This document shows, piece by piece, positions 1-64,000 of a DNA stretch of 64,000 nt. Made by a program: the position numbers and the translations under genes. The stretch is from Gammaproteobacteria bacterium. GTDB lineage: Bacteria; Pseudomonadota; Gammaproteobacteria; UBA4575. The stretch's first letter is position 1. Every line of letters starts with the position of its first letter. Under the pieces are notes generated by a model. That model was not told the origin of the DNA. It searched no databases and was given only the letters and a program-made list of their open reading frames with translations. The stretch is from contig JANQOB010000001.1 of assembly GCA_028279275.1 (NCBI GenBank), positions 36,227 to 100,226 on the forward strand, in the 5' to 3' direction.

Positions 1-694
1 GTTTGTGCAGCGCATGACGAAGGCTCGTCCTTATGTAACTGTAAAATCGGCTATGAGTATTGATGGCAGAACAGCTTTACAGTCAGGTGAAAGTAAATGG
101 ATTAGTAGTGAACAATCACGTGAAGATGTGCAAAAACTACGCGCACGAAGCTGTGTCATCATGACGGGCATCGATACAGTTATACAAGATGATCCACGCT
201 TAAACGTAAGGCTTAAAAAAGAAGAGTTAGATTCTCATAACAATATTGAGCAGCCTATAAGGGTGGTACTTGATACAAAACTACGCATCTCACCTAAAGC
301 TAAGATATTAAATATACCTGGTCAAACGATTATTTATACATGTTGCAAAGACAATAAAAAATACCAAGATCTTATTAGTAAAAATGTAGAAGTTGTCATT
401 GTGTCGGCTAAAAAAGGGCGTGTTGATTTTATAGATGTAATGTCTCATCTGTCTGAGAGAGGTGTTAATGAGGTTTTAGTCGAAGCTGGACCAACCTTAA
501 TCGGTGGCTTAATGGAAGATGAATTGGTTGATGAAATGATTATTTATATGGCACCGCATATTATGGGTGATTCAAGTAGAGGCTTAGTAAAGCTCGAATC
601 TATAGTTAATATGCAAGAACGAATTAATTTGCAGATAGTTCAAACTAGAAAAATTGGAAACGACATAAAACTTCAACTAAAAGTTCAGTATTAA
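1..694 (+). CDS. ribD: Riboflavin biosynthesis protein RibD, reductase domain (5' end outside window)
   Basis: This is the C-terminal reductase half of bifunctional RibD, which reduces the deaminated pyrimidine intermediate to the ribitylamino form with NADPH. The frame is open to the left edge of the window (a Phe codon precedes the GTG at 5), and the N-terminal zinc deaminase domain is missing here, so the gene is cut by the window and not truncated in nature. Family motifs seen include SIDGRTA, SGESKWISS, the TGIDTVIQDDPRLNVR stretch and VEAGPTLIGGL. It starts the visible part of a riboflavin operon with ribE and ribH downstream on the same strand, 20 bp from the next gene. Confidence 0.93.
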   Translation, partial: FVQRMTKARPYVTVKSAMSIDGRTALQSGESKWISSEQSREDVQKLRARSCVIMTGIDTVIQDDPRLNVRLKKEELDSHNNIEQPIRVVLDTKLRISPKAKILNIPGQTIIYTCCKDNKKYQDLISKNVEVVIVSAKKGRVDFIDVMSHLSERGVNEVLVEAGPTLIGGLMEDELVDEMIIYMAPHIMGDSSRGLVKLESIVNMQERINLQIVQTRKIGNDIKLQLKVQY

Positions 695-714
695 TTAATA
701 GTAAAAATAAAAAT

Positions 715-1284
715 ATGTCCACAATTGTAGCTGTAAAGAAAAATGGAAAAGCGTGCATCGCAGCGGATACGCTTACGACATTTGGTGAAATAAAACAATC
801 AAGTGAGTTTGACGATACACACGATAAAATTTACATGCATTTAAACAACTATTTTGGGATTGTTGGCAGTGCGGCTCACCATATTGTAATTCAAAGCCTA
901 TTGAAAAAGCATGGAACGGACTTGAGTTTTAGTTCTCAACTTGAAATATTTGAATCATTTCGTAAATTACACCCCATTCTCAAAGACGAATACTATTTAA
1001 ACCCGAAGGATGAAGAAGAAGATCCGTATGAGTCGTCACGCATTGATACACTATTAATTAATCCTCATGGAATTTTTGCAGTTTATGCTTTACGCGAAGT
1101 ATTTGAATACTCGAGGTTTTGGGCAGTAGGCTCTGGAAGCGATATTGCTTTGGGAGCCATGTATGCCGTCTATGACCGCTTAAACGATGCAGAAGAGATT
1201 GCAAAACTTGGTATTGAAGCAGGGGCGACGTTTAATAACGCTACTGCGTTACCAATGACTTTATATACAATCGATTTAAAATAA
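715..1284 (+). CDS. Proteasome/HslV-like Ntn-hydrolase family protein
   Basis: The 189-residue product starts MSTIVAVKKNGKACIAAD, closely resembling the start of HslV (TTIV.VRRNG...IAGDG). If the initiator Met is removed, Ser2 sits at the position of the N-terminal Thr nucleophile; the conserved Asp (HslV Asp17) is present and a Lys near residue 38 could be the equivalent of catalytic Lys33 after a short insertion. A GSGSDIALGAM segment resembles the GSGG.YA loop of HslV. No ATPase partner (HslU) is adjacent. It sits between ribD and ribE, 7 bp upstream of ribE, so it is probably cotranscribed with riboflavin genes. Family placement is by motif; peptidase activity is inferred. Confidence 0.72.
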   Translation: MSTIVAVKKNGKACIAADTLTTFGEIKQSSEFDDTHDKIYMHLNNYFGIVGSAAHHIVIQSLLKKHGTDLSFSSQLEIFESFRKLHPILKDEYYLNPKDEEEDPYESSRIDTLLINPHGIFAVYALREVFEYSRFWAVGSGSDIALGAMYAVYDRLNDAEEIAKLGIEAGATFNNATALPMTLYTIDLK

Positions 1285-1291
1285 TTAAATT

Positions 1292-1888
1292 ATGTTTACA
1301 GGTATTGTAGAAGAGGTGGGCACTATCCAGAATTCTGCTAAGAAGAATGATATCCACCAGTATGAAATACAAGCCTCATCTAAATTTATTCAAGATGTTC
1401 AGCAAGGTGATAGTATTGCTGTCAATGGAGTATGTTTAACGGCATATGATGTTAATCCAAATTCATTTTACGTTGATGTTTCAGAAGAGACTCAAAAATG
1501 TACTAGCTTTGGACAAGCAGCTAATAGTAATAAAGTTAATTTAGAACGGGCTGTTACGCCTACAACAAGACTAGGTGGGCATTTTGTTAGCGGACATGTA
1601 GATGGATTGGGAGTAATAACTCAACGTGAAGATAAAGAAAATGAAACTATTTTATGGCTACAAGTACCTTTAGAACTTGTGAAATTTATCGCTGTAAAAG
1701 GTTCTATTTGTGTTAACGGGGTAAGTTTAACCGTGAATCAAACAAATGGTGAGCAATGTTGCATAACAATCATTCCTCACACTTTGGCTAATACGACATT
1801 GGAATCTGTTCAAGTTCAAGAATATGTAAATATCGAGGTGGATTTGATTGCCAGATACTTAGACAAAATCGCTCAAATTTCATCGTAG
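1292..1888 (+). CDS. ribE: Riboflavin synthase, alpha subunit
   Basis: Dismutates two molecules of 6,7-dimethyl-8-ribityllumazine to riboflavin. The 198-residue length is normal, with two tandem lumazine-binding barrels: the first opens with the diagnostic MFTGIVEEVG and includes GDSIAVNGVCLT, the second repeats the pattern with KGSICVNGVSLTVN; GGHFVSGHVDG marks the junction. ATG start is fixed by the invariant MFTGI. Gene order ribD - Ntn-hydrolase - ribE - ribH supports the role. Confidence 0.97.
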   Translation: MFTGIVEEVGTIQNSAKKNDIHQYEIQASSKFIQDVQQGDSIAVNGVCLTAYDVNPNSFYVDVSEETQKCTSFGQAANSNKVNLERAVTPTTRLGGHFVSGHVDGLGVITQREDKENETILWLQVPLELVKFIAVKGSICVNGVSLTVNQTNGEQCCITIIPHTLANTTLESVQVQEYVNIEVDLIARYLDKIAQISS

Positions 1889-1898
1889 AGTATTGATT

Positions 1899-2372
1899 AT
1901 GAAGCATAGTGAAACTACTGGCGCGAATTATTCGGGCAAAACCAAAAAAATTGCAGTTGCTTCTGCACGCTTCAATGGTGAAATTGTAGAAGCGATGCGT
2001 AAAGCTGCACATCAAACATTAATAGATAATGGTGTTAGTGAAGCCGACATTTTTCATTTGCATGTTCCCGGTGCATTTGAGCTTCCACTTGCCTGTAAAT
2101 CGTTAGCAAATAAAGATTATGATGCTGTAATAGCACTTGGCTGTGTTATACGAGGTGAAACACCACACTTTGATTATGTGTGTAATGGGGCTGCATTAGG
2201 CATTCAAATGGCTAATTTGGAGACAAATAAGCCTATAGCATTTGGTGTACTTACAACCAATACCATTGAACAAGCTCAACAAAGGTCCTCTGAAAAAAAT
2301 ATTGAGCATAATAAAGGGCGAGATGCCGCTTTATGCGTGTTAGAAATGCTTAATGCTCTCGATTCAATTTAG
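1899..2372 (+). CDS. ribH: 6,7-dimethyl-8-ribityllumazine synthase
   Basis: Condenses the ribitylaminopyrimidine with dihydroxybutanone phosphate to the lumazine precursor of riboflavin. Conserved elements: ARFN near the N terminus, VPGAFELP, ALGCVIRGETPHFDYV (phosphate and substrate loop) and FGVLTTNT. I place the start at the ATG at 1899; a TTG six bases upstream keeps the same frame. Ten bp downstream of ribE. About 157 residues, typical for the family. Confidence 0.97.
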   Translation: MKHSETTGANYSGKTKKIAVASARFNGEIVEAMRKAAHQTLIDNGVSEADIFHLHVPGAFELPLACKSLANKDYDAVIALGCVIRGETPHFDYVCNGAALGIQMANLETNKPIAFGVLTTNTIEQAQQRSSEKNIEHNKGRDAALCVLEMLNALDSI

Positions 2373-2387
2373 CGAAAGAATTTACTT

Positions 2388-2804
2388 GTGCAGCCTGAAA
2401 AACGTCATTGGTCAAGAAGATTGGCGTTACAAGCCTTATATCAATGGCAACTGGGCGGGCACAGTATTGATGAGTTATTAGCGCAATATATTGAAGATGA
2501 AAACTGGCACAAAGTCGATAAGGACTATTTTGTAGACTTAGTCAGCGGATCAATTAACGAAGAAAATTCTCTCTCTAAAATGTTTTTACCCTACATAGAT
2601 ATTCAGGAAGAGCGAATTGATCCAATAGAAAATGCAGTTTTACTTTTTGCCACATATGAAATCACACAGAAGCCAGACACCCCAACTAAAGTAGTATTAT
2701 CTGAAGCTGTAAATTTATGCAAAAAATTCGGCTCAATAGAGGGTTATAAATTTGTTAATGCTGTGTTAGATAAAGTAGCTGCATCACGATCTTCAGAAAA
2801 TTAA
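2388..2804 (+). CDS. nusB: Transcription antitermination factor NusB
   Basis: A 138-residue helical RNA-binding protein that works with NusE (S10), NusA and NusG on boxA-containing transcripts such as rRNA operons. Visible family features: RRLALQALYQWQL at the N terminus, the LLFATYEI segment, VVLSEAVNLCKKFG and the C-terminal KFVNAVLDKVA. It uses a GTG start. The ribH-nusB-thiL-pgpA order is a common gammaproteobacterial arrangement, which strengthens the call. Confidence 0.96.
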   Translation: MQPEKRHWSRRLALQALYQWQLGGHSIDELLAQYIEDENWHKVDKDYFVDLVSGSINEENSLSKMFLPYIDIQEERIDPIENAVLLFATYEITQKPDTPTKVVLSEAVNLCKKFGSIEGYKFVNAVLDKVAASRSSEN

Positions 2805-2819
2805 TAAAGCTAATTTGAT

Positions 2820-3782
2820 TTGTCCGAACAAGAACTAATTGAAAAATATTTTTCTCAACATCAAACTGCTTGTGAATCAGTTCAAGTTAGCGTTGGTGAT
2901 GATGCCGCTATTGTTAACCCGCCAAAAGAAAGCAGGCTTGTAATTACTACTGATACGCTAAATTCAGGAATACATTTTTTCACGGATAGCAATGCGAAAT
3001 TTTTAGGACATAAATCTCTAGCAGTTAGTTTAAGTGATATTGCTGCAATGGGAGCAATGCCATTGTGGTCAACATTAAATTTATCGTTACCTGAAATTGA
3101 CCATGAATGGTTGAAAAATTTTTCGGATGGGCTTTATGAACAAGCGGATGCACATAACGTAAAAATAGTTGGAGGCGACATTGTTAGAGGGCCACTTTCA
3201 ATTACCGTTACAATCATTGGATATTTAAAATTAGAACAACACTTATTAAGAAGTAATTGTGAGATCAATGACCTAATATATGTAACAGGTTATCTAGGTG
3301 ATGCTGCATTTGGATTAAAACTGCTTAAAGATAATATAAATATCGATAAAAAAGACCGCGAATATTTTTTAACTCACTTTCAGCAACCAAAGCCTAGATT
3401 AGATGTTTCACAACATCTCGCAAATATATCCAAATCTGCAATCGATATATCTGACGGATTTCTACTCGACATGCATCGCATGCTAAGCATGAGCAAAAAA
3501 GGGGCAGTAATTGACGTAAATAAAATCCCTATTTCAAAACCATTAGAAAAATATCTAAATCAGTTTATAACTTTAGATGAAGTGTTAACTGGTGGTGAGG
3601 ATTATGAATTAATTTTTACCATTAAGCCTGATGATAAAGATAAACTAGAAAATTGTTTTTCTGAGCATAAAATTATAATCACCCAAATAGGTGAAATTGT
3701 GACAGGTTCAAGTATGAATTTGCTACGTGATAACACGCCAATTAATCTACCAAAGCATTTTGGGTTTGATCATTTTTCTTAG
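2820..3782 (+). CDS. thiL: Thiamine-monophosphate kinase
   Basis: Phosphorylates thiamine phosphate to the active cofactor thiamine diphosphate. The 320-residue protein has the PurM/ThiL fold signatures: VGDDAAIV near residue 27, TTDTLNSGIHF, SLSDIAAMGA, VGGDIVRGP, DISDGFLLDM and GGEDYELIF. The start is a TTG at 2820, 15 bp after the nusB stop; there is no better in-frame ATG ahead of the conserved N-terminal region. Five bp separate it from pgpA. Confidence 0.95.
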   Translation: MSEQELIEKYFSQHQTACESVQVSVGDDAAIVNPPKESRLVITTDTLNSGIHFFTDSNAKFLGHKSLAVSLSDIAAMGAMPLWSTLNLSLPEIDHEWLKNFSDGLYEQADAHNVKIVGGDIVRGPLSITVTIIGYLKLEQHLLRSNCEINDLIYVTGYLGDAAFGLKLLKDNINIDKKDREYFLTHFQQPKPRLDVSQHLANISKSAIDISDGFLLDMHRMLSMSKKGAVIDVNKIPISKPLEKYLNQFITLDEVLTGGEDYELIFTIKPDDKDKLENCFSEHKIIITQIGEIVTGSSMNLLRDNTPINLPKHFGFDHFS

Positions 3783-3787
3783 CAATC

Positions 3788-4273
3788 ATGTCAGAATCTA
3801 TTAGACAAATTGTTTTACGAAACCCTGTTCATATTTTATCATTTGGTTTCGGTGCTGGTTTGTCGCCTTTCGCACCAGGGACATTTGGCACTCTAATTGC
3901 AGTCCCTATTTTCCTAATGATGAGTAATTTTTCACCAATCATATATTTACTTTTTGTTACATTGTTATTTTTTGTTGGATGTTGGTCTGCTGGGCATACC
4001 GCTAAAGCCCTGAAGGTGCATGATCATCCGGGAATAGTGATTGATGAAATAGTTGGTTTTTTAATCACTATGTTATTTGTTCCAGTCACCTGGTACTGGA
4101 TTGTCTTAGGGTTTGTCTTGTTTCGCTTATTCGACATCTGGAAGCCTTGGCCCATCTCATTTGCAGACCATCATGTTAAGAGTGGCTTGGGTATTATGTT
4201 GGATGACCTGCTTGCCGCTTTGTATAGCCTGCTATCCCTACATATCGTGATTTGGTCGGTCAAAATACTGTAA
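3788..4273 (+). CDS. pgpA: Phosphatidylglycerophosphatase A
   Basis: Inner-membrane enzyme that dephosphorylates phosphatidylglycerophosphate to phosphatidylglycerol. The 161-residue protein has the family hallmarks FGAGLSPFAPGTFGTL at the N terminus, DHPGIVIDEIVG with acidic catalytic residues, and the C-terminal GLGIMLDDLLAAL; several hydrophobic segments fit membrane insertion. It closes the rib-nus-thi-pgp operon; a 71-bp gap precedes the next operon. Confidence 0.95.
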   Translation: MSESIRQIVLRNPVHILSFGFGAGLSPFAPGTFGTLIAVPIFLMMSNFSPIIYLLFVTLLFFVGCWSAGHTAKALKVHDHPGIVIDEIVGFLITMLFVPVTWYWIVLGFVLFRLFDIWKPWPISFADHHVKSGLGIMLDDLLAALYSLLSLHIVIWSVKIL

Positions 4274-4344
4274 TTCATGACCTATGTCCCTCGGCAGGGT
4301 AAACTCTGTAAGTTGAGGAATATACTACTATATTTCAGATAGAT

Positions 4345-6855
4345 ATGGCCGCTTTTCAAGGTCAAATTAAACCTCAATATGTGAGCATAGTCAGTGAAAC
4401 TGCCTATGAAAATTACAGTAGTAAATTAAACAAAATATATAACCAACAACAGTTACTTGGAAATATGGGTGTATTAGGCGCAATACGCGTAGATGGAACG
4501 ATCGATCAGATCATCTCACAAGGATCGACAAGTGGGGACTATCAAAAAAACCTCGTTAAGTTACAAAAGTTTTCATCTAAAGCAATTCCCAAACTTGCAG
4601 ATCGAATAGACGGCGCAAATGAAGAGCAATCAAAACACATCATCAATATTCTGTCAGATTTAGCTACTCTAAAAAATGCAGAACATTTTAAACCATTATT
4701 TTCTCATCAAAGTAATCATGTTCGTGACGGAGTAGTAGAAGCTTTATCTAAATCCACTGATATTGACCCAAATCGATTCGTTGATTTATTTGAAAAACAG
4801 AATGCTTCAAAACCAATGTTAATAAGTTTGCTTACTGCTCAAAAGCAAAAAGTAAATGGTTCTAAGTTGTTACGTTATGCCTATAAGTTAGAACATAATG
4901 ATCAAGCTGCATTGTTTAAACTACTTGAGTCAATTGCAAGTGAAACAATCGTTCCAGAATTAGTTAATCGTGTAGATACAAAAGATCCTATTATTAGAAC
5001 TTACATTACGAAAGTAATGGCAAAATTTGATTTGCCTAACGTTATTGAATCATTGAGTAAACTTTTATCTGATGAAAACAAGGCGGTGCGTCTTGCTGCG
5101 CTTGACGGCTTATCTCGAGCAAATAAAATTAACGATGTTGAAAAACTTTGCAAATTAATTGGTGACCCCGATTATAAAGTTCAAAATAAAGCGATTGAAG
5201 CAATTGTCAAAGTTAATCATCCAAAAACAGTATTTTATCTAATTCCGCATCTAAAAGATGAGTCTGAGTATGTGCGCAGAGCTGCTGTTGAAGTTTTAAA
5301 TGAAATCGCCAGCAAAGAATCTGTAAAAGATCTATTAAACGCAATTAAAGATGAGGATTGGTGGGTGCGTAGTCGCGCTGCAGACGCGCTTGGAAAAATC
5401 GGCGGTAAGCGAGTCGTTCAAGCTGTTATTCAACTTATTAAAGATGATGATGAATTCATTCGCCGTTCAGCAATTGAAATTATTAACGCTACTAAAGATG
5501 AAAGTACTTTTGATGCATTAGTGCAATCATTAGATGATTCTGACTGGTGGGTCAGGGAGAGAGCTATTGACGGGCTTGCAGAATTAGGAAATAAAAAATG
5601 TATCCCAATTTTAGTAAATATGCTCACTAAAAACCCAGATAATGAAGCAATGGTAGTAGTTTTATTAAAAGCATTCGCAACATTAAAAGCAGAAGACGCC
5701 CTTACGATTACAGTAAAACAATTAAAATCCAAATCAGAGAACATTATTAAAGAAGCAATTAAAACTTTGATGGTTATTACTCCAGAAGATAAAGTTGAGC
5801 TAATAGTGAAAGCAATAGATAAAGTAATTGCTGATCATTCAGAAGAAGTTCAGGAATTAGGACAGGAAGCCATCAATAGAATTGTCGAACAAGAACCACC
5901 AGAATCATCTATTCAAGTATTTAAGGACGAAGTCGATGATATTGATGTAAGTAAAGACACAGTCACCATGAAGGGCAAGATTACTCGTGGTGATACTTCA
6001 ATAGAAAGTAAAACAGTTAATCCAGACGACTTGCAGCCCGATGATATGTTGGCTGATCGTTACCGTTATATAAAGAAAATTGGTAAAGGTGCATTTGGCT
6101 CAGTATTCTTAGTTGAAGATACGATGATAAGTGAAGAAATCATCCTCAAATTTTTGAATACACAGTTTGTAACAGATGAAAGTATAATTAAACGATTTAT
6201 CTATGAATTACGCTTTGCACGTAAGATTACCCATCCCAATGTGATTCGAATCTATGACATGGTGTCATTTGGTAAAGCGCATGCGATTTCAATGGAATAT
6301 TTCAGAAGTCATACTCTCAGTGCTGAAGTGAAAGATAAGAAACCAATGAATATTGAAAGAGCAAAAAAATTCACATATGACGTTTGTAGTGGAATGGAAA
6401 GTGCGCATGCTGTAAATGTCGTTCATCGAGATTTGAAGCCAAACAATATTCTCATCAATGAAGATAATATTTTAAAAATTGTTGACTTTGGTGTTGCGGC
6501 AGCAACTCAATCAACAGACACCAAACTCACTAAAACTGGTTTACTAGTGGGCACTCCAACTTATATGGCTCCAGAACAAGTACTTGGAAAAGAAGTTGAT
6601 GAACGCACAGATATTTATAGTTTAGGCGCAATCATGTACGAGATGCTTACAGGCCGGCCACCTTACTCAGGTAAAGATAGCATGTCTATTATGTATCAGC
6701 ATGTACAAGGTAAAGCTGAAAAAGTATGTGAGAAAAACGAAGAAGTATCACAAGAACTAAGTGATGTAGTCTCAAAAGCAATGAGCGTTAAAGCTGAACA
6801 TCGTTTTCAAAATATGACAGAATTTAAAAACGCGGTTGAACAGGCAAAAGTATAA
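4345..6855 (+). CDS. HEAT-repeat protein with C-terminal Ser/Thr protein kinase domain
   Basis: An 836-residue fusion with no predicted signal or membrane segment. Residues roughly 60-530 are a long array of about 30-residue HEAT-type helical repeats, with recurring patterns such as DEDWWVRSRAADALGKIG and DSDWWVRERAIDGLAELG. Residues about 565-836 form a Hanks-type kinase: glycine loop GKGAFGSV near 578, a Lys in IILKFLN, HRDLKPNN near 694, DFG near 713 and GTPTYMAPEQ in the activation segment, so it should be active. It has no PASTA sensor; the HEAT scaffold probably binds a protein partner. Its stop codon abuts the start of a PilT-family gene with no spacer, so it is translated from the same message. 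Substrate unknown. Confidence 0.9.
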   Translation: MAAFQGQIKPQYVSIVSETAYENYSSKLNKIYNQQQLLGNMGVLGAIRVDGTIDQIISQGSTSGDYQKNLVKLQKFSSKAIPKLADRIDGANEEQSKHIINILSDLATLKNAEHFKPLFSHQSNHVRDGVVEALSKSTDIDPNRFVDLFEKQNASKPMLISLLTAQKQKVNGSKLLRYAYKLEHNDQAALFKLLESIASETIVPELVNRVDTKDPIIRTYITKVMAKFDLPNVIESLSKLLSDENKAVRLAALDGLSRANKINDVEKLCKLIGDPDYKVQNKAIEAIVKVNHPKTVFYLIPHLKDESEYVRRAAVEVLNEIASKESVKDLLNAIKDEDWWVRSRAADALGKIGGKRVVQAVIQLIKDDDEFIRRSAIEIINATKDESTFDALVQSLDDSDWWVRERAIDGLAELGNKKCIPILVNMLTKNPDNEAMVVVLLKAFATLKAEDALTITVKQLKSKSENIIKEAIKTLMVITPEDKVELIVKAIDKVIADHSEEVQELGQEAINRIVEQEPPESSIQVFKDEVDDIDVSKDTVTMKGKITRGDTSIESKTVNPDDLQPDDMLADRYRYIKKIGKGAFGSVFLVEDTMISEEIILKFLNTQFVTDESIIKRFIYELRFARKITHPNVIRIYDMVSFGKAHAISMEYFRSHTLSAEVKDKKPMNIERAKKFTYDVCSGMESAHAVNVVHRDLKPNNILINEDNILKIVDFGVAAATQSTDTKLTKTGLLVGTPTYMAPEQVLGKEVDERTDIYSLGAIMYEMLTGRPPYSGKDSMSIMYQHVQGKAEKVCEKNEEVSQELSDVVSKAMSVKAEHRFQNMTEFKNAVEQAKV

Positions 6856-7938
6856 ATGGCAAGAATAGACGCATTTTTAAAGCTAGGGCGTGAACAAAGT
6901 TGTTCAGATATCCATTTGGCTGTGGGTGTTCCTCCCATGTTTCGTATGCATGGTGATTTGGTCCCTATTAAGTTTCGCGACTTGGGTGATAGTGAACTTG
7001 AAGGTTATATGAGCGAAATTTTAACTAAATCTCAAAAAGAAAAATTTCGTCAAGGACACGATTTAGACTTTTCTTATATGTCTGATGGTGTGGGACGTTT
7101 TCGTGTTAACTTATTTAGGAAAACTTCCGGAATTGGAGCAACTTTTCGACATATTCCCACTGAAATTCCCGCATTTGAAACATTGAAGTTACCTCCTGTA
7201 ATTAAAACTTTTGCTGATTTTAAACAAGGAATGGTGTTAGTAACTGGTTCAACTGGGACAGGCAAATCAACCACTTTAGCGTCGCTTATCCACCACATTA
7301 ATAAAACACGTAAAGAAAATATCATCACACTTGAAGATCCAATTGAATTTATCCATCCAAGTATGAAGTCACAAGTGATTCAGCGCGAAGTGGGTACACA
7401 TTTACATAGTTTTGGTGATGGGCTTCGTGCTTCTTTGCGCCAAGACCCAGACATTATTCTCGTAGGTGAGATGCGCGATTCAGAAACAATCAGTATGGCT
7501 ATGTTGGCTGCTGAGACTGGGCATTTAGTATTTGGCACTCTGCATACAACTTCTGCAACCAAATCAATCGATCGAATTATTGACGCATTACCAGCGGAGC
7601 AACAAGGCCAAGGAAAAATATTTTTATCGCAAAACTTACATGCTGTTGTCACACAAGAACTAGTTAAGACATCTGATGGTAGAGGGCGCAGAGCAATTGT
7701 TGAAATTATGATAATGAATAATGCTATCTCTAATTTAGTGATGACAGATAAAACTTTTCAGATACCAAATCAAATACAAACCGGTAGTTCGATAGGCATG
7801 CAATTAAAAGATCAAGCTTTACTCGCAGCCGTACAAGCAAAAGAAGTTGACCCAGATGATGCATACTTACACGCCAATGATAAAAAAATGTTTCAGCAGT
7901 TTGTGTCGGACCCAGACTTACTTCCAAAGGCTAGCTAA
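6856..7938 (+). CDS. pilT: PilT-family type IV pilus retraction ATPase, first copy
   Basis: A 360-residue cytoplasmic secretion ATPase that should power pilus retraction. It has the PilT N-terminal SDIHLAVG.PP..R..GDL.P region, Walker A GSTGTGKS at residues 131-138, an Asp box (LEDPIEF), Walker B RQDPDIILVGEMRD and the His box GTLHTTSA. The C-terminal third departs from canonical PilT: instead of the usual REGKT.Q...I..G motif it reads MTDKTFQIPNQIQTGSSIGM. It follows the kinase gene directly, with a second PilT paralogue 6 bp downstream. Confidence 0.9.
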   Translation: MARIDAFLKLGREQSCSDIHLAVGVPPMFRMHGDLVPIKFRDLGDSELEGYMSEILTKSQKEKFRQGHDLDFSYMSDGVGRFRVNLFRKTSGIGATFRHIPTEIPAFETLKLPPVIKTFADFKQGMVLVTGSTGTGKSTTLASLIHHINKTRKENIITLEDPIEFIHPSMKSQVIQREVGTHLHSFGDGLRASLRQDPDIILVGEMRDSETISMAMLAAETGHLVFGTLHTTSATKSIDRIIDALPAEQQGQGKIFLSQNLHAVVTQELVKTSDGRGRRAIVEIMIMNNAISNLVMTDKTFQIPNQIQTGSSIGMQLKDQALLAAVQAKEVDPDDAYLHANDKKMFQQFVSDPDLLPKAS

Positions 7939-7944
7939 ATTACT

Positions 7945-9027
7945 ATGGTTGATATCGATACACTTTTAGAAATGTTAGTAGCACGTGGGGGCTCAGACTT
8001 ACACCTTGTGTCAAATGATCCACCTAGAATGCGGGTCTTTGGTGATTTAGAAGCTATTTCTGAAGATAAGTTGAGTGCTAAAGAATTGCTTGATCAAATG
8101 ATGAATATTATGCCAATGCGTTCCAAAGCGGTTTTCGAAAAAGATGATAACGCAGATTTTGCTTATAGTATCGAAGGAACAGGACGATTTCGTGTTAATT
8201 CGTTTAGGCACCTTAATGGGGTCGGATGTATATTTCGATCCATTCCAGCAGAGACAGCTTCGTTAGAGGATTTAAACATGCCAGAAATTTTGGCAAGCGT
8301 AACTCGACAAAAAGCTGGCATGATTCTGGTTACGGGCAAAACAGGTTCAGGTAAGTCAACTACATTGGCTGCAATGGTAAATGAAATTAACAACTCTTTA
8401 AAAGGGCATGTACTAACCATTGAAGATCCAGTTGAATTTGTCCATGAGCAGAAAAACTGTTTAATGAGCCAACGTGAAGTTGGACAACATGCAAAATCAT
8501 TTGCAAGTGCACTGCACTCGGCGTTGCGTGAAGATCCAGATGTTATCTTAGTGGGTGAGATGCGTGATCTTGAAACGATGAGTTTAGCAGTAACAGCAGC
8601 AGAAACCGGAATTATGGTATTAGGCACTTTGCATACGAATAGTGCCGCATCTACGGTGGATCGTATCATTAATGCATTCCCTACAAATAAACAAGATCAT
8701 ATACGCACGATGCTTTCAACCTCCTTGCGTGCAGTAATTTCGCAGCAGCTTATTAAGACTAAAGATGGAGATGGTAGAGCCGCAGCAGTTGAAATTATGA
8801 TCAATACACCTGCGATGGCTAATATTATACGTGAAGGTAAAACAGATCAGATTGATAATTCCATCCAAGGTGGACGTAGCTTTGGAATGCAAAGTATGGA
8901 TACTGCTATCAAAAAACTACTTAGCGAGGAAAAAATAACACCTGAAGCTGCTTTTGAGGCTGCAAATGATAAAAGCCAGTTCACTCAATACTTTAAAAAC
9001 ACTAACACTGCGAGTCCTGCTGCTTAG
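7945..9027 (+). CDS. PilT/PilU-family type IV pilus ATPase, second copy
   Basis: A second 360-residue member of the same ATPase family, clearly paralogous to its upstream neighbour. It has SDLHLVSNDPPRMRVFGDL, Walker A GKTGSGKS starting at residue 131, IEDPVEFVH, REDPDVILVGEMRD and GTLHTNSA, followed by the more canonical REGKTDQIDNSIQGG. Pairs of PilT-type ATPases normally act together (PilT and PilU) in twitching. I cannot decide which of the two is functionally PilT or PilU from sequence alone. Confidence 0.88.
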   Translation: MVDIDTLLEMLVARGGSDLHLVSNDPPRMRVFGDLEAISEDKLSAKELLDQMMNIMPMRSKAVFEKDDNADFAYSIEGTGRFRVNSFRHLNGVGCIFRSIPAETASLEDLNMPEILASVTRQKAGMILVTGKTGSGKSTTLAAMVNEINNSLKGHVLTIEDPVEFVHEQKNCLMSQREVGQHAKSFASALHSALREDPDVILVGEMRDLETMSLAVTAAETGIMVLGTLHTNSAASTVDRIINAFPTNKQDHIRTMLSTSLRAVISQQLIKTKDGDGRAAAVEIMINTPAMANIIREGKTDQIDNSIQGGRSFGMQSMDTAIKKLLSEEKITPEAAFEAANDKSQFTQYFKNTNTASPAA

Positions 9028-9036
9028 GTTTATGCT

Positions 9037-9693
9037 GTGTTTATACGAAACATACTTCTGATCAATTTATTTTTCTCGGCGACTCTTTTACTTGCGGCTG
9101 ATAATTCTATTTCTCAAATTGAAGTCATGGCATTATTCAAAGATAAAGCTATGGTGAGTATAGATAATGAGGAGCACTTATTAAAAGTTGGCGAATCTGC
9201 CATTGCAGGAGTTAAACTCGTTAAAGCTACCAGCAAATATGCAATTTTGGAAATAAATGGAAAGCAATCTAAGTATTTATTAGGTAACCGAGTACAGGCT
9301 AGTTACTCTGAAACTGAAAAGAAAAGAGTAAATATTTATCGTAATAGCAGTGGAATGTTTAAAACCGTTGGTTCTATTAATGGCTATACGGTTGATTTTC
9401 TTGTCGATACTGGTGCTAGTGTTGTAGCATTGAATTCAGCTTTAGCAAAGCGCCTGGGTATACAATATAAGCTTGATGGTAAAGAAACTATTGTTGCTAC
9501 AGCATCCGGTAGAGAGTTGGCTTATTCTATCGACTTAGACCAAGTAAAAGTCGGAGAAATTATGCTAAGAAATATTGATGCCGTTGTAATTGAAGGGAAT
9601 GATCCCTCAACACCATTATTAGGAATGTCTTATCTAGGGCGTCTTAATATCAATAATGAAGGCCAATTAATGAGCCTAGAAGAAAAATTTTAA
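9037..9693 (+). CDS. Retropepsin-like aspartic protease (clan AA), exported
   Basis: The 218-residue protein starts at a GTG and has an N-terminal hydrophobic segment (ILLINLFFSATLLLAA) that looks like a signal peptide, so it is probably periplasmic. The C-terminal half carries one aspartic protease motif, FLVDTGASVVAL with Asp124 as predicted catalytic residue, followed by AKRLGI and the flap-like VATASGRELAYSI, as in single-domain bacterial retropepsin-like proteases that dimerise to form the active site. The N-terminal half resembles the SH3-like region often found ahead of such domains. The gene overlaps the next start by one base (TAATG). Confidence 0.82.
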   Translation: MFIRNILLINLFFSATLLLAADNSISQIEVMALFKDKAMVSIDNEEHLLKVGESAIAGVKLVKATSKYAILEINGKQSKYLLGNRVQASYSETEKKRVNIYRNSSGMFKTVGSINGYTVDFLVDTGASVVALNSALAKRLGIQYKLDGKETIVATASGRELAYSIDLDQVKVGEIMLRNIDAVVIEGNDPSTPLLGMSYLGRLNINNEGQLMSLEEKF

Positions 9694-10586
9694 TGGCTAA
9701 AGATAGCAGAGACGTAACGATAATGTTCGTAGATATAGCGGGCAGCACCCGTTTATATCAAGAATATGGTGACACGCTGGCTCAAGATAGTATTGCGCGC
9801 TGCTTAATACGCATGTCAGAAATAATTAAGCGTCATAAAGGTACAGTCGTTAAATTCATTGGGGATGAAATACTCTGTTATTTATCTGATCCTGAACTTG
9901 CCTTTCAGGCAGCATTTAAACTTCAAGAAACAGCAAAAGAAACCGTTGATCCTAATGGAGTGAGTCTGGCGCTACGAATTGGCATGCACTATGGTTCAGC
10001 AATTGTAGAACCGACCGATATGTATGGTGACTCAGTGAATGTCACAGCGGCAATGCGTGATATAGCAAAAGGAGGACAGATTATTGCTACTGATGCCATG
10101 GTGGAGCATATTCCACCTGAAATTGCTCATTTTACTCGTCGCTATGATACTTCACGTATTAAAGGTCGACAGGAGCAAACTGTTATTTACGAAGTAATGT
10201 GGGAAGGAGAGGCATCTACTCAAATTCTTTCGGGTACGACTACTTTGGAAAACATGAAGTCGTCAAAACTGCAGCTATCCTTTGAAGACACAGAAATCGC
10301 ATTATTAGCCAATATGCCTGCATTAACAATCGGTCGCGATTTAAATAGCGGAATTGTTGTCGAGGGTACCCTGGTTTCAAGGCAACATGCAGTCATCGAA
10401 TATCGACGCGGAAAATTCTTGATTCGTGATCAAAGCACTAATGGTACATACGTTCTAACAGAAGATGGACGGAGTATTTATTTACGTCGTGAAGAGTTCC
10501 CATTATGGGGTGAAGGTAAGATTAGTCTTGGAAAAACAATTCTCAATGATAGTGATGAAGACCTCATACACTTTAACACCCTTTAG
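9693..10586 (+). CDS. Class III adenylate/guanylate cyclase with C-terminal FHA domain
   Basis: 297 residues. The N-terminal cyclase domain has metal-binding Asp14 (FVDIAGST) and Asp58 (KFIGDE), with Lys54 and Asp113 in places that usually favour ATP. The transition-state Asn is Asn116, but the usual VN.AAR pattern reads VNVTAAMR, so Arg is displaced by one or two positions. Residues about 200-260 form an FHA domain (LTIGRD, SRQHAVIE, DQSTNGTYV), a phosphothreonine reader. Being cotranscribed with a Ser/Thr kinase suggests that phosphorylation targets the FHA interaction. No membrane or sensor domain is present. Confidence 0.88.
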   Translation: MAKDSRDVTIMFVDIAGSTRLYQEYGDTLAQDSIARCLIRMSEIIKRHKGTVVKFIGDEILCYLSDPELAFQAAFKLQETAKETVDPNGVSLALRIGMHYGSAIVEPTDMYGDSVNVTAAMRDIAKGGQIIATDAMVEHIPPEIAHFTRRYDTSRIKGRQEQTVIYEVMWEGEASTQILSGTTTLENMKSSKLQLSFEDTEIALLANMPALTIGRDLNSGIVVEGTLVSRQHAVIEYRRGKFLIRDQSTNGTYVLTEDGRSIYLRREEFPLWGEGKISLGKTILNDSDEDLIHFNTL

Positions 10587-10675
10587 TTAATTTCAACCTC
10601 CAATTCAATATAGAGCCTATTTCAACTGAAATGGGTACAATCAGGTGACTGAGTTCATTTGAAAAAATAATTTTA

Positions 10676-12082
10676 ATGAAAATACGTACTCGTTTCGCTC
10701 CTAGTCCCACAGGATATCTGCATATCGGTGGTGCACGAACAGCACTTTTCAATTGGCTATATGCAAAAAAACATCAGGGCGATTATATGCTGCGTATTGA
10801 AGATACAGATAAACAACGCTCAAAGGATGAGTTCACACAAGATATCTTAGAAAGTTTAGCGTGGCTAGGAATACAATCAGACATTGAACCGATATATCAA
10901 TCTAAGCGTTCGGCTAGGTATTCTGCGGTTATTCAACAATTGCTTGACGAAGACAAAGCATACTATTGCTATTGTTCAAAGGAGCGATTAGACACACTCC
11001 GAGAAGAACAATTAAAAAACAAACAAAAGCCGCGCTACGATGGAACTTGTCGAAATTTAAAAGCTCCACCTGATTCTGCTATTCAACCAGTAGTGCGTTT
11101 GAAGAATCCTGAACAAGGAAGCGTAACAATACGTGATGAAATACGCGGAGAAGTAACTGTTCAAAATACTGAGCTAGATGATTTAATTCTTGCGCGATCT
11201 AACGGCTCTGCGACATATCATTTAACCGTTGTAGTGGATGATATAGATTTAAATATCACTCATATAATTCGAGGAGATGATCATCTAAATAATACATTTA
11301 GACAACATAATATATTCTTAGCCTTAAACAAAAAGGCCCCAATATATGCGCATATACCCTTAATTCATGGCACTGATGGTAAAAGACTTTCGAAACGACA
11401 TGGGGCCGTATCAGTAAATGAATATCGCAAACAAGGATTTCTACCTGACGGCTTATTAAATTATTTAGTGAGGCTAGGGTGGTCTCATGGGGATCAAGAA
11501 ATATTCACAGTAAAAGAGATGAAAGAATTGTTCAGTTTAGATGCTATCCAACAGTCACCTGCAACTTTTGATATTGACAAACTCCTTTGGGTGAACCAAC
11601 AACATATTAAAAATATTTCCGGCAATGAAATCAGAGCTACATTAGAAAAGTATTTTGATGATTTTGGAATACAGACCGATGGTCAACCCTCTTTGGAAGA
11701 CTTATATGATGCTCTGAAAGATCGTAGTAAAACATTACATGAACTTTGTGAATCAAGTGAATTTATATTCAAAGATGTAACTGAATATGAACCCAAATCA
11801 GCTAAGAAATTTTTCACGCCAGAAAGCACAGAAATATTAGAAATATTAAAAAAGAAATTAACTGCAACAAACGAATGGTTAGCAGAGAATATCCATACTC
11901 AAATTAAGCTAACTGCTGATGAACTCAATTTAAAGATGGGTAAAGTCGCCCCACCACTGAGATTAGCTGTTACGGGAGGGGCTAATTCTCCATCAATAGA
12001 CTTAACCCTTGAACTCTTGGGAAAGGAAAAAACCCTATCAAGAATTGAGCAAGCAATTGAATATATTGTAGCTACAGGTTAG
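10676..12082 (+). CDS. gltX: Glutamyl-tRNA synthetase
   Basis: Class I aminoacyl-tRNA synthetase charging tRNA-Glu. The 468-residue protein shows the HIGH motif as PSPTGYLHIGGART near the N terminus, DTDKQRSK, and the KMSKS-type motif GKRLSKRHGAVSV. Length and motifs fit bacterial discriminating or non-discriminating GluRS; I cannot tell which. It is followed 26 bp later by tRNA-Ala. Confidence 0.97.
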   Translation: MKIRTRFAPSPTGYLHIGGARTALFNWLYAKKHQGDYMLRIEDTDKQRSKDEFTQDILESLAWLGIQSDIEPIYQSKRSARYSAVIQQLLDEDKAYYCYCSKERLDTLREEQLKNKQKPRYDGTCRNLKAPPDSAIQPVVRLKNPEQGSVTIRDEIRGEVTVQNTELDDLILARSNGSATYHLTVVVDDIDLNITHIIRGDDHLNNTFRQHNIFLALNKKAPIYAHIPLIHGTDGKRLSKRHGAVSVNEYRKQGFLPDGLLNYLVRLGWSHGDQEIFTVKEMKELFSLDAIQQSPATFDIDKLLWVNQQHIKNISGNEIRATLEKYFDDFGIQTDGQPSLEDLYDALKDRSKTLHELCESSEFIFKDVTEYEPKSAKKFFTPESTEILEILKKKLTATNEWLAENIHTQIKLTADELNLKMGKVAPPLRLAVTGGANSPSIDLTLELLGKEKTLSRIEQAIEYIVATG

Positions 12083-12108
12083 ATTGAGAACACAGAACGG
12101 TTAGAATA

Positions 12109-12184
<76 letters not shown>

Positions 12185-12214
12185 AACTAATTATATTTTG
12201 AACGATAATAACTA

Positions 12215-12436
12215 ATGCCTGCAAACCCCATCATAAATGATCGTCGCAACAAAGTTGAAAGGCGTAGCATAGGTACAGCTGCACAATTTCCTATTATTAC
12301 TACTCAAGGCATCTGTATTCGAAAAGATCGTCGTATAACCCCAGAACGTCGAGTTTCTAACATCGTCGTAAAAGAATGGAGTATTAAAAACTCTATTTTT
12401 GAAGTTTTATTTGGGGAAAAAGAAAAAGGTAAGTAG
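12215..12436 (+). CDS. Small Arg-rich hypothetical protein
   Basis: A 73-residue basic protein with two copies of an RR..ERR-type motif: DRRNKVERR near residue 10 and DRRITPERR near residue 38. I do not recognise a characterised family, though small proteins with DRR..ERR patterns are common conserved hypotheticals. No signal peptide or membrane segment. It starts 31 bp after tRNA-Ala, without a strong Shine-Dalgarno, and converges with gspN 28 bp later. Confidence 0.55.
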   Translation: MPANPIINDRRNKVERRSIGTAAQFPIITTQGICIRKDRRITPERRVSNIVVKEWSIKNSIFEVLFGEKEKGK

Positions 12437-12464
12437 ATAATTTAGCAGCTTGGTAAAATATCTT

Positions 12465-13205
12465 TTAAATACTAAGCTGTCCTTGATGTGCGACTTTTAT
12501 CGTATCTTCGCCAATTTTTTGACCAATTAATTCAACAGTCTGCAATACATTATCTGGCGTGCGCGAGTTTTTTGAGAAAGTCAAATCAGCGTTATAAAAC
12601 CCATTATTGGCAATAGAAATAACACCATTTAAATCTAATTCACCATTTTGGTTGATTAAGGATATTTGAATTCCGTCTCCTTGTTGAGAAAAGACGCTAT
12701 TTACATCACCTAAATTTAGTGGAATGAAACCCAATATACTTGTATTAAAAGTATTTAACGTGCCATTGGCGTCATTTGGAAATCCATTTTTAATATGTAA
12801 ATTTTCAAATTTGGCATCAAACTGACCGCTAATAGTTAATCCAAGTTTTTCAAAGTAGGGGCTTAGAAGAGACAACTCGCCATTGAGGTCAATATCTTCG
12901 GTAATAACTTCAGAGCTAGCAACGGTTGTTTCAAAATTACCTTTCAAATTATTAGAATTGATGGAAACATCTGCATTTACTTTCCCAAATAATAAACTAA
13001 GTGGATTAGCAGACCATTTAGTATTTTGTAAACCGATCTTATCAATAACAATATTTTGCACATTTCCTTTTAATAAAGTCCCACTCATGCCAACAGTTGA
13101 GATATTGTTAGGTAAGTATTTTTCAATAATTGAGGCAGGAGCAAAATAAGCAATCGCTCCTACGAATATTAATAAGCCTAATAATAATTTTATTGCAATT
13201 TTCAT
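12465..13205 (-). CDS. gspN: Type II secretion system protein N
   Basis: 246-residue bitopic membrane protein, last gene of the T2SS operon. It has an N-terminal membrane anchor (LLLGLLIFVGAIAYFA) followed by a periplasmic beta-rich region with GTLLKGNVQNI and NGTLNTF segments typical of GspN. GspN is found in only some T2SS clusters and its role is not well defined. It lies 20 bp downstream of gspM. Confidence 0.85.
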   Translation of the reverse strand: MKIAIKLLLGLLIFVGAIAYFAPASIIEKYLPNNISTVGMSGTLLKGNVQNIVIDKIGLQNTKWSANPLSLLFGKVNADVSINSNNLKGNFETTVASSEVITEDIDLNGELSLLSPYFEKLGLTISGQFDAKFENLHIKNGFPNDANGTLNTFNTSILGFIPLNLGDVNSVFSQQGDGIQISLINQNGELDLNGVISIANNGFYNADLTFSKNSRTPDNVLQTVELIGQKIGEDTIKVAHQGQLSI

Positions 13206-13225
13206 TATGTATAGAAAATATTAAT

Positions 13226-13711
13226 TCATTTTGTTAACGTAACTTTTCCGCTTACTTTACCTATCTGCTCAGAGCGATCAAAAGATGCATCTGCTACATT
13301 TATGTTATTTCGGCGATCAAGTTCGCCCATAAGCACTATTAAATAATCAAAAGCAATATCTTCGACCCACAGTTGTACACTATCATCACCTTTCGGTTCT
13401 ATTCTTGTGATAGCAGAGCGGATACCCATCTGCTTTGCGCCTGTATCGACTACTGCCAATAAAGAACGACTATCATTGCTTCGATTGAACAAATTAGGAT
13501 TAATACGCTTAAGATGTTCGACCTCTTGCTTTTTTTGCAACATCCAAACTACTGTGTCACGTTTGGCTTCTACTCGATTCTGTTTATTATCTCGACTTGA
13601 TGAAATAGGCGACCAAATTGCGAAATATAAAATTGCAATTCCCACTAGTACCGATGCAGCAAGCACCATATAGCGTTCGCGCGATTGTAATGTTTCCCAC
13701 CAATCTTTCAT
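13226..13711 (-). CDS. gspM: Type II secretion system protein M
   Basis: 161-residue inner-membrane platform component that partners GspL. Typical layout: short cytoplasmic N terminus with WWETLQSRERYMV, one membrane segment (VLAASVLVGIAILYFAIW) and a periplasmic ferredoxin-like domain. The ATG overlaps the gspL stop (ATGA), indicating translational coupling. Confidence 0.92.
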   Translation of the reverse strand: MKDWWETLQSRERYMVLAASVLVGIAILYFAIWSPISSSRDNKQNRVEAKRDTVVWMLQKKQEVEHLKRINPNLFNRSNDSRSLLAVVDTGAKQMGIRSAITRIEPKGDDSVQLWVEDIAFDYLIVLMGELDRRNNINVADASFDRSEQIGKVSGKVTLTK

Positions 13712-14961
13712 TTGAGTTCTCCTTTAACAACTACAAGCTTTGCTTCAACAGAATCACCCTGTGTATTAGCTGATTGAATATCTGCAGTGTAGTTTTTGCT
13801 TTTTAGAGACTGCTTAATACTATCTAATATTTGCACATCGGAAGATCTAACATTCAAGTTTAATTTTCCTTCACGAAAGTTAAGTGAATTAATATTTACT
13901 TTGCCTGCTTGTTTCATCGATTCACCGCTCATGGCTAATAATTCCATAAATCCAGCTTGAGATTGTGAATTTGCAGTGTCGATGAAATTCCTTAGTCTAG
14001 CTTCCATTTTTGTGCGTGCGCTATCTGCAGTTATATTTTGCATGTCTGGGAAAGTTTGTCTGGTAATTTGCACTATTTGCGCATCTAATTTTTTCTCTTC
14101 TTTGCTCAACCGAGCGTAATCAAGGAATACTGAAACAAATGACAATGCTAACCAAGCGCCGAATAGCATTGCAGCTATCTTCCAAGCTCCAAATTGACGA
14201 TGTTTTTTGTCCTTTTTCTTATAGCTTGTTTGTAATAAGTTTATGCAAGCGTCTTCATCTAGTCCGTCAGCAAACAAGCCAGGAGGGCAGTCATCTAATT
14301 CATTCGTATTAACAGGTAAATTAAGCTTTTTAACGCCAACTTGCTGATCATCACAGCAATAAACATTCAGCTCAGAAGGGGTAACCTCCGCTTGTCTTAG
14401 TGAGGAGGCAAGCATTTGCTGTAAATTATGTAAATCAATTGTGAAACCTTGATATGTATCGGTACGCACTAACGCACGTTCATTTTCAATTAACAAGGTC
14501 CAGGTTCCTTCTCTGTAAGGCAAACCAAAAACGTCAGCAGTGATTAAATCTGGATATATTCCAACCTCGTCAAGTTCATCAATGACACTATCTAATATTT
14601 GCTTGTCTATAACTGCAACTGGAAAGTCATTTTCTCCATATCGAGTGCCAAGTGCGAAATGTAGATTTTCTACATCGTCAGCCAGTTCTTCTTCTAGTGC
14701 AAAAGGTACAGCTTTTTGTAAATGTTTTTGTTTTCTAGCTCTTGTATTTACACTTGTAAGCAACATTTGCTCAAGAGGCAACAATATAATTACGTTAGTA
14801 TTTTGAGTGACTGAAGAAACTTGTGATAAGCGCGCTTCAGCACCTCTAGTGATGGGCACACCTTCAGCATCTAGTTTGATCCATTTAACAAAATTTGACT
14901 CTTCATTGTCTAAATTTTCTAGTAAAGCACTTTGAATATAAATAATTACAGTTTCTTCCAT
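13708..14961 (-). CDS. gspL: Type II secretion system protein L
   Basis: 417-residue platform protein linking the GspE ATPase to the inner membrane. The first ~250 residues are the actin-like cytoplasmic domain (with QKHLQKAVPFALEEEL, a GspL hallmark), followed by a membrane segment near residues 268-290 (WKIAAMLFGAWLALSFVSVF) and a periplasmic domain that pairs with GspM. Sits 10 bp after gspK. Confidence 0.92.
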   Translation of the reverse strand: MEETVIIYIQSALLENLDNEESNFVKWIKLDAEGVPITRGAEARLSQVSSVTQNTNVIILLPLEQMLLTSVNTRARKQKHLQKAVPFALEEELADDVENLHFALGTRYGENDFPVAVIDKQILDSVIDELDEVGIYPDLITADVFGLPYREGTWTLLIENERALVRTDTYQGFTIDLHNLQQMLASSLRQAEVTPSELNVYCCDDQQVGVKKLNLPVNTNELDDCPPGLFADGLDEDACINLLQTSYKKKDKKHRQFGAWKIAAMLFGAWLALSFVSVFLDYARLSKEEKKLDAQIVQITRQTFPDMQNITADSARTKMEARLRNFIDTANSQSQAGFMELLAMSGESMKQAGKVNINSLNFREGKLNLNVRSSDVQILDSIKQSLKSKNYTADIQSANTQGDSVEAKLVVVKGELK

Positions 14962-14971
14962 AATGATTTCT

Positions 14972-15919
14972 CTAAATTTTCTGACTGCGTTTAATTACAG
15001 TTAAATTATTTCCAGCTCCACGGTGAATCAAACTCAACATTCTGACTTGGCTTTTACCAATTACACATTTTGTATTGAGTATAAAATGATTAGTACCATA
15101 GCCAGTGTCATGAAAATCGAACTGTATTCCTCTACCTTTGATTGACGGAGCGTTCTCAATATCAAGGTTTTGTTTAAATGGTTCTTTCTCACGATCAGTG
15201 ACTAATTCTTCACCGATACCTAAAGGGGGGCCGATAGCAATAGATTCTAGGACTTCTGCAGACGCAGTATTTAAATTTAATATCGCACTAGTACTATCAA
15301 GCACAGTTACATGTGGCAGAAGTTTTGTATAAATTTCTTCATCAATTCCATGCACTAATCTCAACTCTGAAATATCTTGCATGGGTTGATCGGCAGGTAA
15401 ATATGGCGGTTCCAAACCAATATAAATATCGGCTTCAGCACCTAATGACCCTGTGAACTGCTGATCTGGGTCGATCCAGTCAATGATTGCACCCACTAAC
15501 CCTCGATCTATACCTAAAATATCGAATAGGCGCTCTAAACGTTCCTTTGATTTAATATCAACATTAGTCCCATCATGAAGTGTATTCAGGTTAATCTTAC
15601 CTTGAGCATCTACCAATTGACCTTCAATAAATCCATTAGGCAAAGGAAAGAGCAGGGGTTCTCCATTATTCCACCAGGCATTGTCTGAATCATAGGCATC
15701 ATGAGTATTGTCTTCTTGATCACGCGCTAGAATGGCCATGGCCCATTCTTCTGCACCCTTTGCATAAGCCCAAGCTTGTCCACTATTAAATGCATTTTCT
15801 GTACGATGAAAATTTAATTGGTAATTTGCGGCAATAGTCACTGCAGCGGTAACGGCTAATGCGATAATCAGCACTGCAGTAATTAAGGCTACACCAGATT
15901 GTTTATTTCTTGTATTCAT
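14972..15919 (-). CDS. gspK: Type II secretion minor pseudopilin K
   Basis: 315 residues; the large minor pseudopilin that caps the pseudopilus tip with GspI and GspJ. Prepilin cleavage site is G9|V10 (KQSGVALITAVLII); position +5 is Thr rather than Glu, which is normal for GspK and fits its tip position. The large domain contains KINLNTL and a helix-hairpin-helix-like region (LNLNTASAEVLESI). Confidence 0.93.
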   Translation of the reverse strand: MNTRNKQSGVALITAVLIIALAVTAAVTIAANYQLNFHRTENAFNSGQAWAYAKGAEEWAMAILARDQEDNTHDAYDSDNAWWNNGEPLLFPLPNGFIEGQLVDAQGKINLNTLHDGTNVDIKSKERLERLFDILGIDRGLVGAIIDWIDPDQQFTGSLGAEADIYIGLEPPYLPADQPMQDISELRLVHGIDEEIYTKLLPHVTVLDSTSAILNLNTASAEVLESIAIGPPLGIGEELVTDREKEPFKQNLDIENAPSIKGRGIQFDFHDTGYGTNHFILNTKCVIGKSQVRMLSLIHRGAGNNLTVIKRSQKI

Positions 15920-15925
15920 CGTTTT

Positions 15926-16537
15926 TTATGTGGTACTCGGTGCCGCAAATAAGCGTCGGATTTCGTCCATATTTTCAACTTTAATAGTAAGTTCTACGGC
16001 ATTTGGAATACCTGCTTGCTGAAATGAACTACTGTTTAAAGGTGGCCATGTAAGATGCCATTGACTACCTTGTAAATATCTCAACTTAATTGACTCCACG
16101 CCTTCTAATAAATCGGTTGTGAAGTACTCTTCAGCGATAGCGCCATCAAGTTGCCCCCAGGTATGACGCATCAAGGTATTCTCAGATAGCTCATATGACA
16201 CGCGTTGTAATTGACTGCGCACAAGGTTAGCGGGGTTGCGCCAGCCCGCATGAGTGAAGCTTAACACTTTATCCTCATCACCAACTAAAGCAGGCTGAAG
16301 ATCGCCATATTGATTTCGAATCGGGCGGTTAATAAGCTGGTTTATATCTTTTTCAAGATATCGAAATGTCAATTGCAAATCTTTCAATTGATCAGATGAA
16401 GTTTGTAAATATTTCTGTCCTTTTAAAACTTGATTTAATCCGCCATAAGCAAACACAGACATTACAGCAAAAACAAATATAGCTACCATGATTTCGATTA
16501 GAGTGAATCCTAGTATTTGGTTTCTATGTGTGCGCAT
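15926..16537 (-). CDS. gspJ: Type II secretion minor pseudopilin J
   Basis: 203 residues with prepilin motif G10|FTLIEIMVAIFVFAV, Glu at +5, and the GspJ-like body including LRYLQGSQWHLTWPP. Forms the tip complex with GspI and GspK. Six bp upstream of gspK on the minus strand. Confidence 0.93.
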   Translation of the reverse strand: MRTHRNQILGFTLIEIMVAIFVFAVMSVFAYGGLNQVLKGQKYLQTSSDQLKDLQLTFRYLEKDINQLINRPIRNQYGDLQPALVGDEDKVLSFTHAGWRNPANLVRSQLQRVSYELSENTLMRHTWGQLDGAIAEEYFTTDLLEGVESIKLRYLQGSQWHLTWPPLNSSSFQQAGIPNAVELTIKVENMDEIRRLFAAPSTT

Positions 16538-16559
16538 GTGTATGTCTTGTTCGATAATT

Positions 16560-16940
16560 TTATTTGGGGTTGAAAATTAGTGTTATCAACGTTACAAAGT
16601 TTTGTGCACTTTTATCTTTATCTTTTCTTACACTTATTTCTATACGGCTAGTATCCGGATCCTCAGTTCCCTCAACCTTTCTTGTCCAATACCAAGTTAA
16701 GCCAGCTAACGTTTCTTCGCCATCAGTAAATCCATTTTTTGGTTTCGCGGAAGTTATCTCCATCTCAGCCATTTGGTTTTGTGCCACCCAATAAGCCAGT
16801 GTTTTATCTCTTAAATAGATCGTGTTATTCGTAGTTGAAGTCACCGTTTTAATTACAGCCGCTAAACCCAGCGCAATCACTGCTACGGCTACCATAACCT
16901 CGACGAGAGTAAAACCTTTATGTTTTTGAAAAATAAGCAT
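16560..16940 (-). CDS. gspI: Type II secretion minor pseudopilin I
   Basis: 126 residues with prepilin motif G9|FTLVEVMVAVAVIAL and Glu at +5. Downstream region WVAQNQMAEMEI and LAGLTWYWTRKV match GspI (typical YLA.N....L and W.... patterns). Between gspH and gspJ. Confidence 0.93.
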   Translation of the reverse strand: MLIFQKHKGFTLVEVMVAVAVIALGLAAVIKTVTSTTNNTIYLRDKTLAYWVAQNQMAEMEITSAKPKNGFTDGEETLAGLTWYWTRKVEGTEDPDTSRIEISVRKDKDKSAQNFVTLITLIFNPK

Positions 16941-16951
16941 GTGATGAAATA

Positions 16952-17524
16952 TTAAAGTTCAGCAATCTCGTATTCGCCGTTTTCAGCGAATTTCATGTTA
17001 AATGAATGATCAATTCTGTCTGTCAATTTAAGTTCGAAAGGACTAACGGTACCATCAGATAAAATAAATACATGCGGAGTAGTATCTTCTAATTTTGACG
17101 CTGTAAAATTCACTTTAACCCCCTCTAGAAAGAGTTCGTACTCCAAACCATCTGGTAATGTGCGTTTAGTTAACAATCTATCTTGTTCTAGCAGCTCCCA
17201 ACTTAATTTTTCTTTTTTTTCTTTATCTAAAGTCGATGTTAAGGTGTAGAAAGAATAACTATCTTCAGTAAACAAAATGCCTAATTCTTGAGAGTTAAAA
17301 ATGGCGTGTTCTTTTGCTAGCTCAATCAATGCAGCAAGTTGCTGAGATTTGCGATTCATCCTTTCTGCTTGGTTATCCCCGAAAGCGAGTGTAGCAGCAG
17401 AAACCACTATGCCAACAATTAATAAAACCGCTAATAACTCAATTAACGTAAAACCAGAATCATTACGGTTCTTGAACGTTACTCCTATTAAACGTGCAGA
17501 TGAATTGTTTTGCTTGAGCAACAT
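16952..17524 (-). CDS. gspH: Type II secretion minor pseudopilin H
   Basis: 190 residues. The prepilin cleavage site is G24|FTLIELLAVLLIVGI with Glu at +5, after a 24-residue basic leader that is longer than usual. Length and C-terminal beta-rich domain fit GspH, which joins the main pseudopilus to the tip. Starts 33 bp downstream of gspG. Confidence 0.88.
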   Translation of the reverse strand: MLLKQNNSSARLIGVTFKNRNDSGFTLIELLAVLLIVGIVVSAATLAFGDNQAERMNRKSQQLAALIELAKEHAIFNSQELGILFTEDSYSFYTLTSTLDKEKKEKLSWELLEQDRLLTKRTLPDGLEYELFLEGVKVNFTASKLEDTTPHVFILSDGTVSPFELKLTDRIDHSFNMKFAENGEYEIAEL

Positions 17525-17557
17525 TTTTTATGTTTCGCAGGTACTTAACTTAAAGCA

Positions 17558-18016
17558 TCATCTTAAATCGGCTAAAGATAAGTCTTTATTGTTCTCTTCA
17601 CCGCCTAATTTTCCATCTGCACCAAAGGTAAATAAATCGATTTCGCCATTGGTGCCCGGGCTAGCGTATTGATATTCGCTGCCCCAAGGGTCTAAAGGTA
17701 ATCTTGGTAGATAACCACCTTTACGCCAATTTTTTGCTTCAGGACCACCGGTTGGTTTGCTAACTAAAGCCTGTATCCCTTGTTCTGTAGTCGGATAGTT
17801 AAAATTATCTAATCGATATAAATTCAATGCCGATTCAATGGCACGTATGTCACTTAACGCTTTTTTCACACGCGCTTCTTCAACCTGTCCAAAAATATTA
17901 GGTGCAATGACTGCAGCTAATAAACCGATGATGACAACGACAACAATGATCTCGATTAATGTAAAACCGCGCGTATGTCGGTAATTATAATTTTGGTAGT
18001 TTCTATATTTATTCAT
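17558..18016 (-). CDS. gspG: Type II secretion major pseudopilin G
   Basis: 152 residues. The main pseudopilus subunit, with cleavage site G17|FTLIEIIVVVVIIGLLA, Glu at +5, the GspG calcium-site region (PLDPWGSEYQY, FGADGKLGGE) and YPTTEQGIQALV. The 16-residue leader is rich in Tyr and Asn (YRNYQNYNYRH), an unusual composition. A 226-bp gap lies upstream (see separate entry). Confidence 0.96.
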   Translation of the reverse strand: MNKYRNYQNYNYRHTRGFTLIEIIVVVVIIGLLAAVIAPNIFGQVEEARVKKALSDIRAIESALNLYRLDNFNYPTTEQGIQALVSKPTGGPEAKNWRKGGYLPRLPLDPWGSEYQYASPGTNGEIDLFTFGADGKLGGEENNKDLSLADLR

Positions 18017-18242
18017 GCAATTACTCTCGTGATGTTAACTCGCTGATTATTAAGGGCAAATATTATAAAATTGTAACAACAACCCGCACGCACTAGCGCT
18101 CATAGATAGTTTTGTCGGTCAATCTAGACAGATAATCGGCGATCGTGTTTACGCTACTAATAAGATAAATCTTATCAAAGTTTATATTTATCAGTGACCT
18201 ACATTATATTTTTAAAGCTATTTAACCTGGAAGAACATCGAC
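18017..18242 (-). promoter_or_regulatory. Intergenic gap inside the gsp operon (gspF-gspG)
   Basis: 226 bp with no ORF, between the gspF stop and the gspG start; other gsp genes are 6-33 bp apart, except gspC-gspD. Two TATAAT-like hexamers lie on the minus strand, neither with a convincing -35. An inverted repeat ATAAGAT-AA-ATCTTAT occupies 18160-18175. The gap may hold an internal promoter that raises the dose of the major pseudopilin, which is needed in excess; this is inference. Confidence 0.35.
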
Positions 18243-19460
18243 TTATTGCCCCACTAACTGATTCAAATTAAATATAGGCATCAAAATAGCCATGACTATT
18301 CCCAGCACTAAGATTCCCATCCCTATGATGATTAGAGGTTCAAGTAACTTTAAAGAAGTATTTATAACTGTATTCAATTCACGTTCTTGCTGAGATGCCG
18401 CACGGTCTAGCATTTGTTCCAAATTACCACTTTGTTCACCACTGGCTATTAAATGCAAAGTCATCGGAGGAAAGTGCCCCGAACGTTCCAGTGATGAGTG
18501 AATGGTTGCACCTTCACTAATGCTTACTGCAGCCTCTTGTACTGCTTGGCGCATTGGTCGATTCATGATTACTTCAGCAGCAATTCGCAATGAATCCAAC
18601 ACGGGTACGCCAGACGCCGTCATAATACTGAGTGTTCTTGAAAATCTCGCAGTATTAACTCCTCGTGTAAGCCTTCCAACAATAGGCAAACCAAGAAATA
18701 TCTTATGCATTTTAGCTTTAAATGGTTCGCTTCGCATGGCACGACTAAATGCAATGGCGCCAGCGATAACTGCGATTAAAATATAAATACCATATGATGC
18801 GAGAAAGTTACTGAAGGAAATTAACATACGGGTAAGTAATGGCAGTTCTTGTCCTAAGTCAGCAAAGATACCAACAACTTTTGGTACCACTACAACAACT
18901 AAAAGAATTACAACACTTATTGCAATAAATAAAAGAGCTATAGGATATACAAGAGCACCTACAACACTTTGTGTAGTTTCTTGTTTTGTTTCTGTGTAAT
19001 CTGCAAGTCGATCTAAGACCGCATCTAAGTGACCTGACTTTTCTCCAGCAGCTATGGTTGCCCGATACATTTCAGGAAAGGCCGAAGGAAACTCGCTCAT
19101 AGCTTTTTCTAATGAAAAACCCTCTGTCACGCGTGATCTCACGCCCATAATAATTCGTTTCACGCGAGGTTTTTCAGTGTGTTTTCCAACTGTACGTAAC
19201 GATTCTTCTAGTGGGGTACCTGAGCGTACTAATGTAGCTAATTGGCGTGTAAAAAGAGCTAAGTCTGTTGAACTGAATCCGCGTGAAAATAAACCTTTAA
19301 CAGAAGTTTTTTCTGCACGTTCTTTTACTTGATTAATGGCTAATGGATCAAAACCTTTGGAGCGTAATTGTTGCCTCGCGGAACGAGGGCTATCACCTTC
19401 GATTACTCCACGTTTTTCGCGGCCAGCGGTATCAAGTGCGGTATATTCAAATGCAGGCAT
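18243..19460 (-). CDS. gspF: Type II secretion inner-membrane platform protein F
   Basis: 405 residues, the polytopic platform protein that contacts GspE. Two tandem T2SSF domains are visible: LFTRQLATLVRSGTPLEESL in the first half and RFSRTLSIMTASGVPVLDSL in the second, with hydrophobic segments near residues 170-190, 220-240 and 375-398. Normal length; starts 14 bp after gspE. Confidence 0.96.
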   Translation of the reverse strand: MPAFEYTALDTAGREKRGVIEGDSPRSARQQLRSKGFDPLAINQVKERAEKTSVKGLFSRGFSSTDLALFTRQLATLVRSGTPLEESLRTVGKHTEKPRVKRIIMGVRSRVTEGFSLEKAMSEFPSAFPEMYRATIAAGEKSGHLDAVLDRLADYTETKQETTQSVVGALVYPIALLFIAISVVILLVVVVVPKVVGIFADLGQELPLLTRMLISFSNFLASYGIYILIAVIAGAIAFSRAMRSEPFKAKMHKIFLGLPIVGRLTRGVNTARFSRTLSIMTASGVPVLDSLRIAAEVIMNRPMRQAVQEAAVSISEGATIHSSLERSGHFPPMTLHLIASGEQSGNLEQMLDRAASQQERELNTVINTSLKLLEPLIIIGMGILVLGIVMAILMPIFNLNQLVGQ

Positions 19461-19474
19461 CGTAAGCTCGAGGT

Positions 19475-21001
19475 TTAGTATTCAACATCTTCTTTAGTCA
19501 CGCGCATGACTTCTTCAAGTGTGGTTACTCCCTCAAGTACTAGGCGAACTCCATCTTGTCGAATACTCGCCGTATGTTGATGTGCATATTTTTCTAATTC
19601 TTGTTCAGCGCCAATATCATGAATCATGCCACGCATATTTTCATCAATCGCAACAAGTTCATAGATACCTGTTCTTCCTGAATAGCCTGTGCCATTGCAT
19701 GCGCTACATGATCCAGGAGAATAAATAGTAGGTGGTTGGCTAAAATCTTTTCCTGCTTGTTTTATTTGTTTAAGCTCAACATCATTTGCAGTGTGAGAAA
19801 CTTTGCATTCTTCACATAACACACGCACTAGGCGTTGTGCCAATACTGCAACTAAACTTGATGCAAGCAAAAATGGTTCAACTCCCATATCACGCATACG
19901 TGTAATTGCACCAACAGCGGTGTTTGTATGCAATGTTGAAAACACCATATGACCCGTCAAACTTGCTTGTACCGCAATCGATGCCGTTTCTAAATCACGA
20001 ATCTCACCCACCATCACCACATCAGGATCTTGTCGTAAAATTGCACGTAATCCTCGTGCAAATGTCATATCTACTTTTTGGTTAACTTGAGTTTGGCCAA
20101 TTCCATCAATGAAATATTCGATCGGATCTTCAACAGTAAGAATGTTGCGTTTCTTGTTATTAATCTCACTTAATGCCGCATACAGGGTTGTTGTTTTACC
20201 GGAACCTGTCGGGCCCGTGACCAAAACAATACCGTGTGGTTTTTCAATTGCTTGTTTGATCCTATCGTGAATTTCCGGTTGTAAACCTAGGTGTTCTAAA
20301 TCTAGCCGACCCGCCTGTTTATCCAATAAACGCAATACCACACGTTCACCATGTCCGGATGGTAGGGTAGAAACACGAACGTCTACAGGGCGCCCTGCAA
20401 TACGTAATGAAATTCGACCGTCTTGAGGCAAACGTTTTTCTGCAATATCCAAAGCTGCCATTACTTTGATACGAGAGACAACTAACGCGCCCAAGTTACG
20501 TGGTGGTTGTAATACTTCACGCAACACACCATCCACTCGCATGCGTACAGAAAGCCTAGATTCAAAGGTTTCAATATGAATATCGGATGCGTTTTCTTTA
20601 ACTGCTTGAGTTAAAAGTGCGTTGATTAAGCGAATGATAGGTGCGTCATCGTCCGCATCCATTAAATCTTGTGGTTCTGGTAGTGCTTCTGCCAAGCTGG
20701 CAAGGTCAAGATCATCTTCAAAACCTTCCATCAACGCTAATGCACCCGTAGCACTTTCGTCATACAGTTGTGTTAGCAATTCATCAAACTCATCTTCAGA
20801 CAAAGTGCGAATATTAAGAGGTTTGCCTACAAATCGGCGTGCTTCCGCAAGAGAGGGGGGCTTAACATCGGGGCGCTGAAAAATCATGACACGCCCATTA
20901 ATTTCGTTTCCAATTAAAATTCCATGGCGTTTAGCAAAACTAAACGGCGGTCTACGAATTTCTCGTGGAGCTAGTGAAGGTTGTGCTTTTTCGGCTTCCA
21001 T
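19475..21001 (-). CDS. gspE: Type II secretion ATPase E
   Basis: 508-residue cytoplasmic hexameric ATPase that drives pseudopilus assembly. It has an N-terminal domain that binds GspL, Walker A GPTGSGKTTT near residue 262, Asp box VEDPIEYF, Walker B RQDPDVVMVGEIRD, His box STLHTNTA and a complete zinc-binding tetracysteine module (CEEC ... CSAC) near residues 400-440. All catalytic elements are intact. Confidence 0.96.
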   Translation of the reverse strand: MEAEKAQPSLAPREIRRPPFSFAKRHGILIGNEINGRVMIFQRPDVKPPSLAEARRFVGKPLNIRTLSEDEFDELLTQLYDESATGALALMEGFEDDLDLASLAEALPEPQDLMDADDDAPIIRLINALLTQAVKENASDIHIETFESRLSVRMRVDGVLREVLQPPRNLGALVVSRIKVMAALDIAEKRLPQDGRISLRIAGRPVDVRVSTLPSGHGERVVLRLLDKQAGRLDLEHLGLQPEIHDRIKQAIEKPHGIVLVTGPTGSGKTTTLYAALSEINNKKRNILTVEDPIEYFIDGIGQTQVNQKVDMTFARGLRAILRQDPDVVMVGEIRDLETASIAVQASLTGHMVFSTLHTNTAVGAITRMRDMGVEPFLLASSLVAVLAQRLVRVLCEECKVSHTANDVELKQIKQAGKDFSQPPTIYSPGSCSACNGTGYSGRTGIYELVAIDENMRGMIHDIGAEQELEKYAHQHTASIRQDGVRLVLEGVTTLEEVMRVTKEDVEY

Positions 21002-21016
21002 TACAACTTCTCGAGA

Positions 21017-23143
21017 CTATTCCAAAATAATCACATCAGATTCAGTTTCTATTGTGATATTTTCTTCAGGTAGATCTTCAGTTTGTATTTCCTCAGTCCC
21101 AATTTCACCTACCGCAGTCGTTTCAACACCTGGTGATTGCTCTAGCAATTGATCGACGGAAACAGAAGATGCAGGCGAAACCGTACTACCTGGGACCTGA
21201 GTGACGAGCTCATCAAGATCAGGTAAGAGTTGAGCACCATTTTTTAACAATCCACGGTCATTAATTTCGGACTCGATTTGTCTAGCCTTTAAGTAACTGT
21301 ATTTTGAGTTCGTAGCGTAATCGGCTGTAGCTGCATCACGCACAATTACAGGGTGGATAAACACCATTAAATTTTGCTGATCTTTGGTTGTTGAAGTCGC
21401 TTTAAATAAATGCCCAAGTAAGGGAATGTCACCCAGTAACGGAACTTTTTGTACGTTATCTTGGAATTCATCTTCGTAAAGCCCACCCAAAACGATTGTT
21501 TGTTGATCTTTTGCCAGCACACTTGTTTTGATGGAACGTTTGTTAGTAATGATGTCACTCGCAACAGCTGATGTTGAAAGTGAAGAAGATTCTTGTTCAA
21601 TATCAAGCTTCACGCTATCACCTTCATTAATTTGCGGAGTAATTCGTAACGTGATACCAACATCTTGACGCTCAATGGTTTGGAACGGGTTTACAGCAGA
21701 ATCTGTCCCGGAGCCTGTATTAGTAAATTGGCCTGTAATAAAGGGTACGTTTTGAGCAACAACAATCTCTGCCTCTTCATTATCAAGCGTCATCAACTGA
21801 GGCGTGGATAAAATATTAGTAGCCGCATCACCTTCAAGCGCACGCAATAATGCAGCAAAACGATCCTTACCACTAAGTTTTGCAGCACCAACAAATGCAC
21901 CACTGGTTACTGCGGAAATTGCACTTGCGCTATCTGTGGACCCAATTACACCCGTTAAATCGATACCGCTATTTGGTAAGAGTGTTCCAAAAGCAGGTGT
22001 CGTGCCAGAAGAACGGTCAGTAGGTACATAAGCAAACTCAACACCCAAGTCTTTTGATAAATCCGTTGAGACTTCAGCTATGATGGCTTCAACCAAAACT
22101 TGTGCGCGACGCACATCTAGCTGGCTAATTATTCTTCGTAAACTGTCAAACTTCGCGGGTGCAGCAGTGATAATTAATGCGTTATTGGTTTCATCAGCCT
22201 GAATATCAACTTCTTGAGAATTAACACCGCCAGCAGCATTATTCGCATTTCCTTGTTGGCCTTCTGCTTCAAATTGTGAAACACCAAGCAGGATAGGGGC
22301 TAATTCCGCAGCTTTTGCATATCTTAGAAATACAACTTGAGAATTTCCGCCACCCTGTAAAGGCGTATCTAAATGCGCAATGATGCCGCGAATCCTTAAA
22401 CGTGCTGCATTATCACCCGATAATAAAACGCTATTTGAACGTTCATCAGCAGCTAGTGTAGTGCCACCAGGAACTTGTCCCTGGGCATCCTGGCGATTCA
22501 TTGAATTAATAATACGAACCACTTCAGAAGCCGACGCATGTTGAAGTGGCACAATTTCTATTTCTTGGCTATCAGGTCGATCAATGCGATTAATTATTGA
22601 AATGAGCCTTTGAATATTAGCAGCACGATCCGATACGACTAATACGTTACTGTTTGGGTAAGCAGCCAAGTGTCCTTGTTGAGGCACTAGAGGACGCAAG
22701 ATCGGTACCATTTGTGCAGCAGGCACATGCTTAATTGCTACGACACGCGTAACAAGTTCATCGCCTGTAGCATCTTCACTTCCACCACCGGTGATTACCG
22801 GGCCTTGTTTTGCATTAACATCAGGGAGAATTTTGATGATTTCCCCAACCTGTACTGCAGCATAACCGTGCACTTGTAGTACGGAAAGAAATACCTGATA
22901 TACCTCTTCACGGTTCATGGGTCGTGCTGAAACTACGGTTACTTTAGCTTTTACACGAGGATCTACTACAAAGTTTCGTCCTGTTGCTTCTGCCACCGTT
23001 TCAATGAATGAGCGAATATCAGCATCTTTTAAATTGAGTGTGACACCTGTTTGCGCTTGCGCTAAAGAACAAGTGAGCAAGAAGAGCAGAGTACATGCAC
23101 TTAGAGCTCTCAATAATCGACTAAAGTAAGGCTTATTTTTCAT
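21017..23143 (-). CDS. gspD: Type II secretion outer-membrane secretin D
   Basis: 708 residues. Signal peptide ends near the LAQAQ sequence, then N0 (LNLKDADIRSFIETVAEATG), three N1-N3 KH-like repeats (for example NVLVVSDRAANIQRL and EIVPLQHASASEVVRIIN) and the secretin barrel domain with VPLLGDIPLLGHLFK and NLMVFIHPVIV. An acidic tail of about 100 residues follows (rich in Glu, ending VIILE), where a pilotin would usually bind; no gspS is seen here. Confidence 0.96.
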   Translation of the reverse strand: MKNKPYFSRLLRALSACTLLFLLTCSLAQAQTGVTLNLKDADIRSFIETVAEATGRNFVVDPRVKAKVTVVSARPMNREEVYQVFLSVLQVHGYAAVQVGEIIKILPDVNAKQGPVITGGGSEDATGDELVTRVVAIKHVPAAQMVPILRPLVPQQGHLAAYPNSNVLVVSDRAANIQRLISIINRIDRPDSQEIEIVPLQHASASEVVRIINSMNRQDAQGQVPGGTTLAADERSNSVLLSGDNAARLRIRGIIAHLDTPLQGGGNSQVVFLRYAKAAELAPILLGVSQFEAEGQQGNANNAAGGVNSQEVDIQADETNNALIITAAPAKFDSLRRIISQLDVRRAQVLVEAIIAEVSTDLSKDLGVEFAYVPTDRSSGTTPAFGTLLPNSGIDLTGVIGSTDSASAISAVTSGAFVGAAKLSGKDRFAALLRALEGDAATNILSTPQLMTLDNEEAEIVVAQNVPFITGQFTNTGSGTDSAVNPFQTIERQDVGITLRITPQINEGDSVKLDIEQESSSLSTSAVASDIITNKRSIKTSVLAKDQQTIVLGGLYEDEFQDNVQKVPLLGDIPLLGHLFKATSTTKDQQNLMVFIHPVIVRDAATADYATNSKYSYLKARQIESEINDRGLLKNGAQLLPDLDELVTQVPGSTVSPASSVSVDQLLEQSPGVETTAVGEIGTEEIQTEDLPEENITIETESDVIILE

Positions 23144-23319
23144 TTAGTTACGTATTTTTTACAATATAAATCGTTGTATCTTCAGCTTATCAGGATATGT
23201 TCATAGCGAATACAAATTGCCTGACTTTTATACACTAATTCCTTTATCTATACGGTTAATATTAATCTCTGTGATCACTATTCCTGGATTAATGGAGAAT
23301 CCCAATAAATTACCCCGGC

Positions 23320-24207
23320 TTATTGACTTAAATCCTGAAATAACGTGATCTCGGTGCCAGCTCGGTTCACTATCATTGTGACTTCAGAAGCCGTTGCGAG
23401 GGATTGCATTGCTTCAGGGCCTTTATTTGGAGCATCTAGAGTAATGCCGTTGATATTAGTTACCACATCTCCAGGTTCCAAGCCCAATTTGTTGAACATT
23501 TCAGCATTTTTGCTGGGTGTCAGCTTATAACCCATAAACTTGCCGTCTGGTGAATTCTCGGGGGAAGCGTTTATGAATTCTGTCAAACGAACCGGGTTTT
23601 TCATGATTTCTTGGCGAAATTGACCAAGAGTTTCAAAATTATTTTGAGTGCTAGGAGTATTTACTTGCTGAGTGCTTGTTTTTGGTGTGCTGCTTTTCTT
23701 TTGAGCAAATCCTTTCGCATTTGCTCTCGGCAAACGTAAGGTTTCCATCCTAATATCACGCTCTAGTATCACTCGATCCGCGTATACAGCATGAAGAACA
23801 GCACCGCCCGGTATATCATCGCCTAATGCATAGTGTTTAATTTTATTGGCGCCACTCGAAATAATGGCATATCCGTATTCTTTACCGCCTGCCAATACAC
23901 CAAGAAGCTTCAGGTTCAAAGTAGTTTCGGGAGCATTTTCAACTTTTTTCACTGAAGCGGCAGGTGCAGGTTTACCCATCAAATGCAACTGCGCAATCTT
24001 TCGATCATGATTCGCACGTGGTTGTGGTTTTACGTTTGTAGGTGCCGCGGTCGGGGGTGCAATAATTAGATCTGAACCACTATCAAAAAACCCCCAGATC
24101 AGTTTAGCCAAAGTAATTAAGATTAGGGCAACTAGAGCAATACTGACCCAGCGGGGCAGCTTCATTTCAATCTTGGGCCAGAGATTATTTAAAGTTGCAG
24201 CGTCCAT
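23320..24207 (-). CDS. gspC: Type II secretion protein C
   Basis: 295 residues, first gene of the gsp operon. N-terminal membrane anchor (WVSIALVALILITLAKLIWGFF), a homology region (LLGVLAGGKEYGYAIIS through HAVYADRVILER) that binds the secretin N0 domain, and a C-terminal PDZ-like domain (GDVVTNINGITLDAPNKG). It is separated from gspD by 176 bp, larger than most gaps in the operon. Confidence 0.94.
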   Translation of the reverse strand: MDAATLNNLWPKIEMKLPRWVSIALVALILITLAKLIWGFFDSGSDLIIAPPTAAPTNVKPQPRANHDRKIAQLHLMGKPAPAASVKKVENAPETTLNLKLLGVLAGGKEYGYAIISSGANKIKHYALGDDIPGGAVLHAVYADRVILERDIRMETLRLPRANAKGFAQKKSSTPKTSTQQVNTPSTQNNFETLGQFRQEIMKNPVRLTEFINASPENSPDGKFMGYKLTPSKNAEMFNKLGLEPGDVVTNINGITLDAPNKGPEAMQSLATASEVTMIVNRAGTEITLFQDLSQ

Positions 24208-24298
24208 TCTATATTAACGAATCATGGTGCGTTTTAAGATTGAAAATTGTTAATTAGGTTCATCAATTTACTTTGCTAAACAAACTGCCCAAATAAGC

Positions 24299-24328
24299 TT
24301 GACATCAAAACCATGGTTAGCGTACCTT
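24299..24328 (+). promoter_or_regulatory. Probable promoter of tRNA-Glu
   Basis: A perfect TTGACA at 24299-24304 is followed after 18 bp by TACCTT (24323-24328) and then a GC-rich stretch GCGCCGGC, the kind of discriminator seen at stringently controlled stable-RNA promoters. It lies about 54 bp upstream of tRNA-Glu. The -10 is weak, so this is a pattern-based call. Confidence 0.45.
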
Positions 24329-24381
24329 GCGCCGGCTCTAGCGACGAAGTTTCAATTAATAGAGTTATATCGTCTTATCAT

Positions 24382-24457
24382 GTCCCCATCGTCTAGAGGC
24401 CTAGGACATCGCCCTTTCACGGCGGCAACGGGGGTTCGAATCCCCCTGGGGACGCCA
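24382..24457 (+). tRNA. tRNA-Glu (anticodon TTC)
   Basis: 76 nt with acceptor stem GTCCCCA/TGGGGAC, anticodon loop CTTTCAC (anticodon TTC), T-arm GGGGGTTCGAATCCCCC and encoded CCA at 24455-24457. It is nearly identical to enterobacterial tRNA-Glu. There is no integrase or repeated 3' end next to it, so no sign that it serves as an attachment site. Confidence 0.97.
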
Positions 24458-24899
24458 TAACTCTGATTCTTAGGCGAAAAAATAAGAAATTCATTCCTTA
24501 TTTATAACCGACCCTAACTCACTCATTAAACATAGAGTTTTCTGTATGGTTGAGATACTAATGCTCTGATAGGGGGTAGTAAATAGCTTATGATTGGTTA
24601 TGAAATCTTAAGTACATAACTTAGTTAAGCGACAAACAATCCTCAAATTTTCTAAAATATTTTCGATTTGGCACTCGCTGAATCAATAGTCATACTTTTA
24701 TATGAGAAAACAATTTAATTAATTTTAGTAAATACATAAATTTTAAGTAATTTTTATATAAACAATTAAATTAAAATTAAAATCGTGCGCTACCCACATT
24801 AGGTGTACATTCAATGCATGAAGATTTGATAGAGTATCAGTAAATAAGCAAATATTAATATACAAAGTTCGTGAATCTATTTTCACTCAGGAGTGAGCC
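24458..24899. other. AT-rich intergenic region between tRNA-Glu and dsrE2
   Basis: 442 bp with no credible ORF. A weak hairpin AAATAAG/CTTATTT (24480-24503) may end the tRNA transcript but lacks a clean T-run. The right end holds the Shine-Dalgarno-like CAGGAGTGAG directly before the dsrE2 ATG. I see no clear sigma-70 promoter, although the AT content makes many near matches. Confidence 0.5.
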
Positions 24900-25505
24900 A
24901 TGCCGACTTCAATAGACCTTCAAAACCTAAACCAAGAAACGTTGAATAATTGGTTTGATGAAAGATTGGAACAAAAACTGAAAGAAAGAGAAGAATCGAA
25001 GATCCCTCAGCTATCACTCATTGCCACAAAGGGCACCATGGATATGGCTTATCCACCATTTATCCTGGCCTCTACTGCAGCAGCATTAGGTTGGGAAGTG
25101 TCCTGCTTTTTTACTTTTTATGGATTAAATTTACTAAAAAAAGATCTTGATTTAGAAATTTCACCTCTAGGCAATCCTGCAATGCCCATGAAAATGCCAT
25201 TTGGTCCTGAGTGGTTTAAAAGCGTCGAATGGAACATCCCCAATGCGCTGAGCAGTAATATTCCTGGTTTTGAAAAATTTGCAACTTCAATGATGTCTCA
25301 AACTCTTAAGAACAAAGGTGTTGCAAGTATTGAAGAATTACGTGAGCTTTCTGTAGAAGCAGATGTAAAACTCGTAGCATGTCAAATGACCGTAGACTTA
25401 TTTGGTTATGAAAAAGATGAATTTATTGATGATGTTAGCGACTGGGTAGGTGCTGCATCATTTTTACCTGCCGCGCAAAAATCAGATATTTGTTTATTTA
25501 TCTAG
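24900..25505 (+). CDS. DsrE2-like sulfurtransferase (DsrE/DsrF superfamily)
   Basis: A 201-residue cytoplasmic protein of the DsrE2 branch, which carries sulfane sulfur on a conserved cysteine in sulfur oxidisers. Matching elements are SLIATKGTMDMAYPPFILAS, FFTFYGL, VACQMTVDLFG with candidate sulfur-carrying Cys161, and GAASFL near the C terminus. The first ~30 residues are a charged helix. Strong Shine-Dalgarno (CAGGAG) 7 bp upstream. It is paired with a haem lipoprotein gene 10 bp downstream. Family assignment is firm; the sulfur-transfer role comes from characterised homologues. Confidence 0.88.
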   Translation: MPTSIDLQNLNQETLNNWFDERLEQKLKEREESKIPQLSLIATKGTMDMAYPPFILASTAAALGWEVSCFFTFYGLNLLKKDLDLEISPLGNPAMPMKMPFGPEWFKSVEWNIPNALSSNIPGFEKFATSMMSQTLKNKGVASIEELRELSVEADVKLVACQMTVDLFGYEKDEFIDDVSDWVGAASFLPAAQKSDICLFI

Positions 25506-25515
25506 CGAGCTAAAA

Positions 25516-26076
25516 TTGAAAGCATCATTTTTACTTGGTTTTATTTTTTTATTAGGCGTTTCTGCGTGCTCGCAAAATGTGGAAAAACAACTTACAGAAA
25601 GCAGAGAAGCTACAAAACAGCTTGGTAGTCATCTTAAACAAAAGTTATCGCAGAGCATGCAAGCCAATGGCCCTATTGAAGCAATGGACGTTTGCAATAT
25701 CGAAGCTGAAGGTATTGCGGCCAACATTTCCAACAATCTTGGTTTAGAAGTAGGGCGTACTTCGCTCAAACTTCGTAATGTAAAAAATGCCTCAGACGAT
25801 TGGGAAAATGAAATCTTACATTATTTTGAACAGCAAAAACAATCTGGAGCAGAGATAAAAAATCTTGAAATCTACGAAGTTACTAAAGACCAGGATGGTA
25901 AGTGGTTTCGTTATATGAAAGCGATTCCTACTTCAGAGGTTTGTTTAATATGTCATGGTGAAACTATTGCACAACCCATCCAAGAAAAACTTCACACCCT
26001 CTATCCAGACGATCAAGCAACAGGGTTCAACATAGGGGATATCCGCGGAGCTTTTACAGTAAAGCTTAAAATGTGA
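25516..26076 (+). CDS. DUF3365 (Tll0287-like) haem lipoprotein
   Basis: I start this at the TTG at 25516, giving a lipoprotein signal KASFLLGFIFLLGVSAC with a lipobox Cys; an upstream ATG at 25450 would put 22 residues overlapping dsrE2 ahead of the signal. The mature ~165 residues match DUF3365, the Tll0287 fold: AMDVCNIEAEGIA, KLRNVKNASDDWE and a single covalent haem site CLICHG near the C terminus, followed by GFNIGDIRGAFTV. Tll0287 homologues are periplasmic haem sensors or redox proteins. The 10-bp gap to dsrE2 implies cotranscription. Confidence 0.82.
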   Translation: MKASFLLGFIFLLGVSACSQNVEKQLTESREATKQLGSHLKQKLSQSMQANGPIEAMDVCNIEAEGIAANISNNLGLEVGRTSLKLRNVKNASDDWENEILHYFEQQKQSGAEIKNLEIYEVTKDQDGKWFRYMKAIPTSEVCLICHGETIAQPIQEKLHTLYPDDQATGFNIGDIRGAFTVKLKM

Positions 26077-26106
26077 GCCAGAAATAATCTGACCTTAGTA
26101 CAAATA

Positions 26107-26132
26107 AAAAAGGCTACCGAAGTAGCCTTTTT
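26107..26132. terminator. Bidirectional intrinsic terminator
   Basis: Perfect 11-bp stem AAAAAGGCTAC / GTAGCCTTTTT with a CGAA tetraloop. Flanking A and T runs let it work on both strands, for the DUF3365 gene on the plus strand and fccB on the minus strand, which converge here. Confidence 0.9.
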
Positions 26133-26155
26133 ATAGTTTTAAAGAGTTGTTGATT

Positions 26156-27433
26156 TTATCCAAACATTTCAGCGGTCATATTATTAAACCAACTATATGC
26201 ATATTCCACTTCTCGCTTGAGCATTTCAGGGGAAGCGTCTTCTGGAGTTAATCCGCCACCAAGCTTTTTAATTTCCGAGCCATCTTCTGCTAACCTGTAT
26301 ACAGCAACAACTGAAATCCCATAATCCGGTGCGATCAAGCTGTAGCAAGCATTGGCATAAGACGCAACAGGCGCATCCTTACCTTGCAGCATGCTCACTA
26401 CTGCCGCAGCACATACTTTAGCTTGCGTACCTGCTGCATAACCAGACTTAGGCATACCCTTGGCAATACTGGCATCACCAATCACGTGCACATCTTTATG
26501 TTTTTTCGATTCAAAGGTGCCGAGATCAACTGGGCACCAGCCTGAATCATCAACAAGATCAGAATCATGTGCTATTTGTGCGGCGTGTTGCGGGGGAATA
26601 ATATTAGCTACCGCAACTTTGTGATCATCGAAGTCCGTGCTTACTGTCATATCCTTTGTGTTTACAGACTTAACACCACCGCCTGTATCTGCAGCAGCGA
26701 CCCATTCGATCATCTCTCCATATACATTTTTGTAGCCTTGCATGAACAAACCTTGTTTAGAAAACTTATCTTTAGCATCAAGGATAAGTAATTTTGACTT
26801 TGGCTTATTATGTTTTAAGTGGTGTGCAATTTGAGCAGCACGTTCATAAGGTCCAGGGGGGCAACGGAAAGGGTTTTGTGGTGGAGCAATGACTACGAGG
26901 CCGCCATCATCCATTGATTCTAATTGGCTACGAAGCAAAGCAGTTTGTGCTCCAGCAATCCAAGAATGAGGCATCACCTCTGCTGCTTCTTCACTATAAC
27001 CTTCAATAGCATCAAACTTTAGTGAAATCCCAGGGGATACAACACAACGGTCATATTCTAAAGTAGTTCCATTTGCAGTCATCACTTTATGTGCTTCAGC
27101 ATCAATCATGGTGGCTTTATCTTGAACCAATTTAATACCATGACTGGAAATATTGTCGTAGCCAAATTTAATAGTAGAGATGTCTCGATCACCACCAATG
27201 ACTTCATTGCTCATGAAACAAGTATGATGGTGTGCTTTTGGTTCAACTATAGTTACTTCAATAGATGAATCACCTTTAGCTATATATTTAGCAGCAATTA
27301 AACCACCAACACCGCCTCCAACAACTACAACACGTTTCTTTGCTGCATGAGCAAGAAACGGAAAACTTAAACCACTTGTAGCTAATGCACCGCCAGTGGC
27401 TTTTAAAAAACTTCTTCGATTTAGATTTGTCAT
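26156..27433 (-). CDS. fccB: Flavocytochrome c sulfide dehydrogenase, flavoprotein subunit
   Basis: 425 residues. Twin-arginine signal (NRRSFLKATGGALA) sends the folded flavoprotein to the periplasm. An FAD-binding VVVVGGGVGGLIAAKYI follows at the start of the mature part, then CFMSNEVIGGDRD and FRCPPGPYERAAQIAHHL, which supply the two redox-active cysteines expected in FccB, HVIGDASIAKGMPKSGYAAG and the C-terminal FCSD flavin-binding region. It oxidises sulfide to sulfane sulfur and passes electrons to FccA, encoded 28 bp upstream. Confidence 0.94.
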   Translation of the reverse strand: MTNLNRRSFLKATGGALATSGLSFPFLAHAAKKRVVVVGGGVGGLIAAKYIAKGDSSIEVTIVEPKAHHHTCFMSNEVIGGDRDISTIKFGYDNISSHGIKLVQDKATMIDAEAHKVMTANGTTLEYDRCVVSPGISLKFDAIEGYSEEAAEVMPHSWIAGAQTALLRSQLESMDDGGLVVIAPPQNPFRCPPGPYERAAQIAHHLKHNKPKSKLLILDAKDKFSKQGLFMQGYKNVYGEMIEWVAAADTGGGVKSVNTKDMTVSTDFDDHKVAVANIIPPQHAAQIAHDSDLVDDSGWCPVDLGTFESKKHKDVHVIGDASIAKGMPKSGYAAGTQAKVCAAAVVSMLQGKDAPVASYANACYSLIAPDYGISVVAVYRLAEDGSEIKKLGGGLTPEDASPEMLKREVEYAYSWFNNMTAEMFG

Positions 27434-27461
27434 TTTTTAAACTCCTATCAGCTATCAGTGA

Positions 27462-28124
27462 TTACTTTTGGTTAGCGTAAAATTGAATTAAATCACGCAT
27501 TGCATCATCACCGGCAGATGCGTGCGCTTCTTCCATTTGTTTTTTCATTTTCTTGGGCATATCACGATCACCACTATTGTAATCGTCAAGTGTGTATTTT
27601 AAGTAAGGCGCCCATTGACCAGCTAAAACTCCTGCATCATCTTCTGCGGAGCTACCGCCGTTTTCATGACATTTCTCGCAGTGTGTTTCATGTAAAGAAG
27701 CACCTGCACGTGCTTGGTCATCATTTGCAGGTTGATCTGCACTTTCAAACGGAAGTTCAGCAAAATATTTGGCAAGAATTTTAATTTCCTCTTCAGTATA
27801 TCCTTGAGCAATTCTATCCATTACTGTTGAGGCTCTGGCAAAATATTCCACGTCTTCAAAATCAGGGTCCGATTCAATAATTTCATCAACTTTATCTTCG
27901 TCATCGCCGTACTTATAAGCAAGCATAGCGCCAATGATGTAAAGCTCTGACATTCCAGAAATCGTGGGGGTTGCAGGTCCATGACTAATCCCGTTAGGTC
28001 CATGACAGCCTAAACAGGTATCAGCTAGCATTGATGCAGAGGCCGTTTCTGCCGTTGCATCACTGATAAAACAAAACCCGAGAATACTCAATATAAGGGC
28101 TTGAAGTGAGAGCTTGTTGAACAT
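27462..28124 (-). CDS. fccA: Flavocytochrome c sulfide dehydrogenase, dihaem cytochrome subunit
   Basis: 220-residue exported c4-type cytochrome with two CXXCH sites: CLGCHGPNG near residue 37 and CEKCHENGG near residue 154. Signal peptide at the N terminus (LQALILSILGFCFISDATA). The gene lies directly before fccB on the minus strand and has a good Shine-Dalgarno (GAGGAG). Compared with typical FccA the linker after the first haem is rich in Asp and Glu. Confidence 0.9.
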   Translation of the reverse strand: MFNKLSLQALILSILGFCFISDATAETASASMLADTCLGCHGPNGISHGPATPTISGMSELYIIGAMLAYKYGDDEDKVDEIIESDPDFEDVEYFARASTVMDRIAQGYTEEEIKILAKYFAELPFESADQPANDDQARAGASLHETHCEKCHENGGSSAEDDAGVLAGQWAPYLKYTLDDYNSGDRDMPKKMKKQMEEAHASAGDDAMRDLIQFYANQK

Positions 28125-28257
28125 CTTGTTACTCCTCGCAATGTAAATTTAGCAACTATTCAAGTTTAGAAATTGAAATTTATTTTTAATCAGAAATTTT
28201 GGTAAAGCATACCATAGATCAATGTGTATCCATTTGCACAAGCAAAAAACAAACGTA

Positions 28258-28800
28258 TCAATTTTTTAGAGCCACTTCTTCTGATTTAGGCTCTTTAGGC
28301 ACTTCGTGTGCCACACCTTTGTGACAATCGATACAGGTTTTGTCGCTGTCACCTTCAGCAATTCTCTTGTGTTTCTTTCGTGCAGAGCGGTCTTGTTCTT
28401 TCAGGTCCATTGCCGCTATTAAATGACATGATTTACATTCGCGTGAATCAGTCGCTTTCATACGATCCCAAACGGAATTAGCCATTTCCCATCGATATGC
28501 TTCAAATTTTTCTTCAGTATCAATAGCGCCTGTAATTTCTCCCCACACATCTTTGGCCGCACGAAGTTTGGCAACTAGTTTGGGTCCCGTTTCAGTGGGA
28601 ACATGGCAGTCAGAACACTCAGCACGAACACCAGAAATATTTTTGTAGTGCACGCTTTCCATCCATTCCTCCTGCACCCATTGCATAGAATGGCAAGAAG
28701 TACAAAACTCCGTGCTATTAGTGGCTTTTAATGTCACCGATGAGCCATGGCTTAACGCAACGCCTATTAATAAAAGTAAAACAATAAAAATTAGCTTCAT
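28258..28800 (-). CDS. NapC/NirT-family tetrahaem cytochrome c
   Basis: 180 residues: an N-terminal hydrophobic anchor (LIFIVLLLLIGVALS) and four CXXCH sites (CTSCHS, CSDCHV, CKSCHL, CIDCHK) with spacing as in NapC/NirT/NrfH quinol dehydrogenases. These pass electrons between the quinone pool and periplasmic partners. It sits 133 bp upstream of fccA on the same strand, so it may connect sulfide oxidation to the quinone pool; that link is inference. The C terminus is short and acidic (EPKSEEVALKN). Confidence 0.88.
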   Translation of the reverse strand: MKLIFIVLLLLIGVALSHGSSVTLKATNSTEFCTSCHSMQWVQEEWMESVHYKNISGVRAECSDCHVPTETGPKLVAKLRAAKDVWGEITGAIDTEEKFEAYRWEMANSVWDRMKATDSRECKSCHLIAAMDLKEQDRSARKKHKRIAEGDSDKTCIDCHKGVAHEVPKEPKSEEVALKN

Positions 28801-29109
28801 GAGCTTAGTTCAATGAATAGAAAGAATTTGAAAGGTTAATAAAGGTAAGGGGAATACGCCATTTTTTTTTACAATGAGCATTGTGCCACTGCGTTTACAG
28901 CGAACCAAGTCTCTAGAAGTTATATTCATATTGCATTTATCTAATAAATAGATTTAAAAAAATGCAGTAACACACAGAAAATATTGAAGATTAATTAAAA
29001 AAGGGCATGTATAAATAAAATGAATTAGTACTTAATTATATACTAATATATCGTCTAAAGTATAATTATAGTCCTGTACAAATACCTGCTGCATAAAACG
29101 TACAAACAT
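28801..29109. promoter_or_regulatory. Divergent intergenic region between the tetrahaem cytochrome and the DUF302 fusion
   Basis: 309 bp of very AT-rich sequence that must hold the promoters for both directions. A perfect TATAAT at 29061-29066 lies 44 bp upstream of the plus-strand gene, but I find no good -35 at 16-18 bp. No RNA gene or clear dyad seen. Confidence 0.35.
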
Positions 29110-30438
29110 ATGAAAACAATTCTTCTATTTATCGTTGGTTTAGTAGTTTGGTTGTTGTTAACCAACTACCAAGTTGTTTATTCAAAACTTATATCATTCA
29201 CAAATCAAGAATCAGAAAATGTTGAAAAAATTAATATCGTAGAAGATGTTAATGATGAAGAAATTGCTCAAGACACTAATAACATAACAACTGAAAATGA
29301 AATTGCAGAAGCTGACCTGGAAGTAACTGATGAAGAAGACTCTGCAAGCCTAGAAGAAGAACAGCTAGCCGAGACGGATGAAACATTCGTTGAAGCAAAT
29401 ATAGAAGAAAATGTAAGTGAGACATCGGAAGCCACTTCAGAACCTGAACTAATTGAAGTCGCTGCGGCTGATAACGCTGTTGAAAATGCAGAAGCTGAGT
29501 TGGAAGAAGAGTTTGAAAGTGAAGCAGAAGCTGCAATTGATCAAGCCGTTCAATCACAAGTCGCTTCTAATTTCCCCATGTATAACCCCGCAATGATGTC
29601 TGCTTGGACGCCATACATGAACAATAATGTTTATAACTCTTGGGCGAATCCATTTACTAATATGATGATGGCGATGATGGGTTCGATGATGAATCCGGCT
29701 ACCTATATGAATCCCATGACGATGATGAATCCTTCAGTCAGCATCATGACGCAGCCACAACATCTTAGCGCAATGATGCAGACTATGGACCCTAACATGA
29801 TGTTTGGAATGTTTGGGCAACCTAGTCAAAGCTATAAAGATGGTGAAACACCTGATCAACTTCCAGTCATAACCATCCCCGGATTCCCCACTCAAACTTA
29901 CGAAAATTGGCCTAAAAATACTGTTTCACCTGAAATTTCGCGTGAAGCTAAACACAATACATTCAAAACGGCTATGGCATTGAGCCCACTGTCAATGCGT
30001 AACATGGTTAGCATGATGGCTGACAAAATCCCAGTAGAGGAGGGTGTCTCTTGGGATGATGCAGTAGAAGCCATGAAGTTGCGTGCTAACGAAGTAAATT
30101 TCAAATTCGTTGGCTCGAGTCCATTATGGAAACAAATCGAAGCCGAAACAGAACAACCTTCTGCAAAAGTAGAAATGTTTCGATTCTGTGATGCGAGAAT
30201 GGCAAGAAAAATTTTAGATGAAGTACCAGAATTTATTATTTTCTTACCATGCAAAATTGCATTACTAGAAGATGCAGAAGGAAAACTTTGGGTGATGACT
30301 TTAGATTGGGATGTTAGTTGGTTGGACTATGCGCAAAACCCGAATAGCCATTTATCTAAAGATATTCGAGAACATGCAAAACTGATTAGGGATAATATTC
30401 AATACATCATGGAAGGTGCGGCAACAGGGGATTTTTAA
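29110..30438 (+). CDS. Membrane-anchored acidic / Met-rich / DUF302 fusion protein
   Basis: 442 residues in four parts: an N-terminal membrane segment (ILLFIVGLVVWLLLTNY); a Glu/Asp/Ala-rich low-complexity linker to about residue 150; a Met-rich part, about 155-250, with MMSAW, TNMMMAMMGSMMNPATYMNP and MMNP units; and a C-terminal DUF302 domain, about 310-415, recognised by MADKIPVEEGVSWDDAV, VEMFRFCDARMARKIL and FIIFLPCKIALLED. DUF302 proteins recur in the genomes of sulfur oxidisers, but their function is unsettled. The Cys in RFCD and in LPCK are conserved in the family. It is first in a run of Met-rich genes. The fusion itself is new to me. Confidence 0.78.
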   Translation: MKTILLFIVGLVVWLLLTNYQVVYSKLISFTNQESENVEKINIVEDVNDEEIAQDTNNITTENEIAEADLEVTDEEDSASLEEEQLAETDETFVEANIEENVSETSEATSEPELIEVAAADNAVENAEAELEEEFESEAEAAIDQAVQSQVASNFPMYNPAMMSAWTPYMNNNVYNSWANPFTNMMMAMMGSMMNPATYMNPMTMMNPSVSIMTQPQHLSAMMQTMDPNMMFGMFGQPSQSYKDGETPDQLPVITIPGFPTQTYENWPKNTVSPEISREAKHNTFKTAMALSPLSMRNMVSMMADKIPVEEGVSWDDAVEAMKLRANEVNFKFVGSSPLWKQIEAETEQPSAKVEMFRFCDARMARKILDEVPEFIIFLPCKIALLEDAEGKLWVMTLDWDVSWLDYAQNPNSHLSKDIREHAKLIRDNIQYIMEGAATGDF

Positions 30439-30486
30439 TTCTTTTTAATTAAGTTTTAATTTTAATTGTAAAAGCGGAGATGAGTA

Positions 30487-31263
30487 ATGATAACTAAAAG
30501 TAAAATCCTTCAATCAATCGCAGTAGTAATATGTCTATTTATTGCTGGGGCTGCAGCGATCCATGCTGATGAACATGCAGGAAAAAATGCTGAAAATAAA
30601 GCAAACCCCACTGCTTCTTATTTTAATTGGGGAGGTCAAATGACTCCTACGATGCAGAACACAATGAAGCCTGAAGTCCAAAAGAAAATGATGGGTTGGA
30701 TGGCTCGCCCTCAAGATATGATGACCATAGAAGGTTGTGCAGCGTGTCATGAAGGCGAGAATTTGGCCAGAATTTCACGAGACTGGGGCCCAATGTTGGC
30801 ATCTATGAAGCCCATGGTAGATATGATGAATCCTATGACGGGCATGGTAGAACCCATGATGAATCCAATGATTAGCATGATGCATCCTATGGCAGACATG
30901 ATGGGCCCAATGATGGGAATGATGGGACCCATGATGGCGCCTATGACTGGAATGATGGGCCCAACAATGTCAATGATGAACCCTATGATTGCACCTATGG
31001 CTGGTATGATGACTCCTATGATGGCAGGAATGGCTAATCCGGCTCTGATGATGAATCCTGGTTGGTACATGAGCATGATGGGCCCAATGATGGGAATGAT
31101 GGGGCCAATGATGAACCCAATGGGAATGATGGGTGGCTACGGAGGATATGGAAGCTATGGCGGCAACCCAATGGGACAAATGATGGATCCTAAGCAGTAC
31201 GAAAATTGGTTCAATCAGTGGACAGAATCAATGAAAAACATGACGCCACAACCCAAACAGTAA
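30487..31263 (+). CDS. Exported Met-rich repeat protein with one haem-binding CXXCH site
   Basis: 258 residues, roughly one quarter Met. After a signal peptide (IAVVICLFIAGAAAIHA) comes MMTIEGCAACHEGENLARI with a single CXXCH (CAACH) near residue 86, then about 110 residues of short repeats built from MM, GP, NP and AP (for example MMGPMMGMMGPMMAPM), a Gly/Tyr stretch (GGYGGYGSYGG) and the tail NPMGQMMDPKQYENWFNQW. The Met side chains could bind copper, buffer oxidants or coat sulfur; none is proven. RBS GCGGAGATGAG precedes the ATG. Shares its tail with the gene at 31377. Confidence 0.75.
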   Translation: MITKSKILQSIAVVICLFIAGAAAIHADEHAGKNAENKANPTASYFNWGGQMTPTMQNTMKPEVQKKMMGWMARPQDMMTIEGCAACHEGENLARISRDWGPMLASMKPMVDMMNPMTGMVEPMMNPMISMMHPMADMMGPMMGMMGPMMAPMTGMMGPTMSMMNPMIAPMAGMMTPMMAGMANPALMMNPGWYMSMMGPMMGMMGPMMNPMGMMGGYGGYGSYGGNPMGQMMDPKQYENWFNQWTESMKNMTPQPKQ

Positions 31264-31283
31264 AGTCATTTTTTTAAGATAAA

Positions 31284-31313
31284 AAGTCGTGTGTAAATTG
31301 CTATGCACGACTT
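31284..31313 (+). terminator. Possible intrinsic terminator between Met-rich genes
   Basis: An 8-bp stem AAGTCGTG / CACGACTT with a 14-nt loop, followed by a T-rich tail (ATTTATCT). It lies 20 bp after the stop of the haem-containing Met-rich gene. The loop is long and the T-run interrupted, so it may only attenuate. Confidence 0.45.
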
Positions 31314-31376
31314 ATTTATCTCATCACACTCTATTTCCATCAGGACGAACAAAACTCATTTAAAAAGGCAATAACT

Positions 31377-31880
31377 ATGCAATCTTTCTCTAAAACCATC
31401 CGCTTCTTAATCATGACGTGTTGCCTCTTTACTATTAGTGCGACTATCAGCCTTGCTGAAAAGAACAACCAAAGTACGGCTCCAGATATGAGTGCAATGA
31501 TGGGGATGATGAATCCTGCAATGTATATGAACATGATGAATCCCATGATGGGGATGATGAATCCTGGGATGTACTCGAACATGATGAACCCTATGATGGG
31601 GATGAACATGATGTACCCCATGATGGGAATGGGTGCTCCGATGATGGGATCAATGATGAACCCAATGATGGGCATGAATATGATGTATCCAATGATGGGC
31701 ATGATGGGCCCGATGATGTCACCTATGAGTGGAATGGGCATGCCTGGTATGTCTGGCGGCGCACAAAGTGGTAACCCAATGGGACAAATGATGGACCCTA
31801 AACAATATGAGCAGTGGTTTAATCAATGGACAGAAATGATGAAAAACTTTACACCACAAACAAATACAACAACTAAATAG
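31377..31880 (+). CDS. Exported Met-rich repeat protein
   Basis: 167 residues, about 30 percent Met. Signal peptide (FLIMTCCLFTISATISLA), then repeats of the type MMNPAMYMNMMNPMMGMM and MMNPGMYSNMMNPMMG, a GAQSGNPMGQMMDPKQYE junction and the same WFNQWTE tail as its upstream neighbour, ending in a Thr/Asn/Lys cap. There is no haem motif and the mature part has no Cys. The paralogous tail shows that the two genes arose by duplication with loss or gain of the haem region. Confidence 0.75.
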   Translation: MQSFSKTIRFLIMTCCLFTISATISLAEKNNQSTAPDMSAMMGMMNPAMYMNMMNPMMGMMNPGMYSNMMNPMMGMNMMYPMMGMGAPMMGSMMNPMMGMNMMYPMMGMMGPMMSPMSGMGMPGMSGGAQSGNPMGQMMDPKQYEQWFNQWTEMMKNFTPQTNTTTK

Positions 31881-31910
31881 TATTCATTTTATTTTTTTAG
31901 AAAAATCTAA

Positions 31911-32393
31911 ATGAATAAGTTATTTCAACAAGCGCTTTTCGTTATTCCAATTGCTGTATTAATTGCGACGCCCTTTGTTATGGATCATCAAAATAAAGAA
32001 GTTGAATCAAACGTTTCTAGTTCAGGCATGTTTGCTTTAAATTCTCACTCGAATCATGAAAATGATGTTGATTTTGATCTGCCGCATGTCGTTGATAATG
32101 AACAATTTGCAATGTCTGAACCTTTTTCAGAACACTCTTTTTTCATACACCCATGCAATATGGGCAATCCTATGGACCCTGCAGCATGGATGAATCTGAT
32201 GATTAGTATGATGAACTACATGCAAATTACACAGATGATGCAGCAAATGACCAGAATACCTGCTGGTATGAGTAATCCTTCAGCCCCATGGATGAATCCA
32301 TACATGAAGGTGCCAAATCAGTCACATTCAGCCAATCAGCCACTTAGCCCAGAAGAGTATGAAAAGTGGTACAACGAGCAGCTTAAAAAGTGA
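31911..32393 (+). CDS. Exported Met-containing protein related to the Met-rich family
   Basis: 160 residues, less Met-dense. N-terminal signal or anchor (FVIPIAVLIATPFVM), a His/Asn/Asp-rich stretch (NSHSNHENDVDFDLPHVVD), then FAMSEPFSEHSFFIHPCNMGNPMDPAAWMN and MMQQMTRIPAGMSNPSAPWMNP. It ends SPEEYEKWYNEQLKK, a looser version of the DPKQYE.WFNQW tail in the two genes upstream. One Cys (HPCNMG). The His-rich part together with the Met part would suit metal binding. MSEPFS recurs in the small protein at 44085. Confidence 0.7.
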   Translation: MNKLFQQALFVIPIAVLIATPFVMDHQNKEVESNVSSSGMFALNSHSNHENDVDFDLPHVVDNEQFAMSEPFSEHSFFIHPCNMGNPMDPAAWMNLMISMMNYMQITQMMQQMTRIPAGMSNPSAPWMNPYMKVPNQSHSANQPLSPEEYEKWYNEQLKK

Positions 32394-32520
32394 TTCTTGA
32401 TGATTATTAGAAGTGCTTAACTTGGCTGAAAATAAAGCTTATGAGGCAAAAAATGAAATCAAGCGCTTATATTATAAACACTTGTGAAGCTTCACAATTT
32501 GTACCATACATAACTACAGT

Positions 32521-32552
32521 GATGTATACATCCACTTATGCATTGGTATAAT
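32521..32552 (+). promoter_or_regulatory. Promoter with operator-like palindrome upstream of the YeeE/YedE gene
   Basis: An extended -10, TGGTATAAT, ends at 32552, 39 bp before the ATG at 32592. A perfect 12-bp palindrome GATGTATACATC at 32521-32532 covers the -35 position, where no TTGACA is found. This arrangement suggests activator or repressor control at the -35 site. Confidence 0.45.
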
Positions 32553-32591
32553 TCGCGGCCTTTAATATTATTACCACAGCGATAGATAACC

Positions 32592-33737
32592 ATGGAAGAA
32601 TTATCTAACTTACATCTTGTTGCACTACTAGGTTTCGCCATCGCCCTAGTATTTGGCTTTGTTGGAAACAAAACTCATTTTTGTTCAATGGGTGCTATTA
32701 GTGATGTGGTTAATATGGGCGCCAAAGGCAGACTGGGTGCATGGTTTCTTGCCATTGGCCTTGCCATTCTTGGTGCACAATTTCTCTTTCTTCAAGGTTA
32801 TGTAGACTTAAACGCTTCAGTTTATTTATCACCTAATCTTTATATACTTAGTTATATATTGGGTGGCATACTGTTTGGTATTGGCATGACACTCGCAGCC
32901 GGATGTGGGCAACGTAATTTAGTCAGAGTAGGGGGCGGCAACTTAAAAGCACTTGTGGTTTTAATTATTTTAGGAATTACAGCGTACATGACCATGCGTG
33001 GCATACTCGCCATGGTGCGCTTAAACTGGGTGTACGCCGTCAATGCAGACTTAACAACACAAGGCATTCAAGACCAGAGTTTATTTAGTTATCTGGGCTC
33101 ACTTTTCAATTTAGAAGATGAGAGTCTGCTTAGAAAAATTGGTGGTTTTGTAATTGCATTTGGTTTTATTGCCTATGCATTTAAGCAAAAGGAATTCAGA
33201 ACCAGCTTTGATAATGTATTAGCTGGTGTGGTCATAGGTGCATGTATTACCGCGGCTTGGTTTGTAACGGGTTATATCGGGCAAGATGACTTTGATCCAA
33301 TCACTCCTCAAGGTATGGCCTTTATAGGCCCAACGGGAAACACCATTAGTTACCTAATGACTTTTACTGGTGCACAAATTAACTTTGGAATAGCCGTAGC
33401 ACTTGGCATGATTGCTGGTTCATTCATTTACGCAATTCTCTCCGGAAATTTCAGAATAGAAACCTTCAGCAACAAAACGGAAATGGTCAATCACATGATT
33501 GGAGGAGTGTTGATGGGCTTTGGTGGTGTATTGTCATTTGGATGCACCATTGGGCAGGGCGTTACTGGAATGTCTACCTTAGCGATTGGCTCAATGATGA
33601 CCTTAGCTTCTATTATTTTTGGAAGCGCACTTACCATGAAAATTCAGTATCACATGCTAGATGAAAAAGGATTCTTTTCAGCACTTGGTACCGGCTTATC
33701 TGAACTGCTTATACCGTGGAAAAAACAAGAAGCTTAA
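32592..33737 (+). CDS. YeeE/YedE-family sulfur-compound transporter
   Basis: 381-residue polytopic inner-membrane protein with two Sulf_transp repeats. Characteristic cysteine-containing motifs are THFCSMG near residue 31, AAGCGQRN in the first repeat and FGCTIGQGVTGM in the second; characterised relatives (TsuA, thiosulfate uptake) pass the sulfur species along such cysteines. It lies in the sulfur locus between the Met-rich genes and a cytochrome c, with soxYZ beyond, so thiosulfate or another sulfane is the likely cargo. Confidence 0.88.
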   Translation: MEELSNLHLVALLGFAIALVFGFVGNKTHFCSMGAISDVVNMGAKGRLGAWFLAIGLAILGAQFLFLQGYVDLNASVYLSPNLYILSYILGGILFGIGMTLAAGCGQRNLVRVGGGNLKALVVLIILGITAYMTMRGILAMVRLNWVYAVNADLTTQGIQDQSLFSYLGSLFNLEDESLLRKIGGFVIAFGFIAYAFKQKEFRTSFDNVLAGVVIGACITAAWFVTGYIGQDDFDPITPQGMAFIGPTGNTISYLMTFTGAQINFGIAVALGMIAGSFIYAILSGNFRIETFSNKTEMVNHMIGGVLMGFGGVLSFGCTIGQGVTGMSTLAIGSMMTLASIIFGSALTMKIQYHMLDEKGFFSALGTGLSELLIPWKKQEA

Positions 33738-33769
33738 TAAATTGCTATCCTTAACAAAGTATTAATCTA

Positions 33770-34180
33770 GTGCACACCTTCTATCGTATCTTCATCATTC
33801 TCTGTTTAATAACAGTCTCTCCAATAGTATTTTCTACTCAAGATGATGCAGTTGTTACAGGCGCAAAAACATTTAAAGCGAAGTGCGCTTCATGTCATGG
33901 AGATGATGCTAAAGGAATAAATTCTAGTGAAGCAGAAATAAACGCTCCCGATTTGACACTGATTTCTAAAAGAAATAACGGTGAATTTCCCGTATCCAGG
34001 ATCTATGCCATTATCGATGGTAGAGAAGAATTACAAGAGCACGGCACTCGCGCGATGCCGACCTGGGGCGATCTGTTTTTAACAGATACTATTTGGGAAG
34101 GTTGCAGTCAGGTTGATGAACAAATTGTTCGTGGAAGAATGTTAGAACTTATTTTATATCTTGATTCTATTCAGCAGTAA
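33770..34180 (+). CDS. Monohaem cytochrome c
   Basis: 136-residue exported class I cytochrome c starting at a GTG. Signal peptide (IFIILCLITVSPIVFS), one haem site CASCHGDDAKG near residue 41 and a probable Met ligand in RAMPTWGD. An extra Cys occurs in EGCSQ. It follows the transporter by 32 bp. It could accept electrons from FccAB or from a Sox reaction. It is not SoxX by any motif I can identify. Confidence 0.82.
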   Translation: MHTFYRIFIILCLITVSPIVFSTQDDAVVTGAKTFKAKCASCHGDDAKGINSSEAEINAPDLTLISKRNNGEFPVSRIYAIIDGREELQEHGTRAMPTWGDLFLTDTIWEGCSQVDEQIVRGRMLELILYLDSIQQ

Positions 34181-34228
34181 TTGAAACTATATCAATCACT
34201 GCTGAATATCGTTTATTTCCAATAGATT

Positions 34229-34546
34229 TTACTTAATTACCGCTTCACCGGAACCGGTTTCACCAAGATTATCTGTCCAGCTAATTTTTACCGTATCACC
34301 TGCGTTTCCACCTTCAAACTCAAATGACCAGTATGGGTTTTTAGAAACACCCGTCCCCCATTCAGCAGAAATAATCATTTCGCCGTTGAGTTCTGCTTTT
34401 ACTTCTTTAATAAAGTGAGCAGGAATGAGTTCGCCTGTTTCTTTGTCTTTTCTACTACCGGACTCCATTTCGTGATACATGATAGCTTTCACTGTTGTCA
34501 CGCCATCTTTTAACTTCGCCCGTATTTTCATTTCTTTTTCAGCCAT
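34229..34546 (-). CDS. soxZ: Sulfur-oxidation carrier subunit SoxZ
   Basis: 105 residues, normal for SoxZ, which forms the beta-sandwich partner of SoxY. Motifs: MKIRAKLKDGVTTVKAIMYHEMESG, HFIKEV and the C-terminal KISWTDNLGETGSGEA. No signal peptide, because it is exported with SoxY. Eighteen bp downstream of soxY. Confidence 0.95.
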   Translation of the reverse strand: MAEKEMKIRAKLKDGVTTVKAIMYHEMESGSRKDKETGELIPAHFIKEVKAELNGEMIISAEWGTGVSKNPYWSFEFEGGNAGDTVKISWTDNLGETGSGEAVIK

Positions 34547-34564
34547 AATTCTTTCCCTTTATCT

Positions 34565-35014
34565 TTAAACGCAACCGCCGGCTGTTACTTTGACAGCACT
34601 TTTACTGGAATAAAGTTTTCCATCCGATTTAACAATTGCCACCACGTTGGATGACTCACGCAATTTTATGCGTGTAGATACGAACGGTTTTGATTTTCCG
34701 TGAAAATAAAACCTTGAAATCCAAGGGCGAGGGTTCTTATCACCCATAATGCTAATCCATTCAACATTTTCCAAATCGGAGGAAACCTTCACAGGTACCG
34801 TTGCGCCGTTTTCTGCAATTTCAGGGGCATCAATCATTACGTGACCTTCTAATAGTTCTTGATCACCGATTAAACCCTTTAATGCAGGTTCATATTCAGT
34901 TTCATCAAAGGCTGCAGTAGGCCACTCTGCTGATAGAATGGAAGGGATGCCAACTGCTGATAGCAGCCCCACATAAAAGCTTTTCTCTAAAAAATTTCTT
35001 CTGGATATCTTCAT
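34565..35014 (-). CDS. soxY: Sulfur-oxidation carrier subunit SoxY
   Basis: 149 residues with a twin-arginine signal (SRRNFLEKSFYVG). Carries sulfur intermediates on the Cys of a flexible C-terminal arm. Here the protein ends TAGGCV, so the carrier Cys is the second-last residue and the usual final Gly-Gly of GGCGG is replaced by Val. Body motifs such as IMGDKNPRPWISRFYFHG fit SoxY. No soxA, B, C, D or X is next to it, so this is a separate soxYZ pair. Confidence 0.93.
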   Translation of the reverse strand: MKISRRNFLEKSFYVGLLSAVGIPSILSAEWPTAAFDETEYEPALKGLIGDQELLEGHVMIDAPEIAENGATVPVKVSSDLENVEWISIMGDKNPRPWISRFYFHGKSKPFVSTRIKLRESSNVVAIVKSDGKLYSSKSAVKVTAGGCV

Positions 35015-35429
35015 GAATCCCTCATTAGTTATTAGATTAATTAGTTATGCTAACTAGTTAATATTTATACAAATAAGATTGAAATAGTGTATGTAATAAG
35101 ACGCTATTTTACCATGTAAGTTCCTCATCTTGCTCATATTTTTTTGATGTCTATCAATACATTAGCTTGTTTTATGCAATTTTTTACAACAGACTGTGGC
35201 AACAGTTCAAAGCCTTGCTATCTGATTCACATAGGGAGTGGTTAGTATAGAAACTGGACTGCAAGATTACTCGTGGTTGGAGCTAGTCGTAAGAACAAAA
35301 ATTATATTTGGAAGCAATAATCTGAATTCTATATTCAGTTCCTTACCACTACACATTCAAATTAAAGAATTTTCTTTAAAATAATAAAGATGACTTAGCA
35401 TTAAAGAATTAATATTGGGGAGAGGTTGG
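35015..35429. other. Intergenic region upstream of soxY and the coiled-coil gene
   Basis: 415 bp, AT-rich, without a credible ORF. It must carry the soxYZ promoter (minus) and that of the following plus-strand gene. A perfect 10-bp palindrome TAACTAGTTA lies at 35051-35060. A ~33-bp segment at 35329-35361 is an imperfect copy of one at 36273-36309. GGGGAGAGG at 35417-35425 is the Shine-Dalgarno for the GTG at 35430. Confidence 0.45.
35329..35361 (+). repeat. Imperfect direct repeat, left copy
   Basis: Resembles 36273-36309: both run TATAT..CAG..C(T)T..CACTAC, then an identical ACACATTCAAA. The two copies bracket the gene at 35430-36236. Confidence 0.4.
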
Positions 35430-36236
35430 GTGTTTCCATTAAACGAATTTGTATTGGTATTCGGTGTATTCCTGTGCACTGTAGGGATCATTGTAATAGT
35501 TTTCGCATACAAGAAACGTATCACAATAATTAGAACTTCAATAGCAGACGCAGAGACTATATTTGACAAAAATAGAAAAAGAGCGAACAAGCTAATTGTT
35601 TTGGCTTTAAAAAAGCAACAAGACATTGTTAAAGATGCTGAAAAATCCGTTATTCCAATTCAGGAAAGAGTAGACAAATTGAAGGCAGCCGATGAAGAGC
35701 TCACTTCACGCCTGGAACAATCAACTAAAATACTCGAACACATCGCTGAAAGAAGTTGTGCGCATGTTGCAGATATTGAGCTTTTAACGCTGGGAGATCT
35801 ACTCTCAAGCAAAACTTATAAAGAAGAACGAAAAGATATTAAAGCAAAATTAAAGAAACTGGCAGTCAACGCGATTGATGGTCTAAATAATAATAATTCA
35901 AATGAAGATATAACTAAGTTTGTATCCATTTCAGCAAAAGCTGATCTGGCGGGAGCTTTATTACTCACTACAGCTGAAATGTTATGCGCAAAAGTAAATG
36001 CAAATAGTGAACATAAAGCATTAGAGAAATTATCTGAATCCATTATTGCTACAGAAGCACTAATTAAATGCATAGATAGTCGGGCTGAAATCTATGAAGA
36101 ATTTAAAAACCTATTAATTAAAAGACTAGAAATCGAAATTCATTTCAAAAAAGCTAAGCAACTTCCCAAAGAGAAACAAAAAGAACTACAAGAGCAAGAA
36201 AGGCAAGAAAGGCAAGAAAGGCAAGAAATACATTAA
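35430..36236 (+). CDS. Membrane-anchored coiled-coil protein of unknown function
   Basis: I choose the GTG at 35430, which has a strong Shine-Dalgarno (GGGGAGAGG) 4 bp upstream, over the TTG at 35415. The product (268 residues) has one N-terminal membrane segment (FVLVFGVFLCTVGIIVIVFAY), then long charged helices with heptad character (residues 30-110 and 200-268) and ends in a run of QER units. I do not recognise a characterised family; a distant similarity to the phage-associated DUF4041 type cannot be excluded. It is isolated between soxYZ and the Pil-Chp cluster and flanked by imperfect direct repeats. Confidence 0.65.
   Translation: MFPLNEFVLVFGVFLCTVGIIVIVFAYKKRITIIRTSIADAETIFDKNRKRANKLIVLALKKQQDIVKDAEKSVIPIQERVDKLKAADEELTSRLEQSTKILEHIAERSCAHVADIELLTLGDLLSSKTYKEERKDIKAKLKKLAVNAIDGLNNNNSNEDITKFVSISAKADLAGALLLTTAEMLCAKVNANSEHKALEKLSESIIATEALIKCIDSRAEIYEEFKNLLIKRLEIEIHFKKAKQLPKEKQKELQEQERQERQERQEIH
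36194..36229 (+). repeat. Four tandem 9-bp units (GCAAGAAAG) in the coding 3' end
   Basis: Three exact copies and a fourth with one change encode the Gln-Glu-Arg tail of the coiled-coil protein. A 9-bp unit keeps the frame when copy number changes, so slippage would change tail length, not switch the gene off. Confidence 0.85.
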
Positions 36237-36572
36237 GATTAACGTGAACATATCTAGTAGCAGCAACTCTAGCTTTATATAGCCAGCTCTTCACTACCAC
36301 ACATTCAAAATTCATCATCAGCTCTCATTTCAATTACATGATCTGAGAAAGCTGAGATCGAGAAATTCTGCATAAAATCAATATCTGATTTTTTGGGTAT
36401 ATTTACCGATAACTTGCTAATTCTTGCTATATATCAGCAAAAATATACCACCGGCAATGTGATCCACACCACAATAATATTAATGAGAATACAGTCACGG
36501 ATTAGCTAGCAGGCAATCTTCTGTGAGCACATACAACAAATTTTTAATTATTCACTCGGTAAGGAAACTAGT
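36237..36572. other. Intergenic region upstream of the Pil-Chp cluster
   Basis: 336 bp without a start-containing ORF. It includes the right copy of the imperfect direct repeat (36273-36309) and, on the minus strand, a 43-codon open stretch (36305-36433) with a protein-like composition but no usable start. Ends with the Shine-Dalgarno AAGGAAA before the GTG at 36573. No clear promoter seen. Confidence 0.4.
36273..36309 (+). repeat. Imperfect direct repeat, right copy
   Basis: Counterpart of 35329-35361, sharing the exact 11-bp core ACACATTCAAA and similar flanking sequence. Confidence 0.4.
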
Positions 36573-37445
36573 GTGAATGAAATGACTCGAGAATTCTGCA
36601 TAGAATTGCGCGGGATTGAATTAAAAGACCGCAACGTTCTAAAGCGCATACTAGCGATTACTGAAGGTCGTACTAGAACCTATCGACTGGTTGATTCTAC
36701 TGAAACTGACCAGGCTGACATTCTTATTGTTAATGCAGATGATAACAATACAAAAGAGGAGTGGGCACAGGAATTTATAGGCACAAACGGAATTTGTATG
36801 ATTCCAACTATTTTAGCGAGTAGATCTAAGCTTGAAGGTACACAGTATAACAGTACAAGTTTACCTTTCTTTCCAACACGAATATTAAAACTATTAGATG
36901 AAGTTACGGTAAAAGAATTTAGGTTTACACCCGAGCTCCGGATTGAAGAACCAAAAAATACAGAAAAAGTAAATAATGAAGAGTATCGCGCTTTAGGTCA
37001 ACGTAACTATAAAGCTGAATTAAGCAATCAAGAGTTAGAAACTTTTATAGGTCAAACTGACACTGGCATTCAACAAAACAGAAAACGCAATGTTTTAGTT
37101 GTTGATGATAGTTTACCGATTCGAAAAGCCTTAGATATGAAACTTCGCCTGATGGACTATGATGTTCATCATGCTTCAAGTGGCCGCCAGGCTTTATATT
37201 CCATTCAAAAAACTCACTTCGATTTTATATTTCTGGATGTAGTTATGCCGGGAATCGATGGTTATGAGGTTTGTAGACTTATAAAACGAAATAAGTCGAC
37301 CAAAAATATACCTGTTGTAATGCTGACAAGTCGATCGTCACCCTTCGATAAAGTTAAAGGAAGGTTAGCAGGTTGCGATTCATACTTAACCAAGCCGGTA
37401 GAACATGAAAAGTTTGAAAAAGTTGTTGCTAGTCTGGTCGCGTAA
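36573..37445 (+). CDS. pilG: PilG-like response regulator with extra N-terminal domain
   Basis: 290 residues from a GTG start with Shine-Dalgarno AAGGAAA. The C-terminal ~120 residues are a canonical receiver: VVDDS near 178, phospho-acceptor Asp222 in FIFLDVVMPGIDG, LTSRS and the KP Lys in YLTKPV. The first ~115 residues are a separate domain with DILIVNADDNN, looking like a degenerate receiver, joined by a charged linker. P. aeruginosa PilG is a single receiver of about 135 residues, so this one is twice the size. First gene of a pilGHIJ-chpA set. Confidence 0.85.
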   Translation: MNEMTREFCIELRGIELKDRNVLKRILAITEGRTRTYRLVDSTETDQADILIVNADDNNTKEEWAQEFIGTNGICMIPTILASRSKLEGTQYNSTSLPFFPTRILKLLDEVTVKEFRFTPELRIEEPKNTEKVNNEEYRALGQRNYKAELSNQELETFIGQTDTGIQQNRKRNVLVVDDSLPIRKALDMKLRLMDYDVHHASSGRQALYSIQKTHFDFIFLDVVMPGIDGYEVCRLIKRNKSTKNIPVVMLTSRSSPFDKVKGRLAGCDSYLTKPVEHEKFEKVVASLVA

Positions 37446-37456
37446 AAGGATATGTT

Positions 37457-37819
37457 ATGAGTAGCAAAGTATTAATTGTTGATGATTCTAGAGTGGATCT
37501 AGAGATATTGAAGACAATTGTTAGTAAACAAGGTTATGAAGTTATCACTGCTATTTCTGGTCAAGAAGCTGTAGAAAAAGCTACCAGCACACATCCGGAC
37601 TTAATTTTTATGGATGTAATTATGGAAAACAAAGACGGCTTCGAGGCATGTAGAGAGATAATTTCCAATACAGAAACAAAAGACATACCCATTATTTTTG
37701 TTACGGGAAAATGTCAAAAAGCAGATCGAATATGGGCTGAATTGCAAGGTGGTAAAGCACTCGTTGGAAAACCCTTTACACCTGATCAGATAGTCAATGA
37801 AATTAATAAACATATTTAG
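37457..37819 (+). CDS. pilH: PilH-like single-domain response regulator
   Basis: 120 residues, a stand-alone receiver with VDDSR near residue 10, phospho-acceptor Asp in LIFMDVIMENKDGFEA, the conserved Thr in FVTGK and Lys in VGKPF. In the Pil-Chp system PilH acts as a response regulator influencing pilus retraction and phosphate flow. Lies 11 bp after pilG with an AAAGGA Shine-Dalgarno. Confidence 0.9.
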   Translation: MSSKVLIVDDSRVDLEILKTIVSKQGYEVITAISGQEAVEKATSTHPDLIFMDVIMENKDGFEACREIISNTETKDIPIIFVTGKCQKADRIWAELQGGKALVGKPFTPDQIVNEINKHI

Positions 37820-37823
37820 ATAA

Positions 37824-38375
37824 GTGAATATGGATACAGCTAAACAAATACACAATGAAAATTCCTGGCTTTTTGATAATGAAAAGCTCATTGAGAAACT
37901 AGAATCTGCGTATCAAGGAACGTCAGATGAAAAGCAAAGTGGTAGTGTACTGCGGTGCTACGGTTTCAAAGCAAGCAACATGAATTTTATTATTGATGAG
38001 GCGACAGCTTGCGAAATATTAGAGGAAAGTAATATCCACTTTGTTCCCTTAAGCGCTACTTGGTTGATAGGTGTTTCTAACATAAGAGGTGATGTCGTTC
38101 CAATTATTGATTTAGAAAAGTTAATTAACGGCGACGACACAAATGCCGAGTATAAAAATAGAAAGTTAGCAATCATCGGTAAAGGCGAAAATACCATTGG
38201 AATTGAATTAGACGAACTACCGGTTTTATTGGAATTTGATAAAAGAAAAAAGCTCAATGATTTTTCAAATCAAGCTGAACGTATACGACCATTTATTCAA
38301 TATGCATATACAAAAGATGATGATATTTGGTTCTGTATTAATTTTCCCTCATTTATTCAATCTATCTCTTTTTAA
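37824..38375 (+). CDS. pilI: PilI-like CheW adaptor protein
   Basis: 183 residues from a GTG (an ATG lies two codons later). CheW-like fold: VPLSATWLIGVSNIRGDVVPIIDLE is the classic CheW segment that couples receptor to kinase. The N-terminal ~45 residues are extra. Four bp after pilH. Confidence 0.9.
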   Translation: MNMDTAKQIHNENSWLFDNEKLIEKLESAYQGTSDEKQSGSVLRCYGFKASNMNFIIDEATACEILEESNIHFVPLSATWLIGVSNIRGDVVPIIDLEKLINGDDTNAEYKNRKLAIIGKGENTIGIELDELPVLLEFDKRKKLNDFSNQAERIRPFIQYAYTKDDDIWFCINFPSFIQSISF

Positions 38376-38412
38376 ATCTAAATATACACATACATGCTAT
38401 TAGGACAGAGCC

Positions 38413-40689
38413 ATGATTAATTCAAGCATAATCTCAAACATATCAATTAATAAAAAACTTACAATATTATTTATCTCAGTTGCAATAGGTTTTGCGATAA
38501 CCACTGCCGCATACTGGTTCAAAGTAATGAATGAACGTGAGTCAATTGAACGCACAAATTTATTTATTGAATATAGTAATCTTATTAGTGAAGCACAAAA
38601 GAACTACTTTAAAGTCAGAAGATTTGAAAAAGATTTTTTGTTAAGTATTTCAGCCTCTACCGGCCAAACTTATAACAATACGCCGCTAGATGAGCACGCA
38701 AAGCATGTTTCTTTACTTGAAGATAACATGGTCGAATTACGTAACTTAGGGGATAAAATTAACGCGTCAAGATCAGAAGAGGTTGTTATTAATGAGATTG
38801 AGATGCCTGTAGAGTATATTCCCGAGCTCGTTACACAAGCATCTACAGTTGTAGATAACTATAAAACATCATTTTCAGATATCGTGAAGTTCAACCAGTT
38901 TGTAGGCTTTACAGATAATGATGGCTTAAGACTGAAAGCCAAACAACTGCTCAATTCTATCGAAAGTAATTTAGAAACAGCGAATAATCCAAAACTACTC
39001 GTTTCAATCGCAAATCTTCGCTTTAACGAAAAACATATTCTACAGTCAATTGACTTAACAGAGTCATATGAAAATCTCAAAATTGAAACACAAGAGTTTA
39101 AAAATATATTAAAGCGAACTGCACTAAATTTACAAAATAAAAATATTTTAGTTAATTATATAGATGACTATTTGAATATTATTGATGAAATAGTCACAAA
39201 TAAGCGGAATGCGAACGAGTATACAGAGCTTTATGACTTCATGTTAGGGCCAATGTTTGATGAGATGGGTAGATCTTCGCAATTAAGTATTATTCAAAAC
39301 CAGGCTGCATTAGAAAAAGATACCATCGTTGCAACTATTGTCGTATCAATTTTATTAATTGCAATTGCGATATTGATTTCATCTTTACTTTTCTATTTCG
39401 GTGATTCAATTCGAAAGCCTATTAATAAGCTTTTGAATACGATTCATGATGTTAACAAGGGTAATTTAAACGCGAGAGTCAATTCTGACCAAAAAGATGA
39501 ATTTGGTGAACTCGCCGAATCCTTTGATCAGCTTCTAGATGAAAAAGTCGCACAGTTATCTTATTCAGAAAAAGAAAACGAAGAGCTTAATGAGTCAGTG
39601 ATAAAGCTAATTAAAGCAGTAGCACAACTAAGTAAAAAGGACTTTACAGTAAAAGTACCCGTTTCAGAGGATATAACTGGAGCTGTTGGTGATTCACTGA
39701 ATTTATTGACAAAGCAGACTGCAGATGCACTCATAAATGTAAGAACAATATCTTCACAAGTTGCTGGTGTCTCTAATATTGTACATAAACAATCTAGATT
39801 GGTAATGGCGGTTGCTGAGCAAGAACGCAAGCAAGTTGAACATACTGTGGTTGAGCTTAATAAGTCCTCTGATGCTATGAATAAGATCTCAGAAGATGCA
39901 GAAGATGCAAATGAAAGGGCAGATAACGCCATAAAAAATACACAGTATGCATTAACAGCGGTAAATCGTTCCGTTGAGGGTATTAATAGTATTCGAGATA
40001 CAATTCGTGAAACAGAAAAAAGAATTAAACGTCTGGGTGAGCGCTCACAAGAAATTACCGGTATTGTTAACTTAATTAACTCCATCGCTGAACGCACCCA
40101 TATTCTTGCACTGAATGCGAGCATGCATGCCTCAGCAGCGGGTGAGGCCGGCCGTGGTTTTGCAGTGGTTGCAGAGGAGGTGCAGCGCCTTGCGGAAAGT
40201 GCACGTGAAGCTACAACTGAAATTGACACGCTTGTGAATAATATTCGTATCGAAACAAAGGATACGGTTACAGCAATGAACAAGGCAATCACTCAAGTAG
40301 CTGATGGAACCCAGCTTGCTGAACAAGCTGGTGAAGCCATGCAGCATACCGAAAAATCTACAGAGGATTTGGTTAAAGCGGTAGAAAAAATTACCATAAG
40401 CTCGAAAGACCAAGCTAATGTGAGTCAACAAATTGTAGAAAAATCGAAAGAAATTGTACTTAACACACGTAAAACAGATAAATACCTTCAAAAACAAGCT
40501 ACAAATACAAATAATCTTGTAAAATTTTCTAAGAAACTGCTTTCTACCATTCGCACATTCAATCTTCCTGAAAAAGATTCTGATCCTTACAACATTAATG
40601 TTGCAACCATCGATGTCCCGGAAATTTCAGATGCAATGAAAAAACAAGATGTAGATGCTTCGGGTAATGACAAAGTCGTAAACGCATAA
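38413..40689 (+). CDS. pilJ: PilJ-like methyl-accepting chemotaxis transducer
   Basis: 758 residues. Membrane segments near residues 18-37 and 308-332 bracket a helical periplasmic domain with YFKVRRFEKDFLLS (HBM-like). A HAMP domain follows (SIRKPINKLLNTIHDVNKGNLNARV) and a second HAMP-like linker with KKDFTVKVPVSED, then the signalling domain whose hairpin tip reads AERTHILALNASMHASAAGE (P. aeruginosa PilJ-like with AAGEAGRGFAVVAEEVQRLAE). The sensor region is longer than in P. aeruginosa PilJ (682 residues). Confidence 0.92.
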   Translation: MINSSIISNISINKKLTILFISVAIGFAITTAAYWFKVMNERESIERTNLFIEYSNLISEAQKNYFKVRRFEKDFLLSISASTGQTYNNTPLDEHAKHVSLLEDNMVELRNLGDKINASRSEEVVINEIEMPVEYIPELVTQASTVVDNYKTSFSDIVKFNQFVGFTDNDGLRLKAKQLLNSIESNLETANNPKLLVSIANLRFNEKHILQSIDLTESYENLKIETQEFKNILKRTALNLQNKNILVNYIDDYLNIIDEIVTNKRNANEYTELYDFMLGPMFDEMGRSSQLSIIQNQAALEKDTIVATIVVSILLIAIAILISSLLFYFGDSIRKPINKLLNTIHDVNKGNLNARVNSDQKDEFGELAESFDQLLDEKVAQLSYSEKENEELNESVIKLIKAVAQLSKKDFTVKVPVSEDITGAVGDSLNLLTKQTADALINVRTISSQVAGVSNIVHKQSRLVMAVAEQERKQVEHTVVELNKSSDAMNKISEDAEDANERADNAIKNTQYALTAVNRSVEGINSIRDTIRETEKRIKRLGERSQEITGIVNLINSIAERTHILALNASMHASAAGEAGRGFAVVAEEVQRLAESAREATTEIDTLVNNIRIETKDTVTAMNKAITQVADGTQLAEQAGEAMQHTEKSTEDLVKAVEKITISSKDQANVSQQIVEKSKEIVLNTRKTDKYLQKQATNTNNLVKFSKKLLSTIRTFNLPEKDSDPYNINVATIDVPEISDAMKKQDVDASGNDKVVNA

Positions 40690-40726
40690 TGATATAGCAA
40701 TCATTAACGGAATAGGTTTTAGCGAG

Positions 40727-43700
40727 ATGTCTGACAATAACCACGTAGTCAATCAGTTAGAGGTCATCAATGACCTGATACAAAACTGGATTGATATGCC
40801 TGATAAAGATCATGAAGCTCTAAATGAATTATTTATTGAATTAGATTTGGTGATCAATTCTTTAAAAATTCAAACAGAAATTCAGAACGATCAAGAAATC
40901 ATTAATATTTTCACGCATTTTCAGGAAAATTTATTATCATTCAACGAATCGTCAGCTTCAGAAAAACATATTGAATTAATCTCTGCCTGGCCTATTTATT
41001 TGACTGAATATATATCGAACCGGGATGATGAAGAAATTCAATTTAATCTCGAGGAATTTCTGAATAAAGAGGATTGGCCGGTACGTTATCTTTCAACGGG
41101 TAGAAGTGAAGTAGACTCACCCTTTGAAACGTCAAGTCATGTATCGACAGATGATGAAGGATTAATAGAATCACTGTCACCGCTTGATAGCCAAATCTTT
41201 GGAAGTACTGATTTAACATCAGAGCAAAAAGAGTTTTTAGAACTTATCATTGCTGAGATTATTGATATACAGGAAACACATTCGAGCCGTATTTCTGCAC
41301 TTATAACCGATGCCCAAAGCAGCAATTCCAACTATGAAAATGAAATTGAAACTCAGGTTGAGCAGTTAGAGCGAATTGGATCGGTAACCTATATGATTGG
41401 GTTAAAAGGGGTAAGTAAATTTTGTCAGCAACTATCCCGAATTCTCAAGCATGTTCTAGAAACCAAGCCAAATCAACTGTGTGAATTACAGGAAGAAATT
41501 TTAGTTTGGCCCGATATGTTACAAGCATATCTTTATGCACCTAATGATAAAGAATATATCCAGGTTTTATTGGATTATCTAAATTTAGACTGCTGGCCAA
41601 TTAAAATCACAGATGAAGAACTAAAAACAATTGAACAAGCATTTGTTTTTTCTAAAATCGAAATTGAAGATCAAAATACTGTCGAACGAACGCGTGAGGC
41701 TACACCAGAAGCGGTTAGCCTGGATAAACCAGAAGATGTTAATGAAGAATTGTTTGATAGTTTATTGCAAGATTTGCCTGATCAAACCCAAGAGTTCACA
41801 TTGGCTGTTCAGCAGTTGAGAACAACTGAATTTATTGAGCAGCTAGAAATATCAAAACGTTTGGCGCATACATTAAAAGGTGCGGGAAATACTGTTGGCA
41901 TCATGGGGCTCGCGAACATGACGCATCACTTGGAAGATATTTTAGAGGCATTACTCAAAGCCAAGACAGTACCTAGTCCTGCGCTTCATAATAGTATTGA
42001 AAAAGCAGCAGACTGCCTTGAAGAAATGTCAGAGTATCTTCATGGAATGGGAGACGCGCCAACTGATGCATTATCCGTTTTTCAAGAAGTATTGAATTGG
42101 GCAAATTATATTGATGAGAACGGTGTACCGAATGATGATAATACACTGGATGAAGTTGCTACACCCGGTGATGTTGATGTAAATGTTGAGCAAAGCCGTG
42201 ATATCGACTCTGGAAAAACAGAGCAGGTTGAAACTAGTAGTAAACAGCAAATTGAACAATCATTACGTATTCCTACCAGTTTAATTGATGAGCTTTTGAA
42301 ATATGCAGGTGAAAATATAATTTCAAATGCACAGATACAAGAATTTATCGATCGTTCAAAATCATTCTCAAAACAACTTCGATCAAATAATAACAAAATT
42401 AAATCAATTATAAGTGAGCTAGAGCATTTAATTCACGTGCGAGGTTTTTCATCACGTTTTCAAGAACAAAATAAATTAAGTAATTTTGATCCTCTAGAGA
42501 TGGATCAATACAACGAACTCAATACCTATGCAAACCTGCTAATAGAATTGGCAGCAGATTCAAGCGAATTTTTAGAAAATTTAGATGAATCACTTTTAAA
42601 ACTAGATAACCTATCTGCCAGTCAAAATCATGTAATGGTTGAAAATCAGGATACCGTATTACGCACGAAAATGGTCCCTGTACGCTCCATTGTTCAAAGG
42701 CTAAAGCGCAGTGTTAAACAAGCTAATAAACTATCTAATAAAACTTCACAGCTCGTTGTTACGGGTGAAGAGATACTAATCGACAGCGAAATATTAAATC
42801 AGTTGACTGATCCACTCATGCATATTCTTCGTAATGCTATCGATCACGGAATTGAGTCACCAGATTTCCGCGAAAAACAAGGTAAAGATAAAAACGGGTT
42901 AATCGAATTAAATTTCAAAAAAGAAGGGAAGTTAATTCATATCAGCTGTCGTGACGATGGCCGCGGGCTTGATATTGAAAGAATTAAAGAAAAAGCACTC
43001 GAAAAAAATCTTATTCAAAAGGAGAAAGCCTTTAGTAAAAATGATGCGATGAAAATAATATTGCATCATGGATTTTCGACAAAAGAAAACGTTTCGCAAC
43101 TTTCAGGAAGAGGGGTAGGGCTCGATGTTGTGTTTGAGCAAGTAAGAGATTTAAAGGGCTCGTTATCAATGGAGTCCAAGTATGGCAATGGGATGAAAAT
43201 TGAACTAGTTATTCCAACTTCTTTCCACTCTACACAGGCATTCTTGGTTTCATGTGCAAATAATATGCTTGCGCTTTCCGAAAGGGGGGTAGAAGAAATC
43301 TTACATCCAGGCGCAGGAAAAATTATCGAACAAGACGAGCAACAAATTTTTGCTTATAAGCAAAAACGTTACCCAATTTTTGATTTACAAAAGTTGTTGT
43401 ACAGTGATGACGTAGCTGATGGAACTGAAGCCAGTCAAGTAGTGTTCATTGTGGAAGACGAGTTTCAAAAACATCATGCTATTTTAATCGATAAAATTAT
43501 TGATTCACGTGAAATTGTCATCAAGCCCTTCAGTAAATTTATACCAAAAATGTCTGGATTACTCGGAACGACTATATTAGGCGATGGTAGTGTCACGTCA
43601 GTTTTAGATCTTTTAGACATTGTGAATACACAGCATTCAGATAGCCCTCAAGCAAAGAGATTGCAAAGGGTGCAAGCACCTGAAGAGATTTATCAGAACG

Positions 43701-44059
43701 CGCTTATTGTCGAAGATGCAATTAGTACTCGAAAGTCGTTAGCACAATTTATGAGTGATTTAGGGTTCAAGGTTGAAGTGGCTATTGATGGTGTTGATGC
43801 GATTGATAAAATTCAAAAACAAACACCATCCATTATCCTTACTGATTTAGAGATGCCGCGCATGAACGGTTTAGAACTTACCGACCATGTGCGTTCAAAT
43901 GAGAGTACTCAAGATATACCTATCATTATGATTACTTCACGTGCGACAGATAAACATAAACAAGAAGCCAAACGCATTGGCGTAAATGAATATATGACCA
44001 AACCCTATGATGAAGATAAATTATTGATGATGGTCAATTCACTTAGTAATACTGTATAG
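40727..44059 (+). CDS. chpA: ChpA/PilL-type hybrid chemotaxis histidine kinase
   Basis: 1110 residues. Order: two ~125-residue N-terminal repeats that look HPt-like but lack a His (each ends in a WP...YL...WPI/WPV pattern); a functional HPt with His381 in AHTLKGAGN; a dimerisation region; the ATP-binding domain (MHILRNAIDHGIESP, DDGRGLD, GRGVGLDVV); a CheW domain; and a receiver with Asp1040 in LTDLEMPRMNG. P. aeruginosa ChpA has about 2470 residues and many more Hpt domains, so this is a compact version. It phosphorylates PilG and PilH. Confidence 0.92.
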   Translation: MSDNNHVVNQLEVINDLIQNWIDMPDKDHEALNELFIELDLVINSLKIQTEIQNDQEIINIFTHFQENLLSFNESSASEKHIELISAWPIYLTEYISNRDDEEIQFNLEEFLNKEDWPVRYLSTGRSEVDSPFETSSHVSTDDEGLIESLSPLDSQIFGSTDLTSEQKEFLELIIAEIIDIQETHSSRISALITDAQSSNSNYENEIETQVEQLERIGSVTYMIGLKGVSKFCQQLSRILKHVLETKPNQLCELQEEILVWPDMLQAYLYAPNDKEYIQVLLDYLNLDCWPIKITDEELKTIEQAFVFSKIEIEDQNTVERTREATPEAVSLDKPEDVNEELFDSLLQDLPDQTQEFTLAVQQLRTTEFIEQLEISKRLAHTLKGAGNTVGIMGLANMTHHLEDILEALLKAKTVPSPALHNSIEKAADCLEEMSEYLHGMGDAPTDALSVFQEVLNWANYIDENGVPNDDNTLDEVATPGDVDVNVEQSRDIDSGKTEQVETSSKQQIEQSLRIPTSLIDELLKYAGENIISNAQIQEFIDRSKSFSKQLRSNNNKIKSIISELEHLIHVRGFSSRFQEQNKLSNFDPLEMDQYNELNTYANLLIELAADSSEFLENLDESLLKLDNLSASQNHVMVENQDTVLRTKMVPVRSIVQRLKRSVKQANKLSNKTSQLVVTGEEILIDSEILNQLTDPLMHILRNAIDHGIESPDFREKQGKDKNGLIELNFKKEGKLIHISCRDDGRGLDIERIKEKALEKNLIQKEKAFSKNDAMKIILHHGFSTKENVSQLSGRGVGLDVVFEQVRDLKGSLSMESKYGNGMKIELVIPTSFHSTQAFLVSCANNMLALSERGVEEILHPGAGKIIEQDEQQIFAYKQKRYPIFDLQKLLYSDDVADGTEASQVVFIVEDEFQKHHAILIDKIIDSREIVIKPFSKFIPKMSGLLGTTILGDGSVTSVLDLLDIVNTQHSDSPQAKRLQRVQAPEEIYQNALIVEDAISTRKSLAQFMSDLGFKVEVAIDGVDAIDKIQKQTPSIILTDLEMPRMNGLELTDHVRSNESTQDIPIIMITSRATDKHKQEAKRIGVNEYMTKPYDEDKLLMMVNSLSNTV

Positions 44060-44084
44060 CTTCATTTACCTTAAGGCTCATTCA

Positions 44085-44276
44085 TCAACTTTCGTTTGGT
44101 GAAGCTTCTAATGATGAATAAGATAGTAATGCGTCAGAAGAAAAAGGTTCTGACATTTCATATCGATCCGTTTGAGCGGGCTTTTCTATTTCCACCATTG
44201 GTGTAGAGGCGTAAACAGCGAAGGCTAATCCAATCAGAGCGAAAAGAGTATACAGTTTTAGTTCAAGGTTTTTCAT
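44085..44276 (-). CDS. Small exported protein sharing the MSEPFS motif
   Basis: 63 residues with an N-terminal signal or membrane segment (LYTLFALIGLAFAVYAS) and a hydrophilic remainder including RYEMSEPFSSDALLSY. The MSEPFS string also occurs in the Met-family protein at 31911, followed there by the Met-rich part, so this may be a truncated paralogue. Converges with chpA, 25 bp away. No Cys. Confidence 0.5.
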   Translation of the reverse strand: MKNLELKLYTLFALIGLAFAVYASTPMVEIEKPAQTDRYEMSEPFSSDALLSYSSLEASPNES

Positions 44277-44401
44277 TTCTATCTATCACAATAAAGTTAT
44301 CTGTATCTACAGATTTGCAACATACATGCCAATAATTACGTGCTTATAATTCAGCATGTTTTCTTAATAAATTAATTACAACCCATTAGACATGGATCGC
44401 A

Positions 44402-44421
44402 TTAGTGCAGTTTTGCACTAA
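44402..44421 (-). repeat. Inverted repeat TTAGTGCA / TGCACTAA
   Basis: Perfect 8-bp arms with a 4-nt GTTT loop, upstream of the small gene at 44276 and 24 bp after the HAD stop. No T-run follows on either strand, so it is either a weak terminator or an operator for the small gene. Confidence 0.4.
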
Positions 44422-44444
44422 AACAATACATTCACGCCAATTAA

Positions 44445-45110
44445 TTAGGCTAAGGAAAGCAGATCAGACAATGTCTTGATCTCGTGGTCCGCCTTAAAGG
44501 GTAGTTGCTCAGGTGTTCGGCCATAACGGTTAATCCAAACAGAACTAAACCCATAAGAGGCTGCGCCCGCAATATCCCACGAATTAGAAGAAATAAAACA
44601 AATTTTGTTTCTTGGTAATCCAAGTTGTTCTTCAACAAATTCATAGACGGAAGGGGAAGGTTTATAACTGCGAACTTGTTCCGTTGAATACACACCGTCA
44701 AGCAAATTACTAATACCAGCATGTTTGAGGGCAGTACTGAGATTTTGCGGCGTTCCGTTTGATAGAACAGCGGTTTGTACATTGTTTTCTTTTAGTTTTG
44801 TAAGCACTTCTTTCACATCGGGATAACAGGCCAATTCTGAATGCGCCTCAAATATCTTTTTCTTTATATCTTCGTCTTCAACACCATATACCGCACAAGC
44901 AAAATCAAGAGCATATTTGCGAATCTTTTCATAGCTAGTGTATTGATTCATTAGGGTGAGTTGAGATGAATACTGCAAGCGTTTTGAACGCCATAGCTTA
45001 TAAATCACCAGTGCGTCTTCACCCAATTCTGCTTTATATTCCTCAAAGGGCAAATAGGTATCTAACAATGCACCATAGGCATTGAAAACATATGCTTTAA
45101 TTTTATTCAT
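44445..45110 (-). CDS. HAD superfamily protein of the L-2-haloacid dehalogenase type, nucleophile replaced by Asn
   Basis: 221 residues with the type II haloacid dehalogenase layout. Motif I reads FNAYGALLD where active enzymes have FDAYGTL.D, so the catalytic Asp is Asn (codon AAT, read clearly on the minus strand). The remaining motifs are intact: LSNGTP, Lys in YKPSPSVYE, and FISSNSWDIAGA. The enzyme would lack its ester-forming nucleophile, so it is either inactive, has another role, or a sequencing error hides an Asp. Confidence 0.85.
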   Translation of the reverse strand: MNKIKAYVFNAYGALLDTYLPFEEYKAELGEDALVIYKLWRSKRLQYSSQLTLMNQYTSYEKIRKYALDFACAVYGVEDEDIKKKIFEAHSELACYPDVKEVLTKLKENNVQTAVLSNGTPQNLSTALKHAGISNLLDGVYSTEQVRSYKPSPSVYEFVEEQLGLPRNKICFISSNSWDIAGAASYGFSSVWINRYGRTPEQLPFKADHEIKTLSDLLSLA

Positions 45111-45145
45111 AATGGTTATTCTAATTGTTTTGGTCGTAAAATAAA

Positions 45146-45175
45146 AAAAGCCTCGATAAATAATTCGAGGCTTTT
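45146..45175 (-). terminator. Intrinsic terminator of the Met-family gene
   Basis: 11-bp stem AAAAGCCTCGA / TCGAGGCTTTT with an 8-nt loop. On the minus strand it is followed by a run of seven Ts, placing it about 70 bp after the stop codon of the gene at 45246-45863. Confidence 0.85.
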
Positions 45176-45245
45176 AGTAGGGGAGTCGTTCTACTCTAGT
45201 TCCTGAGAGCCAAAAACATCCCTTTTGCTTCCCAGCTTTTTGTTG

Positions 45246-45863
45246 TTATTTAGAAGGTGTTGCGTCAGCTACAACAGGGGCAATGTTGTACATACCTTCA
45301 AACATTTTCTGGAAACTTGTAGGATCCATCATCCAGGCAGTGCTTTCTTGCTGCCATTTAGGATCAGCCATTTTTTCCATTGGTGCCATGTAGTAAGCAG
45401 GATTCATCATAGCTGCCATCCACTGTGTGTATAAAGCAGGGTTCATGTAAGCATTCATAGAAGCTGTGTAGAACGCTGGATTCATAGAAGCAGCCATCCA
45501 ATTCGTATAAACCTGAGGATTCATGAACATGGCCATAGCATTCATCATTTTGTATGGATCGCTCATATTGGCAATTATTTCATTCCACTCTGTGGTATCC
45601 ATGCCGCATTCGATCATGTTTTGATAGGTTTGAGGCTGGCTCATCAAAGTCATCAATTCAACGAATTTAGTTGGATCAGCCATTGCTGCAGCCATCACTG
45701 TAGGATCGCTATAAGCTTTTACTTTGCATTCTTCAGAAGTAGCTGCGATAGCTTGCTTATCAGCGTCTGTAGTTTCACCAAAAACGACTGTTGAGATGCT
45801 AATTAAAATGACTATTACTAGTGCAGCAAGCGTGTATTTATAAGATGTGATAAAGGATTTCAT
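45246..45863 (-). CDS. Exported Met/Asn-Pro repeat protein
   Basis: 205 residues. Signal peptide (YTLAALVIVILISISTVVFG), then a domain with two Cys (EECKVK and IECGMD) and repeats of about 14-18 residues with the pattern MNP..Y..WMAA.MNP (for example MNPQVYTNWMAASMNP, MNPALYTQWMAAMMNP), also seen as DPT.F and DPYKMM variants. It resembles the Met-rich proteins at 29110-32393 in export and MNP..Y units but is more regular. Own Shine-Dalgarno and terminator, so a separate transcription unit. Confidence 0.75.
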   Translation of the reverse strand: MKSFITSYKYTLAALVIVILISISTVVFGETTDADKQAIAATSEECKVKAYSDPTVMAAAMADPTKFVELMTLMSQPQTYQNMIECGMDTTEWNEIIANMSDPYKMMNAMAMFMNPQVYTNWMAASMNPAFYTASMNAYMNPALYTQWMAAMMNPAYYMAPMEKMADPKWQQESTAWMMDPTSFQKMFEGMYNIAPVVADATPSK

Positions 45864-46434
45864 TGGAACTTACCCCTAATATTAATAAATTTATTAGAAT
45901 ATATTAATATAATATTTTACTTATGCTACTAAAATATATTGATAAGAAGATAAGAACTAGAAATATATATACGTTTCAATAGGTTAAAATTGAGCAAATT
46001 ATTACAAATGAAATAGCCTAGATCCTCTAAGTGAGTAATTAGCCTCAAAGAATAGACACATATTTGAATGTGATCAGAATATTAAACTGTGACTAAAATG
46101 GTGAGGTATAAGTGCCATATACCGAAGGCCAAGCAATAACCTAGATAACCAACCATATATAACTTCGCATAATATATATTATGTTAAATTATATATATTT
46201 ATATGATTCAGATGCTTGAGAAAGATCTCTCCTGCTTTTAGTTAACATTGATAGAATAAACGAGCACGTATTGACGAGTCTTCTGGTTGGGTCATCGTTA
46301 GGGACAAATTATTCAATGAAGGACTAAGGTCACGATTCACCCAAAGAGACCTAAAAGTATGTTGGAACGCGAGCATTGCAATTTAACCCCACATTAAGCT
46401 TTGTCCATCTGCTTAAAGTTCGCTACCGCGAATA
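45864..46434. other. AT-rich intergenic region
   Basis: 571 bp with no credible ORF on either strand. The end next to 45863 must hold the promoter of the Met-repeat gene. A very AT-rich imperfect dyad (AATATATATT ... ATATATATTT) sits near 46170-46203. No RNA gene or mobile element remnant was recognised. Confidence 0.4.
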
Positions 46435-46884
46435 CTAACCCGATATTGTATCTAAAATAACTTTCAACGATTTTATTGAATATCTATTAGATACTTCAAA
46501 CATAAATATTTCTAACCCTGCTACCTCACATGCTTTGTGTATAAATTCGTCACGTTTACTGCCTTTTATTCTATTCTGAGAGTGATCATTCAATTCCATA
46601 ATACATAATATTTTCATCGTTCTTCGATTGCATAATACGAAATCAAAATGTCGGTTCACTATTCTTCCATATAAAGACTTATACACTTTGTAATCTTCAC
46701 TTGGTCTGACACTTGGCTCTAAAATATCTGCTATGCGTATTTTCGTTAATAAGATTATTTCTTTATAAGCTTGAAGCACTTCACAAAGCACTACATAAAA
46801 TTGATATTCTGTTTTAGTTAGCAAAGGTTTTACATAATAATACTCTTTGCTTTCGCTAATTAATTTCTTAAGAGAAGTCCCCAT
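46435..46884 (-). CDS. DUF2726 domain protein
   Basis: 149 residues matching DUF2726: YYVKPLLTKTEYQFYVVL, LTKIRIADIL, VNRHFDFVLCNRRTMKILCIMELND, then KRDEFIHKACEVAGLEIFMF. The D...E pattern and fold resemble PD-(D/E)XK nucleases, but activity is not established for the family. It stands alone with 571 bp and 249 bp of non-coding DNA on either side. Confidence 0.75.
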   Translation of the reverse strand: MGTSLKKLISESKEYYYVKPLLTKTEYQFYVVLCEVLQAYKEIILLTKIRIADILEPSVRPSEDYKVYKSLYGRIVNRHFDFVLCNRRTMKILCIMELNDHSQNRIKGSKRDEFIHKACEVAGLEIFMFEVSNRYSIKSLKVILDTISG

Positions 46885-47133
46885 GTGCCAACCTGATTTA
46901 GAATATAGTTTAGATTAAATAATATTGCAGATAATTAAATATTATTGAGATGAAAGTTATAAAGTGACTGACAAATTGGTTTATTAAGAAATCTGAACAG
47001 ACTTCAGGGTTTTGCCTGCTTAATGAAATATCCCCTACTTCAGCCTCATCTGCCTACCATTAGCTATTAATATCACCACCAACTGTAGTATTAGTGTTGG
47101 CTTATATCTCCCGTTAGCTGATACAGTTATTCA

Positions 47134-47781
47134 ATGCTGAAACTTATCTCTAAAAAGCTATTCAAGCTATTTGTTCTATTGTTTCTTGTTCTTGGTTTCC
47201 TGGTATTAGGAAACCTATATACATATCAAAGATTAACTTCAGAAAAACCCATCGCACAGCTCTCATTTATCCCTATCAGCGAACAAGTCTTTGATGCCTC
47301 ATTGAGGTTGGGTAATTTTTGCGAAGAAAACGTTTATAGAATCTATGGTGATGAATGGCGTATCGATTCTCAATTTTTAAAATGGAAATCCTGGGCGACA
47401 TTATTAGGTTTAGACGCTATGTATCGAATTGATAGATTATCTGGTCGCTATACAGACATTAATGATGAAAATTCTAAAACCCACAGTGCTCATGATTTAA
47501 AAACGGATTCCACGCTTGACCTAAGTAAAATCGCAGAACGTTATCAGAATGAATTCCCTCCCGTAGATACTATTTACGGAAGCTCTGCTTATCAAAAAAT
47601 GAAGCCGAATATTGTATATACGGTTTTTGCCGCACAATCTGGAATCCTAATACGTGAAAACGAATTAGAAAATTCTTTGGAACCTAATACTTGTGTTAAT
47701 TCCAAATCTAGATGGAAAGAGACTATTGTAAGCCTAGATCAAAAACTTGCATCATTTATAGATTCAATAAAATTTTCTTAA
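47134..47781 (+). CDS. Conserved hypothetical membrane-anchored protein
   Basis: 215 residues with an N-terminal membrane helix (LFKLFVLLFLVLGFLVLGNLY), then a periplasmic domain including YRIYGDEWRIDSQFLKWKSWA, LLGLDAMYRIDRLSGRY and YGSSAYQKM. These are hallmarks of an uncharacterised family seen in many proteobacteria, sometimes labelled as cation/multidrug efflux related without evidence. I give no function. Confidence 0.7.
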   Translation: MLKLISKKLFKLFVLLFLVLGFLVLGNLYTYQRLTSEKPIAQLSFIPISEQVFDASLRLGNFCEENVYRIYGDEWRIDSQFLKWKSWATLLGLDAMYRIDRLSGRYTDINDENSKTHSAHDLKTDSTLDLSKIAERYQNEFPPVDTIYGSSAYQKMKPNIVYTVFAAQSGILIRENELENSLEPNTCVNSKSRWKETIVSLDQKLASFIDSIKFS

Positions 47782-47808
47782 AAAATAATAATATTATTTA
47801 TACGAAAT

Positions 47809-47836
47809 TTGTCTGCTGAAATATTTTTGTTATAAT
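47809..47836 (+). promoter_or_regulatory. Probable sigma-70 promoter of the GNAT gene
   Basis: TTGTCT at 47809-47814, a 16-bp spacer and an extended -10 TGTTATAAT ending at 47836. Transcription would start about 75 bp before the ATG at 47920. Confidence 0.5.
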
Positions 47837-47919
47837 TTTTTAGCTACTCAATGTTAAATATTTGAGCAAATATTCAATACATTAGCGTAGCTGCATGAAG
47901 CTGGGATCTGTGGGGATAT

Positions 47920-48396
47920 ATGGGGATAACATTTCGAAAAGCTCTGATTACTGATTTTGATATGGTAATTACTCTCTCCAGGCAAACAATCGATAAAAGC
48001 TACCGATATTGGTTAGGTGATCGTATTGTTAATCATTACTTAGCGACAGATAGCCTGGATAAGCATATCAGAGAGAACCTCAAAAACACATGGATTGCCA
48101 GTGACAATAACATCATTGTTGGTTTTGCAGTTTGTATCGAAAACGTAATCGAATTTATGCTTGTAGGTTACGAATTTCAACGTAAAGGATATGGCTCACA
48201 GATTTTAGGATTTTGTGAAAACATGCTTATGCAGTCATATGAAACCATTGCACTTGAAAGTTTCGAAAAGAATACAGTTGCAAATGAATTTTATGAATCG
48301 AACAAGTGGGAAATCGTTAACAAGTATACAGATGCACGATCATTGTCTACCAAACTAATTTTTTCTAAGAAAAAGTTTGAAGGGATTTCAAACTAG
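47920..48396 (+). CDS. GNAT-family N-acetyltransferase
   Basis: 158 residues. GNAT fold: FRKALITDFDMVITL, WIASDNNIIVGFAV, then the acetyl-CoA binding region FQRKGYGSQILGFCENML (R.xGxGS type) and ESFEKNTVANEFYESNKW. Substrate unknown. Shine-Dalgarno GTGGGGA lies 7 bp upstream. Converges with the FadL-type gene. Confidence 0.82.
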   Translation: MGITFRKALITDFDMVITLSRQTIDKSYRYWLGDRIVNHYLATDSLDKHIRENLKNTWIASDNNIIVGFAVCIENVIEFMLVGYEFQRKGYGSQILGFCENMLMQSYETIALESFEKNTVANEFYESNKWEIVNKYTDARSLSTKLIFSKKKFEGISN

Positions 48397-48490
48397 TACT
48401 TATTTCCGTATTCAAAAAACGATCTCCCACTTTCATAATCTTGATCATTTAATTCATCATCAAATATGTATGGTGTAGCAATCTAAAAAG

Positions 48491-49831
48491 TCAGAACTTA
48501 TAAACCGCTTGTAAACTAAGTATGTTTACATTTGGATCTTCGTACTCCCCTACTAAGTTGTTCGTGATTACTGCTGCTGGCGATAACGGTGGTCCGGCTA
48601 TTGGTTCTGACAAATTAATATCAGCATCATCAATTAATATGTGAGTGAAACCAACGTCTAGTTGTAAATTATCATTTGGATGATAACTCGCTCCGATTGC
48701 CAACCAATTGCGATCTTCATCAGGAATACGCGGTGTTCTAAATTCGTCACTCGTTGGTGATTCATCAAACATATACCCTGCTCGAAATGTCCACTTATCA
48801 GAGTAAAAATAATCAATTCCAATATTAGCCGAAATTACATTTTCCCAATTTAACTCAAGAACATTATCTGCCACTAATGGGCTATCAGTTACGATGACAA
48901 TATCTTGAATTCGATTCCAACGAGTCCATCTAAACCCCAGTGAAAGTCCCCATTTTGGAGAAAACTGCTTATAAATTCCTGCATACACTGTTTCAGGTAG
49001 TGTAGCTCTCGCTTCTACATCAGCAGAAAAATCACCACCACCTAATGCTGCTACGCCCGTTATGTCATTATCATCACCATCTAATGTGTGACTAATCTTA
49101 GATCTAAATCCGATACCTGCGCGAAAAGTAGGATTTGGATGATACATAAAGCCAACATTCCATCCATAACTCCAATCATCACCTTTTACCTCGGCAAACC
49201 CATCTGGACCACCAGTAAAAACAGCTTGGCTCAGAGTTGCATCAGCATATTGTGCACTCACACCAACCCCTACAGAAAAGGAGTCATTAACCTTATAAGC
49301 AAGTGAAGGATTAATATCAACAGTTATTAATTCAGATTCTTTAGCTTCATACCTACCTACCCAATCTCGGTCATAATCCGTTGCCAATCCAAAAGGAGCT
49401 GTTATCGAAAACCCATATTTCAACTTTTCAGTTAGATCCATTGTAAAATACAAATTTGGTACTACACCAAATGTTGCTCCATCTTCATTACCACCTGTTA
49501 ATGGAGGTGAATTTGAAATTAGTGGCCCTGCAGGTAAAACAAATGTGCTATTAGACGAACCTTCATCAGAAAACCTCGATTTCCCATCAATAAGATAGCC
49601 AGAAACTTGTATTTGAGTGCCCTTTTTTAAAGTTAATCCCGCAGGATTATAAAAAGCATTTGATAAATCATCATTAATTACACCGAAGCCAGCAAATGCA
49701 CGCCCCAAGCCTGTTCCACTTTGTTCACTAATTTGAAATCCTGCGCCAAATGCAGTTGAAGACAGCGTGCAGACAAGAATCGTAGCAAAATGTAGCTTTG
49801 CTTTAGACAATACTCGAGTTATGAATTTCAT
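48491..49831 (-). CDS. OMPP1/FadL/TodX-family outer-membrane transport protein
   Basis: 446 residues with signal peptide (ILVCTLSSTAFGAGFQISEQS), the FadL-type N-terminal hatch GTGLGRAFAGFGVINDDLSNAFYNPAG, amphipathic beta strands and a C-terminal AVYKF ending in Phe, typical of outer-membrane barrels. Family members take up hydrophobic molecules such as fatty acids or aromatics. Cargo here is unknown. Confidence 0.9.
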   Translation of the reverse strand: MKFITRVLSKAKLHFATILVCTLSSTAFGAGFQISEQSGTGLGRAFAGFGVINDDLSNAFYNPAGLTLKKGTQIQVSGYLIDGKSRFSDEGSSNSTFVLPAGPLISNSPPLTGGNEDGATFGVVPNLYFTMDLTEKLKYGFSITAPFGLATDYDRDWVGRYEAKESELITVDINPSLAYKVNDSFSVGVGVSAQYADATLSQAVFTGGPDGFAEVKGDDWSYGWNVGFMYHPNPTFRAGIGFRSKISHTLDGDDNDITGVAALGGGDFSADVEARATLPETVYAGIYKQFSPKWGLSLGFRWTRWNRIQDIVIVTDSPLVADNVLELNWENVISANIGIDYFYSDKWTFRAGYMFDESPTSDEFRTPRIPDEDRNWLAIGASYHPNDNLQLDVGFTHILIDDADINLSEPIAGPPLSPAAVITNNLVGEYEDPNVNILSLQAVYKF

Positions 49832-50006
49832 ATACTCCTCCGTTTGTATAAGCTAAATACTTATTATTGATTTGTGATTAATTTAGCTAGGTAGGCATTG
49901 TAACAAAATCTGTGTGCATACAGGGTTCTATATTTTTATAATAATCAATAAGTTAAGTAACAAACTGAAGAACTTTTATATCTGTCCTATACGCTTTTCT
50001 TAAAAT

Positions 50007-50690
50007 ATGCAGCAAATTTCATTCGTGGTCCCTGTGTTGAATGAACAGGATAATTTAATCAATCAAGAAGCATTACTTAAATCACTGCTACATAAAGGAC
50101 ATGAGGTGATTATTGTTGATGGTGGAAGCACAGATAATTCTTCAGAAATTGCAGTAAATATTGGTTGCAAATGTATCTCGTCGATTGCATCACGTGGACT
50201 TCAACAACACGCAGGTGCTAAAGAAAGTTCAAATAATATTTTAGTATTTTTACATGCTGATACCATGCTGCCTTCATATGGAATAAAGAATATTTTTGAT
50301 GCCTTGGACCGGCCTAATATTCACTGGGGCCGTTTTAGTGTTTCATTCACTAGTCAAAAACTAGTTTTCAAAATAATCGCTTGGTTTATGAATGTACGAA
50401 GTTGTTTAACTGGAATCGTTACCGGTGATCATGTTTTATTTATAAAACGTGAAGCATATTTCAAATCTGGGGGCTTTTCTGATATTCCAATTATGGAGGA
50501 TGTTGAATTTAGCAAAAGATTAAAAAAATATTCACGTCCCGTTTGTATTGCATCTAAAGTAATAACTTCCAGTCGCAAATGGGAGAAACATGGTGTAATT
50601 AAAACAATTGTTCTAATGTGGCGCTTGCGCTTACTTTATTTCTTCGGTGTTCCCGCGAAAACAATCGCGACTCAATATTATTCCAGATAA
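50007..50690 (+). CDS. TIGR04283-type family 2 glycosyltransferase
   Basis: 227 residues, GT2 fold: SFVVPVLNEQDNL, IIVDGGSTDNS, SRGLQQHAGAK, FLHADTMLP and GGFSDIPIMEDVEFSKR. The TIGR04283 family is named for arsenosugar biosynthesis because of neighbours in some genomes; no arsenic genes are seen here. Paired with the gene at 50695. Confidence 0.85.
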   Translation: MQQISFVVPVLNEQDNLINQEALLKSLLHKGHEVIIVDGGSTDNSSEIAVNIGCKCISSIASRGLQQHAGAKESSNNILVFLHADTMLPSYGIKNIFDALDRPNIHWGRFSVSFTSQKLVFKIIAWFMNVRSCLTGIVTGDHVLFIKREAYFKSGGFSDIPIMEDVEFSKRLKKYSRPVCIASKVITSSRKWEKHGVIKTIVLMWRLRLLYFFGVPAKTIATQYYSR

Positions 50691-50694
50691 AAAA

Positions 50695-51324
50695 ATGACA
50701 TCTGATAATGTTCTTATATATTTTTGCAAACATCCTGAACCAGGTATGGTGAAATCTAGATTGGCAAAAAAATTAACAGAAGAAAAAGCAGCAAAGATTT
50801 ATAAAATATTATTAGAATATGTTCTAAACAAAACTCACCAAAAAGATATCAAAAATTACTTATACTGTTATCCAAATATCGATCATCCAGTACTCAAACA
50901 ATATAGCGACAAATATACTCTTGAGTTAAAAAATCAAGGACATGGTGATTTGGGTGCAAAAATGTATCAAGCAATAAAAAAACACTTAAATGAGAGTAAA
51001 AAAGTTGTGCTGGTTGGCACTGACTGCCTTGAATTAGATATGAATTATATTGAACAAGCATTTGATGTTCTGAGCAAAGGTAATGACATTGTATTGGGGC
51101 CAACAATAGATGGCGGTTATGCACTGATTGGCGCAGATAGAATAAAAAAAGAAATTTTTGAAAATATTTCCTGGAGCAGTAATACAGTTACATTTGAAAC
51201 AGAACAGAGAATTTCAGAGCTTGGTTGGAAACATAAACTCCTCCCGTATATTCGTGATCTAGATACATTTGAAGACTATCGTTATTTTTCAACTCACGAA
51301 AAATATAAACATTTATTCAGCTAG
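50695..51324 (+). CDS. TIGR04282-type (DUF2064) glycosyltransferase
   Basis: The ATG at 50695, 4 bp after the upstream stop, is chosen over one at 50647 inside the previous gene. 209 residues: FCKHPEPGMVKSRLAKKL, HGDLGAKMYQAI, LVGTDCLELDMNYI and LGPTIDGGYALIGAD, all typical of the family. Found as a pair with TIGR04283 in many bacteria. It overlaps dusA by 8 bp at convergent 3' ends. Confidence 0.88.
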   Translation: MTSDNVLIYFCKHPEPGMVKSRLAKKLTEEKAAKIYKILLEYVLNKTHQKDIKNYLYCYPNIDHPVLKQYSDKYTLELKNQGHGDLGAKMYQAIKKHLNESKKVVLVGTDCLELDMNYIEQAFDVLSKGNDIVLGPTIDGGYALIGADRIKKEIFENISWSSNTVTFETEQRISELGWKHKLLPYIRDLDTFEDYRYFSTHEKYKHLFS

Positions 51325-52309
51325 CTATCGCTATTTGTTCATGTTCTATGATTGCCTTTACAGCTTGGTTAATAACTTCTAGCCCTGCATCCTTAGCATA
51401 AATATGCTCACTTAAATACCGACGCCATGATCTTGCTCCTGGCATTCCGTTGAATAAACCAAAAATATGCTGGGCAAGTATTTTTAATGGTATCCCATTA
51501 TCGAGTTCAGTTTGAACATAACTTTTATATTCTTCTAACACATCAAAACGCGAAGGAGTATTGGTCTTTGTATTAAAGATAAACTCATCTACATCCGATA
51601 AAAAATATGGATTGTCATATGCTTCACGACCAATCATAACTCCGTCAACATATTGTAGGTGCTCAGATATAGCAGATTTGTTACGAATTCCTCCGTTGAT
51701 AATAATTTTTATCTCGGGATTTTCTTGTTTTAGTCGATAAACATAATCGTAATGGAGAGGTGGGATAGTTCTATTCTGTCTTGGTGTCAAGCCAGATAAA
51801 ACAGCTTTTCGCGCATGAATAATAACGGTATTGCAACCAGCAGATATGACACTATCTACAAATTTACGAAGAAATTCGTAGCTATCTTCATTATCAACAC
51901 CGATTCTTGTTTTAACAGTGATTTCAATTTCACTAACGCTCTTCATCGCTCGTATGCAATTTGCGACTGTTGTTGGTTCAAGCATTAGACAGGCTCCAAA
52001 CTTGCCCGCTTGCACGCGATCACTAGGACAACCTACATTTATATTTACTTCATCAAATCCGTACTCTTCGGCAAACTCAGCACATCGAGCCATTTCGCCT
52101 GGATTGCTCCCACCCAACTGTAATGCAACTGGATTTTCTTGTTTATGTAGACTCAACCAACGATCACGATCACCATAAATTAAAGCCCCGGTAGTAATCA
52201 TTTCTGTATATAAAAAGCATTTTTTTGACATCAGTCGCGCAAGATAACGATAGTGTCTATCAGTACAATGCAACATAGGCGCCACACAGAATTTATGTGA
52301 ATAAGTCAT
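51317..52309 (-). CDS. dusA: tRNA-dihydrouridine(20/20a) synthase
   Basis: 330 residues. FMN-dependent reductase of uridine 20 in the tRNA D-loop. DusA-type motifs: FCVAPMLHCTDRHYRYLAR at the N terminus, LQLGGSNP, NINVGCPSDRVQ, the catalytic Cys in GKFGACLM, INGGIRN and GVMIGREAYDNPY. Nine bp after the M17 peptidase on the minus strand. Confidence 0.95.
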   Translation of the reverse strand: MTYSHKFCVAPMLHCTDRHYRYLARLMSKKCFLYTEMITTGALIYGDRDRWLSLHKQENPVALQLGGSNPGEMARCAEFAEEYGFDEVNINVGCPSDRVQAGKFGACLMLEPTTVANCIRAMKSVSEIEITVKTRIGVDNEDSYEFLRKFVDSVISAGCNTVIIHARKAVLSGLTPRQNRTIPPLHYDYVYRLKQENPEIKIIINGGIRNKSAISEHLQYVDGVMIGREAYDNPYFLSDVDEFIFNTKTNTPSRFDVLEEYKSYVQTELDNGIPLKILAQHIFGLFNGMPGARSWRRYLSEHIYAKDAGLEVINQAVKAIIEHEQIAIAS

Positions 52310-52318
52310 GCTTTTGTT

Positions 52319-53695
52319 TTACGAATAATGCTGCTGTAGAAATTCTAAAACGGCTCGTAGGCCCATTGCTTCACCACCCTTAGGGCGACCTGCCCTAGCG
52401 CGAATATTCCAAGCCATTACGTCAAAATGAATCCATTTAATATCAATTGGAACAAACTCTTTTAAGAATAATGCTGCAGTAATGGCGCCTCCATAACCGC
52501 TAGCAGCGGAATTACAAATATCTGCGATATTGCTATCAAGCATATAGCGATATGGTTTATGTAGTGGCATTTGCCATACTGGGTCTTGCGCAAACTCTGA
52601 AGCTTGCATAAGCTCATTTGCCAAAGAGTCATCATTACTAAAAAAAGCAGGTACTTCTGTGCCTAAAGCAATTCTTGCCGCACCCGTTAACGTCGCAAAA
52701 TCAATAATCAAATCAGGTTTGCTTTCTACTGCTTTTGTAATGGCATCACATAATATCAAGCGTCCTTCTGCATCGGTGTTATCAATTTCAATGGTTTTGC
52801 CGCTTCTTGATGTCAAAACATCACCTGGTCGAAATGCATCTCCTGATATTGCATTTTCTACAGCAGGCACTAAAACATGCAATTGAATGGGAAGGTTTAA
52901 CTTCATTATCGCGTGAGCGATACCTATGACATGTGCAGCACCTCCCATATCCTTTTTCATTAATCGCATTCCTTGAGATGATTTAATATCTAAACCTCCG
53001 CTATCAAATGAAACTCCTTTGCCAATTAAACAGACCCTAGGATGTTTTGAATCACCCCAATTAAACTCAATTAATCTTGGAGTATGTACGCTTGCACGAC
53101 CTACTGCGTGTATCACTGGATAGTTTTGCTTTAATAATTCATCCCCTGCTATCTCAGTAATTTGTTGGCTAAATTCTTCAGCTACTTTTTTACATTCACT
53201 TGAAATATGTTGCGGCATCATATCGGCTGCAGGAGTATTTACCATGTCACGAACAGTTATAATCGCACGTGCTTGCGCTTCAATTTGAAGAATATTTACT
53301 GATGCTTCAACGAATAATTTGCACGATTTGCTTTTAGACTTTTTATACTCTTGGAACTGATAAGCACCTAATATCCAACCCAAGTAAACTTTTTCATCAT
53401 TATTTTGGTTCGAAGAAAGATGATAATGACCCGATGGTAAGTTATTGACACAAGACCCTAATGTCCAAGTTAGATCTTGATTATCAGCAATGACCAAAAC
53501 ACTATCTAATTTGCCTTGAGTATCTGGCACACATAAGAATGCACTTGGCTTAGGCTTAAATTGTGCAGTTTCTATCCAATTTTGCAGTTCCTCAGATTGA
53601 ACTTTCTTCCAAGCACTGAATTCTGACTTAGGTACGACATTAATAGGAATACTGTTAGTATCCTCATCCGTATAAAAAAACTCCATCAAATCCAT
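52319..53695 (-). CDS. Leucyl aminopeptidase family (M17) metallopeptidase
   Basis: 458 residues. The C-terminal M17 catalytic domain has IGKGVSFDSGGLDIKSS (Lys and Asp ligands), MKKDMGGAAHVIG and the signature NTDAEGRLILCDA. The N-terminal domain is shorter than in PepA, as in the related PepB-like family. Divergent from the ABC transporter pair, 42 bp away. Confidence 0.9.
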   Translation of the reverse strand: MDLMEFFYTDEDTNSIPINVVPKSEFSAWKKVQSEELQNWIETAQFKPKPSAFLCVPDTQGKLDSVLVIADNQDLTWTLGSCVNNLPSGHYHLSSNQNNDEKVYLGWILGAYQFQEYKKSKSKSCKLFVEASVNILQIEAQARAIITVRDMVNTPAADMMPQHISSECKKVAEEFSQQITEIAGDELLKQNYPVIHAVGRASVHTPRLIEFNWGDSKHPRVCLIGKGVSFDSGGLDIKSSQGMRLMKKDMGGAAHVIGIAHAIMKLNLPIQLHVLVPAVENAISGDAFRPGDVLTSRSGKTIEIDNTDAEGRLILCDAITKAVESKPDLIIDFATLTGAARIALGTEVPAFFSNDDSLANELMQASEFAQDPVWQMPLHKPYRYMLDSNIADICNSAASGYGGAITAALFLKEFVPIDIKWIHFDVMAWNIRARAGRPKGGEAMGLRAVLEFLQQHYS

Positions 53696-53737
53696 ATTCT
53701 GTAAAAATCCTTTTATAAGTAATTAACTAAAGTAAAC

Positions 53738-54661
53738 ATGAGCGAACATGCCTTAAAGATTAATGGTCTAAATAAAGTTTATAAGAATAAAGTGATTGCT
53801 TTAAATAATATAGACCTTGAAGTAAAAATGGGTGATTTCTTTGCCTTATTAGGACCAAATGGCGCAGGAAAATCTACTCTAATTGGTATCCTTACATCAT
53901 TAATAAATAAAACGGCTGGCAAGGTTCGCATAATGGGTTGCGACATTGATACCGAGTTTTCTAAAGCCAAAAGTCAAATTGGTTTAGTCCCGCAAGAATT
54001 CAATTTTAATAACTTTGAACCCCTTGTTGAGATTGTAAAGAGCCAAGCAGGCTATTTTGGCATGGATAAAAGAATAGCGGGTGATGCTTCTGAAGAATGT
54101 TTACAGAAATTGGGGCTATGGGAAAAACGAAAATCTACTCCACGTGAGCTTTCTGGCGGTATGAAGCGAAGGCTTATGATTGCACGTGCATTAGTTCACG
54201 ATCCGCAACTGTTAATTTTAGACGAACCTACTGCTGGTGTTGATATCGAAATACGCCGCTCGATGTGGGAACTATTAAGCAAAATTAATGAAAATGGTAA
54301 AACAATTATCTTAACTACTCACTATTTAGAAGAGGCTGAGAGTCTATGTAAAAACATAGCTATTATTGATAACGGAAACATTATCGTAGACACATCAATG
54401 CGTGCGCTTTTAGAAAAACTAAACGAAGAGAGTTTTATACTTTACCTTAAAAAACCTATTTCTGAAAAACTAAAAATACCCGAGTACCAATTTAGATTGA
54501 TAGATGAAAAAACCATAGAAATCACCCTAAATACTGACAAATCTCTTTATAAATTGTTTTCACTTTTAAATGAACAAGGAATTGAGGTATTAAGCATCAA
54601 AAATAAATCTAATCGGTTAGAAGAACTATTCCTTAAGCTGACGAGTAATTCTAACTCCTAA
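53738..54661 (+). CDS. yadG: ABC transporter ATPase, YadG-like
   Basis: 307 residues, the same size as E. coli YadG. Walker A GPNGAGKSTLIG, Q-loop LVPQEFNFN, signature LSGGMKRRLMIARAL, Walker B LLILDEPTAGVD, then a C-terminal extension of ~80 residues. Six bp ahead of its permease. The YadGH exporter's cargo is unknown. Confidence 0.9.
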   Translation: MSEHALKINGLNKVYKNKVIALNNIDLEVKMGDFFALLGPNGAGKSTLIGILTSLINKTAGKVRIMGCDIDTEFSKAKSQIGLVPQEFNFNNFEPLVEIVKSQAGYFGMDKRIAGDASEECLQKLGLWEKRKSTPRELSGGMKRRLMIARALVHDPQLLILDEPTAGVDIEIRRSMWELLSKINENGKTIILTTHYLEEAESLCKNIAIIDNGNIIVDTSMRALLEKLNEESFILYLKKPISEKLKIPEYQFRLIDEKTIEITLNTDKSLYKLFSLLNEQGIEVLSIKNKSNRLEELFLKLTSNSNS

Positions 54662-54667
54662 ATCACT

Positions 54668-55441
54668 ATGACATCTAAAGAACAATTAATCGCCTTACAC
54701 ACGATTGTGGTAAAAGAAATTCGGCGCTTCATGAGAATTTGGATTCAGACGATTCTTCCGCCTGCGATCACGATGAGCTTGTATTTTATTATAATGGGCA
54801 ACTTTATTGGCTCACAAATCGATGACATTCAAGGTTTTTCTTATATAGAGTTTATTGCTCCTGGGTTGATTATGATGAGTATCATCACTAACTCTTATGC
54901 TAACTCTGTGTCGTCTTTTTATAGTTCTAAATTTCAACGTCATATTGAAGAAATGCTAGTGTCTCCCATGCCTAATTACATCATCATCATAGGTTTCATG
55001 CTGGGTGGTGTCGCTCGTGGAATTATTGTTGGTATAGCTGTGACAATCGTTGCACTATTTTTTACGCAGTTACAAATTCACAATGTTGGATTAGTATTTA
55101 TTACAGTTCTCTTAACTTCTGCCCTATTCTCACTTGCAGGGATAATTAATGGGATTTTTGCAAACAGCTTTGATGATATTTCTATTATTCCAACTTTTGT
55201 ATTAACACCTCTTACTTATTTGGGAGGAATTTTTTTCAGTATTAATATGCTCCCAAAATTCTGGCAGACCGTATCTCTAGCCAATCCTATACTTTATATG
55301 GTGAATAGCTTCAGGCTAAGTATATTGGGTATTACCGATATAAGCCTACAATCAGCCATGACGGTTATGATAAGTTTTTTTATAATTTTATTTTTTGTAT
55401 GCCTTTATCTACTCAATAAAGGCATCGGAATTCGAACTTAA
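54668..55441 (+). CDS. yadH: ABC transporter permease, YadH-like
   Basis: 257 residues with six hydrophobic segments. Strong match to E. coli YadH through RRFMRIWIQTILPPAITMSLYFIIMG, GFSYIEFIAPGLIMMS, the ABC2 signature FDDISIIPTFVLTPLTYLGG and NPILYMVNSFR. Together with the ATPase it forms a two-gene exporter. Confidence 0.92.
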   Translation: MTSKEQLIALHTIVVKEIRRFMRIWIQTILPPAITMSLYFIIMGNFIGSQIDDIQGFSYIEFIAPGLIMMSIITNSYANSVSSFYSSKFQRHIEEMLVSPMPNYIIIIGFMLGGVARGIIVGIAVTIVALFFTQLQIHNVGLVFITVLLTSALFSLAGIINGIFANSFDDISIIPTFVLTPLTYLGGIFFSINMLPKFWQTVSLANPILYMVNSFRLSILGITDISLQSAMTVMISFFIILFFVCLYLLNKGIGIRT

Positions 55442-55453
55442 GCTAAACTGTTT

Positions 55454-56737
55454 TTAATGGTTTGCTGCAGCAGGCCCGCCAATGATCGTATCTTCTATTG
55501 AGACTACTGTGTCACTTGAACCTGCAGTATCTGTTGGTGGTGCCTCGCTAGAATATTCAGAAGTATCCATTTGGAACATCATTCTGTAAGGACCAAAAGA
55601 AATTTTATCGCCATTTTTAAGCACACACTTTCGTATTCGCCTGCCATTTACGAACGAACCATTGGTGCTGACGATGTCCTCAATAAAATAGTTATTTTGG
55701 AAGCGAATAATTTTTGCATGGTGACCACTTACCATTTCATCTTTTAGCCGTATATCATTAGTACCGATCCTGCCTATTGTTGTGGCATCTTCAGTAATAG
55801 GATACTCGCGCACGTCGTCATGCATAAGATCAACCAACTTTGCAGGGATATCAAATTCAACTGCCATAGTCGGCTTGCCTTTAAGTGCCTTGATACCTAT
55901 ACGTTCATGGTAAGGCACCCACTGCAGTTCATTCACGGCTTCTTCTATAATTTTGGCAGTGACTGTTTTTTTGTTTTCAACAAATGCACATATTAACGCT
56001 GTATCACACAGAGAATTGATTAAACGTGGAATACCGCCCGTATAACGATATATAACGGGAATACATTCATCCTTAATAATTTTAGGAACAGTTGAGGATT
56101 TATTCTTTTTAATCCCAGCAACTTCTAATCTATGACTAATATAGTTTTGAATATCATCTTCATCCAGCGCTGAGAGATGAAACCTAAATCGGATCCTCTG
56201 GGCTAATTGCTCCATGCCAGGCGCATCAAGTAAATTTTTAAGTTCTGGTTGACCAACTAAGATCAAATTCAAAATTCTCTCTTCGTCAGTCTCCATTCCT
56301 GTCAACATCCGAAGTTCTTCTAATACACGTTTACTTAGGTTTTGAGCTTCGTCTACGATTAATATTACTTGTCGTCCTTCTGCATACTGCTCTAGCAGAA
56401 AATCATTAAGCATGGAGATAAGTTCAACTTTTCCTGCTTTGAACGGATCTAAACCAAGTTCATTGAGTATCGCTTGGAAAAACTCAACTTCATTTAACTG
56501 AGTTTGATAAATTCGTGCGATGAGCACATTTTCATCAACTGATCTTAATAGTTGTTGAATTAAAGTTGTTTTGCCAGAACCGATTTCACCCGTAATCACC
56601 ACAAATCCATCACGATTCCATACTGTATACTCCATGTATGATTTGGCACGGTTGTGCGCTTTACTCAAGTAGAGAAAGTCTGCGTCTGGAGTTAATTGAA
56701 ATGGTTGATGCTCGAGTCCAAAGTGTTTCAGATACAT
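55454..56737 (-). CDS. GspA/ExeA-like AAA ATPase with C-terminal FHA domain
   Basis: 427 residues. The N terminus MYLKHFGLEHQPFQLTPDADFLYLS is diagnostic of the ExeA/GspA group, with Walker A TGEIGSGKTTL, Walker B VILIVDEAQNL and GGIPRLINSLCD. In place of the usual peptidoglycan-binding domain, residues ~320-400 form an FHA domain (TIGRIGTNDIRL, SGHHAKIIRF, STNGSFVNG). ExeA-type ATPases help secretin assembly or type IV pilus and polysaccharide machines. No ExeB partner nearby. The FHA may link it to the kinase at 4345. Confidence 0.88.
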   Translation of the reverse strand: MYLKHFGLEHQPFQLTPDADFLYLSKAHNRAKSYMEYTVWNRDGFVVITGEIGSGKTTLIQQLLRSVDENVLIARIYQTQLNEVEFFQAILNELGLDPFKAGKVELISMLNDFLLEQYAEGRQVILIVDEAQNLSKRVLEELRMLTGMETDEERILNLILVGQPELKNLLDAPGMEQLAQRIRFRFHLSALDEDDIQNYISHRLEVAGIKKNKSSTVPKIIKDECIPVIYRYTGGIPRLINSLCDTALICAFVENKKTVTAKIIEEAVNELQWVPYHERIGIKALKGKPTMAVEFDIPAKLVDLMHDDVREYPITEDATTIGRIGTNDIRLKDEMVSGHHAKIIRFQNNYFIEDIVSTNGSFVNGRRIRKCVLKNGDKISFGPYRMMFQMDTSEYSSEAPPTDTAGSSDTVVSIEDTIIGGPAAANH

Positions 56738-56992
56738 CCTAGATGGCCTTATTTAATGATAATAATTTCGTAAATATTTAAAATTATTGCAATTTATTAC
56801 TTCAAAACTATTTGATCACAAATTATAGGGATTATTTATAGCCTCCTTGGGGACGTAATTCACAAAATATCCTAATAAAATCATTGACCGAACGAATAGA
56901 TTTTTAGTCCTTTGATCTAGTTCACGGTCAGCATTCACTAGAAAACGCTATTGTTTATCACCTATAAATAGTTGTATTTGCAGTATATTATC
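56738..56992. other. Intergenic region between the GspA-FHA gene and the small ORF
   Basis: 255 bp, part of a 445-bp stretch lacking large genes. The left end holds the promoter of the minus-strand ATPase gene. No RNA gene or repeat identified. Confidence 0.4.
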
Positions 56993-57151
56993 ATGGAAGA
57001 ACAAAGAGAAGATGACACTCAAAATCAGATCGACGCGGGACGAGGTGTCGCTAAAGAGCAAAATTCTGATTCAAATAAAAATACCACTCTAAATCAAGAA
57101 GATGATGATAATGATCGACCTGACGAGAGAGCGAGAAAGGCTGGTTACTAA
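56993..57151 (+). CDS. Possible small acidic protein (52 residues)
   Basis: Open frame from ATG 56993 to TAA 57151. The product is very hydrophilic: MEEQREDDTQNQ at the start, many Asp, Asn and Gln, and a basic end DERARKAGY. No membrane segment or Cys. It has no clear Shine-Dalgarno. Composition is consistent with a disordered peptide; coding status is uncertain. Confidence 0.35.
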   Translation: MEEQREDDTQNQIDAGRGVAKEQNSDSNKNTTLNQEDDDNDRPDERARKAGY

Positions 57152-57182
57152 TTAACTGATACAAGTTTTTATAATTATTTTC

Positions 57183-58553
57183 TTAAGCCGCAAGGCGTTC
57201 AACATTCATTTTCATACCAAATTTAGGCCGCATCGTTGTAGCAGCATGTTTTTCTACTCTATGCCCTGGATACAAACTTAAGTTATAACGCTGTGCAATA
57301 AGCGCGACAACCAATTTACTTTGCATTAGTGCCATATATGAGCCAATGCAATTGCGGTGCCCTGCCGCAAACGGAATATATGCAAAACGTGAGCGTCCTA
57401 CGGTTCGCTCTTTGTCAAAACGACTGGGATCGAAAGTATCGGGTTCTTCCCAATACTCTGGTAAACGGTGAGTTACGTAGGAAGAAATAATCACTGTCAT
57501 ATCTTTAGGTACGTGATATCCGCCTATTTCATGGTCTTCTAATGCTACACGCGAGAAAGAGTGCACCGAAGAATATAAGCGTAAAGATTCCTTAATTACT
57601 TTTTCGGTGTAATCAAGCTTATTTAATAAATCAGCCGTAGGAGTCTGATCACCTATTACTTCATTTACCTCATCATAGATTTTTTGCTTAACCTGAGGGT
57701 ATTTATCTATAACGTATATGGTCCAACATAGCGAGGTTGCTGTAGTTTCAAAGGCTGTTACAAATAAAGTAAGTAACTGATCTCTCAAGCTTCTCTTTTG
57801 TTTTGTTATTGAGTCCCTAACTGCTGTCTTATCCATATCCGCATCTGATATAAGGTGTTTTAAAAATCCAATATCATTTTTAATTATGTCAGGATATTCA
57901 TCTAATAATTCATACACTGTCTTGTTCAAATCATGAAGTGCTCGTCTAAAATTTATTTCTTTCTTTAAATTTTTTGGTTTTAGCAATGAAGCTTTTAAAT
58001 CCGTCATTTCAGGCCAGTTCATTCGTATTTGGTTATAGATGTCGAATACTCTTTGTGATCGCGACTTAAACCCTTCACCCATTACCCAAACCCCTGCCAA
58101 TAACTGAGTTAATAAATTAAATTGGAACTCAAGTTCTATCGGCTTTTCTTGATTTGCATTACTGTCCCAATTGTCTATAAATTTGGATGCTAAGCCTGTT
58201 ATCCAATCAACCTGTTTATCAAGTGCCTTAGATGTAAATTTCGGTTGTGCATGAGATCTCTGATTCTTCCAGACTTCGCCCTCGCTTAATAACATACCTT
58301 CACCAATCACCATGCGAACTTGTTTATAGCGCGTATTTTTCTTGTATTTATCATAGTGATCTACAAGTACTTCCTTAATCAATTTTGGATCAGAAACGAG
58401 ATAGGAATAATATGCACCCATATTGATACGCGCGATTCCACCATATTCTGATGCTACTTTTCTAAGAAACTCCATAGGATTTGCGCGCATTTCAGGTAAA
58501 CAACCTAATTTGCCCTCTCCTTCAGGACCTGGTGGAAGCTGATTCTTAGACAT
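57183..58553 (-). CDS. Cytochrome P450
   Basis: 456 residues with all P450 signatures: I-helix AFETTATS, ExxR in KESLRL, the FDPSRF region and the haem-ligand loop FAAGHRNCIG with the thiolate Cys. No fused reductase, so it needs separate electron donors, none of which are adjacent. Substrate unknown. It is 32 bp downstream of a fur-like gene on the same strand. Confidence 0.93.
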   Translation of the reverse strand: MSKNQLPPGPEGEGKLGCLPEMRANPMEFLRKVASEYGGIARINMGAYYSYLVSDPKLIKEVLVDHYDKYKKNTRYKQVRMVIGEGMLLSEGEVWKNQRSHAQPKFTSKALDKQVDWITGLASKFIDNWDSNANQEKPIELEFQFNLLTQLLAGVWVMGEGFKSRSQRVFDIYNQIRMNWPEMTDLKASLLKPKNLKKEINFRRALHDLNKTVYELLDEYPDIIKNDIGFLKHLISDADMDKTAVRDSITKQKRSLRDQLLTLFVTAFETTATSLCWTIYVIDKYPQVKQKIYDEVNEVIGDQTPTADLLNKLDYTEKVIKESLRLYSSVHSFSRVALEDHEIGGYHVPKDMTVIISSYVTHRLPEYWEEPDTFDPSRFDKERTVGRSRFAYIPFAAGHRNCIGSYMALMQSKLVVALIAQRYNLSLYPGHRVEKHAATTMRPKFGMKMNVERLAA

Positions 58554-58585
58554 TAAAGAAAAATATTGATTTTCAGGTTGAAAGG

Positions 58586-59008
58586 TTAATTATTCTCACA
58601 GTTTGCTTTGTCGCAAACGCCATAAATTATTAACGAATGATCTGAAATACGGAAGTCATTTTTTTCGGCAATTTCTTTTTGCCTGTTTTCAATTGTTTCA
58701 TCTACAAACTCCACAATTTTGCCACATGTAACGCAGATTAAATGGTCATGATGTTTACCGCTTTCTAATTCAAATACGGCTTGTCCAGTTTCAAAGTGGT
58801 GGCGTATAACGAGGCCTGCACCTTCAAATTGTGTTAATACACGATAAATAGTTGCTAAACCAATCTCCTCATCTGAATCAAGAAGTATTTTATAAATATC
58901 TTCTGCGCTCATATGCTTTTTATTAGATCCCTCTAGGATTTCTAATATTTTCATACGTGGCAAAGTAACTTTTAAACCAGCGCGCTTTAAATCCTGATTT
59001 TTTTCCAT
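58586..59008 (-). CDS. fur: Ferric uptake regulator Fur
   Basis: 140 residues. DNA-binding winged helix KVTLPRMKILEIL, TIYRVLTQFEGAGLV, metal-binding HHFETGQAVFE and HHDHLICVTCGKIVEF, and a second CxxxxC pair CDKANC near the C terminus for structural zinc. Size and motifs favour Fur over Zur or PerR, though specificity cannot be proven from sequence. 24 bp downstream of the small secreted gene. Confidence 0.92.
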   Translation of the reverse strand: MEKNQDLKRAGLKVTLPRMKILEILEGSNKKHMSAEDIYKILLDSDEEIGLATIYRVLTQFEGAGLVIRHHFETGQAVFELESGKHHDHLICVTCGKIVEFVDETIENRQKEIAEKNDFRISDHSLIIYGVCDKANCENN

Positions 59009-59032
59009 TCTATTTATGTCTTCATTTTCAAA

Positions 59033-59407
59033 TTACTTGTCGTAATAGTTCTTTTTCTTAAAATACTCTAATTTGCGCATTAGGCTTTTTACAGCTTGTT
59101 CGTACGTGTGCGAAATATTAGAAAAACAATATCCGCGCAACCATGCTTCTAGTTCTTCAACGGTTTTCTCATTTACTATGCTATAGGTGTCCTCAGTTAG
59201 GTAGTTATATGAAGATATATACCCGGATAGCCAAGTACGATAGTAAGATTTCCCGACCTCATCCGCATCCACAAACCCTCGGCAAGAATCTTTACCCACT
59301 CCTGAAACTAAGTAACGACCTGCCATATCTGCAGAGTTAACTAAATTACCAGCAAAAACTAATACAAACACTAAAAATATTTTTGCGAAATAAAGTTTGT
59401 GCTTCAT
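59033..59407 (-). CDS. Small exported protein, HdeA/Rap1a-like pattern
   Basis: 124 residues from the Met at 59407; a longer frame starting at 59458 adds 17 hydrophobic residues that I consider untranslated. Signal peptide (FAKIFLVFVLVFAGNLVNSA), then SCRGFVDADEV, SYYRTWLSGYISSYNY and LEAWLRGYCFSN, a pattern with two Cys seen in small helical periplasmic proteins of the HdeA or Rap1a/Tai type. No function assigned. Confidence 0.62.
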   Translation of the reverse strand: MKHKLYFAKIFLVFVLVFAGNLVNSADMAGRYLVSGVGKDSCRGFVDADEVGKSYYRTWLSGYISSYNYLTEDTYSIVNEKTVEELEAWLRGYCFSNISHTYEQAVKSLMRKLEYFKKKNYYDK

Positions 59408-59458
59408 CAAGAAGATTGTCTTGTAATAAAAAAGAAATAGTGTACCCAGTAAAAACAA

Positions 59459-59480
59459 AACCCGCCACGATGGGCGGGTT
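59459..59480 (-). terminator. Strong intrinsic terminator on the minus strand
   Basis: 8-bp GC-rich stem AACCCGCC / GGCGGGTT with a 6-nt loop. Reading on the minus strand it is followed by TTTTGTTTTT; on the plus strand no T-run follows. It lies 441 bp beyond the stop of the flavin reductase at 59922, with no gene in between on that strand. Confidence 0.8.
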
Positions 59481-59921
59481 GATAGATGCCTTTCTTTTGC
59501 GATTCAACTTTAGCGTTTATACGTTTTAATTGATGACCCAACTAGAGGAGAAAGGGCTGCTAAATGTATTAACGCAAGGCTATATGATGGTTTCAGAAGA
59601 TTTATTTATAGTTATTGCTCCTTCTGGATTCTCTATTTCGCCTCTCAACGCAATGAGATTAATGTACCACCAGTCGCTAAATTACCACAGCTTAACCAAA
59701 AGAGGTACATTAAAAATGAGGTTAAATGCATTGATGTATATATATTTTTACGGGCATTTATCTATAACTCATTATAAAACAGATAGATACAAATAATAGC
59801 TAAATTAACTATGGACCTCTGTAATATATCCTATTGAATTTATGAGAATTTATAAATTTCTTATGCAAAAATCCTGCAGATCAAATGATTATGTCAAGGC
59901 AGACTTTTACTGAAGAGATCA
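59481..59921. other. Region between terminator and flavin reductase
   Basis: 441 bp. An 88-codon plus-strand frame (59533-59796) lacks a Shine-Dalgarno and family resemblance and is not called. The minus strand ends in a strong terminator, so this could be a long 3' UTR of the reductase transcript or hold a small RNA. I recognise no known RNA family. Confidence 0.35.
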
Positions 59922-60539
59922 CTAGAGCTTGTTTGCACCTTTCAGTCTAGAATCCCATGGAATTTCAGGTCCAGAGGCGCCGGCTAAGAGCTCGCGGTCA
60001 TTGGGAACATGTTTTACGAATTGAACAATTGCAGTCGATAGTTGCTGTAAACGTTCTAATGCACCTTCATCTACTAGCACATCATCAAGGTAATAGTCTG
60101 AGGTTAAATAGACCCCGCCCGGTAACGCATGAGCATGGAAAAAACCCAATAGCGGTTTAATTTCATGCTCTATACTCAAATAATGATGTTGTGTAGAAGC
60201 CGTAACGATAATTCCTACGGGTTTACCCACTAAGGCATCATTTGGGATAACGTCAAAAACATTTTTTAAAATGCCCGTGTATGAACCACGATATACAGGC
60301 GTACCCAATATCAAAGCATCCGCTGCAACAATTTTATCGATTAAAGTCTTGGTATCACCCTCATATAGTGCTGGATCTCGACCATCGCAAAGCACTATAT
60401 CGAGGTCACGAACATTAATCGTTTCCATAGATATGTTTGGATCTACTTGGTGCGCATACTCTACTGCCTGTTTAACGGCATTTAATGTTCTGGATGCAGC
60501 ATTTCGTGCGGGGCTACCAGATAAGCCAAGCAAATTCAT
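59922..60539 (-). CDS. NADPH-dependent FMN reductase
   Basis: 205 residues with flavodoxin-like fold: LLGLSGSPARNAASRTL (FMN phosphate loop), LILGTPVYRGSYTGILKNVFD, VGKPVGIIVTA. Supplies reduced flavin or acts as a flavin or quinone reductase; SsuE/MsuE-type relatives serve sulfonate monooxygenases. It sits 15 bp after ribBA, so it is probably cotranscribed with a flavin biosynthesis gene. Confidence 0.88.
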   Translation of the reverse strand: MNLLGLSGSPARNAASRTLNAVKQAVEYAHQVDPNISMETINVRDLDIVLCDGRDPALYEGDTKTLIDKIVAADALILGTPVYRGSYTGILKNVFDVIPNDALVGKPVGIIVTASTQHHYLSIEHEIKPLLGFFHAHALPGGVYLTSDYYLDDVLVDEGALERLQQLSTAIVQFVKHVPNDRELLAGASGPEIPWDSRLKGANKL

Positions 60540-60554
60540 CAGGGGGTCCTAGAG

Positions 60555-61796
60555 CTATTTCCAGTGCGGAACAATATTTTTAAGCTCGATAACATGTCCC
60601 ATCTTATCTCGCTTGGCTTCCATATATCGTCGACGATACTCACTATCGGTTGGTGCAATCATAGGAATACGCTCAACTAAATTTATGTCGTAGGCTTCCA
60701 TCCAATTACATTTATCCGGGTTGTTGGTGATCAGCTGTACATTTTTAACTTTCAATGCTCGCAGGATATGGGCCGCGACAGAAAAATCGCGCTGATCAGC
60801 CTCAAAACCTAATTCTAGATTCGCGTCCACTGTATCTAAGCCCTGTTCTTGCAGTGCATAAGTTTTAAGCTTATTAACAAGGCCTATCCCACGGCCTTCA
60901 TCTCGCATATATATGATCACACCCCGTTGATTTTGTTGCACCATATCCATGGCCATTCGGACTTGTTCACCGCAGTCACATCGCATGGAGCCAAAAACAT
61001 CTCCCGTTAAACACTCCGAGTGAATTCGCACCAAGACATTATCATCCGGCTCCCATTCACCATGGACTAGGGCCATATGCTCATTATCGGTGTAGATATC
61101 CTTGAAAGCGGATATCTCAAAATCGCCCCAACATGTAGGTAATTGCACCGTTACTTCATGTTCAACACGTGACTCATAACGTAAACGATGTTTGATCAGC
61201 TCTTTAATTGTAAGAACTTTCAAATTATGTTGCTTTGCAAACTCGAACAGATCTGGCAGTCGTGCCATGCTGCCATCTTCTTTCATAATCTCGCAAAGTA
61301 CGCCCACAGGACTTAAACCAGCCAGTTCCATTAAATCTACTGTAGCTTCGGTATGTCCATCTCTTCTGAAAACTCCTCCACGGGTTGCACGTAAAGGAAA
61401 GACATGCCCAGGTCGCGCAAAGTCATTAGCAGCTATGGAAGGATCAGCAAGTGCTTTAATCGTTTTGTAACGATCTGAAGCTGAAATTCCAGTGGTAGTG
61501 CCATGTATATAATCAACGGATACAGTAAAGGGAGTTTTATGCAGCGCATTATTTTCATTCTTATCCACCATCAAGTCTAAAGCCAGCTTTCTAGAACGGT
61601 CTTCAGTGATGGCGGCACACACCAATCCACGACCGAACTTAGTCATAAAATTGACCATTTCTGGTGTGCACTTATCAGCTGCCCCAATTAGGTCTCCTTC
61701 GTTCTCACGGGATTCATCGTCCACAACAATCACGAGTTTCCCCAACTTGAGATCTTCTAAAACTTCAGCGACGGTATTGAATGAATATTCGCTCAT
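60555..61796 (-). CDS. ribBA: Bifunctional DHBP synthase / GTP cyclohydrolase II
   Basis: The ATG at 61796 is chosen over a TTG two codons upstream. 413 residues. N-terminal RibB: VVDDESRENEGDLIGAA, RPGHVFPLRA, HTEATVDLMELAG. C-terminal RibA: VRIHSECLTGDVFGSMRCDCGEQ (zinc Cys), YMRDEGRGIGL, NNPDKCNWMEA. Makes the two starting compounds of riboflavin; physically separate from the ribD-ribE-ribH operon at the other end of the window. The RibA half keeps its zinc cysteines and catalytic region, so both halves look active. Confidence 0.96.
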   Translation of the reverse strand: MSEYSFNTVAEVLEDLKLGKLVIVVDDESRENEGDLIGAADKCTPEMVNFMTKFGRGLVCAAITEDRSRKLALDLMVDKNENNALHKTPFTVSVDYIHGTTTGISASDRYKTIKALADPSIAANDFARPGHVFPLRATRGGVFRRDGHTEATVDLMELAGLSPVGVLCEIMKEDGSMARLPDLFEFAKQHNLKVLTIKELIKHRLRYESRVEHEVTVQLPTCWGDFEISAFKDIYTDNEHMALVHGEWEPDDNVLVRIHSECLTGDVFGSMRCDCGEQVRMAMDMVQQNQRGVIIYMRDEGRGIGLVNKLKTYALQEQGLDTVDANLELGFEADQRDFSVAAHILRALKVKNVQLITNNPDKCNWMEAYDINLVERIPMIAPTDSEYRRRYMEAKRDKMGHVIELKNIVPHWK

Positions 61797-62045
61797 AATC
61801 AATTGATAATACTAATCTTTAAATCGTTCAAATAATCTTGATAGATAGTAAATGACCTCTGAGTCATTTGCACCTATCACTTTAGCGTTAATCGGATAAT
61901 TTTAGGCCATTAGTCAGTAGTTTACATCTAGACACTGTTCCAGACCGGTCTCGAACCGGCACAACATTCTATAACGTAAGACGGTAAGTTGGAGGATTTA
62001 ATATAGCTCATTGAAGTATGACGTTATTTAGCAGCAACGCTAAAT
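61797..62045 (-). promoter_or_regulatory. ribBA 5' region with stem-loops
   Basis: 249 bp upstream of ribBA. Perfect 7-bp hairpin AAATGAC/GTCATTT (61850-61869), enclosed by GATAG...CTATC, lies in the expected leader. A second hairpin CCGGT/ACCGG is at 61945-61959. The conserved core of the FMN (RFN) riboswitch is not recognisable. Confidence 0.4.
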
Positions 62046-63035
62046 TCACCAATCAATTTGTTTCTCGCCATTCAAAACCCGTTGATAATGATCAAAAAGT
62101 AAATCTTTACCAGTTTCAGGTGTTGAAGCAGCATCATAATGACCAGTTTCAGGATTCATCACTAACATTGATTCTGTAGCATAATAATGCCCGATTCTAG
62201 CCCGCTCGGCCTTAACAGCTAATTTTGGTACTAATTTTCCAACGCTACTTAATAAAAAGGCCAATCCCTTTAAGATTGAAACCGGTACATGCGTGTATCT
62301 AGGCTTAAGTCCTAACAGTCTAAATAGTTCTTCCCCTTGTTGAATTGGCGTAATAGCGGGTCCTGGGCCTCCGATTGGTAAAATTTTGTTTTGCAAAGAA
62401 GAGTCTTCAAGCGAATCAGCAATATATTTGGCAAGATCAGCATTACTGATCGGCTTACAGGCAGTCAATGTACCGTTGCCAAATACTACAAATGATTTGC
62501 CACGTTGAACACGTGCTATTTGCCCGGATAGAGACTTAAAAAATGCTGTTGGGCGAATTATTGAATAGCATATACCCGATTCAATGAGTTTGCTTTCAAA
62601 TTCTAATTTTGCAAATTGAAATGCAAGTAGTGGTTTTTGCACACAAATTGCGGATAAGAGAATCATATGCTTAACGCCAAATTTTTTTGCCAAAGACAAA
62701 AGATTCATGTTGGCTTGGTAGTCGATCGCCCATGCATCATGAGAAACACCAGTGCGTGAGGCCAAGCACGATATCACAGCGTCAAATTGTTGCTCACAAA
62801 AACCGTTATTCAATAGAGACGACACATCCGTGACATCAGCATAACGCAGTTCAGTGTTTGTAAAATTAGTAGTGAAGTTAGGTTGTGCTTGATTATTCTC
62901 AATCTTGTCATGCGGTCTGGCAATGCAAACAACTTCGTATTCTCGTGAAACTAATTCACGGACTACACTTCGCCCAATAGTCCCTGTACTCCCCGCCACC
63001 AGAACACGATGTTTCCTAAATTTTTTTGTACTCAT
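62046..63035 (-). CDS. BciA-like NAD(P)-binding reductase (8-vinyl reductase family)
   Basis: 329 residues. N-terminal Rossmann motif GSTGTIGRSVVRELVSREYEV, then LLSAICVQKPLLAFQFAKLEFE, IIRPTAFFKSLSGQIARV, LTACKPISNADLA, LPIGGPGPAITPIQQGEELF and RIGHYYATESMLV. These match divinyl (proto)chlorophyllide 8-vinyl reductase BciA over the whole length. No photosynthesis gene is present in the window, so an alternative substrate is possible. Next to a cbbR-like regulator, 25 bp apart. Confidence 0.78.
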   Translation of the reverse strand: MSTKKFRKHRVLVAGSTGTIGRSVVRELVSREYEVVCIARPHDKIENNQAQPNFTTNFTNTELRYADVTDVSSLLNNGFCEQQFDAVISCLASRTGVSHDAWAIDYQANMNLLSLAKKFGVKHMILLSAICVQKPLLAFQFAKLEFESKLIESGICYSIIRPTAFFKSLSGQIARVQRGKSFVVFGNGTLTACKPISNADLAKYIADSLEDSSLQNKILPIGGPGPAITPIQQGEELFRLLGLKPRYTHVPVSILKGLAFLLSSVGKLVPKLAVKAERARIGHYYATESMLVMNPETGHYDAASTPETGKDLLFDHYQRVLNGEKQIDW

Positions 63036-63060
63036 TTATAATTTAGCTATAGAGACAATA

Positions 63061-63963
63061 CTAGGTATTAATATCACCTCGATAGTTGAGTATGAACTCC
63101 CTAAATGTTTCAGCAGCCAATGAGAGCCTTTTACCTTTTCTATAAACAATATTCCAATCTTGGATAATTGGAAAATTAATTACATCAAGTACTTTTAACC
63201 TTCCAACTTCTTTTTCCAGTTTAATCGTATGCATTGATACGATTCCTAGGCCGAGGCCCGCTTCCACGCTTTGTTTTATCGCTTCGTTACTATTCATTTC
63301 GATGGTACTGATCAATTTGAAATTTTTCTTCTCAAGAAAAAAACGTTCCATTTCCATGCGTGTTCCAGAACCTACTTCTCGCATCAAGAGCGTATCGTCT
63401 TTTAACTTTCTTAAAGGGATTTGTTCTTCGTCAACTAATGGATGATTGGGTGGTGCAATGATCACAAGTGGATTTTCCATAAACGGTTCAACAATGAGAT
63501 CTAAGTCATTGGGGACCGGACCCATCAACACAAGGTCAGTTTCATTATTTTCCAATTTATCAATAAGTCTCGCTCGATTAGTTACGTCTAAGCTTATTCT
63601 TACCCCTTTATGATTTTGGTAAAACTTTGATAACACTTGGGCAACATAATAATTTACGGTCGTCGCTACGGAAATTTGTAATAAACCGCCATCTACTCCT
63701 TTCAAATTTTCAAGATCTTTTTCTGTTTCGATAAATTGCCGATGAATATCGCAACTAAAACGAAACATAATTTCACCTGCTTCAGTAAGATGAATTTTCT
63801 TACCTAATTTTTCATACAAAGGGATACCAACCGCACTTTCTAATTGCTTAATTTGGATTGATACCGCTGGTTGGGTTAGAAAAAGCTCTGCTGCAGCATC
63901 AGTAAAGCTTAGATGTGTGGCAGCCGATCTAAAGATTTGTAATTGACGAAAGGTGATATTCAT
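63061..63963 (-). CDS. LysR-family regulator, CbbR-type
   Basis: 300 residues. N-terminal helix-turn-helix LSFTDAAAELFLTQPAVSIQIKQLE; the effector domain carries NRARLIDKLENNETDLVLMG, REVGSGTRMEMERFF and EMNSNEAIKQSVEAGLGLGIVS, which agree well with CbbR, the activator of Calvin-cycle (RuBisCO) genes. No RuBisCO gene is in view, so the target is inferred. Confidence 0.85.
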   Translation of the reverse strand: MNITFRQLQIFRSAATHLSFTDAAAELFLTQPAVSIQIKQLESAVGIPLYEKLGKKIHLTEAGEIMFRFSCDIHRQFIETEKDLENLKGVDGGLLQISVATTVNYYVAQVLSKFYQNHKGVRISLDVTNRARLIDKLENNETDLVLMGPVPNDLDLIVEPFMENPLVIIAPPNHPLVDEEQIPLRKLKDDTLLMREVGSGTRMEMERFFLEKKNFKLISTIEMNSNEAIKQSVEAGLGLGIVSMHTIKLEKEVGRLKVLDVINFPIIQDWNIVYRKGKRLSLAAETFREFILNYRGDINT

Positions 63964-64000
63964 AAATAATTACTTATTTTATTGATAAATAAATTAATAT

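Follow-up and report, generated by a model that had tools for sequence, protein, structure and literature searches.

A methionine-rich protein cluster in a gammaproteobacterial sulfur-oxidation locus and its possible role in holding and handing over sulfur

Gene layout of the locus

The window analysed here is the whole stretch of 64,000 nucleotides from a gammaproteobacterial genome. Four consecutive plus-strand genes, designated DUF302Met, haemMet, Met3 and Met4, lie within it (Table 1), and their open reading frames were found where a sequence-only reading of the same DNA had placed them. The gaps between these genes are 48, 113 and 30 bp, and 198 bp separate Met4 from the YeeE gene that follows. 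The neighbours proposed by that reading, namely FccAB, a NapC/NirT-type tetrahaem cytochrome, a YeeE/YedE transporter, a cytochrome c and SoxYZ, were all confirmed by Pfam matches. A fifth Met-rich gene on the minus strand (MNPY, at 45246), the DUF302 domain and the DsrE2 gene at 24900 had been absent from it. Export or membrane anchoring of the five Met-rich proteins is predicted, their N-termini having been judged by eye.

Table 1. Features of the Met-rich locus and its flanks (window positions).
Feature	Position	Strand	Remarks
DsrE2 sulfur carrier	24900..25505	+	NF047629 220.9 bits, cut-off 210; PF13686
Tll0287-like monohaem protein	25450..26076	+	PF11845
FccB, flavocytochrome c sulfide dehydrogenase flavoprotein	26156..27433	-	PF21706, PF09242
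FccA, dihaem cytochrome	27462..28124	-	PF00034, two stretches
NapC/NirT-type tetrahaem cytochrome	28258..28800	-	PF03264, E 6e-65
Candidate control site, divergent promoter region	29011..29050	+	best-conserved DNA block, four species of the genus aligned
DUF302Met	29110..30438	+	442 aa
haemMet	30487..31263	+	258 aa
RNA hairpin directly 3' of haemMet	31276..31321	+	terminator- or attenuator-like
Met3	31377..31880	+	167 aa; likely exported (by eye)
Met4	31911..32393	+	160 aa; likely membrane-anchored (by eye)
YeeE/YedE-family transporter	32592..33737	+	PF04143, E 1.5e-62, 212.4 bits, cut-off 27
Cytochrome c	33770..34180	+	PF13442
SoxZ	34229..34546	-	PF08770
SoxY	34565..35014	-	PF13501; C-terminus GGCV
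MNPY, fifth Met-rich gene	45246..45863	-	likely exported (by eye)

The hairpin downstream of haemMet has a folding energy of -20.3 kcal/mol (z -5.5), and none of 200 shuffled sequences folded equally well. It overlaps a terminator-scan match at 31284-31313, from a scan that gave 4 sites against 3.8 expected. Such a structure could raise haemMet above the genes downstream. The YeeE/YedE-family protein possesses four cysteines (Cys31, Cys105, Cys218 and Cys318, in its own numbering, unaligned to the published three conserved transport cysteines), and it missed the NCBIfam cut-off for the thiosulfate transporter TsuA (112.3 bits against 400).

Methionine content, repeat unit and protein architecture

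Methionine makes up 7.5% of DUF302Met, 24.0% of haemMet, 29.9% of Met3, 10.6% of Met4 and 13.2% of MNPY, and these are the five highest values among the 63 window genes of at least 120 aa (median 2.7%). The values for haemMet and Met3 agree with the quarter and 30 percent estimated beforehand. Strong enrichment had been claimed for all four clustered genes; this holds overall, but DUF302Met is enriched only in its middle part (22 of the 81 residues at 157-237). A 13-residue unit, approximately M-[ND]-P-x2-[YFW]-x2-[WM]-[MF], is common to all five proteins and was reached in 0 of 500 shuffles for each. Prolines recur at a spacing of 7 in haemMet and of 13 in MNPY, and because neither spacing was reached in any of 2000 shuffles, these two periods are not due to chance. 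The best proline period was equalled by shuffles in the other three proteins (157, 94 and 425 of 2000 for DUF302Met, Met3 and Met4).

DUF302Met consists of an N-terminal hydrophobic stretch, which is likely an anchor, an acidic linker, the Met-rich middle and a C-terminal DUF302 domain. The latter matches PF03625 above the gathering score (E 1.5e-9, 38 bits against a cut-off of 23); the protein was assigned to the DUF302 fold, and two cysteines of the domain, Cys360 and Cys381, are invariant. The Met-rich part was not folded reliably by AF2. The second protein, haemMet, is, from inspection of its signal peptide by eye, likely exported and presents a single CXXCH haem motif and a C-terminal copy of the 13-residue unit, MDPKQYENWFNQW (0 of 500 shuffles). 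The haem-bearing member noticed earlier is real: C84, A85, C87 and H88 are invariant in all 11 aligned haemMet sequences. It had no Pfam match at E<=0.1 and matched no NCBIfam cytochrome model at E<=1. Met3 possesses the C-terminal tail of haemMet without the haem motif, and its best other match in its own genome is haemMet (69% identity over query residues 53-163). One unit, MDPAAWMNLMISM, is carried by Met4, whose relatives (33-37% identity) stand at the same place in loci L031, L033 and L034.

For MNPY, AF2 modelled eleven helices of 9-12 residues each between positions 54 and 192, with pLDDT values per ten-residue block of 77-91 from 51 to 180 and of 69 for 181-190. In this protein the 13-residue unit is predicted by the model to form a row of short helices. 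In six relatives (L034, L044, L046 and L048-L050) the distance between MNPY and DUF302Met is 3.8-5.6 kb. Two further paralogues occur in its own genome, and the seven neighbours scanned around them include no sulfur gene. The MNPY of the window had no Pfam match at E<=1, falling short of the STI1 and UBQLN1 cut-offs. STI1-HOP_DP was matched by 2 of 44 MNPY members at E<=0.01 (best E 2.2e-4), and the matches of the own-genome paralogue L123 and of the L063 proteins were under the cut-off.

Conservation and distribution among relatives

Profile searches returned 217 to 404 homologues per family, and the named ones were uninformative. The 217 haemMet matches were obtained among the best 7991 candidates scored, with a Met-rich profile that may pull in unrelated Met-rich proteins. 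The core of the locus, DUF302Met followed by haemMet, was adjacent in 23 of the 24 testable loci. Near this pair, a YeeE/SoxT-type importer was found in 20 of 25 loci, and the five others are contigs or stretches 5 to 12.5 kb long. DsrE2 is likewise nearby in 20 of 25, with L044 among the loci around which it was absent, and SoxY in 16 of 25. SoxY lies 11 kb from the pair in genome G005 and more than 500 kb away in G010. None of the 14 loci with distant DUF302 proteins presented any partner gene.

The smallest version of the locus, DsrE2-DUF302Met-haemMet-YeeE, is found in genus g3, alongside tol-pal and queC genes (one locus scanned). This minimal operon is without fcc or sox genes as direct neighbours, which suggests that the four genes belong together. 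At an alphaproteobacterial locus (L063), a DUF302 gene is flanked by two Met-rich DP-repeat proteins, with SoxYZ and YeeE nearby. In-frame Met-rich homologues are present in further genera and families. In G013, joint loss of the DUF302 domain and the haem domain has left a fusion gene with the Met-rich part, and DsrE2 and YeeE are kept; low-complexity stretches of draft genomes, this fusion included, may be misassembled.

Across 293 sampled genomes of the class, dsrA was found over the cut-off in 7 of the 8 genomes carrying haemMet or MNPY and in 84 of the 285 others, and the eight carriers are not independent because they span only four families. The setting in a sulfur locus is thereby upheld, together with the linkage to YeeE, DsrE2 and SoxYZ, but the stress that the sequence-only reading had laid on fccAB is not, as no more than 8 of the 25 loci, which include several short contigs, have these genes nearby. 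Wide occurrence of homologues in non-sulfur bacteria, which that reading had named as evidence against itself, was not observed among the 293 genomes, though one carrier, G110, shows neither dsrA nor FccB. In genus g2 (G004, G009 and G012; 91, 82 and 77% complete) all three Met families are absent. Since these genomes keep DsrC, and two of the three keep SoxY, the Met families are not essential for sulfur oxidation. A weak haemMet match in G052 was taken as chance, and no Met-rich gene lies around it (L045). The haemMet match in G227 is likewise weak.

Proposed role, alternatives and known systems

Getting sulfur from outside the inner membrane to the cytoplasmic oxidation machinery is described as a poorly understood step in the portions of PMC11582611 drawn on here. 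According to the same portions, the YeeE-like SoxT1A of Hyphomicrobium is required for sulfur oxidation, and the route of thiosulfate sulfane sulfur into the cytoplasm is called unknown. Judging from sequence and gene linkage, we consider it a serious possibility, if somewhat short of probable, that the five Met-rich proteins keep zero-valent sulfur in the periplasm and hand it to the YeeE/SoxT-type importer. Through this importer it would reach DsrE2 and, in the cytoplasm, the rDsr pathway. FccAB would generate sulfur close by (in this genus), and the Met-rich proteins would be its periplasmic store. Hydrophobic S8 or long polysulfane might bind to thioether side chains exposed on the helices of the units, much as hydrophobic segments are cradled by Met-rich domains in Sgt2 and SRP. 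With its invariant cysteine pair, the anchored DUF302Met would relay a sulfane atom to the transporter, the donor being either the store or SoxYZ. The haem of haemMet would adjust the redox state of the sulfur held there or send electrons back to the cytochromes.

Alternatively, these proteins might only form a structural coat of periplasmic sulfur globules, as Met-rich counterparts of Sgp with no share in sulfur transfer. They are likely exported and of low complexity, several paralogues stand in tandem, the carriers mostly have dsrA, and the prolines of haemMet and MNPY are regular, as part of PMC10386293 describes for SgpA-D. A coat leaves the invariant haem motif, the DUF302 cysteine pair and the tight DsrE2/YeeE linkage unexplained, and we regard this reading as rather unlikely. 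An oxidant sponge of the MrpX type, whose methionines would be oxidised and then recycled by periplasmic MsrP, is disfavoured as the least probable explanation. Met-rich, likely exported proteins would suit it and a precedent exists, in that a periplasmic Met-rich peptide was reportedly paired with methionine sulfoxide reductase by Melnyk in 2015. However, PF00174, the family containing MsrP, had no match in the own genome (G000, 94.7% complete) or in G015, which also carries Met proteins, and it was matched in all three g2 genomes, which are without them. PF00174 matches in G007 and G017 were confirmed as MsrP.

The numerous MxxM motifs (29 in haemMet, 24 in Met3) would be consistent with buffering of Cu(I) or Ag(I) through Met clusters. 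This is improbable: histidine is scarce or absent in the two proteins with most methionine (4 and 0 residues; Met4 has 7), no copper gene was found among the 18 window proteins scanned (part of the window genes), and the constant partner genes are those of sulfur trafficking. We give an equally small chance to an electron conduit, in which haemMet and the neighbouring cytochromes would form a periplasmic wire with the Met-rich part as flexible scaffold. The haem motif and the nearby tetrahaem, dihaem and monohaem cytochromes point in that direction, but each haemMet has a single haem motif, Met3, Met4 and MNPY have none, and FccAB with the tetrahaem cytochrome accompanies the pair in only 7 of 23 loci (some of them short contigs). 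The sequence-only reading had put forward a sulfur matrix or coat, a metal buffer and an electron conduit without choosing among them; we prefer the holding of sulfur to the other two.

A broader proposal is more doubtful. Secreted methionine-bristle proteins with a 12-13-residue [N/D]P helix repeat might constitute a new class that holds elemental sulfur, dissolving or coating it in the periplasm and loading a SoxT-type importer through a mini-haem partner and an anchored DUF302 persulfide relay. In these lineages they would then supply rDsr oxidisers with the missing carrier from periplasm to cytoplasm, in a gamma- and an alphaproteobacterial version. If Met-rich repeats do bind elemental sulfur, this would be a new biological way of holding an insoluble element. 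In DsrE2-DUF302Met-haemMet-YeeE the locus provides a defined module of four genes with individually testable steps, and the parts of this module recur across families with hundreds of unnamed homologues.

The sequence-only reading knew of no described system with this layout, and none was found in the open-access literature either. Sulfur globule proteins are usually Gly/Tyr-rich. As to kinship with Sgp, scans with Pfam and NCBIfam models gave no match over cut-off. As described in part of PMC10386293, Allochromatium vinosum, which oxidises sulfur through rDsr, has exported and repetitive SgpA-D whose prolines are regularly spaced. The proteins here are likely exported and repetitive too, with regular prolines in haemMet and MNPY; in contrast, and by description only, they are Met-rich and have a haem motif, a DUF302 partner and linkage to DsrE2 and YeeE. 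Met-rich short amphipathic helices, comparable to the helices predicted here, also occur in the client-binding domains of Sgt2, SRP and STI1 (ubiquilin/Hop), and in Sgt2 and SRP they build a hydrophobic groove (PMC8010706, in part). No homology to MNPY is established, and one of the two MNPY members matching STI1-HOP_DP, read fully, is under the cut-off. MrpX-MsrP hypochlorite scavenging also relies on a periplasmic Met-rich protein, but no PF00174 protein was found in the genome here and the neighbours are others. The SoxT and YTD (YeeE-TusA-DsrE) clusters share a YeeE-family importer adjoining a DsrE-type carrier, often with Sox genes, as far as the parts of PMC11582611 and PMC13293266 drawn on describe them. 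The terms 'DUF302' and 'methionine' are absent from the main texts of both papers, and the locus here adds predicted periplasmic Met-rich, haem and DUF302 proteins. Finally, a DUF302 protein encoded between soxA and soxB in the sox operon of Acidithiobacillia ties this domain to periplasmic sulfur oxidation (PMC5037610 and PMC5248467, in part). The version of T. tepidarius has 191 aa, to which DUF302Met adds a hydrophobic N-terminus, an acidic linker, a Met-rich segment and the pairing with haemMet.

Methionine-rich genes and their common repeat

The four consecutive genes described by the sequence-only reading are present as stated, and we found a fifth Met-rich gene on the opposite strand. 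The five proteins rank highest in Met content among the 63 genes of the window that encode 120 aa or more (median 2.7%). In DUF302Met, the enrichment described for the four genes is confined to residues 157-237 (22 of 81), which are flanked by an acidic linker and the DUF302 domain. The four genes are separated by 48, 113 and 30 bp and are followed, after 198 bp, by the YeeE importer gene; a strong hairpin (z -5.5) lies 3' of haemMet. Judging by eye from their N-termini, all five proteins are predicted to be exported or membrane-anchored.

Coordinates of the genes and regions discussed
Feature	Location	Strand	Met (%)	Remarks
Conserved block	window 29011-29050			~40 bp between tetrahaem gene and DUF302Met; conserved across four sister species, surrounding DNA variable
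DUF302Met	window 29110-30438	+	7.5	DUF302 domain
haemMet	window 30487-31263	+	24.0	Single haem motif
Met3	window 31377-31880	+	29.9
Met4	window 31911-32393	+	10.6
Chemosensory region	window 36573-44059			By eye: consecutive response regulators, methyl-accepting protein, CheA/ChpA-like protein; looks like a Pil-Chp cluster
MNPY	window 45246-45863	-	13.2
Cytochrome P450	window 57183-58553			PF00067, in a sulfur-oxidiser genome
MNPY paralogue (L122)	G000:C8:307217-307783			Own genome
MNPY paralogue (L123)	G000:C11:263268-263789			Own genome
G013 fusion	L042:13726-14220			In frame
L063 repeat proteins	L063:1117-2043; 3350-4396			Either side of DUF302 gene

A 13-residue unit is common to all five proteins. 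It was detected with a weight matrix built from 423 units of 43 MNPY relatives (window MNPY excluded, two own-genome paralogues included), which is broad, since its training units could begin with any [NDSTA]P; none of 500 composition-keeping shuffles reached the score of any of the five. For 11 further proteins of the haemMet set, the score was reached by none of 500 shuffles in nine cases and by one in two. Prolines are regularly spaced by 13 residues in MNPY and by 7 in haemMet (0 of 2000 shuffles match, each), and this regularity is weak or absent in Met3, DUF302Met and Met4 (94, 157 and 425 of 2000, respectively). The AF2 model of MNPY consists of short helices in a row (mean pLDDT 74.4). 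The fold of the DUF302 domain was confirmed, though the whole DUF302Met model is of low confidence (mean pLDDT 57.5), and its Cys360 and Cys381 are invariant across 52 sequences.

The own genome encodes two more MNPY-type proteins with 13-residue repeats, one adjoining an ATP-grasp/Alpha-E pair and the other a small cytochrome-like haem protein. The seven neighbours scanned include no sulfur gene.

Linkage and distribution

Gene linkage was surveyed across 40 loci: a set of 34, five added loci (L034, L038, L044, L127, L129) and the window. Repeat stretches of contigs already in the set of 34 (e.g., L031, L032, L035-L037, L039, L040, L043) were omitted, as were L041, L042 and L045, where DUF302Met is lacking. 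DUF302Met was called at 194 bits or more in 25 loci, whose counts are not independent because some loci are sisters. The next gene downstream is haemMet in 23 of them; at the exceptions, the contig stops within the gene (L129) or haemMet is missing (L063). YeeE was found in 20 of the 25 (missing from L047, L051, L060, L064 and L129, each 5 to 12.5 kb), as was the sulfur carrier DsrE2 (missing from L044, L054, L063, L064 and L129), and MNPY in nine, one weak (L127). The association with fccAB and soxYZ raised by the sequence-only reading was recovered for SoxY (16 loci) but for FccB in just eight. SoxY lies more than 500 kb from the DUF302Met-haemMet pair in G010 (L053) and 11 kb from it in G005, barely beyond the edge of L038. 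The module of genus g3 reads DsrE2-DUF302Met-haemMet-YeeE and adjoins tol-pal and queC genes in L038. The pair of L056 stands head to head with genes for a SoxA-type cytochrome, SoxZ and SoxY. The alphaproteobacterial L063 (a Hyphomicrobiales MAG) encodes two Met-rich DP-repeat proteins; in the second, the sole one measured, prolines alternate at 13/12 residues over most of the length. Partner genes are absent from all 14 loci with a distant DUF302 protein (L065-L078), and L079 gave no profile matches. In L075, L076 and L078, the ORFs with the distant DUF302 match also carry two CXXCH motifs and are possibly natural fusions of a DUF302 domain with a dihaem cytochrome.

A single-sequence search with haemMet matched 15 of 55 genomes, own genome counted, including a weak match in G052 read as chance. 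Within a 19-genome family, haemMet was matched in 13 genomes (a contig-end fragment in G006, a haem-less fusion in G013), DUF302Met and MNPY in 12 each, SoxY in 16 and DsrC in all 19. The three genomes of genus g2 (1.2-1.5 Mb, 77-91% complete) have none of the three Met families searched; DsrC is present and SoxY occurs in two, which argues against a general need for the Met proteins. The G013 fusion joins the start of DUF302Met to the end of haemMet; the DUF302 and haem domains are both gone and DsrE2 and YeeE are kept. This joint loss suggests that the two domains cooperate. Alternatively, the fusion is possibly a draft-assembly error.

In one sample of 293 genomes of the class, haemMet was found in six (G227 weak) and MNPY in seven, either in eight and both in five. 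Comparing these eight carriers with the 285 other genomes gave dsrA over cut-off in 7 vs 84 (nominal P 0.0014), FccB in 6 vs 84 (nominal P 0.012) and SoxY in 7 vs 144 (nominal P 0.040). These P values call for caution, as the carriers represent just four families and are not independent. Among carriers, no dsrA or FccB was found in G110, no FccB in G230 and no SoxY in G227.

Candidate functions

The module is real, conserved and tied to sulfur trafficking. We propose that the Met-rich proteins would hold zero-valent sulfur in the periplasm and hand it over to the YeeE/SoxT-type importer. Met residues could instead undergo oxidation coupled to MsrP; PF00174, however, does not track the Met proteins, since it was not found in the own genome or G015 (17 of 19 family genomes have it) and is matched in all three g2 genomes. 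Speaking against a copper buffer, His is scarce in haemMet and Met3, the proteins richest in Met, and no copper genes occur among 18 window proteins scanned. An electron conduit is disfavoured by the single haem motif in each haemMet and by cytochrome neighbours that vary.

Comparison with known systems

Protein database searches returned at least 217 matches for haemMet, 387 for MNPY and at least 404 for DUF302Met; the 120 matches listed per family are named 'hypothetical protein' or carry DUF302 labels, apart from a single 'cytochrome c553' and a single coordinate string. We found no publication that treats Met-rich proteins together with DUF302 and YeeE in a search thin for subscription journals, in agreement with the earlier remark that no such system is described; as far as searched, the module is undescribed. 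According to published work, the YeeE-like SoxT1A imports sulfur for oxidation in Hyphomicrobium (PMC11582611), YeeE-TusA-DsrE clusters are on record (PMC13293266), Acidithiobacillia sox clusters contain DUF302 (PMC5037610, PMC5248467), Sgt2 and SRP use Met-rich domains to bind hydrophobic segments (PMC8010706) and Sgp proteins have regularly spaced prolines in common (PMC10386293). The importer and DsrE2 are components of known kinds. We rate the Met-rich proteins as new on the ground that haemMet, Met3, Met4 and MNPY match none of the Pfam, NCBIfam or PHROGs families over cut-off, with Sgp compared by description only; kinship with Sgp, if shown, would make them less new and closer to a known kind.
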